From Sphingomonadales bacterium (lineage in GTDB: Bacteria > Pseudomonadota > Alphaproteobacteria > Sphingomonadales > Sphingomonadaceae): a DNA stretch of 53,739 bases. The position numbers were made by a program, and so were the translations under genes. Within the stretch, counting starts at the first letter, position 1. Every line of letters begins with the position of its first letter. Below the pieces are notes generated by a model that ran no database searches, was not told the DNA's origin, and was given only the letters and a program-made list of their open reading frames with translations. Shown one piece after another: positions 1 through 53,739 of the stretch. The stretch lies in assembly GCA_013297725.1 (NCBI GenBank), contig JAAFIB010000011.1, forward strand, positions 1-53,739, given 5' to 3'.

Positions 1-2
1 TC

Positions 3-1247
3 GGCACCGGCGGTGAAGCGATGGACACTGATTTTTCCACCGATAATTTTGAACGCGACGAAGGGCAATTGGGCAGCGCCGGCGCGGACGGAATGCTGGG
101 GCTGAACAGCATTTCGACCAGTGGATCGGATTTTGGCGACGGCCCTGATTTCGATGCCTTTGCCGCCCCCGACATATCGTTACGCGAACATTTGATGCAA
201 CAGGCCGGGGCCAGTGCGTCGGGGCATCAATTGCTGTTGCTGGAGCAGTTAATCGAACAGGTTGAACCATCGGGCTGGCTTGGTGCCGATCTGATGGGGC
301 TGGCTTATCGGCTGGGTGTGCCAATACCGGAGTTGGAGGCGGCGCTGGCGGTATTGCAAAGCTTTGACCCCACTGGCGTCGGTGCCCGCGATCTGGCCGA
401 ATGCATTGCGCTGCAAGCCAAAGAGGCCGACCGTTATGATCCCTGCATGGCGCGGCTCATCGACAATCTCGATCTTGTCGCGCGCGGATCGTTCGATCAC
501 CTGAAACGCCTTTGCCGCGTCGATGACGAAGACCTGCACGACATGCTGATCGAGCTACGCGGCTATGACCCAAAGCCCGGACTCAAATTTGACTCTGATG
601 ATGCGGCGGTCGCCGTAACCCCTGATCTGTATGTTTCTGCGCAGGGTAAAGGCTGGGGAATTGAACTGAACAGCGCCAACCTGCCCCGTTTGCTGGTCAA
701 CCGCACCTATTATGCCGAAATGGGCGGCAAGGATGATAAGGCGGCGAACAGCTGGTTGAACGAATGTCTGGCCGATGCCAACTGGTTGATCAAAGCGATG
801 GATCAACGCCAGCGGACAATCATGAAAGTCGCAACCGAGCTGGTGAAACAGCAAGAGGCTTTCTTTCGCGAAGGCGTCTCGCGCTTGAAACCGCTGACTT
901 TGCGGCAAGTCGCCGAAGCCATCGACATGCACGAATCCACCGTCAGCCGCGTGACCAGCAACAAATATCTGCACTGCAACCGCGGGCTGTTTGACCTCAA
1001 ATACTTCTTCTCCAGCGGTGTGGGTTCCGCCGATGGTGATGGCGCATCGGCAGAGGCGGTGAAGGCTGCGATCAAGACGTTGATCGATGCCGAGGCAGCG
1101 GACGATATCTTGTCCGACGATACTTTGGTCGATTTGCTGAAAGAAAAAGGTTTCGACATTGCCCGGCGCACCGTGGCGAAATATCGTGAGGCTATGGGTA
1201 TCGGGTCAAGCGTGCAAAGACGGCGCGCGAAAAAGATGGGGCGCTAA
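3..1247 (+). CDS. rpoN: RNA polymerase sigma-54 factor RpoN, 5' end outside window
   Basis: Sigma-54 directs core RNA polymerase to -24/-12 promoters and needs an AAA+ activator. The reading frame is open to the left edge, so the N-terminal activator-interacting region lies partly outside; the first ATG, at 21, follows no ribosome binding site and is probably internal. The core-binding region is visible, then a helix-turn-helix (TLRQVAEAIDMHESTVSRV) and, near the C-terminus, the diagnostic RpoN box ARRTVAKYRE, which contacts the -24 element. About 415 residues are present, against roughly 480-500 for complete family members. An acidic low-complexity stretch near the visible start is typical of the linker. 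Its stop overlaps the convergent downstream gene by 4 nt. Confidence 0.96.
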   Translation, partial: GTGGEAMDTDFSTDNFERDEGQLGSAGADGMLGLNSISTSGSDFGDGPDFDAFAAPDISLREHLMQQAGASASGHQLLLLEQLIEQVEPSGWLGADLMGLAYRLGVPIPELEAALAVLQSFDPTGVGARDLAECIALQAKEADRYDPCMARLIDNLDLVARGSFDHLKRLCRVDDEDLHDMLIELRGYDPKPGLKFDSDDAAVAVTPDLYVSAQGKGWGIELNSANLPRLLVNRTYYAEMGGKDDKAANSWLNECLADANWLIKAMDQRQRTIMKVATELVKQQEAFFREGVSRLKPLTLRQVAEAIDMHESTVSRVTSNKYLHCNRGLFDLKYFFSSGVGSADGDGASAEAVKAAIKTLIDAEAADDILSDDTLVDLLKEKGFDIARRTVAKYREAMGIGSSVQRRRAKKMGR

Positions 1248-1699
1248 AGCAGATATTGCAGCCTGATATTTAAGGCTGCCGGTGTCGTTCCAATCTTAAC
1301 GGCCGCAGCGTTGAATTTTGGCGCGGTTCTGTACACCACTGGGTTACGCGAAAAGCCAAAGCCTTCATCGGGCAGTGAGGCAGTGGTGTCCATCTTGCTG
1401 TTGGCATTTTCGTCATGCAACATCGCGACCGCCCAAGTTCCAGATGTCACCGATTTGAACACAACTTTTGACGCCTGTTTGGCCGCAACCTTTATCTTAA
1501 GGCCTGCTGGGTCAACGCTGCAATTTGGAAAATGGCGAGGCTGCCGCGTTACGCAGATTAGCACATTGCCGCTATTGTTGCGAAAGCCCGAAATATTTAG
1601 CGTGAGTGTTGTTGTCGCTGCAGGCGCAGCTGCCGGCAACGATACCGGTATCGACGCTGCGGCAATCACCGCCCCGCCAATGACGAAATGCCTGATCAT
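1244..1699 (-). CDS. DUF2141 family exported protein
   Basis: A 151-residue secreted protein. A hydrophobic signal peptide (IGGAVIAAASIPVSLPAAAPA) is followed by one DUF2141 beta-sandwich domain with the typical patterns SGNVLICV near the start and AVAMLHDENANSKMDT in the middle, then a GFGFSRNP motif. The family's function is not established. I start at the ATG at 1699 because it overlaps the glycerol kinase stop as ATGA, implying translational coupling; the longer reading frame starting at 1729 would lie inside glpK. Two Cys are present in the mature part (ICV and NCSV). The gene is convergent with rpoN. Link to glycerol metabolism is only positional. Confidence 0.8.
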   Translation of the reverse strand: MIRHFVIGGAVIAAASIPVSLPAAAPAATTTLTLNISGFRNNSGNVLICVTRQPRHFPNCSVDPAGLKIKVAAKQASKVVFKSVTSGTWAVAMLHDENANSKMDTTASLPDEGFGFSRNPVVYRTAPKFNAAAVKIGTTPAALNIRLQYLL

Positions 1700-3165
1700 G
1701 CTAGCACCCTTTGCAAAGCATCTTGCCAACCGGATAGTCGCGCCATCCGCGTGTCCGCACTCATCGCCGGGCTGAACCGTCCAACTTTGCCGCGCATCAC
1801 CGATGCCTCTGCCAGCGAAGCGTAGAGCCCAGCCCCAACGCCAGCCAGCATCGCCGCCCCCAATGCGGTGGTCTCGGCGAAATCGGGCCGCTCCACCTCA
1901 ACTGCCAGGATATCAGCCAAGTCCTGCACCATCCAGCCATTTGACACCATGCCGCCATCAACACGCAGCTCCGCCCAATCTGCGCCATCAGCAGCAAAGG
2001 CGGTTTTCAGGTCGTGGGTTTGGTGCGCCATCGCCTCCAGCGCGGCTCGGGCGACATGCGCTTTCTTGGCGGCAAAGGTAAGGCCATGGATTGCCGCACG
2101 GGCATGCGGTTGCCAATGCGGCGCGCCTAGCCCTGACAAAGCGGGGACGAGATAGACGCCGCCGTTGTCGGGCACGCTCGCCGCCAGTGGCTCAGTTTCG
2201 GGCGAGGCTGCAATCAGGCCAAGGTCATCCCGCAGCCATTGGATCAGGCTGCCCGCGACAAAGACGGAACCTTCGAGTGCATAATGGCGCTCTCCATTCA
2301 GCTGCCATGCCACCGTCGAAAGCAGCCGGTTATTGGAACGCGGCAGCGTGCGTCCTGTTTGCGTCAGGACAAACGCGCCGGTGCCAAATGTCGCTTTGGT
2401 CTGCCCGGGTTCAAGGCAGGATTGGCCGATTAGGGCCGCTTGCTGATCCCCCGCCATGCCGGTGATCGCAATTGCGCCGCCGAACAGTTCCGGGTCAGTA
2501 ACGCCTAATTGCCCCGCGCTGTCGCAAATCACGGGAAGTATCTCGCGCGGAACACCGAACAGGTCGAGCAAGCCATCGTCCCAATCGCCGCTGCCGATGG
2601 CCATCAATGCGGTTCGGCTGGCGTTACTTGCGTCGCTGATATGGGTTTTGCCTCCGGTCAGGCGGAATACCAAATAGGCCTCGACTGTACCGACCGCGAG
2701 ATGCTCGCCCGCCGCTTTCAATTGCGGCCAGTTGGCCAGCGCCCAACCGATTTTGGAGCCACTGAAATAGGGATCAAGCAGCAAACCGGTTTTGGCCTGA
2801 AGGTCAGGTTCATGGCCTGCGGATTTCAGCGTATCGCAAATGTCTGCTGTCCGCCGGTCTTGCCAGACGATCGCTGGGGCAAGCGGTTCGCCGGTGCGGC
2901 GGTCCCAAAACACCACCGTCTCGCGCTGATTGGTAATGCCAATGCCAGCGATAGCGGATGCGCCGCCTGCTTTGTCCACCATCTCGTGGGCGCATTCCAG
3001 CGTTAGGGTCCAGATTTCCGCGGCATCATGTTCGACCAGACCAGGCGCGGGATAATATTGCGTCAACGGCCGCTGCGCACTGCCAAGACATATGCCGTCC
3101 TTTGCAAACAGCATTGCCCGCGTCGATGTTGTGCCTTCGTCAATGACAAGGATGTGGTCAGTCAT
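1696..3165 (-). CDS. glpK: Glycerol kinase
   Basis: A 489-residue cytoplasmic FGGY-family kinase that phosphorylates glycerol to sn-glycerol 3-phosphate with ATP. The N-terminal phosphate-binding motif (DEGTTSTRAMLF, residues about 9-20), the ITNQRETVVFWDR block with its conserved Arg-Glu, the DPYFSGSKIGW segment, the MAGDQQAAL block with catalytic Asp and the ATFGTGAFVL adenosine motif are all present; length is normal for GlpK. No glpF or glpD is next to it. The gene leads a two-gene unit with the DUF2141 gene (ATGA overlap). Upstream lies a dispersed palindromic repeat rather than an obvious operator. Confidence 0.96.
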   Translation of the reverse strand: MTDHILVIDEGTTSTRAMLFAKDGICLGSAQRPLTQYYPAPGLVEHDAAEIWTLTLECAHEMVDKAGGASAIAGIGITNQRETVVFWDRRTGEPLAPAIVWQDRRTADICDTLKSAGHEPDLQAKTGLLLDPYFSGSKIGWALANWPQLKAAGEHLAVGTVEAYLVFRLTGGKTHISDASNASRTALMAIGSGDWDDGLLDLFGVPREILPVICDSAGQLGVTDPELFGGAIAITGMAGDQQAALIGQSCLEPGQTKATFGTGAFVLTQTGRTLPRSNNRLLSTVAWQLNGERHYALEGSVFVAGSLIQWLRDDLGLIAASPETEPLAASVPDNGGVYLVPALSGLGAPHWQPHARAAIHGLTFAAKKAHVARAALEAMAHQTHDLKTAFAADGADWAELRVDGGMVSNGWMVQDLADILAVEVERPDFAETTALGAAMLAGVGAGLYASLAEASVMRGKVGRFSPAMSADTRMARLSGWQDALQRVLA

Positions 3166-3223
3166 GCGCTCTCCTTACAGGAGAGGGGAATGCGATAACG
3201 GAGGGGATGGGTCAAGCGCTGTC

Positions 3224-3396
3224 ATCCTCTCCCCTTGCGGGAGAGGATACGCAGCCTTGCGAGCATGCTCGCTAGGCGAAGTTGGAGAGGGGGTGGAGCT
3301 GTAAGAGGTCCATCCCCTCGCCCAGCTACGACTAACCGTCTACGCCTTTGGCTTCGGCGCTAAGTCTGCGCAACCCTCTCCCGCGAGGGGAGAGGG
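3224..3396. repeat. Dispersed palindromic repeat, copy 1
   Basis: Two palindromic arms, TCCTCTCCCC-TTGC-GGGAGAGGA at the left (3224-3247) and CCCTCTCCCGCGAGGGGAGAGGG at the right (about 3374-3396), flank a partly related core. The left half, including GAAGTTGGAGAGGGG, recurs in reverse orientation at 39595-39670. It fills the gap between divergent-from-glpK sequence and the prfC stop, so it may also act as a bidirectional terminator for prfC. Confidence 0.75.
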
Positions 3397-3399
3397 AAG

Positions 3400-4974
3400 T
3401 TAACGTTCCTTTGTCGCGCTAAATTTCAGCTCGGGATTCTTCTCCTGCTGATAGCTGACATCCCATACCGATCGCGCCATAAACACAGGGTGCCCATCAC
3501 GGTCTTTGGCCATATTGCCGCCGTTAAACTGGACAAATGTTTTCAGCGCCGCATCATCGCCGATTAACCAGCGCGCGGTATCATAGGGTGCAGGTTCCAG
3601 AAACGCATCGACCTTATACTCTGCCTCCAGCCGCGAAACGAGCACCTCCAGCTGCAATTGCCCGACCACGCCGACAACCCAGTTGGAACCGATTTCGGGA
3701 TAGAAAACCTGAATCACGCCTTCTTCGGAAAGATCGTCGAGGGCTTTGCGCAATTGCTTAGTCTTGGTCGGATCACGCAGCACAACGCGGCGCAAAATTT
3801 CCGGCGCAAAATTGGGCAGACCGGTAAAGCGAACGCTGTTTTTCTCGCTCAACGTATCCCCCACGCGCAACGTCCCGTGATTGGGAATGCCGATGATGTC
3901 GCCGGGCTCGGCGCTATCGGCAATCTCGCGGTCTTGGGCAAAAAACAGGATGGGCGAATGGATCGCGATGGGCTTGCCAAGGCCCGATGGGGTCAGCTTC
4001 ATCCCGCGTTTGAACGTGCCCGAACACAGTCGCATAAAGGCGATCCGGTCGCGGTGTTGCGGATCCATATTGGCCTGCACTTTAAAGATAAAGCCTGTGA
4101 CTTCGTTGTTATCAGGGTTGATCACACCAATGCTCGACGGCTGCGGACGCGGCTGAGGGGCGTGCGCAGCAATGGCGGTGATCATTTCGACTATGCCAAA
4201 TTCTTTCAGCGCCGATCCGAAATAGACGGGCGTCAAGTCGCCAGCTTGATATGCCTCCAGATCAAAATCGGCATAGCCCGCCTGCGCCAGCTCCGCCTCT
4301 TCGCGGAATTTGTTGAGGCCGCGTTCGGACAAATGCTCGGCGAGCGAGGGATCATCCACGCCGGTATGCTGGCTGGATTTGCCTTCAAAGGCTTTGCTGT
4401 CGCCGCTGGGCTGCATCAATTGCCCGGTGGCAAAATCGAATATCCCCTCAAACTCGCCGCCCATGCCGACGGGCCAGCTCATCGGGCACACGTCGAGCGC
4501 CAATTTGTCGGCAACCTCGTCCAGAATTTCAAAGCACGGGCGCCCTTCGCGGTCGACTTTGTTGACGAACGTGATGATCGGCACGCTGCGCAGGCGGCAG
4601 ACCTCGAACAGCTTCAGCGTCTGCGGCTCGATACCTTTGGCGGCGTCGATCACCATGATCGCGGAGTCAACGGCGGTTAGTGTGCGATACGTATCTTCGC
4701 TGAAATCCTCATGCCCCGGTGTATCGAGCAGGTTAAAGATGATGCCATTTTTCTCGAACGTCATCACCGAGGACGTGACCGAAATGCCGCGCTGTTGCTC
4801 AATCTTCATCCAGTCAGATCGCGCCCGCCGCGCTGCGCCGCGTGCTTTGACTTCGCCAGCCAAATGAATCGCGCCGCCCTGCAACAGCAATTTCTCGGTC
4901 AGCGTGGTCTTGCCCGCATCGGGGTGCGAAATAATCGCAAAGGTGCGGCGCTTGGCCCATGGTGCATTCGTCAT
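3400..4974 (-). CDS. prfC: Peptide chain release factor 3
   Basis: A 524-residue translational GTPase that removes RF1/RF2 from the ribosome after peptide release. G1 is SHPDAGKTTLTEKLL near the N-terminus, the switch I segment is RGISVTSSVMTF, G3 is DTPGHEDFSEDTYRTL and G4 is NKVDRE; the RF3 C-terminal domain motif (GVVGQLQLEVLVSRL) is clear. Length matches the family (about 525-530). The start ATG (MTNAPWAKRRTFAIIS) is the usual one. Transcribed alone. It is notable that prfA (RF1) is in the same window at 39.7 kb, but not linked to it. Confidence 0.97.
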   Translation of the reverse strand: MTNAPWAKRRTFAIISHPDAGKTTLTEKLLLQGGAIHLAGEVKARGAARRARSDWMKIEQQRGISVTSSVMTFEKNGIIFNLLDTPGHEDFSEDTYRTLTAVDSAIMVIDAAKGIEPQTLKLFEVCRLRSVPIITFVNKVDREGRPCFEILDEVADKLALDVCPMSWPVGMGGEFEGIFDFATGQLMQPSGDSKAFEGKSSQHTGVDDPSLAEHLSERGLNKFREEAELAQAGYADFDLEAYQAGDLTPVYFGSALKEFGIVEMITAIAAHAPQPRPQPSSIGVINPDNNEVTGFIFKVQANMDPQHRDRIAFMRLCSGTFKRGMKLTPSGLGKPIAIHSPILFFAQDREIADSAEPGDIIGIPNHGTLRVGDTLSEKNSVRFTGLPNFAPEILRRVVLRDPTKTKQLRKALDDLSEEGVIQVFYPEIGSNWVVGVVGQLQLEVLVSRLEAEYKVDAFLEPAPYDTARWLIGDDAALKTFVQFNGGNMAKDRDGHPVFMARSVWDVSYQQEKNPELKFSATKER

Positions 4975-5158
4975 AGGGCGGGCGCATAGCGGGGAAGTGC
5001 CGCACGGTCCAGCCTATCGACCCAGCGCCGCATAACGCCGCATTGCTTGTTTTTGCGGATCGGCAATCAAAGGCAATACTTCTGCGCTTTTTCATGCCGC
5101 AACAGGTTGACAGCCGGTGCCGCGTTCGCCATGGCGCTCCTTCCTTTGCAGGACGGCC

Positions 5159-5174
5159 TTTGAGTTCGCTCAAA
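5159..5174 (+). other. UUCG-tetraloop hairpin upstream of tRNA-Tyr
   Basis: Perfect 6-bp stem TTTGAG-TTCG-CTCAAA ending 15 nt before the tRNA. It may be a processing or regulatory structure in the tRNA leader. The rest of the 4975-5158 gap shows a TTGACA hexamer near 5107 but no convincing -10 partner. Confidence 0.35.
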
Positions 5175-5188
5175 ACCTGTAAAGGCGT

Positions 5189-5273
5189 GGACAGGTGGCC
5201 GAGTGGTTAAAGGCAGCAGACTGTAAATCTGCCCGCGTAGCGTACGCTGGTTCGAATCCAGCCCTGTCCACCA
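5189..5273 (+). tRNA. tRNA-Tyr (anticodon GTA), CCA encoded
   Basis: An 85-nt class II tRNA with a 7-bp acceptor stem (GGACAGG pairs with CCTGTCC at 5263-5269), anticodon stem GCAGA/TCTGC, anticodon loop CTGTAAA with GTA at 5223-5225, a long variable arm, the T-loop GTTCGAATC and an encoded CCA end. The long variable arm and GTA anticodon identify tyrosine. The 3' end is the integration target of the adjacent element. Confidence 0.97.
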
Positions 5274-5277
5274 ATTT
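5250..5277 (+). repeat. attL: tRNA-Tyr 3' end direct repeat
   Basis: The 28 nt from the T-arm through CCA plus four nt downstream (GTTCGAATCC to CCACCAATTT) are matched by 27 nt at 13756-13782 with two substitutions and one deletion. The copy next to the integrase restores the intact tRNA. Confidence 0.75.
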
Positions 5278-5389
5278 ATTCTTCATACATAACCGCTATT
5301 TACCGCCAAAGACCGCGCTTTCCTGCGGTTCATGCGTTCATAGCCGTTCGCCCATATTCATTGCAAATCGCCGGTAATCGCGTTAATAA

Positions 5390-5452
5390 GTGGGGTAGAG
5401 TGTGGGGGAGCTTTTCGCGGTGTTCTGAATTTTCGGATTTACCCCCACACTG
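5390..5452. promoter_or_regulatory. Candidate integrase/excisionase arm-type sites, left end
   Basis: Two direct GTGGGG boxes at 5390-5395 and 5402-5407, exactly 12 nt apart, are followed by an inverted box (TTTACCCCCACACTG, 5438-5452). The same pair with the same 12-nt spacing occurs at the right end (13685, 13697). Such GTGGGG(G)TA arrays are typical near integrases of the DUF4102/P4 type. The remaining 5278-5389 sequence shows no gene. Confidence 0.6.
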
Positions 5453-5479
5453 TCTCGAATGGCAGGAAGGGTGGCGGAT

Positions 5480-6688
5480 ATGGGCAAGCTGACAGCAATC
5501 AGCGTAAAGGCGGCGCAAGCGAATCCCGGAACCTATCAGGATGGCGACGGCCTATTCCTGAAAGTGGACAAACGCGGCGGGGCGAGTTGGAATGTGCGGG
5601 TCCAAAAGGACGGCAAACGCCGGGATATTGGGCTGGGCAGCGCGAAACTGGTCACGCTGGCAGAAGCAAGGGCAATGGCTGCACAGGCTCGCAAGGCAAT
5701 TCATATCGATGGCCGCGACATATTGGCGGAACGCCGTGCCGAAAAGTCGGCGGCGGTCAACTTTCGCCAAGCAGCGGAAACCTATCATTCCGAAAACAAG
5801 GGGAGCTGGAAAAGCGAAGCCTATGAGCGGCAATGGATTTCCAGCCTTGAACGCCATGCCTTCCCCAAATTTGGCGACAAGCCAACGAATGACATTGTGG
5901 CAGCTGACATCATCGCGGCGCTAGCGGTCGTCTGGCAGGCAAAGCCCGAAACGGGGCGGCGGGTGCGCCACCGGATATGCCAAGTTCTCAACTATGCCCA
6001 TGCGAAAGGCTGGCGGTTGAATGAAGCGCCATCGACCAGCGGAAGCCTGAAAGCCGGAAACGGTCTGCCCAAACAGGTTAAGGAAAGAGAGCATCGGCTG
6101 GCGATGCCTTACAAAAGCATTCCGGCTTTCATGGAGCGGCTGCGCGCCAAACCGTCATTCGGGCGGCTAGCATTGGAAATGACGATCCTGACAGCGGTGC
6201 GAAGCCAAGAGGTGCGGCTGGCGGCGTGGGATGAATTTGATTTGGAGGAAGGGCTTTGGACCGTGCCAGCCGTTCATATGAAGCGGGGCAAGGCGCATAT
6301 CGTTCCACTCAGCACAGCGGCGCTATCGGTGCTGCGTCGCGCGGCGGCGTTCCGGCTGGCGGGAACGGATATCGTGTTTCCCGGCAATGGCGGCGCTGCC
6401 ATGTCTGACATGACGCTACTAAAAGTTCTGCGTGATGCTGACGAGCCGTTTCACGTCCACGGTTTTCGCAGCAGCTTTACCGATTGGGCGGCTGACAAGA
6501 CCAATTTCACCAATGAAGTTGTGGATGCGGCCAAAGCTCACAAGACACCCGATGCCACAGAAGCAGCTTACCGACGCACAACTCATCTGGAAAAGCGACG
6601 CGACCTTATGGAAGCATGGGGTGCTTATTGCGCAGATCGCAATAATGGGAAGGTTGTTCCTTTTCCCGGCAAAGTTGCATCACTGTGA
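5480..6688 (+). CDS. Tyrosine recombinase/integrase, DUF4102 (P4-like) type
   Basis: A 402-residue site-specific recombinase. An N-terminal arm-binding DUF4102 domain (KLTAISVKAAQANPGTYQDG), a core-binding SAM-like region (about 100-200) and a C-terminal catalytic domain are present. Catalytic residues, counted from 5480, are R241 (TAVRSQE), H327 and R330 (HVHGFRSSF), H354 (KAHK) and nucleophile Y364 (AAYRR); the C-terminal LEKRRDLMEAWGAYC is characteristic. I prefer the ATG at 5480, preceded by AGGAAGG at 5464-5470, over the ATG at 5459, which has no ribosome binding site and would begin in the arm-site region. Its stop overlaps the next gene as GTGA. Confidence 0.95.
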   Translation: MGKLTAISVKAAQANPGTYQDGDGLFLKVDKRGGASWNVRVQKDGKRRDIGLGSAKLVTLAEARAMAAQARKAIHIDGRDILAERRAEKSAAVNFRQAAETYHSENKGSWKSEAYERQWISSLERHAFPKFGDKPTNDIVAADIIAALAVVWQAKPETGRRVRHRICQVLNYAHAKGWRLNEAPSTSGSLKAGNGLPKQVKEREHRLAMPYKSIPAFMERLRAKPSFGRLALEMTILTAVRSQEVRLAAWDEFDLEEGLWTVPAVHMKRGKAHIVPLSTAALSVLRRAAAFRLAGTDIVFPGNGGAAMSDMTLLKVLRDADEPFHVHGFRSSFTDWAADKTNFTNEVVDAAKAHKTPDATEAAYRRTTHLEKRRDLMEAWGAYCADRNNGKVVPFPGKVASL

Positions 6689-7197
6689 GCAAGGCTGTCA
6701 ACACCGCGAGGACGATTGCTCGATTGGGTGCAGATTACGTCAAGCAGACAAATCGCCAAGTAAGCGGCGGTGCGCTCATAGCCGATATGGCGAGAAGTTG
6801 GCCCCCAGAACGCCTGTTGGAATTGGCAATGGGGGGCGATTATATCGCTTGGTCCGCCGCGCAAACCCAAGTGCTTTACGCGCTAACTGCGGACGGGACA
6901 CCGCATCCCGCAATCGTGGAATTTGCGCGATTTTGCGTTGGCAAAGTCCCGCCCGCAAAGACTCGGCCCGGAAAGCAGGCTTGCAAACCTGAGAAACATT
7001 TTGAGGCTCAGATAATTTACCACCTCGCCAATTGGATGCGTGATGAAGCGAAAGTGCCAATCTTTCCGGGCAGAAGTGATTCGGCACTAGATATAATTGC
7101 TGAGACATTTGGAATGACGCTCAAAACCGCAAAAAACCGTTATGCGGAAGGCAAAATGTGGATAAATTTGCCGCACAACTTTGACACCGCCGCATAA
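6685..7197 (+). CDS. Hypothetical protein coupled to integrase
   Basis: A 170-residue protein that I do not recognise. It starts at a GTG overlapping the integrase stop (GTGA), which suggests coupled translation. It has no signal peptide or membrane segment. Near the C-terminus, ALDIIAETFGMTLKTAKNRY has the spacing of a helix-turn-helix recognition unit, so a DNA-binding role in excision or transcription is possible. Two Cys occur in the middle (FCVGK, ACKPEK). The position between integrase and the AlpA-like gene fits a regulator of the element, but this is only an inference. Confidence 0.7.
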   Translation: MSKAVNTARTIARLGADYVKQTNRQVSGGALIADMARSWPPERLLELAMGGDYIAWSAAQTQVLYALTADGTPHPAIVEFARFCVGKVPPAKTRPGKQACKPEKHFEAQIIYHLANWMRDEAKVPIFPGRSDSALDIIAETFGMTLKTAKNRYAEGKMWINLPHNFDTAA

Positions 7198-7198
7198 G

Positions 7199-7221
7199 CC
7201 CAAAACCAGCGTTGTTTTGGG
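7199..7221 (+). terminator. Hairpin after integrase operon
   Basis: An 8-bp perfect stem CCCAAAAC...GTTTTGGG with a 7-nt loop begins directly behind the stop of the 6685-7197 gene. There is no T-tract after it, so termination would be weak or rho-assisted; a second small stem (CCGCC...GGCGG, about 7261-7278) follows before the next gene. Confidence 0.45.
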
Positions 7222-7296
7222 ATGTGACCGACACTTAAGTCGACGGTATTTCTCGCGTTACCGCCCGCATTCAGGCGGCAACATGAGGAACTGGAT

Positions 7297-7464
7297 ATGG
7301 AGCAAGTTTTATGCAGCGTCCGCCAAGCGGCGGGTGCTTTGGGCCTTGGTGTGACAAAGACATACGAATTGATTCGGACCGGGCGGCTGGAAACGGTCTC
7401 GATAGGTTCGCGGCGGCTCGTAAAGCTCGCCAGCGTGAAAGCCCTTGTGGATGGGAATGCTTAA
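7297..7464 (+). CDS. AlpA/excisionase-like helix-turn-helix protein (55 aa)
   Basis: A 55-codon gene with an ATG preceded by AGGAA at 7286-7290 (6-nt spacing). The product begins MEQVLCSVRQAAGALGLG, continues with KTYELIRTGRLETVSIGSRR and ends LASVKALVDGNA. This is the winged HTH_17/AlpA excisionase pattern: HTH with Gly-Leu-Gly turn, Tyr-Glu-Leu-Ile recognition helix, then a GSRRLV beta-wing. Such proteins direct excision and often activate the integrase. It sits two nucleotides before the next gene, in one unit with the replication gene. Short and easily missed by length-filtered gene calling. Confidence 0.85.
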   Translation: MEQVLCSVRQAAGALGLGVTKTYELIRTGRLETVSIGSRRLVKLASVKALVDGNA

Positions 7465-7466
7465 CC

Positions 7467-7892
7467 ATGCACCGCAAAAGGAAAGGCCACCTGTTTGCGG
7501 GGGTGGCCTTTAACAGCGATTTCGACGGCGCTGAGAACTACAAAATCGAGGATTCATGCCCAGATGCAATGCGAATTCGTATAGCCACGCATTCTAGTCA
7601 TGCACCACCGGAAGCTGTGATGAGGGCTGACCGACGCTGGTTTGCGAAGCATTCGACGCGCAATATTTATGTGCGTGATCCCCAGCCGGGCGAGGCATGG
7701 CCGCCAGACTTGGAGCTGTTCAAACTGGACGCAAACGTTGTCGTCATTATTACGCGCTTTAAGAAAAGCGTCGGGCGAATAAGACGGTTTTTCAACGCCA
7801 GCCCGAACGAACATGGATTTTCGGACAGCAGTTTGGCGACCTTCCTGCGCTCTCGTGGTATTGAGCCTTTCGAGTGGGAGTGCAGATGGTGA
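7467..7892 (+). CDS. Hypothetical protein
   Basis: A 141-residue soluble protein, unrecognised. ATG at 7467 lies two nt after the AlpA-like stop; a longer upstream frame reaching 7311 would overlap that gene and is not likely. It is basic and rich in Arg/Phe, with a central DANVVVIITRFKKS strand and a C-terminal HGFSDSSLATFLRSRGIEP segment. It ends inside the start of the primase-helicase gene (7-nt overlap), which argues for co-translation and a role in element replication or control. No motif supports a specific function. Confidence 0.7.
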   Translation: MHRKRKGHLFAGVAFNSDFDGAENYKIEDSCPDAMRIRIATHSSHAPPEAVMRADRRWFAKHSTRNIYVRDPQPGEAWPPDLELFKLDANVVVIITRFKKSVGRIRRFFNASPNEHGFSDSSLATFLRSRGIEPFEWECRW

Positions 7893-10234
7893 ATGTCGTA
7901 TTCAGCCGCCAAGACGCTTATACCCATTTGGAAATGCTCGCGGACCTTGGCCAAATCCACCTTGTTGCGATCACGCCAGACGGCCCCATCACCGGGCGAG
8001 ATTTCGGGACTGACAGTGCCACCGCGCTCGCTTGGGCGGAGACGGAAAACGCCAAAGGTCGCAACCTACACTGGACCGTCAACAGGGTCCGTGCAGGCGT
8101 TCACGATAAACCGTCCAAGGCCGATGTTGTCGAGCCGCGTTTTTTGCACGTTGATAGTGACCCCCCAAAAGACGGCTCCCCTTGGGATAAGTCAGCGATC
8201 ATTGCGGCGCTCCTTTGCGACCCTATAAGCCCTTCGCTGATCATCGATAGCGGGAATGGCATTCAGGCATTTTATCCGTTGTCAGAGCTGATAATCGATC
8301 ATGCCCTAGTCGAGAGGGCAAACCGTGCGCTTGCTGCAAAATACAGCGGCGATAAATGTCACAGTATTGACCACCTGATGCGACTACCCGGCTCGATAAA
8401 TTGGCCGAACAAAAAGAAGCAAGAGCTCGGTCGCATTCCCGCGCTTGCTTCAACCATTATACGTGAAACCGGCCGGTATTTGGATACGCAAACCGTCGCA
8501 AGCCTTGCCGCTTCATACGTTCCTCCAGCGGAATCAGAGCGTCCCGAAATCGATATAGGAGACTGCTTGCCACAGACAGTCCATAGCCTTGGGATAAATC
8601 CGTATTCGCCCCTTGCGCGCGCCATTAACCGGCCCGCTGGCGCGGATCGTAGTGCCGACGTCTATCACTGCGCGATGGCCGCTTTTGAGCGCGGCTATAC
8701 TGCTTCCGAAATTGCGGGTCTGTTGCTCAATGCTGACAATCCGATTAGCGCCCATTGCCTCGCGCAAACCAGTCGCACCCCTCAAAACGCCGCCGCGCGC
8801 GTGATAGCCAAAGCAATGGCGGACACGCCACCGGACATTCTTGAGCGTGCGGCTCTGTTTCGGGCCGATTGTGATGGCGCTAATTCACTTTGGGATAAAA
8901 TCTTTCCGCCCGGTGCGATAATGCCGCCTGTAAGTGCAACGTCGGTGCGAGCCGCCACGATCGGAGCAGGCGGTATTGCAAAGGTGAATGCCTGTGTCAC
9001 CATGCTTGAAATGCTGGGCGTATCCGCTCGCTTCGACAAGCGGCACAACACTTTCGAGATTTGCGTCCCCGACGGCCTTAACTGGCCAGACCGGCCCGCT
9101 GGTTGCTTGCCACTTAGCGACGCGACCATACGCCAGCTATGCCTTGAGGTTGGGCGACGCATGAAAGTTTCCGCAGATGTCATGGACGCGGCCTTGCGGA
9201 CGATTGGAGACCGTAGCCCATTCGATCCAGTAGTTGACTATCTCGAAGCCCTGCCCGCTTGGGATAACCAGCCGCGCCTTGGTCGTTTGCTTGCCGACTA
9301 TTGCCGAGCCGACGATACGCCGCTTAACGCGGGCTTCGGACGCCATTTCATGCTTGGGGCCATCGCTCGCGCATGTTGGCCGGGTTGCTCTCACGACGAA
9401 GTGCTTGCATTGACCGGACTGCAAGGCAGTGGAAAATCCAGCTTTGCGAAAATCCTGGGGGGCGATTGGTATAGCGACGCGCCAATCCTCGGCCTCGAAA
9501 CGCAAAAAATTATGGAGCGACTGGCGGGCGCATGGATTCACGAAATTGCAGAGGTGAAGCTAACGGGGAAAGACGGCAATGCGGTCAAGGCGTTCTTCAC
9601 AACCACGCACCACAAGGCGCGGCTCGCCTATGGCCGCGTTGTCGATACCCTGCCCGCGCAATGGGTGCATGTCAGCACCGGTAATAATGATGCCTTCCTA
9701 ACCGATACAACGGGCAATCGGCGCTGGCACGTTGTGCCGGTTGGCGATATCAATCTCGCTGCGCTCAAGCGCGACCGCGATCAACTTTGGGCGGAAGCTC
9801 TGCAAGCATTCAAGACAATGTTTCCAGAGTGGCAGGCTATGCCCCGCAATGATCGCCGTATTCCATTTCCAGAGACACTTTGGGAGGCAGCAGCAATCGC
9901 AGCCGACGGCGCGCGCTTGAAAGACCCTTGGGAGGAAGGTCTTGAAGCGATGATCGCCGATGGCAGGATTACCAGCATCCCAACGGCTGGATGGGCCGAT
10001 TATCCGGTTGGCGGTTTTGTATCGAACGGCGACTTATTGAAGGCATTGCAGACAGCGGGACTGGCGCAAGGCAGCGACCGACGGAACGAAATGCGGTTAA
10101 GTGCCGTATGCATATCGCTCGGCTGGAAAGCACACCGTCAGCGTAATGCCGGAAATCCAAGGCGCGGCTATTTGATTCCCGAAATTAGCTCGAAAGAAAA
10201 TGGGCTGATAATTGCTACAATTGTCGCTAATTAA
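7886..10234 (+). CDS. Primase-helicase (AEP-like primase plus VapE/P-loop helicase domain)
   Basis: A 782-residue replication protein. N-terminal half: archaeo-eukaryotic-primase-like signature with the acidic pair D90-x-D92 (FLHVDSDPPK), an S-GNGIQAFYPL block and D162 (SIDHLMRLPGSINWPN), as in RepB/PrimPol-type primases of mobile elements. C-terminal half: VapE family (PF05272) P-loop ATPase with Walker A GLQGSGKS at 511-518, an acidic HEIAEV segment and the STGNNDAFLTDTTGNRRW sensor region with its arginine. The middle contains a linker that I do not assign. ATG at 7886 has GGGAG just upstream; an in-frame GTG at 7874 is an alternative. It presumably primes and unwinds the element's DNA; the adjacent iteron cluster supports autonomous replication. 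Confidence 0.88.
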   Translation: MVNVVFSRQDAYTHLEMLADLGQIHLVAITPDGPITGRDFGTDSATALAWAETENAKGRNLHWTVNRVRAGVHDKPSKADVVEPRFLHVDSDPPKDGSPWDKSAIIAALLCDPISPSLIIDSGNGIQAFYPLSELIIDHALVERANRALAAKYSGDKCHSIDHLMRLPGSINWPNKKKQELGRIPALASTIIRETGRYLDTQTVASLAASYVPPAESERPEIDIGDCLPQTVHSLGINPYSPLARAINRPAGADRSADVYHCAMAAFERGYTASEIAGLLLNADNPISAHCLAQTSRTPQNAAARVIAKAMADTPPDILERAALFRADCDGANSLWDKIFPPGAIMPPVSATSVRAATIGAGGIAKVNACVTMLEMLGVSARFDKRHNTFEICVPDGLNWPDRPAGCLPLSDATIRQLCLEVGRRMKVSADVMDAALRTIGDRSPFDPVVDYLEALPAWDNQPRLGRLLADYCRADDTPLNAGFGRHFMLGAIARACWPGCSHDEVLALTGLQGSGKSSFAKILGGDWYSDAPILGLETQKIMERLAGAWIHEIAEVKLTGKDGNAVKAFFTTTHHKARLAYGRVVDTLPAQWVHVSTGNNDAFLTDTTGNRRWHVVPVGDINLAALKRDRDQLWAEALQAFKTMFPEWQAMPRNDRRIPFPETLWEAAAIAADGARLKDPWEEGLEAMIADGRITSIPTAGWADYPVGGFVSNGDLLKALQTAGLAQGSDRRNEMRLSAVCISLGWKAHRQRNAGNPRRGYLIPEISSKENGLIIATIVAN

Positions 10235-10236
10235 CT

Positions 10237-10479
10237 GTGCCGACGTGCCAACCCAGTGCCGTCTTCTTCCCGCGACGTTGGCACGGCGGGAAGGCTCAGA
10301 AAATCAACGCTTTTGCACCCTGTGCCGACTGTGCCAACCATCTATAATAGAGAGTAGAATGAAAGAAGAGTAATAAGAGAAGGCGTGTTTTTAGCCCTTA
10401 TGGGAATTTGATGGCACTGGTTGGCACGTCGGCACAAACCCCAGAAATCTGCCATTTTTTTCTGTCGCTCCGTTGGCAC
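10237..10479. repeat. Iteron-like GTGCCAAC cluster, candidate replication origin
   Basis: The octamer GTGCCAAC occurs five times in 235 bp: forward at 10245 and 10331, reverse at 10277, 10420 and 10472. The variant GTGCCGAC occurs at 10237 and 10322 (forward) and 10428 (reverse). The outer 24-nt unit 10237-10260 is the reverse complement of 10413-10435 apart from one missing base. An AT-rich purine-biased stretch at 10340-10380 lies inside. Position directly behind the primase-helicase gene suggests an origin (or operator array). No gene is convincing here. Confidence 0.65.
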
Positions 10480-10715
10480 GGTGTGCAGTGAATAAATACC
10501 GCAATTTAACTCAGCCCGCTTAGTCGTTACGCTACGTTGCGGACAGCAAATAGCAAAACGAATAGGTTCTGGGGGACCCCATACGCCCCCAAGACGGGTA
10601 ACTCCCCGACCGTTCGCTCTCTGAATTTCCAGAAAAATAAATAATAAGGCCAACACTAAATTATCGGCACCTAATGGGCGTTGAGCTGGAGGAACTGCTC
10701 AGGTAAGCGGTTGAG
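10480..10715. other. Non-coding stretch between candidate origin and cargo genes
   Basis: No supported gene. The sequence contains an AT-rich block (about 10633-10665) that could hold a promoter for the following genes, and GGAGGAAC at about 10689, which is too far from the ATG at 10716 to be its ribosome binding site. A 104-codon minus-strand frame runs through this stretch and the repeats but looks fortuitous. Confidence 0.5.
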
Positions 10716-10997
10716 ATGAAATTCGTTCTTCTCGCATTGGCTGTTTTCGCTTTTTTAGCGGGGCTGCGGTCGGCGTGGCTTTGGTATAGAGCCAGCCGCG
10801 TCCAGATCATCCCAATGTGGGAGCAGAATGGCCGGATTGAGCCGGTCGATGTTCGCGCTTCGCAGCAGGAATGGATAATTGCCTTGCTCCAGACTGCGCA
10901 AAAGTCTGGCGACTTGAATCGTCGGGCTGCCCTTTGGACCGCCGCAACTGCGTTACTTAGTGCAATCTCTGCGCTTGTTTCAATTGCGCTTGCCTGA
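10716..10997 (+). CDS. Small membrane protein of cargo pair
   Basis: A 93-residue protein with one N-terminal membrane helix (FVLLALAVFAFLAGL), an amphipathic central part containing VQIIPMWEQNGRIEPVDVRA and QEWIIALLQTAQKSGD, and a second hydrophobic helix at the C-terminus (ALLSAISALVSIALA). Not recognised. The stop is two nt before the ATG of the DUF6883 gene, so the two are probably one operon and one functional unit. Ribosome binding site is weak. A role as membrane partner of the downstream protein is plausible but unproven. Confidence 0.65.
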   Translation: MKFVLLALAVFAFLAGLRSAWLWYRASRVQIIPMWEQNGRIEPVDVRASQQEWIIALLQTAQKSGDLNRRAALWTAATALLSAISALVSIALA

Positions 10998-10999
10998 CC

Positions 11000-12514
11000 A
11001 TGATTGGCTCTTTCTCATTCCTCTTCGATTCCTCCCATTCTGACGCTCCAAGTTCATATGGCGCGCGCTTTAACCCGGCATTCATGCGGGCATTGAAGCG
11101 AGCGGACCCTGCTGGTGAAACCCATAGCTGGATATTGCTGGGCGACATGCTCACTCACAATCTTGCGATGAAAATCACCAAGGTTGAGCATGACGGCAAC
11201 AGGTCTTCTCGCACGATGGGCTATGACAGGGATGTTCTGAAAACGGCAATTTTCGATTTTACGCAGTGGGTGGCTGAGCTGCCCAGCCGATTCGATCCAG
11301 AGCAACTTTTAGAGCGGCTGCTTCGATTGCACGTTTTTCACTGCGTAACGGTCCCTACCGTGAATACGGAAATTGCAATGCGTATCGACAGCGCGTTGCG
11401 GACAGAGCCGTTATATTTGGGCGTAGCAGCTATTGATCGCAGTAACCCCGTTCTGGTCACGCTGCTGATGGAATATCTTGTCCGAAGTGCGGGCGTTAGC
11501 CAAGGTAGGATTTGGTTGGAGGCCGATTATGATGGCGACGTGTTCAACCCATTCGAGACCGACGAGGGCGGGAATGGGGATATCGTCAGCATTCTTGATA
11601 TGGGCGGCTTATCGGCCAAGTTTGGCCCTCTTCCGCAACTGGAGCTTTCCCAAAAGGGAGCAAAGATCGCAGAGCGATATCGGCGAAAAACGCGCTCCAG
11701 TCTTCAAGAACGCGTCTTACAGCTTTTAGCGGATCGATGGGATGAACGTGGAGGTAGCTTTCGTTTTGACGCGATAGGCGACGTGTCGCGTTTTGAGGCA
11801 ATCGTGCCGCCACCCAAGCTGACACATTACGCCCTTGATCCAGCCCATCCGAAAGGTGGCAGTAAGGCAAAGTTCTTCAATGACGTGTTGGCGATAGGGC
11901 CGACCGACTGGAAATATCTGTATGCGCAAATTCTGTCGGGCGTGCTGGACGCTCCTCTTGCCGATGTGACCATGAAGCGTTGGGAAGGCGGCTATGGCGT
12001 CAGTTTCAATGCTAACCTTGGTATCACCGGCCTCAATGGTCGGGTGGCCAATGTATTCACAAACTGGATCATGGAACCAGACGGGTTGCCGCGCCTATCC
12101 ACTATCATGCCGACCGACGAGAACAGTGAGGGCCACATCGCAACTGAACCACCGATTGTCGGCTCTGCATTAAAAGGCGATGCAAAATGGGAGCGCCTTT
12201 ATGAGCTAGCGAACGAGGCAGGCACAAAGGCCCATGATGATGCCGTGCCAACCCCGATGTTCATTGAGGGTTTTGGGGGACAAGGAGACGGCGAGTGCGG
12301 ATTCGGCTATGTCCATGTGCCTGACGCCAGAAGAGATTTCGCGCGCTGGCTATTGAAGAATGGTCACGCATACAAAGGCTATCGCGGTGGAGCTACAATA
12401 AGCTGTCCGCGTGATGGCCAGTCCGTTGATAGGGCGTTTGCATATGCAACGGCATTTGCCCGTGTATTGGAATTGAATGGGGTTGATTGCTCAACCGAGC
12501 GGCGATTGGATTAA
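11000..12514 (+). CDS. Large protein with central DUF6883 domain
   Basis: A 504-residue soluble protein in three parts. Residues 1-270 are not recognised (acidic, with LDMGGLSAKFGPLPQLELS and a basic AERYRRKTRSSLQERV helix). Residues about 272-371 fit DUF6883: LTHYALDPAHP, GSKAKFFNDVLAIGP, a conserved Gly-Tyr strand and a C-terminal NWIMEPDGLPRLSTIMP. Residues about 395-504 form a further domain (FIEGFGGQGDGECGFGYVHV, ending with an Ala/Phe-rich helix). DUF6883 is usually a small stand-alone protein, often next to DUF4926, so the long fusion is unusual. Function unknown. Cargo position in a replicative island makes a defence, toxin or exclusion role worth considering. Confidence 0.7.
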   Translation: MIGSFSFLFDSSHSDAPSSYGARFNPAFMRALKRADPAGETHSWILLGDMLTHNLAMKITKVEHDGNRSSRTMGYDRDVLKTAIFDFTQWVAELPSRFDPEQLLERLLRLHVFHCVTVPTVNTEIAMRIDSALRTEPLYLGVAAIDRSNPVLVTLLMEYLVRSAGVSQGRIWLEADYDGDVFNPFETDEGGNGDIVSILDMGGLSAKFGPLPQLELSQKGAKIAERYRRKTRSSLQERVLQLLADRWDERGGSFRFDAIGDVSRFEAIVPPPKLTHYALDPAHPKGGSKAKFFNDVLAIGPTDWKYLYAQILSGVLDAPLADVTMKRWEGGYGVSFNANLGITGLNGRVANVFTNWIMEPDGLPRLSTIMPTDENSEGHIATEPPIVGSALKGDAKWERLYELANEAGTKAHDDAVPTPMFIEGFGGQGDGECGFGYVHVPDARRDFARWLLKNGHAYKGYRGGATISCPRDGQSVDRAFAYATAFARVLELNGVDCSTERRLD

Positions 12515-12609
12515 CTACAATTAACGAACGCCAGCAATTTTGCTTGCCAATCCAATACCTAAAATTCAAACATCGTGTCGCTTGTCGAAATAAGCGGCAG
12601 GCGGGGCAT

Positions 12610-12766
12610 GGAAACCCCTCGTGAGACACCTCGGTCAGATTTCTGGCCGGGTGGCATGTGCGTATGTCCAGCCGGTTCGCCGGTAAAGGCACATGCGCTC
12701 GTTGTCTCAGCGGGTTTCCAACATCCGGCTTTTGGCCGTCGCCTCAATTTTAACTTGGGGGACGGC
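12610..12766 (+). ncRNA. Candidate structured RNA, multi-branch fold
   Basis: The segment can fold into a closed junction. P1 pairs GGAAACCC (12610-12617) with GGGTTTCC (12712-12719); P2 pairs TGAGACA (12622-12628) with TGTCTCA (12703-12709). Inside are a hairpin with CGGTCA/TGGCCG arms and flanking CACC/GGTG (12627-12653), and one closed by GCATGTGC/GCACATGC (12654-12696) that contains CCGG-TTCG-CCGG. A third hairpin GCCGTC/GACGGC follows (12735-12766). The strand is inferred from the gene direction. P4-like satellites carry an antisense immunity RNA of similar style; homology is not claimed. A reading frame starting at 12575 crosses this region but is probably not translated there. Confidence 0.6.
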
Positions 12767-12799
12767 GGTGCGTCATCCCTGAAAAGGGGGAGATGCACG

Positions 12800-13423
12800 T
12801 TGTTCGCTATTAGCTTTGTATTCGCTATGGTCTTTTTGACCGTAATTGTGCTGGGCATTGTTGGGCTTTTCAAGCCGTTGGCCAAGATCAAAATGCCCAA
12901 TCGGCTTGCAGCGGTCGGATGGATCGTAGCCGGATTTGTTGGATTCTTGGTGGTTATGATCAATGCGCCGTCAAAACCCAGCGCGATGCATGAGGTAGCA
13001 GAAAATAAGAGCAGAGAAGATAAAAAGGCACCTGAGCAAGAGAATAAGGCTCCAGTGGTCGCCAATGCCACGCCAGAAACAAACAAGGTAGAATCGCCGC
13101 CATCGGATTTTGAATTGGCGCAGCGGCTTGCCATCAACACCGGTGGCAACCAGTGGTCGCAAAAACTGTTGTCGATGAGTGAGAAGGATCGTGCCTATAC
13201 GTTAGCAAATGTTGCTAGCTGCAAGTCATCGGGGCGAGCAATGTTCACTGGATCGAGTGATGGCACTGACCTGTGGTCTGTTGGCTGTGAAGAGGGTGAC
13301 GTTCAAGTATCCTTCTCCGCTGACGGTAGCACTCGCATATTGGAGTGTAGCGTCTTGTCCCGGATGAAGCTGGAATGTTGGCGCATGCTGGACAATCCAC
13401 ACCGTTCAGGGTCGAGAAGCTGA
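12800..13423 (+). CDS. Membrane-anchored hypothetical protein
   Basis: Reads as 207 residues from a TTG at 12800 preceded by AGGGGGAG (12785-12792). This start is preferred because the frame upstream (back to 12575) covers the structured RNA. Two membrane helices (FAISFVFAMVFLTVIVLGIV and VGWIVAGFVGFLVVMI) are followed by a Lys/Glu-rich linker and a C-terminal soluble part with SMSEKDRAYTLANVASCKSSG, LWSVGCEEGDVQVSFSADGS and LECSVL; four conserved-looking Cys suggest a disulfide-stabilised domain outside the cytoplasm. Not recognised. The last codons overlap, in another frame, the helicase remnant, so the native C-terminus may have been altered by that junction. Confidence 0.6.
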   Translation: MFAISFVFAMVFLTVIVLGIVGLFKPLAKIKMPNRLAAVGWIVAGFVGFLVVMINAPSKPSAMHEVAENKSREDKKAPEQENKAPVVANATPETNKVESPPSDFELAQRLAINTGGNQWSQKLLSMSEKDRAYTLANVASCKSSGRAMFTGSSDGTDLWSVGCEEGDVQVSFSADGSTRILECSVLSRMKLECWRMLDNPHRSGSRS

Positions 13424-13625
13424 GACCGTTTACCTTGTGCTCGGTGCGCCCAAGGCATCGCAGGGCGGAGCGCGAAGCTGGGCAGCAGGAACACCTAACA
13501 TTTTCAACGTGGCGGTATCGCGCGCTAAGCAGAATTTATATGTGATAGGATCACTTGGCGCTTGGTCAGGCGTGGGGCATGCCCGCGCTATGGCTGAAAG
13601 GTTGGCCAGCGCGAAAACGAGCTGA
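13392..13625 (+). pseudogene. Remnant of a superfamily 1 (AAA_12-type) helicase C-terminus
   Basis: In the frame from about 13392 the translation reads TIHTVQGREAETVYLVLGAP, then TPNIFNVAVSRAKQNLYVIG and ends AERLASAKTS. These are helicase motif V (HTVQGREAE) and motif VI (NVAVSRAKQNLYVIG) of UPF1-like SF1 helicases. Only about 75 residues remain; Walker A and B are absent and there is no start codon of its own except an internal GTG at 13437. It is a decayed 3' end joined to the membrane-protein gene, a likely trace of an earlier, larger cargo. Confidence 0.75.
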
Positions 13626-13683
13626 TACCTGCGCGGCGATTCCTGAGATCAGCGAGCGCCCAAAGCGGGTCACCTTCCACAAT

Positions 13684-13705
13684 TGTGGGGTAAAATGTGG
13701 GGTTG
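13684..13705 (+). promoter_or_regulatory. Candidate integrase arm-type sites, right end
   Basis: TGTGGGGTAAAATGTGGGG holds two GTGGGG boxes (13685, 13697) with the same 12-nt spacing as at the left end (5390, 5402). An AT-rich imperfect inverted repeat (AATAATTGAA/TTCAAATTATT, about 13722-13747) follows, a suitable place for a DNA-bending protein. No gene in 13626-13755. Confidence 0.6.
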
Positions 13706-13755
13706 ATTTTCATGCTTTCAAAATAATTGAATAAATTCAAATTATTGCATCGATA

Positions 13756-13782
13756 GTTCTAATCAAGCCCTGCCACCAATTT
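13756..13782 (+). repeat. attR: imperfect copy of tRNA-Tyr 3' end
   Basis: GTTCTAATCAAGCCCTGCCACCAATTT matches the tRNA 3' end and following AATTT at 5250-5277 with two substitutions and one deletion. It marks the distal end of the element. The divergence suggests either an old insertion or the use of a non-identical original 3' end. Confidence 0.7.
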
Positions 13783-13825
13783 TTCGGATTAAGGGAATAT
13801 CCGGGGGATATTCTCCCGAAAAATT
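13778..13825. terminator. Long hairpin beyond attR
   Basis: A 10-bp outer repeat AATTTTTCGG (13778-13787) / CCGAAAAATT (13816-13825) encloses an inner 8-bp stem GAATATCC/GGATATTC (13795-13813) with a 3-nt loop. It begins at the last bases of attR, where the tRNA-Tyr gene would end in the empty site, so it may be the original tRNA terminator displaced 8.5 kb by the insertion (inference). Confidence 0.5.
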
Positions 13826-13891
13826 CCCAAGCGCCACCTTTGAAATTGGCATGCGGGTAGCGCCTCTTAGATTAGCGCCAGACTTGCAGTA

Positions 13892-14908
13892 TCACGCACT
13901 CGCCCGTTCAAGCAGTTGCACCGGCACAGGCGACAAATCGGGGACTTCGTCCTTCATCACCGCGATCAGTGCGTTGACCAGCATTTCGCCCGCTAGCCTG
14001 TAATCCTGTTCAATCGTCGTCAATGGCGGCTGGGAATAGGCTCCGGTCGCGATGCCATCAAAGCCGACAACGCGCACATCTTTGCCGACTATCACGCCGT
14101 GATCGGCCAGAGCACGCATCGCCCCCAACGCAATAAAGTCGTTCGCTGCGAACAGCCCGTCAAACTTCACCTTGTCGCGCAGCAACGACACGGTTGCTTC
14201 ATAGCCTTGGTTCTCGCGCACCGCATTTTCGGGCAAGGGCGGGCAGATCACGGGTAGCCCCTGTTCAGCCATCACTTGCAAATAGGTCGCCATGCGGTCC
14301 TGAAAGCTGGGCTGCTCACTATCGGTCGGGCCGACAAAAGCGATGGAGCGGCAACCTTTGGCTTGCAGATGCGATAACGCCAATCTTACGCCTTGGGGGT
14401 TGTCACTTTTGATCGACATCAGGTCTTCTTTGCTCGCACCCCAGCACAGCATTGGTGCCTTATGTTTTACCTGTTGGCCAAAGAACGACCAGCCGGCAAC
14501 ATTCTGCCCACTGCCGATCACGATCAGCCCGTCCGCCTGTCCGCTGCCGGTATAATTGGCAAAGAAATTCGCCTCGTTATCCTGAAACGATACGATCAGA
14601 TTATAGCCATGGTCCGCCGCCGACGCTGCGATGCACCCGAGCAGCGACAAATAGAACGGGTTGATATTCGCGCGGTTTTCGCCCGGACGGCAAAGCAGCA
14701 CCAACGCAATGGTATAGCTTTGCCGTGTGCGCAGGCGCAGCGCGTTGTGATCAACCGAATAATTCAGTTCTTTGGCCAGCTCCAACACGCGCAGCCGGGT
14801 TTGTTCATTGACCTTTTTATGCCCGCGCAGCGCCCGCGAAACGGTAGGCTGGGAAAGGCCCAGCATGGCCGCAAGCTGATGTCCGGTAACTCGGCTGTCG
14901 TTGATCAT
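13892..14908 (-). CDS. LacI-family transcriptional regulator
   Basis: A 338-residue repressor. N-terminal LacI helix-turn-helix: VTGHQLAAMLGLSQPTVSRAL, then the hinge region ELNYSVDHNALRLRTRQSY. The remaining 270 residues are a periplasmic-binding-protein-like sensor with FDGLFAANDFIALGAMRAL, VRVVGFDGIATGAYSQPPLTTIEQ and the usual C-terminal part. It lies 18 nt downstream of alanine dehydrogenase on the same strand, so they may be co-transcribed. The usual neighbouring sugar gene is missing; the effector cannot be named. It lies just outside the integrative element. Confidence 0.9.
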   Translation of the reverse strand: MINDSRVTGHQLAAMLGLSQPTVSRALRGHKKVNEQTRLRVLELAKELNYSVDHNALRLRTRQSYTIALVLLCRPGENRANINPFYLSLLGCIAASAADHGYNLIVSFQDNEANFFANYTGSGQADGLIVIGSGQNVAGWSFFGQQVKHKAPMLCWGASKEDLMSIKSDNPQGVRLALSHLQAKGCRSIAFVGPTDSEQPSFQDRMATYLQVMAEQGLPVICPPLPENAVRENQGYEATVSLLRDKVKFDGLFAANDFIALGAMRALADHGVIVGKDVRVVGFDGIATGAYSQPPLTTIEQDYRLAGEMLVNALIAVMKDEVPDLSPVPVQLLERASA

Positions 14909-14926
14909 GCACCCTCTCTGGCGAAA

Positions 14927-16054
14927 TCAACCAGCCAGAGCAACCTCGGGCTCAACAAATTTCAGGCTCAGGCTTTCGGCAACCGCTTGGCTGGTGACTT
15001 TGCCTTTATGGACGTTAAGCCCCGCGAGCAGACCGCGACCGATTTCGCTATGTGTATGCAGCGCCTCTAGCCCCTTGTCCGCTAGCGCAAGGCCATATGG
15101 CAATGTTGCGTTGTTTAACGCAGCGGCGCTGGTTTGCGGCACCGCGCCGGGCATGTTGGCGACGCAATAATGGATAATGCCATCAACAACATAGGTTGGC
15201 TCGGCATGGGTGGTAGCCTTTGAGGTTTCAAAACAGCCGCCCTGATCAATGGCAACATCAACGAGCACCGATCCAGGCTTCATATGCTTTAGCATTTTGC
15301 GCGTCACCAGCTTTGGAGCTGCGGCTCCGGGGATCAGCACTGCACCAATTACGGCATCGGCGATCGAAATTTCATGGTCGATGGTGTCGAGTGTGGAATA
15401 CCGTGTGCGCACGCGGCCTTGGAACAGCTCGTCCAGTTGGCGCAAGCGGTGAAGCGAGCGATCTACGATAGTCACCTCTGCGCCAAGGCCCACCGCCATA
15501 CGCGCCGCATGCGTGCCAACTACGCCGCCGCCGATTACGCAGACACGGCCAGCGGGAACACCCGGAACGCCGCCGAGCAGGATGCCCGCGCCGCCTTCGC
15601 TGCGCCGCATTGCTTCGCCAGCGGCTTCGATCGCTAAACGTCCGGCCACTTCGCTCATCGGTGCGAGCAAGGGCAATGTGCCTTTATCGTCAGTGACGGT
15701 TTCATAGGCGATGGCAGTGCAGCCCGATTTGATCAGGCCTTTGGCTTGCTTTGGATCAGGCGCGAGGTGCAGATAGGTGAACAGGATCTGGCCTTCGCGC
15801 AGCTGCACCCATTCGGATGGCTGAGGCTCCTTCACCTTTACGATCATGTCCGCCTTGGCGAAAATTTCTGCGGCAGTCTTTGCGATCTTTGCGCCTGCCT
15901 TTTTATAGGCCTCATCGCTGGCCATAATGCCCGCGCCTGCGCCCGATTGCACCGTCACCTTATGTCCGTGAGCCACATATTCGCGCACTGCGGACGGGGT
16001 CAGCCCGACGCGATATTCATGAACCTTAATCTCACTGGGGACGCCGACGTGCAT
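14927..16054 (-). CDS. ald: Alanine dehydrogenase
   Basis: A 375-residue NAD-dependent enzyme, interconverting L-alanine and pyruvate plus ammonia; usually a cytoplasmic hexamer. N-terminal MHVGVPSEIKVHEYRVGLTP is family-typical; catalytic Lys and His lie in VKVKEP and TYLHLAPD; the NAD-binding Rossmann motif is CVIGGGVVGTHAARMA, with acidic residue in TIVDRS; the NMPGAVPQTS segment closes the active site. The ATG at 16054 has GAGGAG seven nt upstream; the longer frame to 16081 is not needed. A divergent Lrp-family gene and shared 130-bp region suggest Lrp-type control by amino acids. Confidence 0.95.
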   Translation of the reverse strand: MHVGVPSEIKVHEYRVGLTPSAVREYVAHGHKVTVQSGAGAGIMASDEAYKKAGAKIAKTAAEIFAKADMIVKVKEPQPSEWVQLREGQILFTYLHLAPDPKQAKGLIKSGCTAIAYETVTDDKGTLPLLAPMSEVAGRLAIEAAGEAMRRSEGGAGILLGGVPGVPAGRVCVIGGGVVGTHAARMAVGLGAEVTIVDRSLHRLRQLDELFQGRVRTRYSTLDTIDHEISIADAVIGAVLIPGAAAPKLVTRKMLKHMKPGSVLVDVAIDQGGCFETSKATTHAEPTYVVDGIIHYCVANMPGAVPQTSAAALNNATLPYGLALADKGLEALHTHSEIGRGLLAGLNVHKGKVTSQAVAESLSLKFVEPEVALAG

Positions 16055-16098
16055 TTTTGTTCTCCTCAAAACTCTGTGCACGAAGATTTAGCACGGTG

Positions 16099-16146
16099 TT
16101 TGCGCGGATGCTGCGCAAAGACTGGACAGTTACGGTGATTTTGCGC
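16099..16146. promoter_or_regulatory. Candidate Lrp-type operator between ald and the regulator gene
   Basis: TTTGCGC (16099-16105) and its reverse complement GCGCAAA (16113-16119) form a perfect 7-bp dyad with 7-nt spacer; a third TTTGCGC is at 16140-16146. Position in the divergent ald/Lrp intergenic region fits a regulator site. Promoter hexamers were not assigned. Confidence 0.5.
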
Positions 16147-16184
16147 ATAAATTCCGCGTGAAGTAATGCAATAACGGAAAATAT

Positions 16185-16652
16185 ATGCAGATAGACCGGA
16201 TAGACCGCAAGATTTTGAGCGCGCTTGTCGCCAATGGCCGCGCGACTCAACAGGAACTGGGCGAGGCGGCAGGGCTATCCCCCAGCGCAGCGGCGCGGCG
16301 GCAAAAGGCATTGGAGGACGCGGGCATATTGCGCGGCTATCGCGCCGATGTGAATCTGCGCAAGATGGGCATGGGGGCAACGGTGATGGTAACAATCACG
16401 CTGGATAGCCAAAGCGAGGAGGCAATGGCCGCGTTTGAAGGCGCTGTGTCCGCCAGCCCCTCAATCTTGCGATGCCATTTGATGAGCGGGCGCAACGATT
16501 ACCACCTGACCGTCCGCGCAGCCTCAATCGAAGACTACGAACGCGTCCACCGGCAGGAGATTGCGCGGCTCCCGAGAGTTGCGCGGATAGAGACCGCTTT
16601 TGCTTTGCGCGAAGTGGTGAATAGGGCAGTGCCGCCTAGGTTGTTGGGGTGA
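16185..16652 (+). CDS. Lrp/AsnC family transcriptional regulator
   Basis: A 155-residue regulator with an N-terminal winged helix-turn-helix (DRIDRKILSALVANGRATQQ, LSPSAAARRQKALEDAGILR) and C-terminal RAM effector-binding domain (LRCHLMSGRNDYHLTVRA). Such proteins bind amino acids and form dimers or octamers. Divergent orientation to ald, with a palindrome between them, makes it the probable activator of ald in response to alanine or another amino acid, as in known AldR/BkdR-like systems. Confidence 0.93.
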   Translation: MQIDRIDRKILSALVANGRATQQELGEAAGLSPSAAARRQKALEDAGILRGYRADVNLRKMGMGATVMVTITLDSQSEEAMAAFEGAVSASPSILRCHLMSGRNDYHLTVRAASIEDYERVHRQEIARLPRVARIETAFALREVVNRAVPPRLLG

Positions 16653-16760
16653 GCATAGGAAGTTTGACTTTCATACTCGGAACAAATAGCAAACAAATAT
16701 GCCAGTCGACATTTTTCTCTCTTTATCAAATAGTGCATGTATTGCACTAGCCAGTATTTC

Positions 16761-16988
16761 ATGGTAACGCTTTATCGCGGAGCGCGGTGGAAGATCGCAA
16801 TCTATGCGGCTGACCACGGCATTCCGCATTACCATATCGAGGGGCCGGGTTATCGCTGCTCGATATCGATCGCATCGGGCGAGATAATTATCGGGTCCGT
16901 GCCAGCAAATGTGCTGCGTGAAGCACGGGACTGGGCAGAGCCGAGAAAGATGGAGTTGCAGGCCAAATGGCAGGAACTGAACGGATGA
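16761..16988 (+). CDS. DUF4160 family protein
   Basis: A 75-residue protein from the ATG at 16761 (an ATG 24 nt upstream is also in frame). It has the DUF4160 core: a first strand KIAIYAADHG, the IPHYHIEG His motif, an acid-Gly turn (ASGEIIIGSVP) and a C-terminal helix with WAEPRKMELQAKWQELNG. The family is small and uncharacterised and is commonly paired with DUF2442, as here (ATGA overlap). A toxin-antitoxin-like role has been suspected for such pairs; the sequence alone cannot decide. Confidence 0.8.
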   Translation: MVTLYRGARWKIAIYAADHGIPHYHIEGPGYRCSISIASGEIIIGSVPANVLREARDWAEPRKMELQAKWQELNG

Positions 16989-17446
16989 GTGTTGACCGGA
17001 TTTCTGGCGGTGATGCCCTGCGCACGATAGAGGCAGTTTCGGTGCTTGAAGGGGGACTTCTCGACCTAAGCTGGTCGGATAAAACGAGGGCAACGGTAGA
17101 CATGCGTCCTATGTTGGATCTACCGGCACTTGCCAGTTTGCGTGATCCAGTTTTGTTTGCGCAAGCCACAGTGGGTGATTGGGGCCACAGTATCATCTGG
17201 CCGGGCGAGATTGAAATCGGCGCAGACCGGCTCTGGGCGGAAACGTTAAGCGCAGCGCAGCGTGACGACACGCGGGTCTTTCTAGATTGGAGACGCCGCC
17301 ATGGGCTTTCGCTTAGCAAGGCTGCGTCGGCGCTTGGGTTGTCGCGTCGGGCAGTGGCTTATTATTCGAACGGAGAAAAACGGGTGCCAAGGCCTGTGTT
17401 GCTGGCCTGTCGCGGCTGGGAGGTTGAGAAGGCGGAGGCGGCTTGA
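16985..17446 (+). CDS. DUF2442 protein with C-terminal helix-turn-helix
   Basis: A 153-residue protein. The N-terminal 80 residues are DUF2442-like: LLDLSWSDKTRATVDMRPML, RDPVLFAQATVGDWGHSIIW and a GADRLWAETL end. The C-terminal 50 residues add a helix-turn-helix (LSLSKAASALGLSRRAVAYY) followed by a basic ending. The HTH suggests DNA binding and autoregulation, as expected of an antitoxin-like partner of the overlapping DUF4160 gene. The start ATG overlaps the preceding stop (ATGA); a start 18 nt upstream is possible but not needed. Convergent with lepB. Confidence 0.8.
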   Translation: MSVDRISGGDALRTIEAVSVLEGGLLDLSWSDKTRATVDMRPMLDLPALASLRDPVLFAQATVGDWGHSIIWPGEIEIGADRLWAETLSAAQRDDTRVFLDWRRRHGLSLSKAASALGLSRRAVAYYSNGEKRVPRPVLLACRGWEVEKAEAA

Positions 17447-17453
17447 TCGAGTC

Positions 17454-18125
17454 TCAATGAACGGGTTGGCCAATGCGTTTGGTGTCGGCGCTCCAATAGA
17501 TTTTCGATACCCGACCAAGCACGTTGCCGGTCGGCACCATACCTATTCCCATGCCCTTCTCCTTGGGTTCGAATCGGCTATCCGCAGAACTGTCGCGGTT
17601 ATCGCCAAGTAGAAACAGGTGATTTGCCGGAACTGTAACGGGGCCGAAGTTGTCAACCGGGCTGCGGATTGAGTCGTAAATCTGGTGCGGTGCAAGTTCG
17701 CCTGGCAATTGTTCGCTGAGCCTGTAGCGCTCGATTCCGGTGCCATATTCTGGGTTGTTTTCTGTGGCGATCTTGATCTGTGTGGCGGGCTGCCCGTTTA
17801 TACGTACAATGCCATCCCAGAGTTCGACGGTCTCTCCGCCAAAACCTCCGAGACGTTTCAAGTATTTCACCGGTTTCGCGTCAGTCGTGACTGTCACAAC
17901 CACGATATCACCCCGCTTCAACGAGCCTTCAAAGTTTGTTTCAACCAGAAAACGCTCGCCTTGACGCAAGGTCGGCTCCATCGAAATCGACGGCAGAACG
18001 AACGCCCTGTCACCTGCAAACAGAATGCCCAACACCGGCGCGCCAAAGAAATAGGCGAACGTCGCAGTTACTGGCGTGCCTATTAGCATCAGAAGCCAGA
18101 ACAATCGTGGCCCGCTTCTACTCAT
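17454..18125 (-). CDS. lepB: Signal peptidase I
   Basis: A 223-residue inner-membrane peptidase that cleaves Sec/Tat signal peptides outside the membrane. One or two N-terminal membrane segments (LFWLLMLIGTPVTATFAYFF and a following hydrophobic stretch), catalytic Ser48 in SISMEPTL, general base Lys90 in KYLKRLGG, and the GDNRDSSADSR box at 174-184 are all visible. The length is that of a small alphaproteobacterial LepB. Its ATG overlaps the stop of the upstream aminotransferase gene (ATGA), so the two are translationally coupled, which is an unusual partnership; a second, canonical lepB elsewhere in the genome is likely. Confidence 0.93.
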   Translation of the reverse strand: MSRSGPRLFWLLMLIGTPVTATFAYFFGAPVLGILFAGDRAFVLPSISMEPTLRQGERFLVETNFEGSLKRGDIVVVTVTTDAKPVKYLKRLGGFGGETVELWDGIVRINGQPATQIKIATENNPEYGTGIERYRLSEQLPGELAPHQIYDSIRSPVDNFGPVTVPANHLFLLGDNRDSSADSRFEPKEKGMGIGMVPTGNVLGRVSKIYWSADTKRIGQPVH

Positions 18126-19435
18126 CCAATCTGCGCCAACAAATCCCCGATCTTTCCAAACATTTCATCAATATGCGTTTTGTCTAAAATCAGTGGCGGT
18201 GACAGCGCGATGATGTCTCCGGTTGCGCGCACCAACAGTCCGTTGTCGAAACAGGCGTGGAACAGTTCGGTGGCGCGCTTGGTTGGGGCGCCTTCGCGGG
18301 GTTGCAATTCGATGCCTGCGATCAGGCCGATGGTGCGGATGTCGATGACATGGGGTTTGCCGCGCAGGCTGTGTGCCGCATCGGCCCAATAGGCGCCTAA
18401 TTCATCGGCTTTGTCGAACAGTCCTTCGTCGCGGTATAGGTCTAGCGAAGCGATCCCGGCAGCACAGGCAAGCGGATGGCCGCTATAGGTATAGCCATGG
18501 AACAGCTCTATCCCGTCTGCAGAGTTGTTGACGATGTCATCGTGCAGTTCGCGCCGTACCGCGACTGCGCCCATCGGAACGGCGGCGTTGGTTAGGCCTT
18601 TTGCCATGCAAATAATGTCAGGCGTTACCCCCCATGTTTCACTCGCCGTTGCCCCGCCTACACGGCCGAAAGCGGAGATCACTTCGTCAAAGATCAGGAT
18701 GATGCCATGCTTGGTGCACAATTCGCGTAAGCGTTTTAGATAGCCGATAGGCGGGATCAGCACGCCGGTTGACCCCGCCATTGGCTCGACAATCACCGCA
18801 GCAATCGTCTCTGCGCCATGCAGCGCGACCAGCCGCTCCAGATCATCTGCCAGTTCCGCGCCATGTTCGGGTTGTCCCTTTGAATAGGCATTATGGGCCA
18901 GATTGTGGGTGTGCGGCAAATGATCGACGCCGGGCAGCCCTTGCCACCAACGGCGGTTGTTGAGGATGCCGCCAACCGAAATCCCGCCAAAGCCGGTGCC
19001 ATGATAGCCGCGTTCGCGCCCGATCAGACGTGTGCGCGTGGCTTGCCCGCGCGACCGCTGTGCCGCGAGGGCTATTTTCAGCGAGGTATCGACCGATTCG
19101 CTGCCCGAGTTAGTGAAAAATATCCGGTCCAACCCTGTTGGCATTAATTGCGCCACGCGGCTTGCAAGTTCGAATGCAAGCGGATGGCTCAGCTGGAACG
19201 TCGGGCCGAAATCCATCGTTGCTGCGGTCTTGGCAATCGCCTCGACAATCGTACTGCGGCAATGGCCCGCATTACTGCACCATAGGCCCGCTGTGCCATC
19301 AAGGACACGGTTCCCCGAAGTGTCCCAATAATGCATGTCCTTTGCCGACGCCAGTTGGCGCGGGTGCGTTTTATAGGCGCGGTTGGCGGTGAAGGGCATC
19401 CAGAATGCTGCGAGCGGATCATTTTCAAGTGTCAT
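18122..19435 (-). CDS. Class III omega-aminotransferase (beta-alanine/putrescine-pyruvate type)
   Basis: A 437-residue PLP-dependent enzyme transferring a terminal amino group to pyruvate or similar acceptor. AFWMPFTANRAYKTHPR at the start, FTNSGSESVDTSLKIAL (PLP phosphate), GRERGYHGTGFGG, VEPMAGSTGVLIPP, LIFDEVISAFGRVG (PLP Asp) and catalytic Lys in CMAKGLTNAAVPMG are clear. It resembles beta-alanine-pyruvate aminotransferases and polyamine aminotransferases such as SpuC; exact substrate uncertain. ATG at 19435 is chosen; an in-frame TTG at 19480 is possible. It diverges from the polyamine operon, so a role in removing putrescine-derived or beta-alanine amino groups fits. Confidence 0.88.
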   Translation of the reverse strand: MTLENDPLAAFWMPFTANRAYKTHPRQLASAKDMHYWDTSGNRVLDGTAGLWCSNAGHCRSTIVEAIAKTAATMDFGPTFQLSHPLAFELASRVAQLMPTGLDRIFFTNSGSESVDTSLKIALAAQRSRGQATRTRLIGRERGYHGTGFGGISVGGILNNRRWWQGLPGVDHLPHTHNLAHNAYSKGQPEHGAELADDLERLVALHGAETIAAVIVEPMAGSTGVLIPPIGYLKRLRELCTKHGIILIFDEVISAFGRVGGATASETWGVTPDIICMAKGLTNAAVPMGAVAVRRELHDDIVNNSADGIELFHGYTYSGHPLACAAGIASLDLYRDEGLFDKADELGAYWADAAHSLRGKPHVIDIRTIGLIAGIELQPREGAPTKRATELFHACFDNGLLVRATGDIIALSPPLILDKTHIDEMFGKIGDLLAQIG

Positions 19436-19693
19436 AACCGCTGTTTGCCGATGAAGAAGCGTCTCGGCAACTGTGTTCAATTTGTCACATATTCTAAAAA
19501 CGACAGTCTCACTGTCACAAAATTGCTTGTCACCGCGCTTGCTTTGATGTTTTTGTGCAACTGCACAATAAATGCGTCGATAACCAAATAATAATATGGT
19601 GCGGCCTATTACTCACGGGACAGGAACAGCCATTATCGGCGAGGGGCAATGATAGCCTCTTGTCATGCTGATTTTGTAAGGAAAGGTATTTAG
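19436..19693. promoter_or_regulatory. Divergent control region of the polyamine cluster
   Basis: The 258 bp between the aminotransferase and porin genes hold a perfect dyad TTGTGCA-AC-TGCACAA (19553-19568), a short dyad GACAGT-CTC-ACTGTC (19502-19516) and three direct TGTCAC hexamers (19483, 19513, 19529). They are suitable as operators for a regulator not encoded nearby. AT-rich sequence around 19566-19600 could hold the porin promoter. Confidence 0.5.
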
Positions 19694-20425
19694 ATGCGTA
19701 AACAGATTTTCTCTCTCGCCGCCGCTTGCGCTGCTTTTGGCAGCATGGCCGCAGCGACCCCTGCATTTGCAGCAGACGAAGAAGAGGCCGAAGAAGCTGA
19801 GGGCCCAATCACGGTCAGTGGCGGTATCACATTGGCTTCTGATTACCGGTTCCGCGGCGTTTCGCTGTCGGATAAGGATTTCGCTGTTCAGCCAACGATC
19901 ACAATCAGCCACGAATCCGGCCTGTATGTAGGCGCATGGGCATCAAACATTGCCGACAATGCAGGCGATGACATCGAGCTTGATCTTTATGCAGGTTTTG
20001 CTGGCGGCGACACCGTAACCTATGACCTTGGCGTCACCTATTACGTTTATCCCGGGGCATCGGCACTGAACTATGTCGAGTTCATCGGTAAAACCGGAAC
20101 CACTATTGGTCCTGTGACTTTGGGTGGCATTCTTGCGTATGCACCAAGCCAAGACGGCACTGGTAACACCGACAACGTGTATGTCGGCGGAAACGCGGCA
20201 TTCGCTATCCCTAACACACCGCTGACTTTTAACAGCTCGCTGGGTCTTGAAGACGGTGCATTTGGTGATAACAAGCTGGATTGGTCGCTGGGTGTTACCG
20301 CATCCGTCGCTGGTTTCACGCTGGGTGCGTCTTATGTCGACACCAACCGGAACGTTCCCGGCACCCCGATTACCCGTAACCTGGGCGGTGCAGGCGCGGT
20401 TTTCTCCGTCGCCTATACGTTCTAA
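19694..20425 (+). CDS. TorF-family putative outer-membrane porin
   Basis: A 243-residue protein with Sec signal peptide (SLAAACAAFGSMAAATPAFA, cut before ADEEE), a short acidic linker and a beta-barrel of the TorF family (TIGR02001): GGITLASDYRFRGVSLSDKD near the start, alternating strands such as GLYVGAWASN and YDLGVTYYVYPG, and a C-terminal strand ending in VAYTF with terminal Phe, the usual outer-membrane insertion signal. AGGAAAGG stands 6-7 nt before the ATG. Lies upstream of the polyamine genes in the same direction and may provide their outer-membrane entry; this is inference. Confidence 0.9.
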   Translation: MRKQIFSLAAACAAFGSMAAATPAFAADEEEAEEAEGPITVSGGITLASDYRFRGVSLSDKDFAVQPTITISHESGLYVGAWASNIADNAGDDIELDLYAGFAGGDTVTYDLGVTYYVYPGASALNYVEFIGKTGTTIGPVTLGGILAYAPSQDGTGNTDNVYVGGNAAFAIPNTPLTFNSSLGLEDGAFGDNKLDWSLGVTASVAGFTLGASYVDTNRNVPGTPITRNLGGAGAVFSVAYTF

Positions 20426-20462
20426 ATTGCACATAAGGGTTCTGCCCCTAAAGGCGTTCAAA

Positions 20463-20494
20463 CATGCCGGGCTTGACTGTTTAAGCCCGGCATG
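20463..20494 (+). terminator. Hairpin between porin and ligase genes
   Basis: A perfect 12-bp stem CATGCCGGGCTT/AAGCCCGGCATG with 8-nt loop, followed only by TCCTTATCC, so probably a partial terminator or RNA-stability element that lowers expression of downstream genes relative to the porin. Confidence 0.65.
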
Positions 20495-20527
20495 TCCTTA
20501 TCCAGCTTACAGAAAGCTGGTGAGATC

Positions 20528-21874
20528 ATGGCAATTAATCTGGCGAATTGGATCGCCGAACACAACATCGACGAAGTCGAATGTATTGTCCCCGATATTA
20601 ACGGGGTTCAGCGCGGCAAAGTATTGCCGGCAAAAAAATTTCTCTCCTCGGTCCGCGACAAATCGCTGCGCATTCCGGGCAGTGTGTTTATCTGCACAAT
20701 CGACGGGCATTATCCCGAAGATATCGCTGATATCTGGGACAAGGATCCCGATAAAATCCTGATCGCTGATGCTGAAACGATCTGCGTTGCGCCGGGTTTT
20801 AAATCGCCAACCGCCTTTGTTATCGCAGATGCATATAATGGCGATGGAACGCCTGTCGACATCGCGCCGCGTGAAATCCTGAAAAAAGTGCTTGGGCTAT
20901 ATGAGGCCAAGGGCTGGAAACCGATCATCGCACCAGAGGTAGAATTCTATCTCGTTTCGCAGAACGTCGACCCCGATTTCCCGCTTGTTCCGCCAACTGG
21001 TTCCAGCGGCAGAGCGGAAACCGCAAGCCAGCCTTATGGGTTAGAGGCGATGAACGAATATGAAGATATCATCGATCATATTTATGACGATTGCGAGTTG
21101 ATGGGGCTCGATATCGATACGATGATCCACGAAATGGGCGCAGCGCAGCTAGAGGTGAATTTCATCCATGGCGATCCGTTGAAACTGGCGGATCAGGTGT
21201 TTCTGTTCAAACGGGCGGTTCGCGCTGTGGCGAAACAGCATGGTGTCTATGCAACCTTTATGGCGAACCCGATGGCGGGGCAGCCGGGCAGCGCGATGCA
21301 CATCCACCAATCGGTGGTCGATGCCGAAACGGGCAAGAACCTGTTTTCCAACGCCAATGGCCGCGATAGCGCATTGTTCCGCAGCTATATCGCCGGGCTG
21401 ATCAAATACATGCCGATGGTGTCACCGCTTTGGGCACCCAATGTGAACAGTTTCCGCCGGATGCGCCCCGATAGCGCCGCACCGATCAATGTCCAATGGG
21501 GTGAGGATAACCGGTCATGCGGCTTCCGCGTGCCGATATCCGATAAAGCCAACCGCCGTGTTGAAAACAGGCTACCGGGGGCGGATAGTAATCCCTATTT
21601 GGCAATGGCGGCGTCGCTTGTGTGCGGCTATATCGGTATGGCTGAACGGATGGTTCCTGCAAAGGCGATTACCGGCAGCGCCTATAACCGCGCCCGCACC
21701 TTGCCGCGTACCTTGGAGGCAGCACTGGACCGGTTTTCGACCTGTAAGCCTGTGCGCAATCTGTTGGGCGAAGACTTTTTCGAGATATTCTTTGCGGTGA
21801 AGGATTATGAGCTGTTCAATTACCAATCGGTTGTGAGCAGTTGGGAACGCGAGCATTTGTTGTTGCGGGTTTAG
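20528..21874 (+). CDS. puuA: Glutamine synthetase-like gamma-glutamylpolyamine ligase, copy 1
   Basis: A 448-residue type of glutamine synthetase family that ligates glutamate to an amine, here probably putrescine (PuuA-like). The N-terminal beta-grasp part has CIVPDINGVQRGKVLPAKKF; the catalytic part has APEVEFYLV (metal ligand Glu), HEMGAAQLEVNF, SAMHIHQSV (metal His), NSFRRMRP and CGFRVPISDK (ATP/Glu-binding Arg). ATG at 20528 with GGTGAG upstream is preferred; an ATG at 20492 lies inside the hairpin arm. The stop is 4 nt before the cupin gene. Substrate specificity cannot be read directly. Confidence 0.85.
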   Translation: MAINLANWIAEHNIDEVECIVPDINGVQRGKVLPAKKFLSSVRDKSLRIPGSVFICTIDGHYPEDIADIWDKDPDKILIADAETICVAPGFKSPTAFVIADAYNGDGTPVDIAPREILKKVLGLYEAKGWKPIIAPEVEFYLVSQNVDPDFPLVPPTGSSGRAETASQPYGLEAMNEYEDIIDHIYDDCELMGLDIDTMIHEMGAAQLEVNFIHGDPLKLADQVFLFKRAVRAVAKQHGVYATFMANPMAGQPGSAMHIHQSVVDAETGKNLFSNANGRDSALFRSYIAGLIKYMPMVSPLWAPNVNSFRRMRPDSAAPINVQWGEDNRSCGFRVPISDKANRRVENRLPGADSNPYLAMAASLVCGYIGMAERMVPAKAITGSAYNRARTLPRTLEAALDRFSTCKPVRNLLGEDFFEIFFAVKDYELFNYQSVVSSWEREHLLLRV

Positions 21875-21878
21875 GGCT

Positions 21879-22244
21879 ATGCCTGTTCACAGCTTCACTT
21901 TTGATAACATCGCGCCCGAAGCTTCCTCGCCCGCACCTGACCGCGTGTTGGCCGGTATCCCCAAAGGGGAGGTTCGTAATGGCTATGAATCCGCCGATGG
22001 CAACAAGCTGGCAGGGGAGTGGAGCTGCACTGAGGGAGTTTGGCGGGTCAGCTATTCCGAATGGGAGTATTGCTACATATTGGAGGGCGATGTCCGCCTG
22101 ACCAGTGACAATGGCAGTGTCGTGGAAGTAAGCGCGGGCGGCAATCTGGTGATCGAGCCGGGCTTTGAAGGCGTGTGGCAGAATTTGACGCCAGTCAAAA
22201 AGCTCTATGTCATCGACTTGGCGGCGGAGGCCGGATCCGTCTAG
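21879..22244 (+). CDS. Cupin-domain protein (DUF861/EutQ-like)
   Basis: A 121-residue single-domain cupin. The pattern WEYCYILEGDVRLTSDNGS followed by EVSAGGNLVIEPGFEGVW is the cupin_3 (DUF861) beta-barrel, in which the usual two-His metal set is largely replaced (Tyr/Cys near the first motif). Small cupins of this type occur in amine and sugar-acid catabolic operons, but their role is mostly unknown. It is tightly spaced between the ligase and the oxidase (4 and 17 nt), so it is part of the pathway, possibly as an intermediate-handling or regulatory protein. Confidence 0.82.
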   Translation: MPVHSFTFDNIAPEASSPAPDRVLAGIPKGEVRNGYESADGNKLAGEWSCTEGVWRVSYSEWEYCYILEGDVRLTSDNGSVVEVSAGGNLVIEPGFEGVWQNLTPVKKLYVIDLAAEAGSV

Positions 22245-22261
22245 ATCCGTTTTGAGCCAGC

Positions 22262-23488
22262 ATGACCGATCCCCTCAACAACAGCTATTACGCAGCAAGC
22301 GCCAATGCTTGGGAGACGCAGCCTAGGTTCGGCGGCGAAGGGACATATGATGTCGCGGTCATTGGCGGCGGCTTCACTGGATTGTCCGCAGCCTTGGCGT
22401 GTGCGGAAAAAGGCTTGAAGGTCGCCCTGTTTGAAAAAGAGACAATTGGTTTCGGCGCATCGGGGCGCAATGGCGGACAGCTGATCCCGGGCCTGCGCTG
22501 GTCAATGCGAGAGATTGACGCTGAGTTTGGCCGAGAGCGCGCACAGGCGATTTTTGATCTGGCCTATGGCGCGGTGGAGCGGGTCAAGGGCCGGATCGCC
22601 AAACATGGCATCGCTTGCGACCTGAAGGCCGGGCATCTGGAGGCAGCGTGTAAGCTCGTGCATTTCGACGCGTTGCAGCGTGATACGGAATATCTGGCGA
22701 AGGAATTTGGCTGGGAATCGGAGATTGTCCAGCCCAAGGACATGGGACGGCACATCAATGGCGGCGGCTATCATGGCGGGATTTATGATACACAAGGTGG
22801 GCATTTCCATCCGCTGAACTATGCTCTTGGGCTTGCGGCTGCCGCCAAAGCTGCTGGTGTTTCGATGTTTGAAAATAGTCCGGCACAGTTGGACAGCGTG
22901 AATGCCAAAGCCATAATTGTGGCAACAGATACATGGATGGCGGAACTCGATAGCGACCTTGGCCGCAACACCATTCCGATCATGAATTATAATGTCGCGA
23001 CGCAGGTTCTGCCTGATGCTGACGCAATGTTCCCAAGCGATGCAGCCGTTGCCGATAGCCGGTTTGTTCTCAACTATTTTCGCCTGTCTGCCGACAAGCG
23101 CCTGATCTTTGGTGGCGGGGAAAAATATGTGCAGACGCCGCCTGCCGACATCGCAGGCTTTGTGCACAAGCATATCCTAGAGGTGTTTCCGCAGCTAAAG
23201 GATGTGATCATCCAATATGCTTGGGGTGGAGCAGTTGGGGTGACTATGAACAGGCTGCCGCATATCGGGCGTAAGGGGAATGTCTTCTACGCGCATGGTT
23301 TTTCGGGCCACGGCGCTCTTATCACCACATTAGCAGGCGAGTTGATGGCCGAGGCAGTGGTTGGCACGATGGAGCGGTTCGATGTGTTCGCTAACCTGCC
23401 GCACCGGCCCTTTCCCGGCGGCAAGATGTTCGCGCGTCCGCTCGCCACTTTGGGGCTGCTGTGGTATGCATTGAGGGACCGGCTATGA
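22262..23488 (+). CDS. puuB: FAD-dependent gamma-glutamylputrescine oxidase-like enzyme
   Basis: A 408-residue FAD oxidoreductase of the DAO family. FAD-binding Rossmann motif VAVIGGGFTGLSAALACAEK with acidic end in ALFEKE, then the PuuB-typical GFGASGRNGGQLIPGL, the GGGYHGGIYDTQGGHFHPL block and C-terminal GHGALITTLAGELMAEAV. In E. coli the homologue oxidises gamma-glutamylputrescine to the aldehyde with release of ammonia and peroxide. Context with two ligases and a polyamine importer supports this or a related gamma-glutamylamine substrate. The stop overlaps the next gene (ATGA). Confidence 0.87.
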   Translation: MTDPLNNSYYAASANAWETQPRFGGEGTYDVAVIGGGFTGLSAALACAEKGLKVALFEKETIGFGASGRNGGQLIPGLRWSMREIDAEFGRERAQAIFDLAYGAVERVKGRIAKHGIACDLKAGHLEAACKLVHFDALQRDTEYLAKEFGWESEIVQPKDMGRHINGGGYHGGIYDTQGGHFHPLNYALGLAAAAKAAGVSMFENSPAQLDSVNAKAIIVATDTWMAELDSDLGRNTIPIMNYNVATQVLPDADAMFPSDAAVADSRFVLNYFRLSADKRLIFGGGEKYVQTPPADIAGFVHKHILEVFPQLKDVIIQYAWGGAVGVTMNRLPHIGRKGNVFYAHGFSGHGALITTLAGELMAEAVVGTMERFDVFANLPHRPFPGGKMFARPLATLGLLWYALRDRL

Positions 23489-24843
23489 TTACAGCCGCCG
23501 CCATCGACCGGATTGCAACCCGCGAGGCCGAAGCTTTCCGCAAAGCTAATCCGCACTCGCTGGCGCTTGCCACCAAAGCTCAGGCCAACTGGTTCCAAGG
23601 CGTGCCGTTCCACTGGATGCTCGATTGGCCCAGCCCGGTGCCATTGGTCGCCGCCAAAGCCGAAGGCGCGACGCTGACCACTGTGGATGGCCGCGTGCTT
23701 GACGATTTCTGTCTTGGCGATACGGCCAGCATGTTCGGCCATTCGCCAAAACCGCTTGCTGATGCGCTTGCACGGCAAGCCAGTGAAGGGCTTAGCTATA
23801 TGCTGCCCACCGAGCGCGGTGTGGAGCTAGGCGAGATGCTGTCTGCGATGTTCCGCCTGCCACGCTGGCAAGTAACCACTACCGCCAGCGAAGCCAACCG
23901 CGCCGTCATCCGCTGGTGCCGGGGGATTACCGGTCGTGCCAAAATTCTGGTCTTTAATGGCTGCTATCACGGCGCGGTCGATGATGTGTTTGTTGACCTG
24001 AAACCCCATGCATCGGGCTGGGCACCCAAAGTCCGCGCCAGCGTCATCGGGCAGGTGCAGGATTTGCTGCCGACCACCACGGTGATTGAATTCAACGATG
24101 TTGCGGCACTCGAACGCGAATTGAAACGCGGCGATATCGCCTGTGTGCTGGCCGAACCTGTCATGACCAATGTCGGCATGGTCCGCGATGCGCCGGGCTA
24201 TTTAGACGCGCTGCGGCGTCTATGCAGCGAGACTGGCACGATATTGGTCTTTGACGAAACGCATACGATATCATCGGGATATGGCGGGCATAGCAACGCT
24301 TATGGCCCGCAACCTGATATGATGGTGATCGGCAAATCCATCGGTGGCGGCGTGCCGTGTGCGGTCTATGGCTTCAGCCAAGAGATCGCCGAACGGATGG
24401 CCGCATTGAACGCTAGCCGCCCGCCCGGGCACAGCGGGATCGGCACGACTTTATCGGCAAATGCGCTGGCGATTTCAGCAATGCACGCGATGCTGGGGCA
24501 AGTGATTACGCACGATGCTTATCGCCATATGCTGGAACAGGCACAGCGCTTGGTAAAGGGTATCGAGGGTGTGATTGCTGCGCACCAGCTGCCATGGCAT
24601 GTCGCCCAAGTCGGTGCGCGGGTGGAGTTTGTCTGCGCCGAAAAACCGCCGACCAATGGCAGCGAGGCCCGCGCCGCTATGAGCCATAGATTAGAGGCCG
24701 CAATCCATCTTGCGTTAGTCAATCGCGGCATTTTGCTTGCACCATTTCACAATATGATGTTGCTGTCGCCTGTGACAACTGACGGTCAAGTGGACCGGTT
24801 GGTTCATGAATTGAATACTGTGATCGGCGAGCTGCTGGAGTGA
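23485..24843 (+). CDS. Class III aminotransferase, glutamate-1-semialdehyde-mutase-like
   Basis: A 452-residue PLP enzyme, starting at the ATG overlapping the oxidase stop. Motifs: PLVAAKAEGATLTTVDGRVL, TTASEANRAVIRWCRGITGR, FNGCYHGAVDDVFVDL, CVLAEPVMTNVGMV, LVFDETHTISSGYGG (PLP Asp) and catalytic Lys in MMVIGKSIGGGVPCAVYG. The overall pattern resembles glutamate-1-semialdehyde 2,1-aminomutase relatives rather than GABA transaminase; it is not HemL, given the operon. Aspartate-family acceptors or gamma-glutamyl-aminobutanal could be handled; specificity is open. It overlaps the second ligase as GTGA. Confidence 0.83.
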   Translation: MITAAAIDRIATREAEAFRKANPHSLALATKAQANWFQGVPFHWMLDWPSPVPLVAAKAEGATLTTVDGRVLDDFCLGDTASMFGHSPKPLADALARQASEGLSYMLPTERGVELGEMLSAMFRLPRWQVTTTASEANRAVIRWCRGITGRAKILVFNGCYHGAVDDVFVDLKPHASGWAPKVRASVIGQVQDLLPTTTVIEFNDVAALERELKRGDIACVLAEPVMTNVGMVRDAPGYLDALRRLCSETGTILVFDETHTISSGYGGHSNAYGPQPDMMVIGKSIGGGVPCAVYGFSQEIAERMAALNASRPPGHSGIGTTLSANALAISAMHAMLGQVITHDAYRHMLEQAQRLVKGIEGVIAAHQLPWHVAQVGARVEFVCAEKPPTNGSEARAAMSHRLEAAIHLALVNRGILLAPFHNMMLLSPVTTDGQVDRLVHELNTVIGELLE

Positions 24844-26249
24844 ATATCTTGATTAAACGCGCAAAATCATCTGCAAATGTTGCACCACGCAGCGAGGCCG
24901 AGGCCTTTTTTGCGGCAAATCCGAACATTGATGCAGTGGACATGATCTACACCGATTTTGGCGGCGTGCCGCGCGGAAAGCGGCTGCGCCAACATGAAGT
25001 GATCGCCGTCTATGAAACCGGACGGATGTTCCCGGGATCAATTACTGTCGTCGATATCACCGGACAAGACACGGTCGAAACTGGTCTGGTCTGGGAAGAT
25101 GGTGATGCTGATCGTTCGATGAAGCCGATCCCCGGAACGCTGGTCAAAACGCCTTGGGCTGGCGAGAATGCTGCGCAATTCCTTGTCGATTTTTACGAAC
25201 TGGATGGCACCCCGCATGATCTGGATCCGCGCCATGTGCTGGGGCTGGTCAATGACCGCTTTGTTGCAGACGGCCTGACCCCTGCGGTTGCGGTTGAGCT
25301 GGAGTTCTATCTTGTCGATCCAAAACGCAGCCGCGACGGTATGATCCGCCCTGCGTCCCCCGACTATAGCAAAGACCGCCCGCGTAATGTGGAGGTTTAT
25401 GGCTTGCGCGAACTTGAGGATTTCCGCCCCTTCCTTGATGATCTTTACGCCTTTTGCGATGTGCAGGGGCTTCCGCTGGAAAGCGCGATTTCCGAATTTG
25501 CACCCGGGCAGTTTGAACTGACGCTTTGCTATAAACCCGACGTACTGCGGGCTTGCGACGATGCCATCATGTATAAACGCGTGGTAAAGGCGGCGGCGCA
25601 GCGCAACGGGCTTGAGGCGACGTTCATGGCAAAGCCGTTTGCGGATCAGGCTGGATCGGGCATGCACATCCATGTTTCGGTTAACGATGCCGCTGGCAGC
25701 AACATCTTTGCGGACGAAAACCCCGAAGGAACCGATGCCTTGCGCCACGCAATCGGCGGCATGATCGCGCATGTGGGGGACAGCTTTGCGCTGTTTGCCC
25801 CCAACGCCAACAGCTATCGCCGGTTTAAAGCGAACAGCTATGCGCCGGTTGCGCCGACATGGGGCGTCAACAATCGCACTGTGTCTTTTCGAATTCCGGC
25901 AGGTGCCGCCAAAACCCGCCATGTCGAACACCGCGCCTGCGGGGCTGATGCTAATCCCTATCTGGCGGTCGCAGCTGTGCTGGCGGCGATGCATCACGGC
26001 ATGACGAATGCGACCGAACCGGGGGCAGCTGTGGTCGGCAACGGCTATGATCGTGATGCCTCTGGTGATGATAAGCCGCCGAGCAACTGGTTCGCCGCTG
26101 TTGACCGTTTCCATGCCTCAGCCTTTGCCCGCGACTATCTGGGCGAACGGTTCGTCGATATGTTCAGCATCGTTAAACGGACCGAACAAGATCGCTATTT
26201 CAGCGAAGTGCCACGGCTGGATTATGACTGGTATTTGCGGAATGCGTGA
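24840..26249 (+). CDS. Glutamine synthetase-like gamma-glutamylpolyamine ligase, copy 2
   Basis: A 469-residue second member of the PuuA-like family, clearly diverged from the first: MIYTDFGGVPRGKRLRQHEV, AVELEFYLVDPKRS (metal ligand), SEFAPGQFELTL, SGMHIHVSVND (metal His), NANSYRRFKANSYAP and VSFRIPAGAAKTRHVEHR. It starts with a GTG overlapping the previous stop; the start region has no strong ribosome binding site because of the coupling. Two non-identical ligases in one operon suggest two amine substrates (for example putrescine and another diamine) or a heteromeric enzyme. Confidence 0.85.
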   Translation: MNILIKRAKSSANVAPRSEAEAFFAANPNIDAVDMIYTDFGGVPRGKRLRQHEVIAVYETGRMFPGSITVVDITGQDTVETGLVWEDGDADRSMKPIPGTLVKTPWAGENAAQFLVDFYELDGTPHDLDPRHVLGLVNDRFVADGLTPAVAVELEFYLVDPKRSRDGMIRPASPDYSKDRPRNVEVYGLRELEDFRPFLDDLYAFCDVQGLPLESAISEFAPGQFELTLCYKPDVLRACDDAIMYKRVVKAAAQRNGLEATFMAKPFADQAGSGMHIHVSVNDAAGSNIFADENPEGTDALRHAIGGMIAHVGDSFALFAPNANSYRRFKANSYAPVAPTWGVNNRTVSFRIPAGAAKTRHVEHRACGADANPYLAVAAVLAAMHHGMTNATEPGAAVVGNGYDRDASGDDKPPSNWFAAVDRFHASAFARDYLGERFVDMFSIVKRTEQDRYFSEVPRLDYDWYLRNA

Positions 26250-26330
26250 CCCCAAAAAATCGCTTTGAATTTAGACAGTTTTGCGTCAGCATTCGCAATA
26301 GGGACTCGCTATAAAAAACGGAGCAAAGCC

Positions 26331-27440
26331 ATGGATATCAAGACACTGTTGGACAATGCAGCAAACCGCCGCTCGTTATTAAAGGGGATGGGCGTCGCCG
26401 CTGTCGGCTTAACGTTTACCGGTGCGCTTGCAGGCTGTGGTGAAAAGGCCGGGAAAAAGCTGGCCAATGGTGAGGAAGGCGCGCTGAACCTGTATAATTG
26501 GGATGATTATATGGGAGAAACAACGCTGGAGGATTTCAAAGGCGCATCGGGTGTCGATGTGAAAATGGACCTGTTTGAGAATAACGATACGTTGTTCGCC
26601 AAATTCCGCGCGGGCAATCCTGGCTATGACTTGATCGTGCCATCGAATGATTTTGTTGAGCGTATGGTGCAGGCCAACATGCTTGAGAAGCTCGATAAGG
26701 CTCAAATTCCAAATTGGAAGAATGTCGCTCCGGAATTTCAGGATGTGCCCTATGACAAAGGCCGCGAATATTCTGCACCCTATACGTGGCTTGCGCTTGG
26801 TATCGGGTATCGCAAATCAAAAGTGAACCCTGCGCCCGATAGCTGGAAAGTGCTGCTCGACAGTGACCAGTATAAAGGCCGTATCGCGGTGCTGTCTGAA
26901 GCGGGCGACATGTTCCGCCTCTATGCCAAATATATGGGCAAGTCAGTAAACGCGATCACGCCTGCCGACATCAAAACCATCGAAGCGATGATGATTAAGC
27001 AAAAGCCCAACATTGCCAAATTCCATGACGATGACGGGCAAGATTTGCTGGCCAAAGGCGAGGTCGATCTGGTGCTGGAATATAATGGCGATATAGCCCA
27101 GCTGGCAGCCGAAGATGACGATGTTGCTTTTGTGATTCCCAAAGAGGGCAGTCAGCTTAATTCGGACAATCTATGCATTCCAAAAGGCGCGAAGCACCCC
27201 AAAAATGCTCACGCATTTATCAATTTCATCCTTGATGCAGAGAACGGCAAGAAGCTAACGGAAACCATTAAATATCCAACACCCAATGCAGCGGCAAAGG
27301 CTTTGATGCCGGATAGTTATAAGACGAACCCGATTACATACCCCCCCGCTGATCTGCTGGCAAAATGCGAATATGCTAAGTTTAATGCAGAGCTGCAGCC
27401 GCTTTTTGAGGAGGCCTTTACCCGCGTCAAAGCGGCCTGA
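26331..27440 (+). CDS. potF: Polyamine ABC transporter, substrate-binding protein (PotF/PotD type)
   Basis: A 369-residue substrate-binding protein with an unusual export signal: NRRSLLKGMGVAAVGLTFTG carries a twin-arginine-like RR motif and ends in a lipobox LAGC, so a lipid-anchored, possibly Tat-exported protein is expected. Mature part begins with the family-typical LNLYNWDDYMGETTLEDF (ligand Trp/Asp/Tyr), has YDLIVPSNDFVERM and LVLEYNGDIAQLA. ATG at 26331 with CGGAG upstream is chosen, since earlier in-frame starts would lack a signal structure. First of four importer genes. Confidence 0.92.
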   Translation: MDIKTLLDNAANRRSLLKGMGVAAVGLTFTGALAGCGEKAGKKLANGEEGALNLYNWDDYMGETTLEDFKGASGVDVKMDLFENNDTLFAKFRAGNPGYDLIVPSNDFVERMVQANMLEKLDKAQIPNWKNVAPEFQDVPYDKGREYSAPYTWLALGIGYRKSKVNPAPDSWKVLLDSDQYKGRIAVLSEAGDMFRLYAKYMGKSVNAITPADIKTIEAMMIKQKPNIAKFHDDDGQDLLAKGEVDLVLEYNGDIAQLAAEDDDVAFVIPKEGSQLNSDNLCIPKGAKHPKNAHAFINFILDAENGKKLTETIKYPTPNAAAKALMPDSYKTNPITYPPADLLAKCEYAKFNAELQPLFEEAFTRVKAA

Positions 27441-27464
27441 TCGGCCCATTAGGGGAGAGGGACT

Positions 27465-28370
27465 ATGGCAGAACAAGATTGGAAACAACAGAAGCGGCCG
27501 TTTGCGGCGGTTGCCACTGTGCCCTTATTTTGGACGCTGATCTTTTTCCTTATCCCGATGGGTTTTGTCTGGTTCTACAGCTTTGGCCGCAATGTCGGGC
27601 TGACCGAAATCGACATTGTCGGAACGCTGGACAATTATAAGCGCGCTACCGAATGGCTGTATCTGGGAATTTTCTTGAAAAGCCTTGCCGTTGCCGCGTT
27701 GGTGACGCTCATCTGCCTGATCGTCGGTTTTCCCGTGGCAATGGCGATCACCTTTGCCAGCGAGAAATGGCGGCCGTGGTTGCTGCTTGGCATCATGCTG
27801 CCGTTCTGGACCAACCTGTTGATCCGCACTTATGCGCTGATGATTGTGATGGGGCAACAGGGCTATGCCAATTCAGGCCTTGGTGCGTTGTGGAATGGAG
27901 CGAGCTGGTTGAAAACACTGGTCGGTCTGCAACCGCTATCGACATGGGAGCCGCTGCCGTTGTTGTATAACAACTTCGCGGTGGTTGTCGGCCTTGTTTA
28001 TGTCCATCTGCCTTTCATGGTTTTGCCGCTCTATTCGGCGCTCGACCGGTTGGACAAAAGCCTGATCGAGGCGAGCCTTGATCTGGGGGCAGGGCATCTG
28101 AAGACGCTGTTTAAGGTCGTCGTGCCGCTTGCCGCACCGGGCATTATTGCTGGCGTTATGATCACACTAATCCCCGCGCTTGGTGCGTATTTGACGCCCG
28201 ATTTGATGGGCGGAACCGATAGCCAGATGATTGCGAACGTAATCGAACGCCAGTTTAAGCGCGCCAATGATTGGCCATTTGGCGCGGCGCTCTCGTTCTT
28301 GCTGATCTATGTCATGTTCGCCCTGATCGCGATGCAGGGTCTGCGCAAGAAAACCGGGGAGGTTCGCTGA
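27465..28370 (+). CDS. potH: Polyamine ABC transporter permease (PotH/PotB type)
   Basis: A 301-residue inner-membrane permease with about six membrane helices (first: VPLFWTLIFFLIPMGFVWFY). The cytoplasmic EAA loop that contacts the ATPase is EASLDLGAGHLKTLFKVVVP, followed by APGIIAGVMITLIPALGAYL. GGGGAGAGGG stands just before the ATG. Stop and next start share one base (TGATG). Forms the heterodimeric channel with the next gene. Confidence 0.94.
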   Translation: MAEQDWKQQKRPFAAVATVPLFWTLIFFLIPMGFVWFYSFGRNVGLTEIDIVGTLDNYKRATEWLYLGIFLKSLAVAALVTLICLIVGFPVAMAITFASEKWRPWLLLGIMLPFWTNLLIRTYALMIVMGQQGYANSGLGALWNGASWLKTLVGLQPLSTWEPLPLLYNNFAVVVGLVYVHLPFMVLPLYSALDRLDKSLIEASLDLGAGHLKTLFKVVVPLAAPGIIAGVMITLIPALGAYLTPDLMGGTDSQMIANVIERQFKRANDWPFGAALSFLLIYVMFALIAMQGLRKKTGEVR

Positions 28371-29215
28371 TGGCTCTCTTCACCCGAACTGTGCGTGCGC
28401 CGCTGGAATATAGCAAATCTTTGTGGATGCGCGGCTGGGTCACGATGGTGATGCTGTTTCTCTATATCCCGCTGTTTGTCCTGATGGCGTTCAGTTTCAA
28501 CGACAGCAAACGCAATGTCGTGTGGCGCGGGTTCACCACCAAATATTATGGCGTAGCGTGGGAGAACGACCAGCTGTGGAACGCGATGATGAACTCGCTA
28601 ACCATCGCCTTTTTCGCCACGATTTTCAGTCTGGTTATCGGATCAATGGCGGCAGTGATGCTGTGGAGGTTTCGTTTCCCCCTGAAATCTGCGGTCGATG
28701 GCACGATGTCGCTGCCGATCATTGTTCCCGAAATCTGCTTGGGTGTGGCGTTTCTCGTCTTTTTTTCGACCGTCGGTTGGCCAACTGGCCTTGGTTGGCC
28801 ATTCAATTTGGGCGCAATCATTATCGCGCACGTTACTTTCTGCTTTCCCTTTGTGACGATGGTCGTCCGCGCGCGGTTGGCGACGTTCAATCGCGAACAG
28901 GAAGAAGCGGCAAAGGATCTGGGCGCTGGTGAGTGGCAGGCGTTTCGCGATGTCCTGATCCCGCATATAAAGCCTGCGTTGGTGTCTGGGGCGTTGCTGG
29001 CGTTCACGCTCAGCCTTGATGATTTCGTCATCACATTTTTCACCAGCACGCCCGGAACCGACACCTTCCCGGTCTTGGTCTATTCCTTGGTCAAGCGCGG
29101 GGTTACGCCAGACGTTAATGCGGCCTCGACAATCCTTATTCTCTTTACCGTTCTCCTCACCGCCATCGCTCTGAAACTTCAGGGCGCGAAAGCCCTTGCG
29201 AGTACCCACTCATGA
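28370..29215 (+). CDS. potI: Polyamine ABC transporter permease (PotI/PotC type)
   Basis: A 281-residue permease. The ATG at 28370, coupled by TGATG to potH, gives MALFTRTVRAPLEYSKSLWM; a longer frame (from 28271) runs into potH and is rejected. First helix VMLFLYIPLFVLMAFSF and NDSKRNVVWRGF are typical of PotC/PotI; the EAA loop is EEAAKDLGAGEWQAFRDVLI and ALVSGALLAFTLSLDDFVIT follows. The stop overlaps the ATPase gene (ATGA). Confidence 0.94.
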   Translation: MALFTRTVRAPLEYSKSLWMRGWVTMVMLFLYIPLFVLMAFSFNDSKRNVVWRGFTTKYYGVAWENDQLWNAMMNSLTIAFFATIFSLVIGSMAAVMLWRFRFPLKSAVDGTMSLPIIVPEICLGVAFLVFFSTVGWPTGLGWPFNLGAIIIAHVTFCFPFVTMVVRARLATFNREQEEAAKDLGAGEWQAFRDVLIPHIKPALVSGALLAFTLSLDDFVITFFTSTPGTDTFPVLVYSLVKRGVTPDVNAASTILILFTVLLTAIALKLQGAKALASTHS

Positions 29216-30333
29216 CCGAACCCATCATCCAAATCCGCAACGTCACCAAACGCTTTGGCAAAGTCGCGGCGGTGGATAATGTCTCGCTCGACATCATGGC
29301 GGGCGAGTTCTTCGTTTTGCTAGGGCCATCGGGCTGCGGCAAAACCACATTGCTGCGCATGATCGCGGGTTTTGAAGTGCCGACCGAGGGCCAAATCCTG
29401 ATCGACGGACAGGATATGAGCCGCGTTCCGCCGAACAAGCGCCCGGTCAATATGGTGTTCCAAAGCTATGCCGTGTTCCCGCATATGTCGGTGGCGGATA
29501 ACGTTGCTTATGGGCTGAAAATCGCAGGCGTTGGTCGCGGTGAGCGTGAGGATCGCGTGCGTGAGGCGCTTGATCTGGTGAAGCTGGGCGGTTTTGAAGA
29601 CCGGATGCCCGATCAGATGTCGGGTGGTCAGCGGCAACGTGTGGCACTGGCGCGCAGTCTGGTGATGCGGCCCAAAGTTTTGTTGCTGGATGAGCCGCTG
29701 TCGGCGCTTGACGCAAAACTACGCGCGCAGATGCAGTTTGAACTCGCCGATTTGCAGGATGAAGTCGGCATCACCTTTGTCACCGTCACGCACGACCAGG
29801 ATGAGGCGCTTTCGATGGCCAGCCGCATTGCGGTGATTAACAAGGGCGAAGTCGCGCAATTGGCGACGCCGTCTGACCTTTATGAATATCCGGCCAACCG
29901 CTTTGTCGCCGATTTCGTCGGGTCAGTGAATATCTTTGAAGGTAAGCTGATCATCGATGAGCCCGACAAGGCCGCTGTCGATTGCCCGGGCCTTGGTAAA
30001 GTCTATCTGAACCACGGCGTCACAGGGCCGCATGGTGCCGATGTCTGGGTCGCGTTGCGGCCAGAGAAGATGTATCTGCATGTGCAGGGTAAAGGCAAAG
30101 CGGTTGAGGCCGCCGCCAAAGATGCACCAGAGGGGCATAATTTCGCCCGTGGGCAGATTAAAGGGATGAGCTATCTGGGCGATATCACCCTGTTTGAAAT
30201 CAAGCTGGATTCTGGTGCGATGATCCGCGTTTCGCGGCCCAACCTGTCACGGCATGATCAGGAAGATTTCACTTGGGATGATAAGGTTTCGATGCACTGG
30301 CGCGCGGATAGTCCGGTTGTGTTGTTGGGCTAG
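29212..30333 (+). CDS. potG: Polyamine ABC transporter ATP-binding protein (PotG/PotA type)
   Basis: A 373-residue ATPase. Walker A LGPSGCGKTTLLRMI, Q-loop VFQSYAVFPHMSV, signature MSGGQRQRVALARSL, Walker B VLLLDEPLSALD and switch His in TVTHDQDEALSMA are complete. A C-terminal TOBE domain (about 285-370, with MSYLGDITLFEIKL) completes the PotA/PotG layout. Last gene of the operon; a palindromic repeat follows. Confidence 0.95.
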   Translation: MTEPIIQIRNVTKRFGKVAAVDNVSLDIMAGEFFVLLGPSGCGKTTLLRMIAGFEVPTEGQILIDGQDMSRVPPNKRPVNMVFQSYAVFPHMSVADNVAYGLKIAGVGRGEREDRVREALDLVKLGGFEDRMPDQMSGGQRQRVALARSLVMRPKVLLLDEPLSALDAKLRAQMQFELADLQDEVGITFVTVTHDQDEALSMASRIAVINKGEVAQLATPSDLYEYPANRFVADFVGSVNIFEGKLIIDEPDKAAVDCPGLGKVYLNHGVTGPHGADVWVALRPEKMYLHVQGKGKAVEAAAKDAPEGHNFARGQIKGMSYLGDITLFEIKLDSGAMIRVSRPNLSRHDQEDFTWDDKVSMHWRADSPVVLLG

Positions 30334-30356
30334 GGCTTACAGTTGATAACCCAATC

Positions 30357-30431
30357 GTCGCCCCTTGCTTGACACGGGGCTTGGCATTTATCGGCGGCTA
30401 TAGCCTAACCCCGTATCAAGCACGGGGTGAC
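30357..30431. repeat. Dispersed palindromic repeat between operons
   Basis: CCCCTTGCTTGACACGGGG (30361-30379) and CCCCGTATCAAGCACGGGG (about 30409-30427) are imperfect inverted copies around a short core. It sits between the convergent ends of potG and the FKBP gene and probably ends both transcripts. Confidence 0.65.
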
Positions 30432-30496
30432 GAGAGAAGCTTGGGAAATATCCGCAAAAACGTCCGTCGTGTAGAAGCGTTAGATATTACGCGCTT

Positions 30497-31297
30497 TCAA
30501 TCTTCCACCACCGGCAGTGTCCGAACGTCAATCAAATCCACAACAACATTCAATGCCGGAACCTGCTGCCCGTCTTGCCCCTCAGTTGCCGGGAAGCAAA
30601 AACGATAGGATGCACCGGGCTGCATCAGCTTTAGCCCCTCGGCAAATTGCGGTGCTGCGCGCGGCATGGGAATTTTCTCCCAATCTTCGCGGGCAAAAAT
30701 CTCTCCAGTGCGCGGATCAAAGGTGACGATATCGACCAAAGCCATATCGGCATCGGTCGGTTTGCGCCCTGCACCTTGCCGCGCCACAGCATAGGATAGA
30801 CCAGAAGGCGACGTCAGATCACAGGCGCGCGCCTCGGCAGCAATGCTGGGCTTGGGCGGAATGGCGGCAAACGATAACAGATCGACCTCGAACACCAGAT
30901 CTGCATTTGCGGGGATCGGCCCCGTGCCCTCGGCGCCGTAACCAAGCGCTGCCGGAATACACAGCCGGTATTTGCCGCCTGCTTGCATCAGCTTTAGTCC
31001 TTGGGAGAATCCCGGGACCACGCCGGTCACTTTGAATTTCGCATCTTTTCCGGTGTCAAATTCGCTGCTGTCATTTTTCAACACGCCGCGATAATTCACG
31101 ATCACGCGGTCATTATCCGTCGGCATTGCGCCTTTGCCCGCCTTGATAACGGTATAGGACAACCCGTCCGCCGCCTTCACTTTGCAGGTGAGCACCGGCT
31201 TAGCCGGAGCCTTTGGCTTTGCAGCCATCACAGGGGCGGAGGGAAGCGCGAGCGCAGCTGCGGCGGACAATGCCCCGATACGGTGTAAGATTATCAT
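30497..31297 (-). CDS. Exported FKBP-type peptidyl-prolyl isomerase with a second degenerate domain
   Basis: A 266-residue protein from the ATG at 31297, giving a signal peptide (IGALSAAAALALPSAPVMAA). First domain is a normal FKBP: VIVNYRGVLKNDSSEFDTG, VVPGFSQGLKLMQAGGKYRL, IPAALGYGAEGTGPIPANAD and LVFEVDLLSF. The second half repeats the pattern in degenerate form (SPSGLSYAVARQGAGRKPT, PQFAEGLKLMQPGASYRFCF, ending VVVDLIDVRTLP) and lacks the YG(E/A)xGxxxIP loop, so it is probably not an active isomerase. The periplasm is the expected site; it may act as a folding factor. A longer frame to 31369 is unlikely. Confidence 0.88.
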   Translation of the reverse strand: MIILHRIGALSAAAALALPSAPVMAAKPKAPAKPVLTCKVKAADGLSYTVIKAGKGAMPTDNDRVIVNYRGVLKNDSSEFDTGKDAKFKVTGVVPGFSQGLKLMQAGGKYRLCIPAALGYGAEGTGPIPANADLVFEVDLLSFAAIPPKPSIAAEARACDLTSPSGLSYAVARQGAGRKPTDADMALVDIVTFDPRTGEIFAREDWEKIPMPRAAPQFAEGLKLMQPGASYRFCFPATEGQDGQQVPALNVVVDLIDVRTLPVVED

Positions 31298-31337
31298 CGG
31301 CGATGCGTTAAGCGATGGACAGGAAATGTCCAGCGTC

Positions 31338-31529
31338 TCAATCATCCTTCTTTCGCGCTTTGCTGGCATAGATCAGCGCGGCGGCCAAAGCTGCTGAGCC
31401 TATGCCGATGCCAGCGGCGGTTTTCCAGCCTAGGCCGGTTTTGTCCTCGGCGGCCTCTTTGCGGGCTTTGGCGCGTTTTACTTCGCGCATGGTTTCATTG
31501 TCGGGCGGTGTGTCATCATTTTCATTCAT
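31338..31529 (-). CDS. Small single-pass membrane protein
   Basis: A 63-residue protein: acidic N-terminus (MNENDDTPPDNETM), a charged helix (REVKRAKARKEAAEDKTG), one membrane segment (AAGIGIGSAALAAALIYAS) and a basic end KARKKDD. Cytoplasmic N-terminus is likely. Not recognised. It precedes the FKBP gene on the same strand with a 40-nt gap and may share its transcript. Confidence 0.6.
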   Translation of the reverse strand: MNENDDTPPDNETMREVKRAKARKEAAEDKTGLGWKTAAGIGIGSAALAAALIYASKARKKDD

Positions 31530-31667
31530 GCGGCTAAGATGAATCAGGGGGACGCGAAGGTCAACCGCTTAAAAATCACAAAATTCTGTCGGGAAAACTG
31601 ACAGGTTGAAATTCGTTAACGCGCGCGTAACCAGTTAAGTCTATGAAAAATAACGCCGCTGTAAAAC

Positions 31668-31683
31668 TGGCACGGGGTCTGCA
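31668..31683 (+). promoter_or_regulatory. Sigma-54-type -24/-12 promoter
   Basis: TGGCACGGGGTCTGCA fits the sigma-54 consensus TGGCACG-N4-TTGCA with one mismatch; GG (31669-31670) and GC (31681-31682) are separated by exactly 10 bp as required. Predicted start is near 31694. Two dyads 40-80 bp upstream could bind an enhancer-type activator. No gene follows on this strand, so a small RNA up to the hairpin near 31828 is possible. Confidence 0.5.
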
Positions 31684-31788
31684 TTATGATAGATGTTCAA
31701 CACCCCACGAAAGTCATGGACGGGTTGGTTGCTTATCTGGTCTCGCACCGCCCGTCCTGACTTGCCCCCCCACACAAATCGCCAAACA

Positions 31789-31828
31789 CAAAAAAGGGCC
31801 GGAACCCGTTTCGGATTCCAGCCCCTTT
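31789..31828 (-). terminator. Intrinsic terminator of the TonB receptor gene
   Basis: AAAGGGCCGGAA pairs with TTCCAGCCCCTTT with one or two mismatches. Read on the minus strand the stem is followed by a T-run (TTTTTT, complement of 31790-31795), the classical arrangement. On the plus strand only weak T-tracts follow. Confidence 0.75.
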
Positions 31829-31852
31829 CTGCGACCCTTTAGGGTTTATGGT

Positions 31853-34294
31853 TTAGTTGCCGCCGAAATTGATCTTTGCGGTGATGCCGAAATAGCGGTC
31901 AGCTTCGCGCGGGATGATATAGCGGAATGATCCGCCGGGTCCGCCCGACACGATCGACGATGCAAAGCTTTGGTCGAACAGGTTCTTGACCAAGAACGCG
32001 ACGCGCCATGCCTCATTGGGATCAGTCAGAGCGATGCTGGCATCAAAGGTTGCATAGCCATCCACGGTCGAACCCAGACGGTTGGCAAGGTTTGATGTCA
32101 ATTCATAGGTCTGATCGGATTGCATCGCGACGCTGGCGTTAAATTGCACATCGGCAAAACCGCCTGTCTGCCAATCATACTGCGCACCGACGGTCATCTT
32201 ATACTTCGGCGCATTGGCAAGCGGCGTTCCCTTTGCAATCAGCGCGGATGCAGGGGCACCCACAGGCAGACGGAAATTGTCGACCTGAGCATCAGTATAG
32301 GCAAAGCCGCCGTTGACGGTGAAGTTGTCTGATGGTTTCAACAAGAAGTCGAGTTCAAGACCCTTTGTTGAAACATCGCCCGCATTGGTTAGACGCGCAA
32401 CAACTTGTCCTGCGACAATATCGGGGTTGTTCGCTTGGTAGTTTTTGTACTTGGCATAGAACACCGCGAGGTTGACCGTAGCCGCACCGTCAAGGAAGCT
32501 GGTTTTCAATCCACCTTCATATGAGTTTACGGTTTCCGGAGCGATCCGGTTAGCGCCCGATCCCATCAGGTTGAAAAAGATGTTATAGGCTGGGCCTTTG
32601 TATCCGCGGGTGTAGCTGACATAGGCCATCACGTCTTCGCTAAGGTCATATTGCAGCGCGGCTTTACCGGAGACGTTGCTGGCCGATGATCTGGTGCGGA
32701 ACGGCACTTTATTGGCGAGTAGCGAAGCTGCCCGTTGCAGCTGGTCAATCGTCAGCGGGGTTGCAAGCGATGGGTTCAGCGCAAGTAAACGGAGATATTC
32801 GTTAAACGTGCCTTGATCGAAAGTAGGCTGAATACCCGGGGCCGAATTGGGCCGGCCAGCGCCATCCAATGTCAGGCCGGTCGCAACACGGCGCAGATTC
32901 ACTGATAGTTTATCATTGGTGTAACGCAACCCGCCGATGAACCGGAAGCTATCGGAGAAGTTGAGCGTTGCTTGGCCGAACGCCGCCATGTTTTTGAACA
33001 CCGAACCAAATGCCGCTGTGCCGGTTGGCGTTGTAATTGTCGATACGCCGGGTGTCGTCGAACAGGGCGTAAGGCCAGGGACGACAGCGGGCAGCGTAGA
33101 GGCCGAGCAGGTCACAACCGAGCGCGAGAAAACACGGTCGGAATCCGCCTTGGAATAATATCCGCCGATGACATATTCCAAAAACTGTCCGGTTGGTGAC
33201 GAGATACGGATTTCCTGCGTCAATGTCTTTGACGTTTGAGGGCCGCGATCATGCAGCTGGTTTAAGCCGATATAGGGCCGGTCCAACCAGTCACCGTCGC
33301 GGATTTCCAGATTGTCCCATCCGCGATAGGATGTGATTGATGTCAGCGTGTGCGAGCCAAGCTCGATATCCGCCTGCATCGATACGCCCCAGCTTTTTTC
33401 CTCTGTGGCAGTGACAAGGTTTTGCGCAATGCGGCGGGTTTCGTCGCGGGCGATACGTGTGCCGCTAAGCGCAAGAGCCGCAGCGTTGCTTGGCGTGGTG
33501 CCAATGATTTCGGCGCAGCAATCATCCTTTGCTTTGCGCCAGTCGCCGCGGAATGTCAGCTGGACAGTCTCGCCCAAATCAGCCTCAAGTACGCCGCGCA
33601 CGCCGTAATGTTTGAAACCGTTGACCTTGTTTCCGGTGGTCAGGTTGCTGATGTTGCCATCATAATTGCTATAAAAACCGGTAACGCGCGAACGGATATT
33701 TTCACCCAGTGGCACGTTGAATGTCGCGCGACCGCGATATTCAGACTTGGTGAAATACGATGCTTCGACCTCAGCTTCGAATTCATTGGTTGGGCGCTTT
33801 GTCACGATGCTGACGACACCGGCGGATGCGTTTTTGCCGAACAGCGTGCCTTGAGGGCCGCGCAACACTTCGATCCGCTCAACATCGAACAGGTCGGTAA
33901 AGCCTTCGCCAGCGCGGCTTAGGACAACGCCGTCAAGCACCGTTGCAACCGATGGTTCTGCGGCGATTGAAAAGTTGATTGTGCCAACACCGCGCAAGAA
34001 CAGCGCTTGGTTCAGCGTCGTTCCCGATTTGCGGAAATTCAGCGACGGAACCAGATATTGGGCGTTCTCTAGCGTGATGCCGCCGCTGTTGGCGATGGCT
34101 TCGCCGCCGATAACCGATACGGCAAGGGGAATGTCTTGCAGGTTCTCTTCGCGTTTTTGCGCGGTAACAATGATCTCGTTGCTATCAACAGTTTCCTCGG
34201 CACCATCTTGTGCAAACGCAGGAACGGATAGGCCAAATGCAAGGGCGGTTGCGCCAAGAAGTGCGGCGCGCGCAATGCGGTTGGGGGCTGTCAT
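31853..34294 (-). CDS. TonB-dependent outer-membrane receptor
   Basis: An 813-residue receptor from the ATG at 34294, with GGGAGA upstream and a signal peptide (ARAALLGATALAFGLSVPAFAQ). The TonB box region is EIIVTAQKREENLQDIP, typical of the sphingomonad FecA/BtuB-like group, then a plug with FLRGVGTINFS and RIEVLRGPQGTLFGKNASAG, and a 22-strand barrel ending in YFGITAKINFGGN. It would import a substrate across the outer membrane using TonB energy. Divergent from the sulfoquinovosidase operon over 207 bp, so sulfoquinovose, its glycerol glycoside or a sulfolipid fragment is a reasonable guess for the ligand. A frame extending to 34429 is not used. Confidence 0.92.
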   Translation of the reverse strand: MTAPNRIARAALLGATALAFGLSVPAFAQDGAEETVDSNEIIVTAQKREENLQDIPLAVSVIGGEAIANSGGITLENAQYLVPSLNFRKSGTTLNQALFLRGVGTINFSIAAEPSVATVLDGVVLSRAGEGFTDLFDVERIEVLRGPQGTLFGKNASAGVVSIVTKRPTNEFEAEVEASYFTKSEYRGRATFNVPLGENIRSRVTGFYSNYDGNISNLTTGNKVNGFKHYGVRGVLEADLGETVQLTFRGDWRKAKDDCCAEIIGTTPSNAAALALSGTRIARDETRRIAQNLVTATEEKSWGVSMQADIELGSHTLTSITSYRGWDNLEIRDGDWLDRPYIGLNQLHDRGPQTSKTLTQEIRISSPTGQFLEYVIGGYYSKADSDRVFSRSVVTCSASTLPAVVPGLTPCSTTPGVSTITTPTGTAAFGSVFKNMAAFGQATLNFSDSFRFIGGLRYTNDKLSVNLRRVATGLTLDGAGRPNSAPGIQPTFDQGTFNEYLRLLALNPSLATPLTIDQLQRAASLLANKVPFRTRSSASNVSGKAALQYDLSEDVMAYVSYTRGYKGPAYNIFFNLMGSGANRIAPETVNSYEGGLKTSFLDGAATVNLAVFYAKYKNYQANNPDIVAGQVVARLTNAGDVSTKGLELDFLLKPSDNFTVNGGFAYTDAQVDNFRLPVGAPASALIAKGTPLANAPKYKMTVGAQYDWQTGGFADVQFNASVAMQSDQTYELTSNLANRLGSTVDGYATFDASIALTDPNEAWRVAFLVKNLFDQSFASSIVSGGPGGSFRYIIPREADRYFGITAKINFGGN

Positions 34295-34501
34295 GTGATA
34301 TTCTCCCGTTAGTATTGGCCGCGTTTTCGCTGACCTTTTGTGTCCTTGACGTGGCGGCAGAAAATTATCGCACCCCACTATCCGCCCAATGATGTGCCGA
34401 ACGACCCTTGAATTGTCAAGCGGTGTCATATACGTTCAAAGCTGATTGGCGCAGACTGTTGCAAGGATGCAATAGGTCAGCTTGATGGGAGAAGAGGCGC
34501 A
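34295..34501. promoter_or_regulatory. Divergent control region of the sulfoquinovose locus
   Basis: Between the receptor and glucosidase start codons. TTGCA-AGGA-TGCAA (34459-34472) is a perfect short dyad about 30 nt before the glucosidase start, within a wider AAGCTGA...TCAGCTT pair (about 34439-34482). These are candidate sites for the LacI-type regulator encoded in the operon. GGGAGAAGAGG before 34502 is the ribosome binding site. Confidence 0.45.
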
Positions 34502-36511
34502 GTGACGCTCGCTTTTGCAGCGACTGAAAACGGCTTTGAGTTGCGTATTGGCGCGACTGTTTTGTTGCGCCATGATGCTGTTGCGCCTGTGATTGAGCTG
34601 GGTCTGGGCGCTGCCGATGTCGATATGCATCGCGGCAATTTCCGGATGGAGGATCATCTTGCGGAACGCTTGCCGCTTGATCGCTATGCGGTTGAGGGCG
34701 CGGTGGTGCAGCTTTGGTCATCACAAAAGCCTGAGTTTGCAGCGACTGCCAAAATCCGCATCGATGGCGCGAAGGCGTGGCTGGAGATCAATAGCAAGCA
34801 TAGCGAAGCAAACCGCATCTGGGTGCATTTCCCGCGCGATCCGTCAGAATCCATCTGGGGCGGGGGCGAGCAAATGTCTTATCTGCGCCTTAACGGCAGG
34901 CGTTTTCCGTTTTGGACATCCGAACCCGGGGTTGGCCGCGACAAGTCAACCGCGCTGACCAAGATCATGGACGAAAGCGGCAATGCGGGCGGCGATTACT
35001 GGACGACCAATTATCCGCAACCAACATGGCTAAGCTCGGCCCATTATGCAGTGCACAGCAATTGCACGCATTGGTCTGCACTGGACCTAAGCACGGACGG
35101 CGTATCGACTTACGAATGTTGGACGAACCAGCTGTCGTTGGAATTCTTCGCCAGCGATACTCTGCCCGAATTGGTCGGTGCACTTTCGGACCGTTTCGGC
35201 AAACCTGCACCGCTTCCCGATTGGGCAATCGGCGGCGCGATTGTGGGCCTAAAAGAGGGTGAGGCAAGCTTTGCGCGGCTGGAAAAATACGCAGACGCGG
35301 GTGTCGCGATCAGCGGCCTGTGGTGCGAAGACTGGGTCGGCATCCGCCAGACCAGCTTTGGCCGCCGCCTGTTCTGGGACTGGCAGTGGAATGCTGCGCG
35401 CTATCCCGATTTGCCAGCGCAGATCGCGTCTTTGGCTGAACGCGGCATTCGCTTTTTGGGCTATGTGAACCCCTATATCGCCAATGACGCCGCGATGTTT
35501 GCGGAAGGGTCAGCGGCTGGCTATTTCGCGTTGAAACTTGACAGCGACGATGTTGCACTTGTCGACTTTGGAGAATTCGACTGCGGCGTTGTCGATTTCA
35601 CTAACCCTGCTGCGTGCGACTGGTTTGCTGACCGCGTGATCGGACGCGAGATGCTCGATTTTGGTCTTTCCGGATGGATGGCCGATTTCGGCGAATATCT
35701 GCCCACCGATATCCGCCTGCTCGATGGCAGCGACCCGATGGAGGCGCATAACCGCTGGCCAGTATTATGGGCCAAGGTCAATGCCGATGCCATTGCGCGG
35801 CGGGGAAAAACCGGCGAGACTGTGTTCTTTATGCGCGCTGGATTTTCCGGTGTTCAGGCGCATTGCCCGCTGTTGTGGGCGGGCGACCAATGTGTCGATT
35901 TCAGCCGTCATGATGGCATCGGCACGACGATCACCGCTGCGCTTTCCTCTGGCCTCCTCGGCAATCTGGTCAGTCACCACGATGTCGGCGGTTATACCAG
36001 CCTGCACGGCAATATCCGCACAGAGGAATTGCTGCACCGCTGGATCGACCTCGGCGCCTTCACGCCGGTGATGCGCAGTCATGAGGGCAACCGGCCCGAT
36101 GATAATCTACAGATCGATTCAACTCCCGAACTGCTTGCCCATTTTGCGCGGATGAGCCAAATCCATGCGCGTCTAGCGCCCTATGTGCGGCATGTGCTGG
36201 ATCAGGGGCAAGCAACTGGCCTGCCTGCACAGCGGCCGTTGTTTCTGCACTATGACGCGCCTGAGTATCATGCGGTGCAGGACCAGTATCTCTATGGTGC
36301 TGACCTGATGGTCGCTCCAGTAATCGAGGCGGGCGTAATGGGCCGCGATGTTATCATCCCCGACGAAGGCTGGGCTGATCTATGGAGCGGCAAACCGCTG
36401 AGCCCGGGGACGACATGGTTTGACGCCCCGCATGGCAAACCCCCTGTGGCGTATCGCCTTGACAGCAGCTTCGCTTGGCTGTTCGCTGAACTGCAAAGGG
36501 AGTTTGGCTGA
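34502..36511 (+). CDS. GH31 sulfoquinovosidase (YihQ/SmoI type)
   Basis: A 669-residue glycoside hydrolase releasing sulfoquinovose from its glycosides. It aligns throughout with the E. coli YihQ pattern as I recall it: GGGEQMSYLRLNGRRFPFWT, GNAGGDYWTTNYPQPTW, WMADFGEYLPTD with nucleophile Asp395, and AGDQ with acid Asp462. The sulfonate-binding set is K251 (GLKEG), E276 (WCEDW), R289 and W292 (GRRLFW) and Y498 (GGYTS), that is the KERWY subtype described for the Agrobacterium enzyme rather than E. coli QQRWY. It starts with GTG at 34502. No signal peptide, so a cytoplasmic enzyme. Start of a four-gene operon, TGATG overlap with the next gene. Confidence 0.88.
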   Translation: MTLAFAATENGFELRIGATVLLRHDAVAPVIELGLGAADVDMHRGNFRMEDHLAERLPLDRYAVEGAVVQLWSSQKPEFAATAKIRIDGAKAWLEINSKHSEANRIWVHFPRDPSESIWGGGEQMSYLRLNGRRFPFWTSEPGVGRDKSTALTKIMDESGNAGGDYWTTNYPQPTWLSSAHYAVHSNCTHWSALDLSTDGVSTYECWTNQLSLEFFASDTLPELVGALSDRFGKPAPLPDWAIGGAIVGLKEGEASFARLEKYADAGVAISGLWCEDWVGIRQTSFGRRLFWDWQWNAARYPDLPAQIASLAERGIRFLGYVNPYIANDAAMFAEGSAAGYFALKLDSDDVALVDFGEFDCGVVDFTNPAACDWFADRVIGREMLDFGLSGWMADFGEYLPTDIRLLDGSDPMEAHNRWPVLWAKVNADAIARRGKTGETVFFMRAGFSGVQAHCPLLWAGDQCVDFSRHDGIGTTITAALSSGLLGNLVSHHDVGGYTSLHGNIRTEELLHRWIDLGAFTPVMRSHEGNRPDDNLQIDSTPELLAHFARMSQIHARLAPYVRHVLDQGQATGLPAQRPLFLHYDAPEYHAVQDQYLYGADLMVAPVIEAGVMGRDVIIPDEGWADLWSGKPLSPGTTWFDAPHGKPPVAYRLDSSFAWLFAELQREFG

Positions 36512-37551
36512 TGGGGGAAAGGGCGAATATCCGTGATGTCGCGGCGCTGGCCGGAGTTGCGGTCAAAACTGTCAGCCGCGTGCTGAACGATCATCCCTAT
36601 GTCAGCACTAAGATGCGCGAAAAAGTTGAGGCGGCGATGACCGAGCTTAACTTTCATCCCAGCGTTGCCGCACGGGTTTTGGCAGGAACGAAATCGGGGC
36701 AAGTCGCGCTGATTTATGACAATCACTCGCCGCATTATATGCATCAGATTATGATGGGCTGTTGGGATCGGTGTAATGCCGAGGGGTTGCGGCTGATCGC
36801 GCAGCCGGTGGATGTGGCTGACCCTAAAATCGGCGAACAGGTGCGCGGCATGGTGCGCGAAACGCATGTTGACGGTGTGATCCTGTCGTCGCCCGTTACC
36901 GATTGCGCCGCGGTGCTCAACACGCTGGAGGCGCTGAACATGCCGTTCGTTCGCATTTCGCCGGGCACAAACCATGCGCTGACCAGTTCGGTGTTCATGG
37001 ACGATGTGCAGGCGGCGGATGACATGACGACGCATATGATCAATGCCGGGCATCGCCGGATCGGCTTTATCATTGGTCATGAAAACCATCTGGCCAGTAA
37101 AGACCGGCTCTCTGGATACTGCCGCGCGTTGGAACGGGCCGGCATCGCCTATGCCGCAGACCTTGTTGAACCGGGCGAGTTTGATTTTGACAGTGGCAAA
37201 GCTGCGGCGGAGAAATTCCTGAACCTGCCTAATCCGCCAACTGCGATTTTTGCCTCGAACGACGATATGGCATCGGGTGTGCTCGCCGTTGCGCATCGCT
37301 ATCATGTGCCGGTTCCCGAAATGCTTTCGGTGGCAGGCTTTGATGATACGACCCTTGCGCAAGTCGTCTGGCCGCCGCTGACCACCATCCGCCAACCGGT
37401 CCGCGATCTGGCCGACACTGCCACGCAATTACTGCTTGGCGATGGCGGGCTAGAACATCGCCGTTTGCCGCATGAATTGATCACCCGCGAATCCATCGCG
37501 GCCCCCCGAACCAAAATGCTTACCCTCAGAAAGAAGACAGAAAACCAATGA
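36511..37551 (+). CDS. LacI-family regulator of the sulfoquinovose operon
   Basis: A 346-residue repressor: helix-turn-helix NIRDVAALAGVAVKTVSRVL, hinge LNFHPSVAARVLAGTKS and sensor domain with GVILSSPVTDCAAVL, RRIGFIIGHENHLASKDRLS, AIFASNDDMASGVLAVAHRY and FDDTTLAQVVWPPLTTIRQP. It lies within the operon, overlapping the glycosidase stop and the reductase start (ATGA), so it is co-expressed and probably autoregulates the operon and the divergent receptor. An inducer of sulfoquinovose type is inferred from context. Confidence 0.9.
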   Translation: MGERANIRDVAALAGVAVKTVSRVLNDHPYVSTKMREKVEAAMTELNFHPSVAARVLAGTKSGQVALIYDNHSPHYMHQIMMGCWDRCNAEGLRLIAQPVDVADPKIGEQVRGMVRETHVDGVILSSPVTDCAAVLNTLEALNMPFVRISPGTNHALTSSVFMDDVQAADDMTTHMINAGHRRIGFIIGHENHLASKDRLSGYCRALERAGIAYAADLVEPGEFDFDSGKAAAEKFLNLPNPPTAIFASNDDMASGVLAVAHRYHVPVPEMLSVAGFDDTTLAQVVWPPLTTIRQPVRDLADTATQLLLGDGGLEHRRLPHELITRESIAAPRTKMLTLRKKTENQ

Positions 37552-38453
37552 GCAACCTCCCCAATACACCCGCTACCCGCCAACTTGGCAGCAGCGGCAT
37601 TGAAATTTCCAGTCTCGCCTGGGGCATGTGGCGCTTTGCCGGACAAGATGTGGCGGCAGCGACAGAGCTGGTGCATGCGGCGCTGGATGCCGGGATCACT
37701 TTGTTCGACACCGCCGATATCTATGGTTTTGGTGAACAGGGTTTTGGCGCGGCGGAGGAACTGCTGGGTGAAGTGTTCAACGAAAATCCCGACCTGCGCG
37801 GGCGGATGGTGCTGGCGACTAAGGGCGGAATTACCCCGCCGGTGCCCTATGACAGCAGTGCCGAATATCTGACCAAAGCCATCGATAACAGCCTGCGCCG
37901 GTTGCGGGTCGATCAGGTCGATCTGTGGCAGATTCACCGCCCCGATATCCTGACGCATCCATCGGAAATTGCGCGGACGATTGAGAATGTGGTTAAGGCC
38001 GGCAAAGTGCGCACCTTTGGCGTGTCGAACTTTACGACGGCACAGATTGCAACTTTGGCGCAGCTTTGCCCTGTGCCGATTGTTTCGACACAGCCCGAAT
38101 TGTCGCCCTTGTGTATTGACACGGTCGAGAATGGTGAGCTTGATCAAGCGATGGCGATGGACATGGCGGTGCTGGCATGGTCGCCATTGGGTGGCGGGCG
38201 GATTGCTGATCCAAAAGATCAGCGTGAGCAAGCCGTGGCAGCCGCGCTTTCGGGTGTTGCAGCGGCGCACGGTGTGTCGCGGACAGCGGCGGCGTACAGC
38301 TGGATCATGGCGCATCCAGCCCGGCCAGTGCCAATTGTCGGCTCGCAAAATCCGGCGCGGATTGCCGAGGCGGCGGATGCGTTCAAAATCCAGTGGACCC
38401 GTGCCGATTGGTATGCGGTGCTGGTCGCTGCTCGCGGAGTGCCGCTGCCATGA
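37548..38453 (+). CDS. Aldo/keto reductase (SmoB-like)
   Basis: A 301-residue TIM-barrel NAD(P)H-dependent reductase. The catalytic tetrad is complete: Asp and Tyr in DTADIYGFG, Lys in LATKGG, His in QIHRPD; the nucleotide-binding end has PIVGSQNPARIAEA. In the sulfo-SMO pathway an aldo/keto reductase (SmoB) reduces 6-oxo-glucose, the product of sulfoquinovose oxidation, to glucose. The position between sulfoquinovosidase/LacI and the monooxygenase, with ATGA overlaps on both sides, strongly suggests this role; biochemically it could also be another AKR. Confidence 0.85.
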   Translation: MSNLPNTPATRQLGSSGIEISSLAWGMWRFAGQDVAAATELVHAALDAGITLFDTADIYGFGEQGFGAAEELLGEVFNENPDLRGRMVLATKGGITPPVPYDSSAEYLTKAIDNSLRRLRVDQVDLWQIHRPDILTHPSEIARTIENVVKAGKVRTFGVSNFTTAQIATLAQLCPVPIVSTQPELSPLCIDTVENGELDQAMAMDMAVLAWSPLGGGRIADPKDQREQAVAAALSGVAAAHGVSRTAAAYSWIMAHPARPVPIVGSQNPARIAEAADAFKIQWTRADWYAVLVAARGVPLP

Positions 38454-39532
38454 GTGATGGGGCCATGACTGGTAAGCTTGAGATCAGCTGGTTCTCTGCG
38501 CTTTGCGACGATGACTATGAATTTCTGGGGCAACCCGATCCGATGCTGGCGTCCAGCTGGGAGCATTGCCGCAACATCGTGCTGAATGCGGAAAAAGGTG
38601 GGTTTGACAATATCCTACTGCCATCGGGCTATGCGCTGGGTCTTGATACTACCGCCTTTGCCAGCGCGATTGCTGTGCTAACGTCGCGTATCAAACTGCT
38701 GATGGCGGTGCGTATTGGCGAGGCTTGGCCGCCGCAATTGGCGCGGCAGATCGCGACGCTTGATCAGATTGCAGGGGGACGCCTGAACATCAATATCATC
38801 TCCTCCGACTTGCCGGGGGACAAGATGGATAGCGAACCCCGCTATCGCCGCACTGTCGAGGCGATGCTGATCCTGAAGACTTTGCTGAACGGCGAACATC
38901 TGAACCATCAGGGCGAGCATTATCAGATCGACATTGACCCGCCGCGGATGAAAACAGTCAGCGGCAAATGCCCGCCGCTGTATTTTGGCGGCCTATCGCC
39001 AGCAGCGCGGGCCGCGGCAGCAGAGGGTTGCGACGTATACCTGATGTGGCCAGAAACGTTGCAGGGCGCGAGGGATCTGATCGCCGATATGACCGCGCGT
39101 GCTGCGACATTTGGTCGGACCCTGAAATACGGGTTCCGCGCGCATGTGATTGTGCGGGAAACCGAAGCCGAGGCGCGCGACTATGCCAATCGCTTGCTGT
39201 CGAAATTGGATGCCGAACAGGGTGAGGCGATCAGGCAGAAGTCACTCGACACCGCGACCTATGGCGTCGCGCGCCAAACCGAGTTGCGCGAAGCATCGGC
39301 GGCGAATGACGGCTATATAGAGGACAATCTGTGGACTGGCATTGGCCGTGCGCGGTCAGGCTGCGGCGCGGCGATTGTTGGCGACCCCGATCAGGTGCTG
39401 GCCAAGTTGAAAGCGTATCAGGCGCTGGGGATCGAAGCGTTTATCCTGTCGGGCTATCCGCATATCAATGAGTGCGACATGTTTGCGCGCTATGTGCTGC
39501 CTAGGTTGGATCATGAGGGGTTAAAACTCTAA
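38450..39532 (+). CDS. SsuD-like flavin-dependent sulfonate monooxygenase (SmoC-like)
   Basis: A 360-residue LLM-class FMNH2-dependent monooxygenase. SsuD family marks: NILLPSGYALGLDTTAFASA, QIATLDQIAGGRLNINIIS, FRAHVIVRET with the Arg and His corresponding to the active-site pair of SsuD, GRARSGCGAAIVGDP and the C-terminal ALGIEAFILSGYPH. Known members split C-S bonds of alkanesulfonates to aldehyde plus sulfite. In the operon context the substrate should be sulfoquinovose, giving 6-oxo-glucose. ATG at 38450 overlaps the reductase stop (ATGA). No flavin reductase gene is adjacent, so reduced flavin must come from elsewhere. Confidence 0.87.
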   Translation: MSDGAMTGKLEISWFSALCDDDYEFLGQPDPMLASSWEHCRNIVLNAEKGGFDNILLPSGYALGLDTTAFASAIAVLTSRIKLLMAVRIGEAWPPQLARQIATLDQIAGGRLNINIISSDLPGDKMDSEPRYRRTVEAMLILKTLLNGEHLNHQGEHYQIDIDPPRMKTVSGKCPPLYFGGLSPAARAAAAEGCDVYLMWPETLQGARDLIADMTARAATFGRTLKYGFRAHVIVRETEAEARDYANRLLSKLDAEQGEAIRQKSLDTATYGVARQTELREASAANDGYIEDNLWTGIGRARSGCGAAIVGDPDQVLAKLKAYQALGIEAFILSGYPHINECDMFARYVLPRLDHEGLKL

Positions 39533-39534
39533 AC

Positions 39535-39670
39535 CCTCTCCCCTTGCGGGAGAGGGACAGCCTGCGCAGCAGGCAGGGAGAGGGGGTGTGGCGGCACCCA
39601 ACCCCTCTCCAACTTCCCGTAGCCAGCAAGCTGGCAACGCTTCGTATCCTCTCCCGCAAGGGGAGAGGAA
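39535..39670. repeat. Dispersed palindromic repeat, copy 2
   Basis: Starts inside the stop of the monooxygenase gene. Palindromic arms CCCTCTCCCC-TTGC-GGGAGAGGG (39535-39557) and TCCTCTCCCGCAAGGGGAGAGGA (39648-39670) enclose a core. Its right half is the reverse complement of most of the left half of copy 1 (3224-3300). Lies between convergent genes and probably serves as terminator for both. Confidence 0.75.
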
Positions 39671-40753
39671 TTAGCCAGCCAACCCAGCCAGCCGCTCAGC
39701 CTGATCTTCACTGATCAGCGCGTTGACCATCTCCGCCAACCCCGGCCCTTCCAGTATCTCCGGCAGCTTGTGCAGCGTCAGGTTGATCCGGTGGTCGGTC
39801 ACGCGGCCTTGCGGGAAGTTATAGGTGCGGATGCGTTCGCTGCGGTCGCCCGATCCCACCATCGCTTTGCGCGCTTCGGCCTCGGCACCGTCTAGTTCGT
39901 CGCGCTGTTTTTCATAGATGCGGGCGCGCAGGACTTGCATCGCCTTTTCCTTATTCTTGTGCTGGCTGCGGCCATCTTGGCATGTGACGACGATGCCGGT
40001 CGGCGCATGGGTAATCCGCACGGCGGAGTCCGTGGTGTTAACATGCTGCCCGCCTGCTCCCGATGCGCGGTACACGTCGATCTTCAAGTCGCGATCTTCG
40101 ATATGGACGTCGACCTCGGTTGGCTCGGGTAGCACCGCGACGGTCGCTGCGCTGGTGTGGATACGCCCGCCGCTTTCTGTGACAGGAACGCGCTGCACCC
40201 GGTGGACGCCGCTTTCAAACTTTAACCGCGCAAAAACGCCTGCACCCGAAACCGACGCGACCACTTCTTTGAAACCGCCGACGTCGGACGCGCTCATAGA
40301 GATTGCTTCGACTTTCCAGCCCTGTGACTGGGCATAGCGTTCGTACATGCGGAACAGGTCGCCTGCGAACAATGCGGCTTCATCGCCGCCAGTGCCAGCG
40401 CGGATTTCCAGCATCGCGCTGCGTTCGTCTGCAACGTCTTTGGGGAGCAGCAGGATAGCGAGATCGTGTTCGGCGAGTTGCTTGGCGTGCGCAACTTCCT
40501 GCAATTCCTCGATTGCCATCTCGCGTAGCTCGGTGTCGGCGGACGGGTCTTTGGCCATCGTATCGAGCGTTTCCATCTCGGCGCGCAGACGGCGGACCTC
40601 CTTTGCCATTTTGGCAACAGGTTCGATCTCGGCATATTCCTTGGAGGCAGTAACAAACGCGTCACCCTCCATCGTGCCAGACGCCATCCGCGCCTCCAGC
40701 TCAGCAAACCGTGCCTCGATTTGGGCGATACGTTGGGGGGATATTTGGGTCAT
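39671..40753 (-). CDS. prfA: Peptide chain release factor 1
   Basis: A 360-residue class I release factor for UAA/UAG. Stop-codon recognition is of RF1 type (PVT in [17 protein letters not shown]), and the catalytic GGQ stands in [19 protein letters not shown]; the C-terminal [19 protein letters not shown] block is typical. ATG at 40753 ([13 protein letters not shown]) is chosen over an extension to 40789. No prmC follows downstream; the repeat element stands there instead. Confidence 0.96.
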
Positions 40754-40777
40754 GTGCCAAAGTCCGAAGAATGACTC

Positions 40778-40917
40778 GCACGAAGCCACGAAGCCACGAA
40801 GGCACTAAGTCCAATACTCAGAACTTCGTCATGCTGAACTTGTTTCAGCATCCATCGTGCAACCGAAACCGATGGTATGAGAGGCAAAATGGACCCTGAA
40901 ACAAGTTCAGGGTGACA
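40778..40917. repeat. Direct repeats plus inverted repeat upstream of prfA
   Basis: CACGAAGCCACGAAGCCACGA is a short tandem array (about 40779-40800). It is followed by an inverted pair, CTGAACTTGTTTCAG (about 40832-40846) and CTGAAACAAGTTCAG (about 40897-40911), around a 50-nt core. The outer TCGTCA/GGTGACA ends resemble those of the element at 52821. Non-coding gap between hisS and prfA. Confidence 0.6.
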
Positions 40918-40946
40918 GTGTTCGGGGATATTGATTGCTAGCCCAG

Positions 40947-42203
40947 TCACTGGAAGTCTTCCAGAACTTCGCTTAGCTTTTTGGCAAGTGGTTGCCCCTC
41001 GTCCGCCCTAACTTTCATTAACGCAGTGCCTTCAATTGGGCCACGATCAAAGGCGACGATACCCTCCGCACCAGATTTTGTCGCACGGTCAAAACGCTTT
41101 CGCGGAGATCCGGTCGCAAAGAAATCTACAGCGATGTTGTTGCTGCGGAGTATTTTTGCTGCCTTTAGTGCTGAGGCCATCGCCACCTCGTGCTCAACAA
41201 CCACAGCTACCTTTACGACATCGGTCTCCGGCGCATCAATCAACATCGCCAACCGCTCTATCCCAGCAGCCCAGCCCACAGCTGGCGTTGCAGGTCCACC
41301 CAAATTCTCGATCAACCCGTCATAGCGACCGCCGCCCAGCACAGTGCCTTGCGCGCCCAATCGGTCGGTGGTGAATTCAAACGCGGTGTGGCGGTAGTAA
41401 TCCAGGCCGCGAACCAACTTTGCGTTGCGCGTCCATGCGACTCCTGCCGCGTCCAATCCGGCGGTAACAGCGCCAAAGAAATCCTGTCCTTCACCGCTCA
41501 GATACACATCGATCAATGGTGCAGCTTCGCAAATGGCGCGGTCGCCCATATCCTTGCTATCAAGAATACGCAGCGGATTTTTCTCTAACCTTGCAATGCT
41601 GTCTTCGGATAACGCAGCTTTATGGTCGTTGAAATAAGCAACCAACGCCGCGCGCCATGCATCGCGGCTGGCAACGTCGCCCAGCGTATTCAGCTCCAGC
41701 GTAACTGCCCCAGAGTCATTGGCATTGATGCCCAGTTCGTGCAACAACTGGTCCGCCATCACCAACAACTCAACATCGGCCTGCGGTTCGGCTGCACCAA
41801 TAATCTCGGCGTCAATCTGGTGAAACTGCCGATAGCGCCCCTTTTGCGGGCGTTCGTACCGGAACAACGGCCCGTGCGTCGTCACTTTCATCGGGGCGTG
41901 CTGTTGCCAACCATTGGTCAGATACGCGCGCGCAATTCCGGCGGTAAATTCTGGCCGCAACGTAATGCTGTCGCCGCCGCGATCCTCAAACGTGTACATT
42001 TCTTTTGAAACAACATCGGTCGCCTCACCCAGTGAGCGGGAGAACACAGCGGTCGGTTCGATCACCGGCAGTTGCAGCCCCTTAAACCCGTACAAACGCC
42101 GCACCCGTTCAAACGTCGATATGACATGTGCGAACCGCTCCTCGGTTTCGCCGAACATATCTTGCGTGCCGCGCACTGCTTGGGGGGTCTGAATTTTAGC
42201 CAT
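40947..42203 (-). CDS. hisS: Histidyl-tRNA synthetase
   Basis: A 418-residue class II synthetase. Motif 2 is [20 protein letters not shown], the histidine-binding boxes are [15 protein letters not shown] and [15 protein letters not shown], motif 3 has [15 protein letters not shown] and the C-terminal anticodon domain is [11 protein letters not shown] onward. ATG at 42203 ([16 protein letters not shown]) is the family start; the frame to 42293 extends into the divergent M61 gene and is rejected. Length is normal. Position immediately upstream of prfA is common in sphingomonads. Confidence 0.96.
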
Positions 42204-42280
42204 ATTGCGAGTGGTCCTAGCGGGTTTTTCGGGGGTGGGGAATAGGGCTAGACGTATCGAATATTGCGCGGCAAAGATTG

Positions 42281-44206
42281 ATGATGTCGTCACGCATTAC
42301 ACTCGCCGCCATTGCGGCACTTTCGCTCGCCTTTCCCGCCGCTGCGCAGAACAGCCGCCCGCAACCTGTATCGGTCGCCGATACCGTTCCTAAGCCGGTG
42401 GATGCGCCTTATGCGCCGGGCGCGATGACGCTGGAAGTTGATACAACCGATATTGAACGCGCCATTTTTCAGGTGCGGCAAACAATCCCTGTGGAACCCG
42501 GCAAGAAACTGACGCTGCTTTATCCGCAATGGTTGCCAGGCAAGCATGGCCCGCGCGGCGCGCTGGCGGAATTAGCCGGGCTGAAATTCAGCGCAAACGG
42601 CGCACCTGTTGCATGGGAACGCGATCCGACACAGGTTTATGCGTTTCACCTCAACATCCCCGAGGGCGCAAAAACGCTGGAGGCAAGCTATCAATTCCTG
42701 TCGCCAGTGCGCGATAGCGAGGGCCGCATCGTGGTTACGCCAGAAATGATGAATGTGCAGTGGGAACAAGTGTCGCTGTATCCCGCAGGACATTTCACGC
42801 GGCAAATTCGCATCCGTCCGTCGGTGATTTTGCCGCAGGGTTGGACCGGTGTTGCCGCTTTGGACGGTGCCAAGGTCAGCGGCAATCGCATTGACTATGC
42901 CGAAACCGATTATGAAACCTTTATCGACAGTCCGCTGTTCGCCGGATTGCATTACCGCAAATGGGATTTGGGCAACAAAGTCACCCTGAACGTCTGGGCC
43001 GATGCGGCAAAGTTTCTGGAGGCAAAGCCTGAACAGATTGCGGTGCATAAGGCGCTGGTGGACGAGACTATCCAGCTGTTTGGTTCCAAACATTTCGACC
43101 GGTACGAATTTTTGCTCGCGCTGACCGAGAAATTGGGCGGCGTCGGCCTTGAACATCATCGCAGTTCCGAAAACAGCCGCGAGACAGATTACTTCGTTGA
43201 ATGGGCCGATAATGGCAGCGAGCGCGGCCTGTTGCCGCATGAATTGGTGCACAGCTGGAACGGCAAATTCCGCCGTCCCGCCGCAGTGTGGACCCCCGAT
43301 TACAGCACACCGATGCGCGACAATCTGCTGTGGGTGTATGAAGGGCAGACGAGTTACTGGGATCTGGTGCTCGCGGCACGATCCGGCATGCAGACGCCCG
43401 AAATGGTGCTGGGCGAATGGGCGCGGCAGGCGGGTTATTACAGTGAACAGCCGGGCCGCGAATGGCGCAGCGTCGAAGATACCACGCACGATCCGATCTT
43501 TGCCGCACGCAAGGCTAAACCGAACAGCAGCTGGGCACGCGGCGAAGATTATTACAATGAAGGGTCATTGGTCTGGCTTGATGCGGACATGACGATCCGG
43601 CAATTGTCGAAAGGCAAACGCTCGCTCGATGATTTTGCCCGCGGCTTTTTTGGCGTCCGCGATGGCGACTGGGGTGTGCAGACCTATACGTTTGAAACTG
43701 TTGTCGCCGAACTGAACAAGGTTCAGCCCTATGACTGGGCAAAGTTTCTGGATGAACGCATGCGCCAATCTGGCCAGCCCGCGCCATTGGGCGGTGTTGA
43801 AAAGGGCGGCTATCGGCTGGTCTGGAAAGCAGAACCCAATGTTTATGACAAGGAACGGATGAAGGAAGGGTCGAACCTTGACCTAACGCATTCCTTGGGG
43901 TTGGTGATTGATAAAGAAGCCAAAATTGGTTCGGTTATGTGGAATAGCCCGGCGTTTATGGCAGGGATCGTTAACGGAACAAAGCTGTTGGCGGTCAATG
44001 GCATCGGTTACACCAAAGACGGGCTGAGCGATGCGATCAAAGCGGCAAAAGGTGGGACCAAGCCGATCCAATTGATCGTCCAGCGCGGCGACCGGTTTGA
44101 AACCGTCGACATCCTGTATGCGGGCGGTATGCGCTATCCGCATTTGGAACGTGTTGGCACGGCTGCCGCGCCCATTGATCAGCTGATGATGGCAAAGCGG
44201 AAGTAA
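42281..44206 (+). CDS. M61-family metallopeptidase with PDZ domain
   Basis: A 641-residue exported peptidase with signal peptide ([19 protein letters not shown]). An N-terminal beta-rich domain is followed by the zinc site HELVH (His320-Glu321...His324) with the third ligand Glu in [11 protein letters not shown], and a C-terminal PDZ domain (about 530-625: [29 protein letters not shown]). It belongs with glycyl aminopeptidase-like M61 enzymes, periplasmic. Start: ATG at 42281, with an in-frame TTG directly before. Divergent from hisS. Confidence 0.93.
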
Positions 44207-44229
44207 GGCGCCGGGTTCTGACTTGAACC

Positions 44230-44853
44230 CTAAATCGCCTCAAATCCGTCGGCATAGACGTGCCATGTAAAGATCGCCGCGGCTCCGCGATGGGGTCGCC
44301 AGCCTTCTGACATCTCGCGGATCGCCTTTTCAGATGGGCGTTCGGCAAGGCACAATATTCGCTTTACGCCCTCTTGAACCGCCAGATCACCCGCTGGCCA
44401 AATGTCGCCGCGTCCCTCGGCAAACAACAGATAGATTTCGGCTGACCAGCGGCCAATGCCCTTAACCTGCGTCAGATACGTGATCGCTTCTTCGTCGTCC
44501 GCCGGCAGCGCATCAAGCGGCAGCGCGCCCGATATTACCAGCTCTGCAAGGCTGCGAGCATAGCCCTGTTTCTGGCGGCTAAGTCCGCAAGCGCGCAACG
44601 CATCAAAGTCTTGCTCGATTAGTTTTTCGGGTGCGCAGCCTTCGCCAATCAACGCCTCCAGCTTGTTCCAGACAGAGGCCGCCGCTGCGACGCTGACCTG
44701 TTGACCAACGATAGTGCGCAACAGGGTCGCATAGCCGGGCTCCCGCACGCGCGGTTCCGGATAGCCGGTGGCTTTCAATGCGGCGGCAAAGCGTTTTTCA
44801 CGCTTCGCCAATGCATCAAGGGATGCGTTCAGTTGCTCCGCAGTCAGGCCCAC
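44230..44853 (-). CDS. DNA-3-methyladenine glycosylase 2-type (HhH-GPD)
   Basis: A 207-residue base-excision enzyme of the AlkA core type. The HhH motif is LTQVKGIGRWSAEIYLL (about 127-143), with catalytic Asp156 in WPAGDLAVQEG. The N-terminal TIVGQQVSVAAAASVWNKL is the family helix. The short length (AlkA is about 280) means that the N-terminal TBP-like domain is absent, which is usual for this branch. Alkylated purines are the likely substrate. Last gene of an rlmB-lipoprotein-glycosylase unit, 4 nt after the lipoprotein stop. Confidence 0.9.
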   Translation of the reverse strand: MGLTAEQLNASLDALAKREKRFAAALKATGYPEPRVREPGYATLLRTIVGQQVSVAAAASVWNKLEALIGEGCAPEKLIEQDFDALRACGLSRQKQGYARSLAELVISGALPLDALPADDEEAITYLTQVKGIGRWSAEIYLLFAEGRGDIWPAGDLAVQEGVKRILCLAERPSEKAIREMSEGWRPHRGAAAIFTWHVYADGFEAI

Positions 44854-44857
44854 CGGT

Positions 44858-46006
44858 TTACTTAACCAGTTTCAACAAAGCCATTGGCGGACCGAATGTG
44901 CGCGGACCAATATCCCATGTCAGCACTTGCAGGCCGCCACTATCGCTTGGTCCTTCTTCGCTGTTATTGGCCAAGATGTTGCTGTCGGTGCGGATTGTGA
45001 AGGTGCCTTTCACCTCCAACGGATCAACATTTTTGCCCTTCATGCCCATTCCCGGCATCATCCCGCCAGCACCCATCAGCGCCGCCATCGACATGTCGGG
45101 GTCATTGTGGAACGTCGGCGCCTCTATCCGTACCCGGCCATTATCCCAGCGGCTGATATGGATCATCGGATTGCCCAAAGCATAGCGCGGGATCACGGGG
45201 AATGCGAAGTCATCGGCCAGACGGCCTTTGGTCGAATAATCGATTTTGAACACGCCATTGCCGATATGTTCAACCTTGTTCCACGCCGCAAGCCGTTCGA
45301 CTTCTTTGGTGAAGCGATCAATGCTTTTTGGATCATCGGGATCTACGCCGCCAAGCAATGCTGCGAACATTTTCTTGGCTTGCTCTTTTTCCTTTTTGCG
45401 GCGGACCTGTCCATCGTCCCACTCTTTTTTCTGCTCAGCGATTTCCAGCTCGGTGCAGTCGCGTTCTTCGAACTCGTCCTCAAGCTCGGCCTCTACATCT
45501 TCGGCGGCTTCTGCTGCTGCGGCTCCAGCTGCAGCGACTGCGTCACCAGCGGATTCTTCAGGAATTTCTTCGGTTCCTTCGCCTGCCTCTTTATCTTGGT
45601 TCAGCGAGAAATCTTCTTGCGAAGTGCGCGATGCTGCGGTTGATCCTTGCTGTCCCGTTATTGTGCCAAGGGCCGCTTCGGTGGCATAGGAATCGCTTTG
45701 GGCCTTTTGCTTAGCGGCCTCTTTCTTCTTTTCTTTTGCAGCTTCTTCTTTGGTGGTTGCGTCCGGCGCTTTACCGTAACAGGTCGCTTCGAACTCGGCT
45801 GTTTCCACGGCTTCGCCTTCCAATTCGTTTTTCAACAAATTGGCAAGGCCGACCAATTGGATTTCGCCTTTATACGAAAAGCTGAATTCGCCTGATTTCA
45901 GGATCGTCATATCCGACACAAATTCGCCGGGAAGCAGTAAGCAGCCCGAAAGGCTCATCGGTGCGACAAAGGCAAGACCAAGAGCGGCGTAGTGTTTAAA
46001 CTTCAT
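44858..46006 (-). CDS. Hypothetical lipoprotein with long charged coil
   Basis: A 382-residue protein with lipoprotein signal (LGLAFVAPMSLSGC; lipobox LSGC). An N-terminal beta-rich part (DMTILKSGEFSFSYKGEI) is followed by a highly charged, Ala/Glu/Lys-rich stretch (about 95-230) that includes TTKEEAAKEKKKEAAKQKAQ and a second acidic segment, probably disordered or coiled-coil. The C-terminal beta-rich half contains KVEHIGNGVFKIDYSTKG and a Gly/Met-rich loop (GAGGMMPGMGMKGK). No family recognised. ATG directly follows the rlmB stop. Confidence 0.75.
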   Translation of the reverse strand: MKFKHYAALGLAFVAPMSLSGCLLLPGEFVSDMTILKSGEFSFSYKGEIQLVGLANLLKNELEGEAVETAEFEATCYGKAPDATTKEEAAKEKKKEAAKQKAQSDSYATEAALGTITGQQGSTAASRTSQEDFSLNQDKEAGEGTEEIPEESAGDAVAAAGAAAAEAAEDVEAELEDEFEERDCTELEIAEQKKEWDDGQVRRKKEKEQAKKMFAALLGGVDPDDPKSIDRFTKEVERLAAWNKVEHIGNGVFKIDYSTKGRLADDFAFPVIPRYALGNPMIHISRWDNGRVRIEAPTFHNDPDMSMAALMGAGGMMPGMGMKGKNVDPLEVKGTFTIRTDSNILANNSEEGPSDSGGLQVLTWDIGPRTFGPPMALLKLVK

Positions 46007-46768
46007 TCAGGCATCCTTCCTTGTTGCGGCAGCATAAAGCGCAACCGCTGCGGCGTTGGAAACATTCAGACTTTCCATTCTGTCACTGATTGGCAGCTTT
46101 GCGATCTGGTCGCAATGCTCCTCTATATTCCGGCGCATACCCTCGCCCTCTGCCCCCAGCACAAGCGCGTTGCGGGTTGGTGCAAGTGCTTCGTCCAAAG
46201 TGACTGTGGCGTGGCCTGCAAGGCCGATGCGCCAATATTGATGCTCGGCAATTTCCTCTAGCGCGCGGGCCAGATTGACAACGCGAACCCACGGCACAAC
46301 CTCTAATGCGCCAGAGGCCGACTTTGCCAGCGCACCTGATTCGGGTGGAGCATGCCGGTCTTGCGTCACGACAGCGATGGCATCAAAGGCAGCAGCGGAC
46401 CGGAAAATCGCGCCGACATTATGCGGGTCGGTAACTTGATCAAGGATCAGGATCGGGCGCGGATCGCCTTCATGTTCCTCTAATATATCGCCCAGCCATA
46501 CGTCCTCTAGCGGCGCGATTTCGGCCACGATCCCCTGATGCGGCGCGTCTTTGGGAACAAAGCGCGCAAGGTCGGTGGGCTGGCAATAGATAACCGGCAG
46601 GTCCGATGGCAGGTCGTACGCGGCAAGCGTTTCCCTGACACCCCAGACTTTGATGATGCGTCGTTCGGGATTTTCAATAGCTGCCATAACGGCGTGGCGG
46701 CCCCAGAATTTGGGATTGCCGCTGGTTTGCGCCGCACCCCGACGGCGTTGGGATTTATGTCCAGACAT
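46007..46768 (-). CDS. rlmB: 23S rRNA (guanosine-2'-O-)-methyltransferase RlmB / SpoU family
   Basis: A 253-residue SPOUT enzyme methylating the ribose of a 23S rRNA guanosine (position 2251 in E. coli for RlmB). N-terminal substrate-binding part begins WGRHAVMAAIENPERRI; motif 1 is DQVTDPHNVGAIFRSAAAF, motif 2 LVLGAEGEGMRR, motif 3 SLNVSNAAAVALYAA, forming the knotted SAM site. Basic leader (HKSQRRRG). First gene of its unit. Confidence 0.93.
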   Translation of the reverse strand: MSGHKSQRRRGAAQTSGNPKFWGRHAVMAAIENPERRIIKVWGVRETLAAYDLPSDLPVIYCQPTDLARFVPKDAPHQGIVAEIAPLEDVWLGDILEEHEGDPRPILILDQVTDPHNVGAIFRSAAAFDAIAVVTQDRHAPPESGALAKSASGALEVVPWVRVVNLARALEEIAEHQYWRIGLAGHATVTLDEALAPTRNALVLGAEGEGMRRNIEEHCDQIAKLPISDRMESLNVSNAAAVALYAAATRKDA

Positions 46769-46943
46769 GCTCGCTCTTTCGCTTTAAATTCAGGCTATGT
46801 CGAGCATGTCCGGTGATTTTGTTTAATTCTGCTGATTTTTGGTCAGCTCGCGATAGACAAAATGGTAAAATCATGTTCCGTTCAGGGACAATGCAGGCTT
46901 TTGCTGCTAACTGCGCAAACGTTTTCCGGGTCGAGAGGATAAT

Positions 46944-47249
46944 ATGATAAAGTTTGCACTGCTCGCGTTACCGCTTTTGCTTGGTGGCTGTGTGACCTCT
47001 GTCATCAAAGAGGTCGTGACGTTGCCTGTTAAGGTCGTGTCGAAAACTGCCGATGTCATGACGACCAGCCAGTCGGAAGCCGATGAAAAACGCGGTCGCG
47101 ATATTCGCAAACGCGAAGAAAGCCTAGGCAAGCTATCGCGCAAACGTGACAAAGCGCGCGAAGAGTGCGCAGATGGCGATGATAAGGCGTGTGATGATTA
47201 CACGCGGCTAGAGGGCGAGATTGAGGCGATAAAGGACCAGCCTAGCTGA
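46944..47249 (+). CDS. Small lipoprotein, hypothetical
   Basis: A 101-residue protein with lipobox LLLGGC after a short hydrophobic leader (FALLALPLL). The mature part begins VTSVIKEVVTLPVKVVSKTAD and continues as a long charged helix (KRGRDIRKREESLGKLSRKR) with two Cys near the end (EECADGDDKACDDY). Function unknown. The 175-bp gap before it and the 96-bp gap after it show no other gene. Confidence 0.75.
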   Translation: MIKFALLALPLLLGGCVTSVIKEVVTLPVKVVSKTADVMTTSQSEADEKRGRDIRKREESLGKLSRKRDKAREECADGDDKACDDYTRLEGEIEAIKDQPS

Positions 47250-47345
47250 CGCTATTTGTCGAACGATATCGACCTGAAAACGAAAGCAGCTTTGTAACCC
47301 GACCGCAGCACAGCCATTCTTCCTGCATTTATCGGGGAGTCGAAC

Positions 47346-48443
47346 ATGCAGAAAATCTCACGCCGCCTGATGCTTGCGGGAAGTCTGGCCGGAGGTCTGG
47401 CCGCAACGATGGCCCGCCCATCCTTTGCCGCCGACGCACCTGTTTGGAAGAAACTTCCGACAGTTCCCTATAAAGGCAAGCAGGACGATATCAGCTTCGT
47501 CAATGCGATGACCGGCTGGTACGGAAATGGAGAGGGCAAGCTGTATCGCACGATTGATGCTGGCGAGAGCTGGACCAAGATATGGGATCAGCCCGGAACC
47601 TTCATCCGCGCATTGGGTTTTCTCGATGACAAGGTTGGCTATCTCGGCAATGTCGGCACCGATTATTATCCCGGCGTAACGGACAAAAACCCGCTGTATA
47701 AAACGATAGATGGCGGCGTCACATGGGCTGCTATCACCGCGCCGGGCATTGAAAAAGTGGCGGGTATTTGCGGCATTGATATCCTGCCCGTCAAACGCAT
47801 CTATCAGGGCGAAATGCGGACCAGCCATATTGTCACCGCTGCGGGCCGTGTTGGCGGCAATGCCATGATGTTACGATCAGAGGATGATGGCAACAGCTGG
47901 AAAGTCATCGACTTGACGGCGTACGCCGGAATGATCCTGGACGTTGAATTCCACGATGCAAAAACCGGTTTTGTTTGCGCCTCGGGCCTGTCAGACACCG
48001 GCGAGGGTGACGCGCTGATCCTGATGACCAATGATGCGGGCAAAAGCTGGAAGCCGGTGTGGCGATCGAACCGTAAAATGGAAAACGCCTGGAAGATGAA
48101 CTGGCCGTCGCGCAAAGTTGGCTATGCAACGGTGCAAAGCTATGACGAGGCAGCAGGCAATAAACGTGTGATCGTTAAAACCATGGATGGCGGCAAAAGC
48201 TGGAAAGAGCTACCGCTAGTTGACGAGGCTGGCATTCGCGAATTCGGCATTGGCTTTACCGATGAGAAACGCGGCTGGGTTGGCACAACCAAAGGCGGAT
48301 TTGAAACGGCGGATGGCGGCAAAAGCTGGAAACGCATCGAATTTGGAAAAGCGGTCAACAAGATCCGCCTCATTCCAAAGTCAGGCGGGGGCAAAGCGGT
48401 CTATGCCATTGGTGTCGATCTGCACCGGTTGGACTTGGCCTGA
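47346..48443 (+). CDS. YCF48-like BNR-repeat exported protein
   Basis: A 365-residue protein with a twin-arginine signal (KISRRLMLAGSLAGGLAATM, processed near PSFAADA). The mature part is a beta-propeller built from BNR/Asp-box repeats: DAGESWTKIW, DGGVTWAAIT, DDGNSWKVID, DAGKSWKPVW, DGGKSWKELP and DGGKSWKRIE, six units with regular spacing of about 50-60 residues. This is the layout of YCF48/HCF136 photosystem-assembly relatives; in non-phototrophs the role is unknown. GGGGA ribosome site precedes the ATG. Confidence 0.88.
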   Translation: MQKISRRLMLAGSLAGGLAATMARPSFAADAPVWKKLPTVPYKGKQDDISFVNAMTGWYGNGEGKLYRTIDAGESWTKIWDQPGTFIRALGFLDDKVGYLGNVGTDYYPGVTDKNPLYKTIDGGVTWAAITAPGIEKVAGICGIDILPVKRIYQGEMRTSHIVTAAGRVGGNAMMLRSEDDGNSWKVIDLTAYAGMILDVEFHDAKTGFVCASGLSDTGEGDALILMTNDAGKSWKPVWRSNRKMENAWKMNWPSRKVGYATVQSYDEAAGNKRVIVKTMDGGKSWKELPLVDEAGIREFGIGFTDEKRGWVGTTKGGFETADGGKSWKRIEFGKAVNKIRLIPKSGGGKAVYAIGVDLHRLDLA

Positions 48444-48489
48444 TGGTTTAACCCCGCTATCGCTCTGAAAAGCATATTGGGGATTATCA

Positions 48490-49161
48490 ATGGAATTTGA
48501 CGACGTAATCATGGGGCGGCGGAGCATACGCGGCTATAAACCCGATCCCGTGCCGCAAAAACTGATCGAGGAAATTCTTACGCTGGCCATGCGCGCGCCT
48601 TCGTCGATGAATACGCAGCCATGGAATTTCTATGTGATTACTGGCGAGCCACTGGATCGCATTCGCAAAGGTAATACCGAACGCATGGTTGCGGGTGTGC
48701 CGCAATCGCGCGAGTTCCGCACTGGTAACGCGTTTGAAGGACAGCACCGTGAACGGCAAATCGGTGTCGCCAAGCAATTGTTCGCCGCAATGGGCATCGC
48801 TCGCGATAACGCGGAACAACGTCAAGATTGGGTGCTACGCGGTTTCCGCCAGTTTGATGCACCGGTGTGCGTGATCATCACCTATGACAAGGTTTGCGAT
48901 GGCAGCGACGATACACCGTTTGATTGCGGCGCGGTTGCAACTGCGTTGGTCAACGCCGCATGGTCACGCGGGCTGGGTGCTGTGATCAACAGCCAAGGCA
49001 TCATGCAATCGCCGGTGGTACGCGAACATGCCGGCATTGCGGACGATCAGATAATTATGAAAAGCATCGCGCTTGGCTGGCCCGAGGAAAGTTTTCCAGC
49101 GAATGCAGTGGTTTCGGAACGGAAGTCGGTTGAGGAAGCGGCGGTGTTTGTCGGGTTTTGA
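48490..49161 (+). CDS. Nitroreductase family protein
   Basis: A 223-residue FMN-dependent oxidoreductase. FMN-binding RRSIRGYKPDPVPQKLIEEI at the start, RAPSSMNTQPWNFYVITG, and the GAVATALVNAAWSRGLGAV segment with QGIMQSP are family marks. Dimeric and cytoplasmic as usual; substrate (nitroaromatic, quinone, flavin) not determinable. It reduces flavins at best indirectly and is 9 kb away from the sulfonate monooxygenase, so I do not assign it to that system. Confidence 0.9.
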   Translation: MEFDDVIMGRRSIRGYKPDPVPQKLIEEILTLAMRAPSSMNTQPWNFYVITGEPLDRIRKGNTERMVAGVPQSREFRTGNAFEGQHRERQIGVAKQLFAAMGIARDNAEQRQDWVLRGFRQFDAPVCVIITYDKVCDGSDDTPFDCGAVATALVNAAWSRGLGAVINSQGIMQSPVVREHAGIADDQIIMKSIALGWPEESFPANAVVSERKSVEEAAVFVGF

Positions 49162-49167
49162 TCGACG

Positions 49168-49908
49168 TTAGCTCTTCACCGCCCACACCAGAAATTCGAC
49201 ATTGCCCTTTGGTCCGGTAATCGGGCTTTCAGTTAAGCCCTGCACTGACCAGCCAATGCTTTCTAGCCAGCCCTGAACTTCGTCGCAGACCCGTTTATGG
49301 ACCACTGCATCGCGGATAACTCCGCCTTTGCCAACTTCGGCCTTCCCGGCCTCGAATTGCGGCTTGATAAGTGCCACCAACTGCGCGCCGTTTTTGGCAA
49401 AGGACAGTGGCCGTTCAAGCACTTTGGACAGGCTGATAAAGCTTGCGTCGCACACGATCATGTCAACGGGTTCGGTGATATGCTGCTCAGTCAATATCCG
49501 CGCGCTAGTTTGTTCATGCACAATGACGCGATCATCGGCGCGCAGCTTCCACGCCAGCTGGTTAGTGCCACTGTCGACGGCGAATACTTTGGCGGCGCCT
49601 TTGCTCAATAGCACATCGGTAAAGCCACCGGTTGACGACCCGACATCAATGGCCACCGTGCCGGCCACATCAATCGCAAATGTCTCCAACGCATGCGCCA
49701 GCTTTACCCCGCCGCGCGAAACCCATGGATGATCCTGCCCCTTGACGGTAATTTCGGCGTCCTCGGCGACTTGCTGGCCGGGCTTTTCCGCGCGCTTGTC
49801 GCCCAACATGACTAAGCCAGCCATAATCAACGCCTGCGCGCGGGTTCGGCTGTCGGCAAGCCCTTGTTCGACAAGCAATTGGTCTATCCGGATTTTTGCG
49901 GGCTTCAT
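49168..49908 (-). CDS. tlyA: TlyA-family rRNA methyltransferase
   Basis: A 246-residue protein with an N-terminal S4 RNA-binding domain (RIDQLLVEQGLADSRTRAQA) and C-terminal FtsJ-like methyltransferase: SAM site VAIDVGSSTGGFTDVLLSKG, KxDK-type residues and DMIVCDASFISLSKVL. TlyA methylates ribose 2'-OH in 16S/23S rRNA in mycobacteria; some homologues were called haemolysins. ATG at 49908 (MKPAKIRIDQLL) is chosen over one at 49938. Ends in VEFLVWAVKS. Confidence 0.92.
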   Translation of the reverse strand: MKPAKIRIDQLLVEQGLADSRTRAQALIMAGLVMLGDKRAEKPGQQVAEDAEITVKGQDHPWVSRGGVKLAHALETFAIDVAGTVAIDVGSSTGGFTDVLLSKGAAKVFAVDSGTNQLAWKLRADDRVIVHEQTSARILTEQHITEPVDMIVCDASFISLSKVLERPLSFAKNGAQLVALIKPQFEAGKAEVGKGGVIRDAVVHKRVCDEVQGWLESIGWSVQGLTESPITGPKGNVEFLVWAVKS

Positions 49909-49955
49909 AGCTGTTGGCCCTAGCGCGGCGCTTCGCATTTGGCCATAAGGTGCAC

Positions 49956-50501
49956 ATGCGACTCCTGATCCTTTGTGCGGCCTCTGCTTTTTCGCTGACG
50001 ACCTGTGTCGCGCCGCAAGCTGCGCCGCGCCCTCCCGTTGCGCCGCCGGTTAAAGCGACAATATTGGTTCCGCCGCCGCCGATTTCTAAACCGGCGGTTA
50101 CGCAACCCGCGGGCCATTGGACAGATTGGACGATGGCCGACGGCAGCTGGAGCTATGCGAAAGACGACCGTGGTTCGATTGCGCGTTTTGGCGCGCCGGG
50201 GAAAGATGCGATTGTCATGCTGCGCTGCGATAAAGGCCGTGCACGGGTTTATCTGTCGCGTGCTGGAACAGCGGGCGGCAGCATGACTGTGCGGACAAGT
50301 TCTACATCAAAGGCCGTGGCTATGCAGCCAACGGGCACCCAGCCATCCTATGTGGTCAGCGAAATCGGTGTCAGCGATTCTGTGCTTGATGCCATGGCAT
50401 TCAGCCGCGGGCGGATAGCGTTGGAGCTTGCAGGGGCGCAGAACATCGCCATCCCTGTCTGGTCAGAAATTGGCCGCGTAACCGAGGATTGCCGAGCTTA
50501 G
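49956..50501 (+). CDS. Putative lipoprotein, hypothetical
   Basis: A 181-residue protein, ATG at 49956. The signal peptide (RLLILCAASAFSLTTC) ends in a lipobox-like LTTC, followed by a Pro-rich linker (PQAAPRPPVAPPVKATILVP) and a beta-rich domain with SWSYAKDDRGSIARFG, KDAIVMLRCDKGRARVYLSR and FSRGRIALELAG. Two Cys in the mature part. Not recognised; the sphingomonad-type layout resembles small periplasmic domain proteins. Divergent from tlyA with a 47-bp gap. Confidence 0.75.
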   Translation: MRLLILCAASAFSLTTCVAPQAAPRPPVAPPVKATILVPPPPISKPAVTQPAGHWTDWTMADGSWSYAKDDRGSIARFGAPGKDAIVMLRCDKGRARVYLSRAGTAGGSMTVRTSSTSKAVAMQPTGTQPSYVVSEIGVSDSVLDAMAFSRGRIALELAGAQNIAIPVWSEIGRVTEDCRA

Positions 50502-50511
50502 CTTTAGGCAC

Positions 50512-50533
50512 AAAAAAGGGGCCAGATGGCCCC
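50512..50533 (-). terminator. Minus-strand intrinsic terminator without a known gene
   Basis: GGGGCC-AGAT-GGCCCC with six A before it on the plus strand, so on the minus strand a perfect hairpin followed by T6. The plus-strand gene ends at 50501 without a T-tract after the hairpin. No minus-strand gene is seen upstream (50534-50922), hence a possible antisense or small RNA ending here. Confidence 0.6.
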
Positions 50534-50675
50534 AAACAAGAGGCGGGATAATTGCCGCAAAAAAATTAAAATTCAAGTCTTGTTTTGCGATGGTGTTTGA
50601 TTCACTTTCCGATTCGCGGAGGTTAATCTGATGCAACACGCAATCCATTTTCAACTATCGAAAGGAGGTGATCCG

Positions 50676-50735
50676 ATGTCTCATGGTTCAGTTAAGGGGT
50701 CGGGCATTTCCGTTCGGGAGAGCGGCTGCTGGTAA
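50676..50735 (+). CDS. 20-codon leader-type reading frame with extreme Shine-Dalgarno sequence
   Basis: The frame encodes MSHGSVKGSGISVRESGCW. It follows GAAAGGAGGTGATCC (50660-50674), 15 nt exactly complementary to the 3' end of 16S rRNA, ending one nt before the ATG. Such a short distance may trap rather than start ribosomes. Codons 7-9 (AAGGGGTCG) repeat the 5' arm of the downstream terminator. The stop codon lies in the hairpin CTGCTG-GTAA-CAGCAG (about 50726-50741), and a second stem GGCAGC-G-GCTGCC follows. Either a leader peptide of an attenuator for sppA or a stand-alone small RNA. Confidence 0.55.
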   Translation: MSHGSVKGSGISVRESGCW

Positions 50736-50788
50736 CAGCAGGAATTCCACTCCCGGCAGCGGCTGCCTTGGCTGCTGACCCATGTAAG

Positions 50789-50820
50789 AAAGGGGTCGTT
50801 CCAATAGGATCGGCCCCTTT
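50789..50820 (+). terminator. Terminator hairpin upstream of sppA
   Basis: AAAGGGGTCG (50789-50798) pairs with CGGCCCCTTT (50811-50820) with one G-U pair and a 12-nt loop; downstream sequence is moderately T-rich (CGCTTCTTCGTTTTG). It lies about 100 nt before sppA and behind the leader frame. Its 5' arm sequence AAGGGGTCG also occurs at 50694-50702, allowing an alternative pairing. Confidence 0.65.
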
Positions 50821-50922
50821 CGCTTCTTCGTTTTGTATAGCTGTGATGCAGCTTGATCGAATTGCCGCTGGAAAGCTGCGCGCGCTGCCCTACATAGGGC
50901 GTGTATCGAAAGGCAAAGCAGC

Positions 50923-52806
50923 ATGGCATTTATGAAAAGCGTTTGGCGGTTCCTTGTGGTGATCAAGGATGGATTGGCGCTGCTGTTTTTGCTGATCTTT
51001 TTCTTTGCGCTTTATGCATTTCTGTCCAGCGGACCCAATCCCGGTGTGGTGCGCGATGGCGCTTTGTATTTGCAATTTGACGGTGTGGTGTCGGAACAAC
51101 CTGCGGCGCTTGATCCAGTAGATGCGCTGATTTCTCAACGCGTGCCGGTGCGCGAGTTTCGTCAGCGCGACATTATTCGTTCGCTTGATTTGGCAGCGCG
51201 TGATGACCGGATAAAGGCTGTCGTGCTTGACCTTGACCGCTTTATGGGCGGCGGACAGACCAGTCTTGCCGCGATTGGCGACCGGCTGGATGCTGTAAAA
51301 AAAGCGGGAAAGCCGGTCTATGCTTTCGCCACCGGCTATAGCGATGATGGCTATCAACTTGCCGCGCATGCCAGCGAAATCTGGGTTGATCCATTGGGCG
51401 GTGTTATGCCGACTGGCCCCGGCGGGTCGCGGCTGTATTACAAAGGCTTGCTCGACCAATTGGGTGTGAAGGCGAACGTCTATCGCGTCGGCACCTATAA
51501 ATCTGCGGTCGAGCCTTTCCTGCGCAGTGATCAATCGCCCGAAGCCAAAGAGGCAACGCAAGCCTTTTACGACGAAATCTGGGGCCAGTGGCGCGCCGAT
51601 GTTGCCAAGGCCCGGCCAAAGGCAAAGCTTGATGCGTTGTTGACTGACCCTGCCGGGCAAGCCGAGGCGGCGAAGGGCGATCTTGCGCAGTTGGCGATAA
51701 CAAACGGCTTGGTTGATAAGCTTGGCGACCGCGTTGCGTTTGGAACCTATATCGCGTCGAAAGTGGGCAAGGACCGCGCAGAGACCATCGGCGGTTTTGC
51801 GGCCACCAAATCCGATGCTTTGCTTGCCGCGCACAGCCCCGACGATGATGGTGCACCGATTGGTGTCATAACCGTTGCGGGTGAAATCGTCGATGGCAAG
51901 GCGGGGCCAGGGACAGCAGCGGGCGACACAATCGCTGAGCTGATTTATCAGGCGCTGGAAGACGACGAACTAAAGGCAATCGTCCTGCGCGTGGATTCAC
52001 CAGGCGGATCTGTAACAGCGTCAGAAAAAATCCGGTTGGCGTTGGAGGCAGCAAAGAAGAAAAAGCTGCCTGTGGTGGTATCAATGGCGAACCTTGCAGC
52101 GAGCGGCGGTTATTGGGTATCGACGCCTGCGACCACAATTTTTGCCGAACCGTCCACGATCACCGGCTCCATCGGTATTTTCGGTGTGATCCCCTCGGGC
52201 CGTGATGCGCTCGCCAAATGGGGTGTTACCTCCGATGGCGTCAAAACTACACCGCTTGCGGGTGAGCCGGATGTGTTCGGCGGCGTCAGCCCCGTGTTTG
52301 ATCGCATGGCGCAAAGTGTGATCGAAAAAGGCTATCGCGATTTCCTGACCCGCGTTGCCACATCGCGCAAAAAGACAGTCGAGCAGGTCGATGCTATCGG
52401 CCAAGGCCGTGTCTGGGCCGGCGGCACAGCACGGCAATTGGGCTTGGTTGACCGCATGGGCGATCTTGACGATGCGCTGGCCGAGGCGGCTAAGTTGGCA
52501 AAGCTTGATAAGGGTGATTGGCATCCCCGCTACATCGATCCGCAAGCCGATTTTGCCAGCGGATTGCTGGGCGCTTTTCTGCCGCAACCTGCACAATCGC
52601 AAGCACCAGCCGACCTATTCGCACATGCCGCGTGGCAACAGCAGCTGATGTTTGACCGGATGGCCGCCGACTTGCAGATGTTGGCAACGGCCAAAGGCGC
52701 GCAAGTGCGGTGTTTGGAATGTGCGGGAGTCGCTGGAGTTCCGGTTAGGAAGGAACAGAATCGGTCTGATGGCTGGTTTGCCGCTTTACTTCGCACATTA
52801 TCCTAA
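50923..52806 (+). CDS. sppA: Signal peptide peptidase SppA, 67K type
   Basis: A 627-residue inner-membrane serine protease that degrades cleaved signal peptides. One N-terminal membrane helix (LALLFLLIFFFALYAFL), then two related S49 domains. The Lys of the Ser-Lys dyad is Lys193 (VGTYKSAVEPF) in the first and the Ser is Ser394 (NLAASGGYWVS) in the second domain, as in E. coli SppA. Further marks are VDSPGGSVTASEKIR and EPSTITGSIGIFG. The last 25 residues (CLECAGVAGVPVRKEQ) look unusual and Cys-containing. AAAGG before the ATG. Confidence 0.94.
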   Translation: MAFMKSVWRFLVVIKDGLALLFLLIFFFALYAFLSSGPNPGVVRDGALYLQFDGVVSEQPAALDPVDALISQRVPVREFRQRDIIRSLDLAARDDRIKAVVLDLDRFMGGGQTSLAAIGDRLDAVKKAGKPVYAFATGYSDDGYQLAAHASEIWVDPLGGVMPTGPGGSRLYYKGLLDQLGVKANVYRVGTYKSAVEPFLRSDQSPEAKEATQAFYDEIWGQWRADVAKARPKAKLDALLTDPAGQAEAAKGDLAQLAITNGLVDKLGDRVAFGTYIASKVGKDRAETIGGFAATKSDALLAAHSPDDDGAPIGVITVAGEIVDGKAGPGTAAGDTIAELIYQALEDDELKAIVLRVDSPGGSVTASEKIRLALEAAKKKKLPVVVSMANLAASGGYWVSTPATTIFAEPSTITGSIGIFGVIPSGRDALAKWGVTSDGVKTTPLAGEPDVFGGVSPVFDRMAQSVIEKGYRDFLTRVATSRKKTVEQVDAIGQGRVWAGGTARQLGLVDRMGDLDDALAEAAKLAKLDKGDWHPRYIDPQADFASGLLGAFLPQPAQSQAPADLFAHAAWQQQLMFDRMAADLQMLATAKGAQVRCLECAGVAGVPVRKEQNRSDGWFAALLRTLS

Positions 52807-52820
52807 CCTCTCCTCCCTAA

Positions 52821-52913
52821 ACTTCGTCACCCCCGCGAAGGCGGGGGTCCAACACCAGATGCACAAATTTAGACCGCGAGAGTTGGATTCCCGCCTCCGC
52901 GGGAATGACGAAA
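52821..52913. repeat. Dispersed inverted-repeat element between sppA and nadE
   Basis: Ends TTCGTCA (52823-52829) and TGACGAA (about 52906-52912) are inverted; inside, CCCCCGCGAAGGCGGGGG and TCCCGCCTCCGCGGGA are two palindromes around a short core. It lies between convergent genes and probably terminates both. The layout parallels the element at 40829-40917. Confidence 0.65.
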
Positions 52914-52939
52914 TTTGGGTTTGGAGGAAGCAGGATTGT

Positions 52940-53739
52940 TCACCCACTCCGAAATGCGTTGGTGATGGGATAGCGCCGGTCGCGACCGAAATTGCGTGTT
53001 CCAAGCTTCACCCCGGGGGGGGCTTGGCGGCGTTTGTATTCCGCAATGTAGAGCAGTCGCTCGATCCGCTCGACGACTTCGCGTGGATGGCCGCGTGCGG
53101 TAACTTCATCGACCGATAGTTCCTGTTCAACCAGCCCAAGCAAGATGTCATCCAGCACCGGATAGGCCGGCAGGCTGTCGCTGTCTTTTTGATCGGGGCG
53201 CAGTTCGGCGCTGGGCGGACGGGTAATGATCGCCTCTGGGATGACCGGACCATCGGGGCCAAGGCCAATGCGGCAGCGATTGGTATTGCGCCAGCGCGAG
53301 ATCGCAAATACCGTCATCTTATACGCATCTTTCAGCGGATTATAGCCACCCGCCATATCGCCGTAGATGGTCGCATAGCCGACGCTCATCTCGCTTTTGT
53401 TGCCGGTTGTCAGCAGCATGTGGCCAAATTTGTTCGACAGCGCCATCAGAGTCACACCGCGGATACGCGACTGGACATTCTCTTCGGTGATATCAACCTC
53501 GACGTCGGCAAAGCTGCCCGACAGCATCTCGTCAAAGGCGTCAACGGCGGGGGAAATCGGGATTGTGTCAAGGCGGCAGCCGATCATTTTGGCGCACTCA
53601 CTGGCAAGATCGAGGCTCAACTGTCCGGTGAAGCGGCTGGGCAGCATCACGCACCACACGCGGTCCGGCCCCAAAGCATCGGCGGCAATCGCGGCGCAGA
53701 TCGCGCTATCGATCCCGCCCGATAACCCCAGCACAACAC
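52940..53739 (-). CDS. nadE: NAD+ synthase (C-terminal ammonia-ligase domain), 5' end outside window
   Basis: The visible 266 residues form the synthetase part of a glutamine-dependent NAD+ synthase. The PP-loop SGGIDSAICAAIAADALG is at the start, with TGNKSEMSVGYATIYGDMAG and the C-terminal PPSAELRPDQKDSDSLPAYP and RRYPITNAFR motifs, all typical of NadE. The frame is open to the right edge, so the start and the likely N-terminal glutaminase (CN-hydrolase) domain lie outside. Product: NAD+ from deamido-NAD+, ATP and ammonia. Confidence 0.94.
   Translation of the reverse strand, partial: VVLGLSGGIDSAICAAIAADALGPDRVWCVMLPSRFTGQLSLDLASECAKMIGCRLDTIPISPAVDAFDEMLSGSFADVEVDITEENVQSRIRGVTLMALSNKFGHMLLTTGNKSEMSVGYATIYGDMAGGYNPLKDAYKMTVFAISRWRNTNRCRIGLGPDGPVIPEAIITRPPSAELRPDQKDSDSLPAYPVLDDILLGLVEQELSVDEVTARGHPREVVERIERLLYIAEYKRRQAPPGVKLGTRNFGRDRRYPITNAFRSG

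Follow-up and report, generated by a model that had tools for sequence, protein, structure and literature searches.

The sulfo-SMO pathway of Agrobacterium tumefaciens, with its Smo enzymes, is said to have been worked out by Sharma et al. 2022, and the sulfo-ASMO pathway of Novosphingobium aromaticivorans DSM 12444 was reportedly described by Liu et al. 2021. The Smo cluster of A. tumefaciens includes a linked flavin reductase. The sulfo-ASMO pathway (SquD/SquF) of N. aromaticivorans, itself a sphingomonad, is encoded by a cluster that is said to lack SsuE (PMC9594981, PMC12890257), and to that extent the absence of a flavin reductase from such a cluster is already known. Novosphingobium took up labelled sulfoquinovose (SQ) in mangrove and estuary incubations (PMC13372026).

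The locus considered here lies in a window of 53,739 nucleotides, the whole stretch of DNA that was analysed. A sequence-only reading had seen a TonB receptor diverging from four overlapping genes, and all five genes are present as it placed them (Table 1), each protein having Pfam domains above the curated cut-offs in a profile search. The GH31/LacI, LacI/AKR and AKR/monooxygenase overlaps amount to 1, 4 and 4 bases, respectively. An alternative, longer start of the receptor reading frame at 34429 is an extension, and a signal-peptide-like stretch follows the chosen start by eye. The reading had also noted the absence of an importer and a flavin reductase, and this holds for positions 20001-52000, where translated searches with the present set of MFS, ABC, TRAP and flavin-reductase relatives gave no match and the ABC binding protein and permease of one rhizobial SQ cluster had no homologue. 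An ABC operon at 26265-30333 has a polyamine-type look by eye.

Table 1. Features of the SQ locus, in window positions.
Feature	Position	Strand	Basis
TonB-dependent receptor, proposed to admit sulfoquinovosyl glycerol/SQ at the outer membrane (substrate from context)	31853..34294	-	Pfam PF07715/PF00593 (Plug, TonB barrel); start codon checked
Candidate operator of the LacI regulator, TGTCAAGCGGTGTCATAT	34414..34431	+	Conserved block in receptor/GH31 intergenic alignment
Putative GH31 sulfoquinovosidase (SmoI/YihQ type)	34502..36511	+	GTG start; PF01055/PF21365; PRK10426
LacI-family regulator	36511..37551	+	PF00356/PF13377
Aldo/keto reductase (AKR), proposed 6-dehydroglucose reductase, SquF/SmoB role	37548..38453	+	PF00248; linkage
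Predicted FMNH2-dependent SQ monooxygenase, SquD/SmoC role, by sequence	38450..39532	+	PF00296; 7olf/7oh2 identity

N. aromaticivorans DSM 12444 belongs to the same bacterial order and has the same enzyme set (YihQ, SquD, SquF), and there too the cluster has no SsuE and reduced flavin is presumed to come from elsewhere; the accessible descriptions of it mention neither a TonB receptor nor an operator, and neither an MFS importer nor a flavin-reductase fusion. Nor did the accessible literature on SQ in connection with TonB, LacI or an operator, Sphingorhabdus, Novosphingobium, Smo and flavin-reductase fusions yield a description of these parts. With the A. tumefaciens sulfo-SMO system the locus shares the SQase, flavin monooxygenase and aldo/keto reductase and the predicted products, sulfite and glucose, but A. 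tumefaciens uses an ABC transporter for SQ-glycerol, whereas here there are a TonB receptor, an unlinked MFS gene, LacI control and an AKR about 35% identical to its SmoB-type relatives. Three Roseobacter-type clusters (L249, L250, L253) have the same three-step chemistry by gene content and monooxygenases 53-55% identical to this one, yet they carry a Gfo/Idh/MocA (GH188-type) gene, a GntR regulator, a TRAP transporter and a linked flavin reductase, and so differ in SQase family, regulator and transporter. The pathway call made earlier by comparison with Agrobacterium fits, but the proper comparison is with N. aromaticivorans and its sulfo-ASMO pathway. The central claim is correct without being new; what is new is an 18-bp element and its distribution.

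The locus is likely, from sequence, to code for the sulfo-ASMO (sulfo-SMO) route, with a LacI regulon scattered over the chromosome, and the route, LacI control and start of uptake at a TonB receptor that had been proposed are all in keeping with the findings. The receptor would admit sulfoquinovosyl glycerol or SQ, and an unlinked MFS protein would provide passage through the inner membrane, after which the probably cytoplasmic GH31 enzyme would release SQ. The monooxygenase, supplied with reduced flavin, would cleave the C-S bond; of the two products, sulfite and 6-dehydroglucose, the latter would be converted to glucose by the aldo/keto reductase. A PF03601 (YeiH-type) exporter may be the outlet for sulfite or sulfate, and the liberated glycerol would pass to GlpK and GlpD. 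Through a common 18-bp operator, LacI would control both the window operon and an MFS/PF03601/GlpD unit. Reduced flavin might come from an alpha/beta-hydrolase-flavin-reductase fusion, whose gene has the operator in many sister genomes and lacks it in the copy here.

The linkage of these genes is conserved among 80 related loci, nearly all of them sphingomonad, in which genes were labelled by tblastn. In the 63 with at least 9.9 kb upstream, the AKR is no more than 300 bp away from the monooxygenase in 62 (78 of the 80 overall), and within 10 kb of the monooxygenase there is a TonB receptor in 61 and a GH31 or GH188-type SQase in 61, a linkage beyond chance. MFS, GlpD and GlpK genes occur in 40, 12 and 4 of the 63, respectively. 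N. pentaromativorans US6-1 has the genes in the same order, with those for glycerol-3-phosphate dehydrogenase and glycerol kinase after them. Homologues of the binding protein and permease of a rhizobial SQ-cluster ABC transporter, with one such protein/permease as the query, were found in 0/63; a TonB receptor in place of an ABC importer, which had been read as marking this locus, is indeed present but is the rule in related loci rather than a peculiarity.

The 18-bp block is conserved in an alignment of the receptor/GH31 intergenic region from the window and 14 relatives. Both operon and element are present in Sphingorhabdus contaminans KCTC 32445 and S. wooponensis 03SU3-P. The pattern TGTCWWGCGGTGTCATAT, with two A/T positions, is matched exactly at just two places in the 3.02-Mb genome, one at this operon and one on contig C66 between an MFS gene and a PF03601 gene. 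Among 45 genomes of the genus, 73 sites with at most one mismatch were found in 32 genomes, and none with the reversed pattern. Twenty-eight sites precede an MFS gene, 27 lie about 4 kb before the monooxygenase and 11 precede the hydrolase-flavin-reductase fusion; five others are located at GH31, and one separates an MFS gene from GlpD. A genus site within a large ORF (G023:C46) was taken as chance, as was a site in this genome with two mismatches (C86:14625) that lies, by eye, between sigma-factor-like and redoxin-like genes with no SQ gene nearby. At three mismatches the genome has additional sites on C76, C82 and C90, and because 11 of 100 window-size shuffles gave some match at three mismatches or fewer, such weak matches carry no meaning. 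Of 2000 random 160-bp control windows, drawn from 13 genus loci that themselves contain sites, 20 had a best match with 0-1 mismatches, 4 with 3 and 1976 with at least 5. With one mismatch allowed, the element is absent from six genus genomes that have the monooxygenase; three of these have the MFS gene some 7 kb away from it.

Presence of the element goes with the type of DNA-binding domain in the LacI protein of the operon. Of the 63 loci whose LacI gene could be read, 40 have the element at up to two mismatches, and all 40 have GH31; one GH31 locus (L061), with V18 in its LacI protein and no element, is an exception. No CG-centred LacI palindrome common to the window's group was found in the intergenic regions. 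The copy in the window is placed in Table 1 as a proposed operator of LacI. An alternative is that the element is the site of another regulator, for instance a sulfur or carbon regulator, a notion to which its being an imperfect inverted repeat and the fact that the C66 copy overlaps the PF03601 gene at its predicted start codon lend some room. This is unlikely, since the element sorts with N-terminal residues of LacI itself, with V at position 18 in 38 of the 40 element-bearing loci and S-I at positions 17-18 in 19 of the 23 without it, and since it marks SQ genes almost alone in the genus, where 32 of the 73 sites fall at this operon, 29 at an MFS gene and 11 at the fusion gene, 72 in all.

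If the element is the LacI operator, its second copy points to further members of the pathway. The genome had been suspected to hold an MFS permease elsewhere, and on C66 the element has the MFS gene on one side and the PF03601 gene followed by GlpD on the other, three genes that in other sphingomonads lie alongside this operon. On single contigs of four genomes the MFS gene and the monooxygenase are 279-444 kb apart, while in the sister genome G009 a single cluster holds MFS, receptor, GH188-type SQase, LacI, AKR, monooxygenase and a PF01613-like flavin reductase. Given the shared element and its distribution in the genus, the missing inner-membrane importer is probably the unlinked MFS protein. 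Its substrate identity is not guaranteed, because it is only 36% identical to the MFS protein of the L029 cluster used to find it and because element-linked MFS genes are of two types, 67-73% and 35-37% identical to that of this genome. The PF03601 relative scored 123 bits against the YeiH sulfate-exporter model, below the curated cut-off of 232.6, and profile searches of the genome gave four TauE matches and one PF00174 match. The MFS/PF03601/GlpD unit could instead belong to a separate pathway, such as one for a glycerol phosphodiester or another sugar acid, that shares the regulator of a sulfo-ASMO operon by chance. The low identity and dissimilarity of the two MFS types would suit this, as would the L029 MFS relative, which matches only general transporter models and these far below their cut-offs. 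It is nevertheless unlikely, as GlpD, PF03601, MFS and receptor genes stand together with SQ genes in 9/80 related loci, two genus members likewise have GlpD, PF03601 and MFS (G005) or MFS and PF03601 with no GlpD seen (G018) with their SQ genes, and a putative sulfate exporter suits a desulfonating pathway.

The search for a flavin reductase in the genome covered PF01613 and PF03358. The only PF01613 match, on contig C104, is an alpha/beta-hydrolase-flavin-reductase fusion, which perhaps supplies this activity here. Its gene has no element (best match 7 mismatches), and it groups with the copies of G007, G031 and G040 (74-78% identical), as against 65-69% identity to element-bearing ones. A candidate for the unlinked flavin reductase that had been supposed was found off the locus, but its link to the pathway is weaker than in the relatives. 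The only PF03358 match (C77), partial and at 35 bits in a flavodoxin-like ORF, was not taken as SsuE.

With modest confidence, SQ catabolism in Sphingorhabdus-like bacteria may be seen as one LacI regulon in up to three chromosomal units. One would be TonB receptor-SQase-LacI-AKR-monooxygenase and another MFS importer-sulfite/sulfate exporter-GlpD; the third would be a flavin reductase dedicated to the monooxygenase and joined to an alpha/beta-hydrolase domain that may have decayed. Compact and scattered sister clusters would then represent a pathway taken apart with its operator kept, in which importer, receptor and flavin reductase have each been swapped at a fixed control site. As both the MFS importer and the fusion carry the control element of the pathway operon in the genus, they become directly testable candidates; surveys confined to a few genes around the operon would overlook both transporter and flavin reductase, which are unlinked to it, and the element offers a simple handle for finding the remaining regulon in other sphingomonads.

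The monooxygenase is the sole PF00296 match in the genome. It had been called SsuD-like, which is imprecise: its 259 bits with TIGR03565, the equivalog model for SsuD, fall short of the cut-off of 518, and the proposed check against SmoC gave 52% identity to 7olf/7oh2, which we take to be SmoC, versus 38% to the SsuD-type chain 7jv3. These relationships were judged by pairwise identities rather than by a tree, in which SsuD and a second LLM protein had long branches and only 3 of 19 inner branches were starred. A general alkanesulfonate/methanesulfonate enzyme for sulfur scavenging is very improbable, for although the closest solved structures are titled methanesulfonate sulfonatase and alkanesulfonate monooxygenase, they share 87-89% identity with the Rhizobium SL42 monooxygenase of an SQ-type cluster, so that the titles look like automatic names, and the SsuD score, the overlap of the genes within an SQase operon and the GlpD and GlpK genes of related loci all speak against it. 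The SL42 gene adjoins those for an AKR, a flavin reductase and a Gfo/Idh/MocA (GH188-type) protein, and that AKR is 79.6% identical to the part of 7bby used as the query. For the AKR of the window, the comparison with SmoB that had been suggested gave 7bbz (E 1e-45) and 7bby (2.5e-45) as best solved relatives, but other AKRs, including YdhF, are nearly as good (E about 1e-41), and identity to SmoB-type enzymes is only about a third; because sequence does not separate SmoB from other AKRs, its role rests on linkage to the monooxygenase.

The GH31 protein, for which sulfoquinovosidase residues had been claimed, bears this out: with PRK10426, the YihQ-type equivalog model, it reaches 834 bits (cut-off 553). 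Among solved structures the best matches are 5ohy (E 1.4e-247) and 5ohs (E 6e-247), presumably the Agrobacterium SQase. In alignment with these it retains the residues at chain positions R283, W286, Y491 and D455 (counted by hand), the first three of which we assume to contact the sulfonate and the last to be the acid/base. The enzyme is probably cytoplasmic, as it has no obvious signal peptide.

The sequence-only reading, which placed a TonB receptor divergent from four overlapping genes for a GH31 enzyme, a LacI regulator, an aldo/keto reductase (AKR) and a monooxygenase at 31853-39532, is right in outline. These genes are present there, the four plus-strand genes overlapping by 1, 4 and 4 bases, and the monooxygenase gene is the single PF00296 match in the whole genome. 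In the literature, the pathway has been predicted in Novosphingobium (PMC13372026), an N. aromaticivorans cluster lacks SsuE and is presumed to be served by other flavin reductases (PMC9594981, PMC12890257), and the representatives of GH188 clusters include a Sphingomonas protein (PMC10755693). At its core, then, the locus adds one more member to a pathway already known in this group. As far as literature searching could show, the new part is a proposed scattered regulon, comprising a shared sequence element, an importer candidate and a flavin-reductase candidate.

Features of the locus and of its surroundings in the window
Feature	Position	Strand	Remark
TonB-dependent receptor	34294 (start)-31853	minus	divergent from the four plus-strand genes
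18-bp element	34414-34431		proposed LacI operator
GH31 enzyme	34502-36511	plus	
LacI regulator	36511-37551	plus	
Aldo/keto reductase	37548-38453	plus	
Luciferase-type monooxygenase	38450-39532	plus	
Glycerol kinase	1696-3165	minus	about 31 kb from the operon
Glutamine-synthetase-like gene, then ABC operon	24840-30333		upstream of the receptor

With 834 bits, the GH31 protein is well above the cut-off of 553 of the YihQ-type equivalog model. Its best solved relatives are 5ohy and 5ohs, the latter a sulfoquinovosidase (SQase) structure, and the Arg, Trp and Tyr that hold the sulfonate, as well as the acid/base Asp, are kept in the alignment (positions counted by hand). The monooxygenase, previously called SsuD-like, is of the luciferase type but falls short of the SsuD equivalog (259 bits, cut-off 518). 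It is 38% identical to the SsuD-type chain 7jv3 and 52% identical to 7olf and 7oh2, its nearest solved chains, which carry methanesulfonate/alkanesulfonate titles and which we take to be SmoC. The monooxygenase of Rhizobium SL42 is 87-89% identical to 7olf/7oh2; its gene is flanked by GntR and AKR genes, with a flavin reductase next after the AKR and a Gfo/Idh/MocA (GH188-type) gene close by, and this AKR is 79.6% identical to the part of 7bby, presumably SmoB, that served as query. For the window's AKR the nearest solved chains are 7bbz/7bby (E 1e-45); since other AKRs, including YdhF, match nearly as well (about 1e-41), its role is based on linkage.

Relatives of the monooxygenase number at least 589 in the contig database, and the best 80 of these, nearly all sphingomonads by record titles, were kept as a sample of its relatives rather than of sulfoquinovose (SQ) clusters generally. 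An AKR gene lies within 300 bp of the monooxygenase gene in 78 of these 80. Neighbours were counted in the 63 of the best 80 with at least 9.9 kb upstream, which contain an AKR in 62, an SQase in 61 (GH31 in 39, GH188-type in 22), a TonB receptor in 61, LacI in 53, MFS in 40, PF03601 in 23, GlpD in 12, an SsuE-like FMN reductase in nine, SorA in six, GlpK in four and TRAP in one (a 24% match); neither a PF01613-like protein nor a rhizobial-type ABC was found in any of the 63. In N. pentaromativorans US6-1 the five genes come in the window's order (receptor, GH31, LacI, AKR, monooxygenase) and are followed by genes for glycerol-3-phosphate dehydrogenase and glycerol kinase, an indication that the substrate is sulfoquinovosyl glycerol. 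On Sphingobium yanoikuyae pKN1 (L251, 2914-17075), a GH188-type SQ cluster also carries a phytanoyl-CoA-dioxygenase-like gene, a sulfatase, a second LLM oxidoreductase and a putative sulfate exporter. In Rhizobium sp. WSM4643 (L083, 1-15059), an apparent sulfo-ED-type cluster with an SQase and an ABC importer and no annotated AKR adjoins a monooxygenase that shares 70% identity with that of the window; two SQ routes may be neighbours there.

The receptor/GH31 intergenic region, aligned between the window and 14 relatives, contains a single strongly conserved block, and a nearly identical block lies on another contig of the genome, C66, between PF03601 and MFS genes. The pattern TGTCWWGCGGTGTCATAT, designed to fit the window, its relatives and the C66 copy, has two exact matches in the genome, in these same two places and thus partly by construction; that no further exact match exists in the 3,017,613 bases (148 contigs) is not by construction. 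At up to three mismatches there are four more, and one for the reversed pattern; shuffling gave any such match in 2 of 200 trials for locus L094 and 11 of 100 for the window. Across 45 genomes of the genus, the window's included, 73 sites with at most one mismatch occur in 32 genomes, and the reversed pattern has zero. By coordinates, 28 sites stand 71-162 bp before an MFS gene, 27 stand 3.9-4.1 kb before the monooxygenase and 11 stand 25-26 bp before a match to a flavin-reductase fusion; of the remaining seven, five are beside GH31 on broken contigs, one is between MFS and GlpD (G024) and one is within another ORF (G023). All but one of the 73 (72/73) are at three kinds of gene, namely the operon, MFS and the fusion. 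At E <= 1e-60 the monooxygenase is found in 37 of the 45 genomes and the MFS protein in 36, a number that includes genomes whose match reaches only 31-32%. Monooxygenase and element co-occur in 31 genomes; in G031 the element is present but no monooxygenase match, and six genomes have the monooxygenase without the element at up to one mismatch.

The start of LacI could be read in 63 loci, counting the window. Of these, 40 carry the element at up to two mismatches, all with GH31, and 23 are without it (16 GH188-type, six GH31, of which two begin within GH31 and so miss the intergenic region, and one neither). LacI has V at position 18 in 38 of the 40 and S-I at positions 17-18 in 19 of the 23. 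This sorting of residues 17-18 with the element supports the operon's own LacI as its probable binder, the related genes not being independent samples.

As the earlier reading had supposed, a candidate MFS permease is encoded apart from the operon, and it shares the element: the MFS protein of a related cluster (L029) finds its best match in the genome on C66, at 36% identity, beside the genome's only PF03601 match and a GlpD gene. In nine of the best 80 of at least 589 loci, the SQ genes are accompanied by GlpD, PF03601, MFS and receptor genes. MFS and monooxygenase are 279, 290, 309 and 444 kb apart on single contigs in four genomes of the genus and 7-8 kb in five; in the other monooxygenase-bearing genomes MFS is on a different contig, or none at >=35% identity was listed. 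A sulfo-ASMO locus with a scattered LacI regulon and an unlinked importer is in our judgement the probable explanation, slightly weakened by the MFS identity of only 36% and by the score of the PF03601 relative, which is below the cut-off of the YeiH model. The genus has two MFS types (67-73% versus 35-37% identical to that of C66), and either type may fill this position by the element, depending on the member, as in L264 and L265, with PF03601 and GlpD beside both; by sequence, the putative importer seems to have been swapped under a kept, predicted operator. The receptor, too, seems to have been swapped at a fixed place: with two groups of close relatives set side by side (L002, L003, L012 and L022 versus L004 and L007-L010), the operon's neighbouring receptor matches that of the window at 38-39% identity (best segment) in some and at 69-70% in others.

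For the flavin reductase expected elsewhere in the genome, an unlinked PF01613 protein is a candidate. This match, the genome's single one, is an alpha/beta-hydrolase-flavin-reductase fusion on contig C104 and has no element. Thirty related loci were fetched in the genus, 25 with a readable start: 17 of 22 copies 65-69% identical to the C104 protein have the element at up to two mismatches, 18-25 bp before the start taken, whereas none of three C104-type copies (C104 itself, G007, G031) has it (best, seven mismatches). Both types occur in G031 and G040. Eleven fusions inspected by eye all have a hydrolase domain whose nucleophile elbow deviates from the usual motif, and the C104 type has lost the His-Ser pair. 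In other members of the genus, reduced flavin may instead come from a PF01613-domain-like protein directly after the monooxygenase (G008, G009) or an FMN-reductase-like protein after GlpD (G001, G005, G024; in G024 confirmed as PF03358 by Pfam) or near the MFS and PF03601 genes (G018).

The genes, their linkage and the shared element are the observed part of the scheme. The substrate would enter through the TonB receptor, be imported by the MFS protein and be hydrolysed in the cytoplasm; the C-S bond would be cleaved oxygenolytically and reduction would yield glucose. The PF03601 protein may export sulfite/sulfate, GlpK/GlpD would serve glycerol use, and SQ or its glycoside would derepress LacI.

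The ABC operon upstream of the receptor (binding protein, two permeases, ATPase) looks polyamine-type by eye, and it and the preceding glutamine-synthetase-like gene probably have no SQ connection. The window's glycerol kinase, beside which no element was found, shares 69% identity with the GlpK encoded next to an SQ cluster of Sphingobium (L031).
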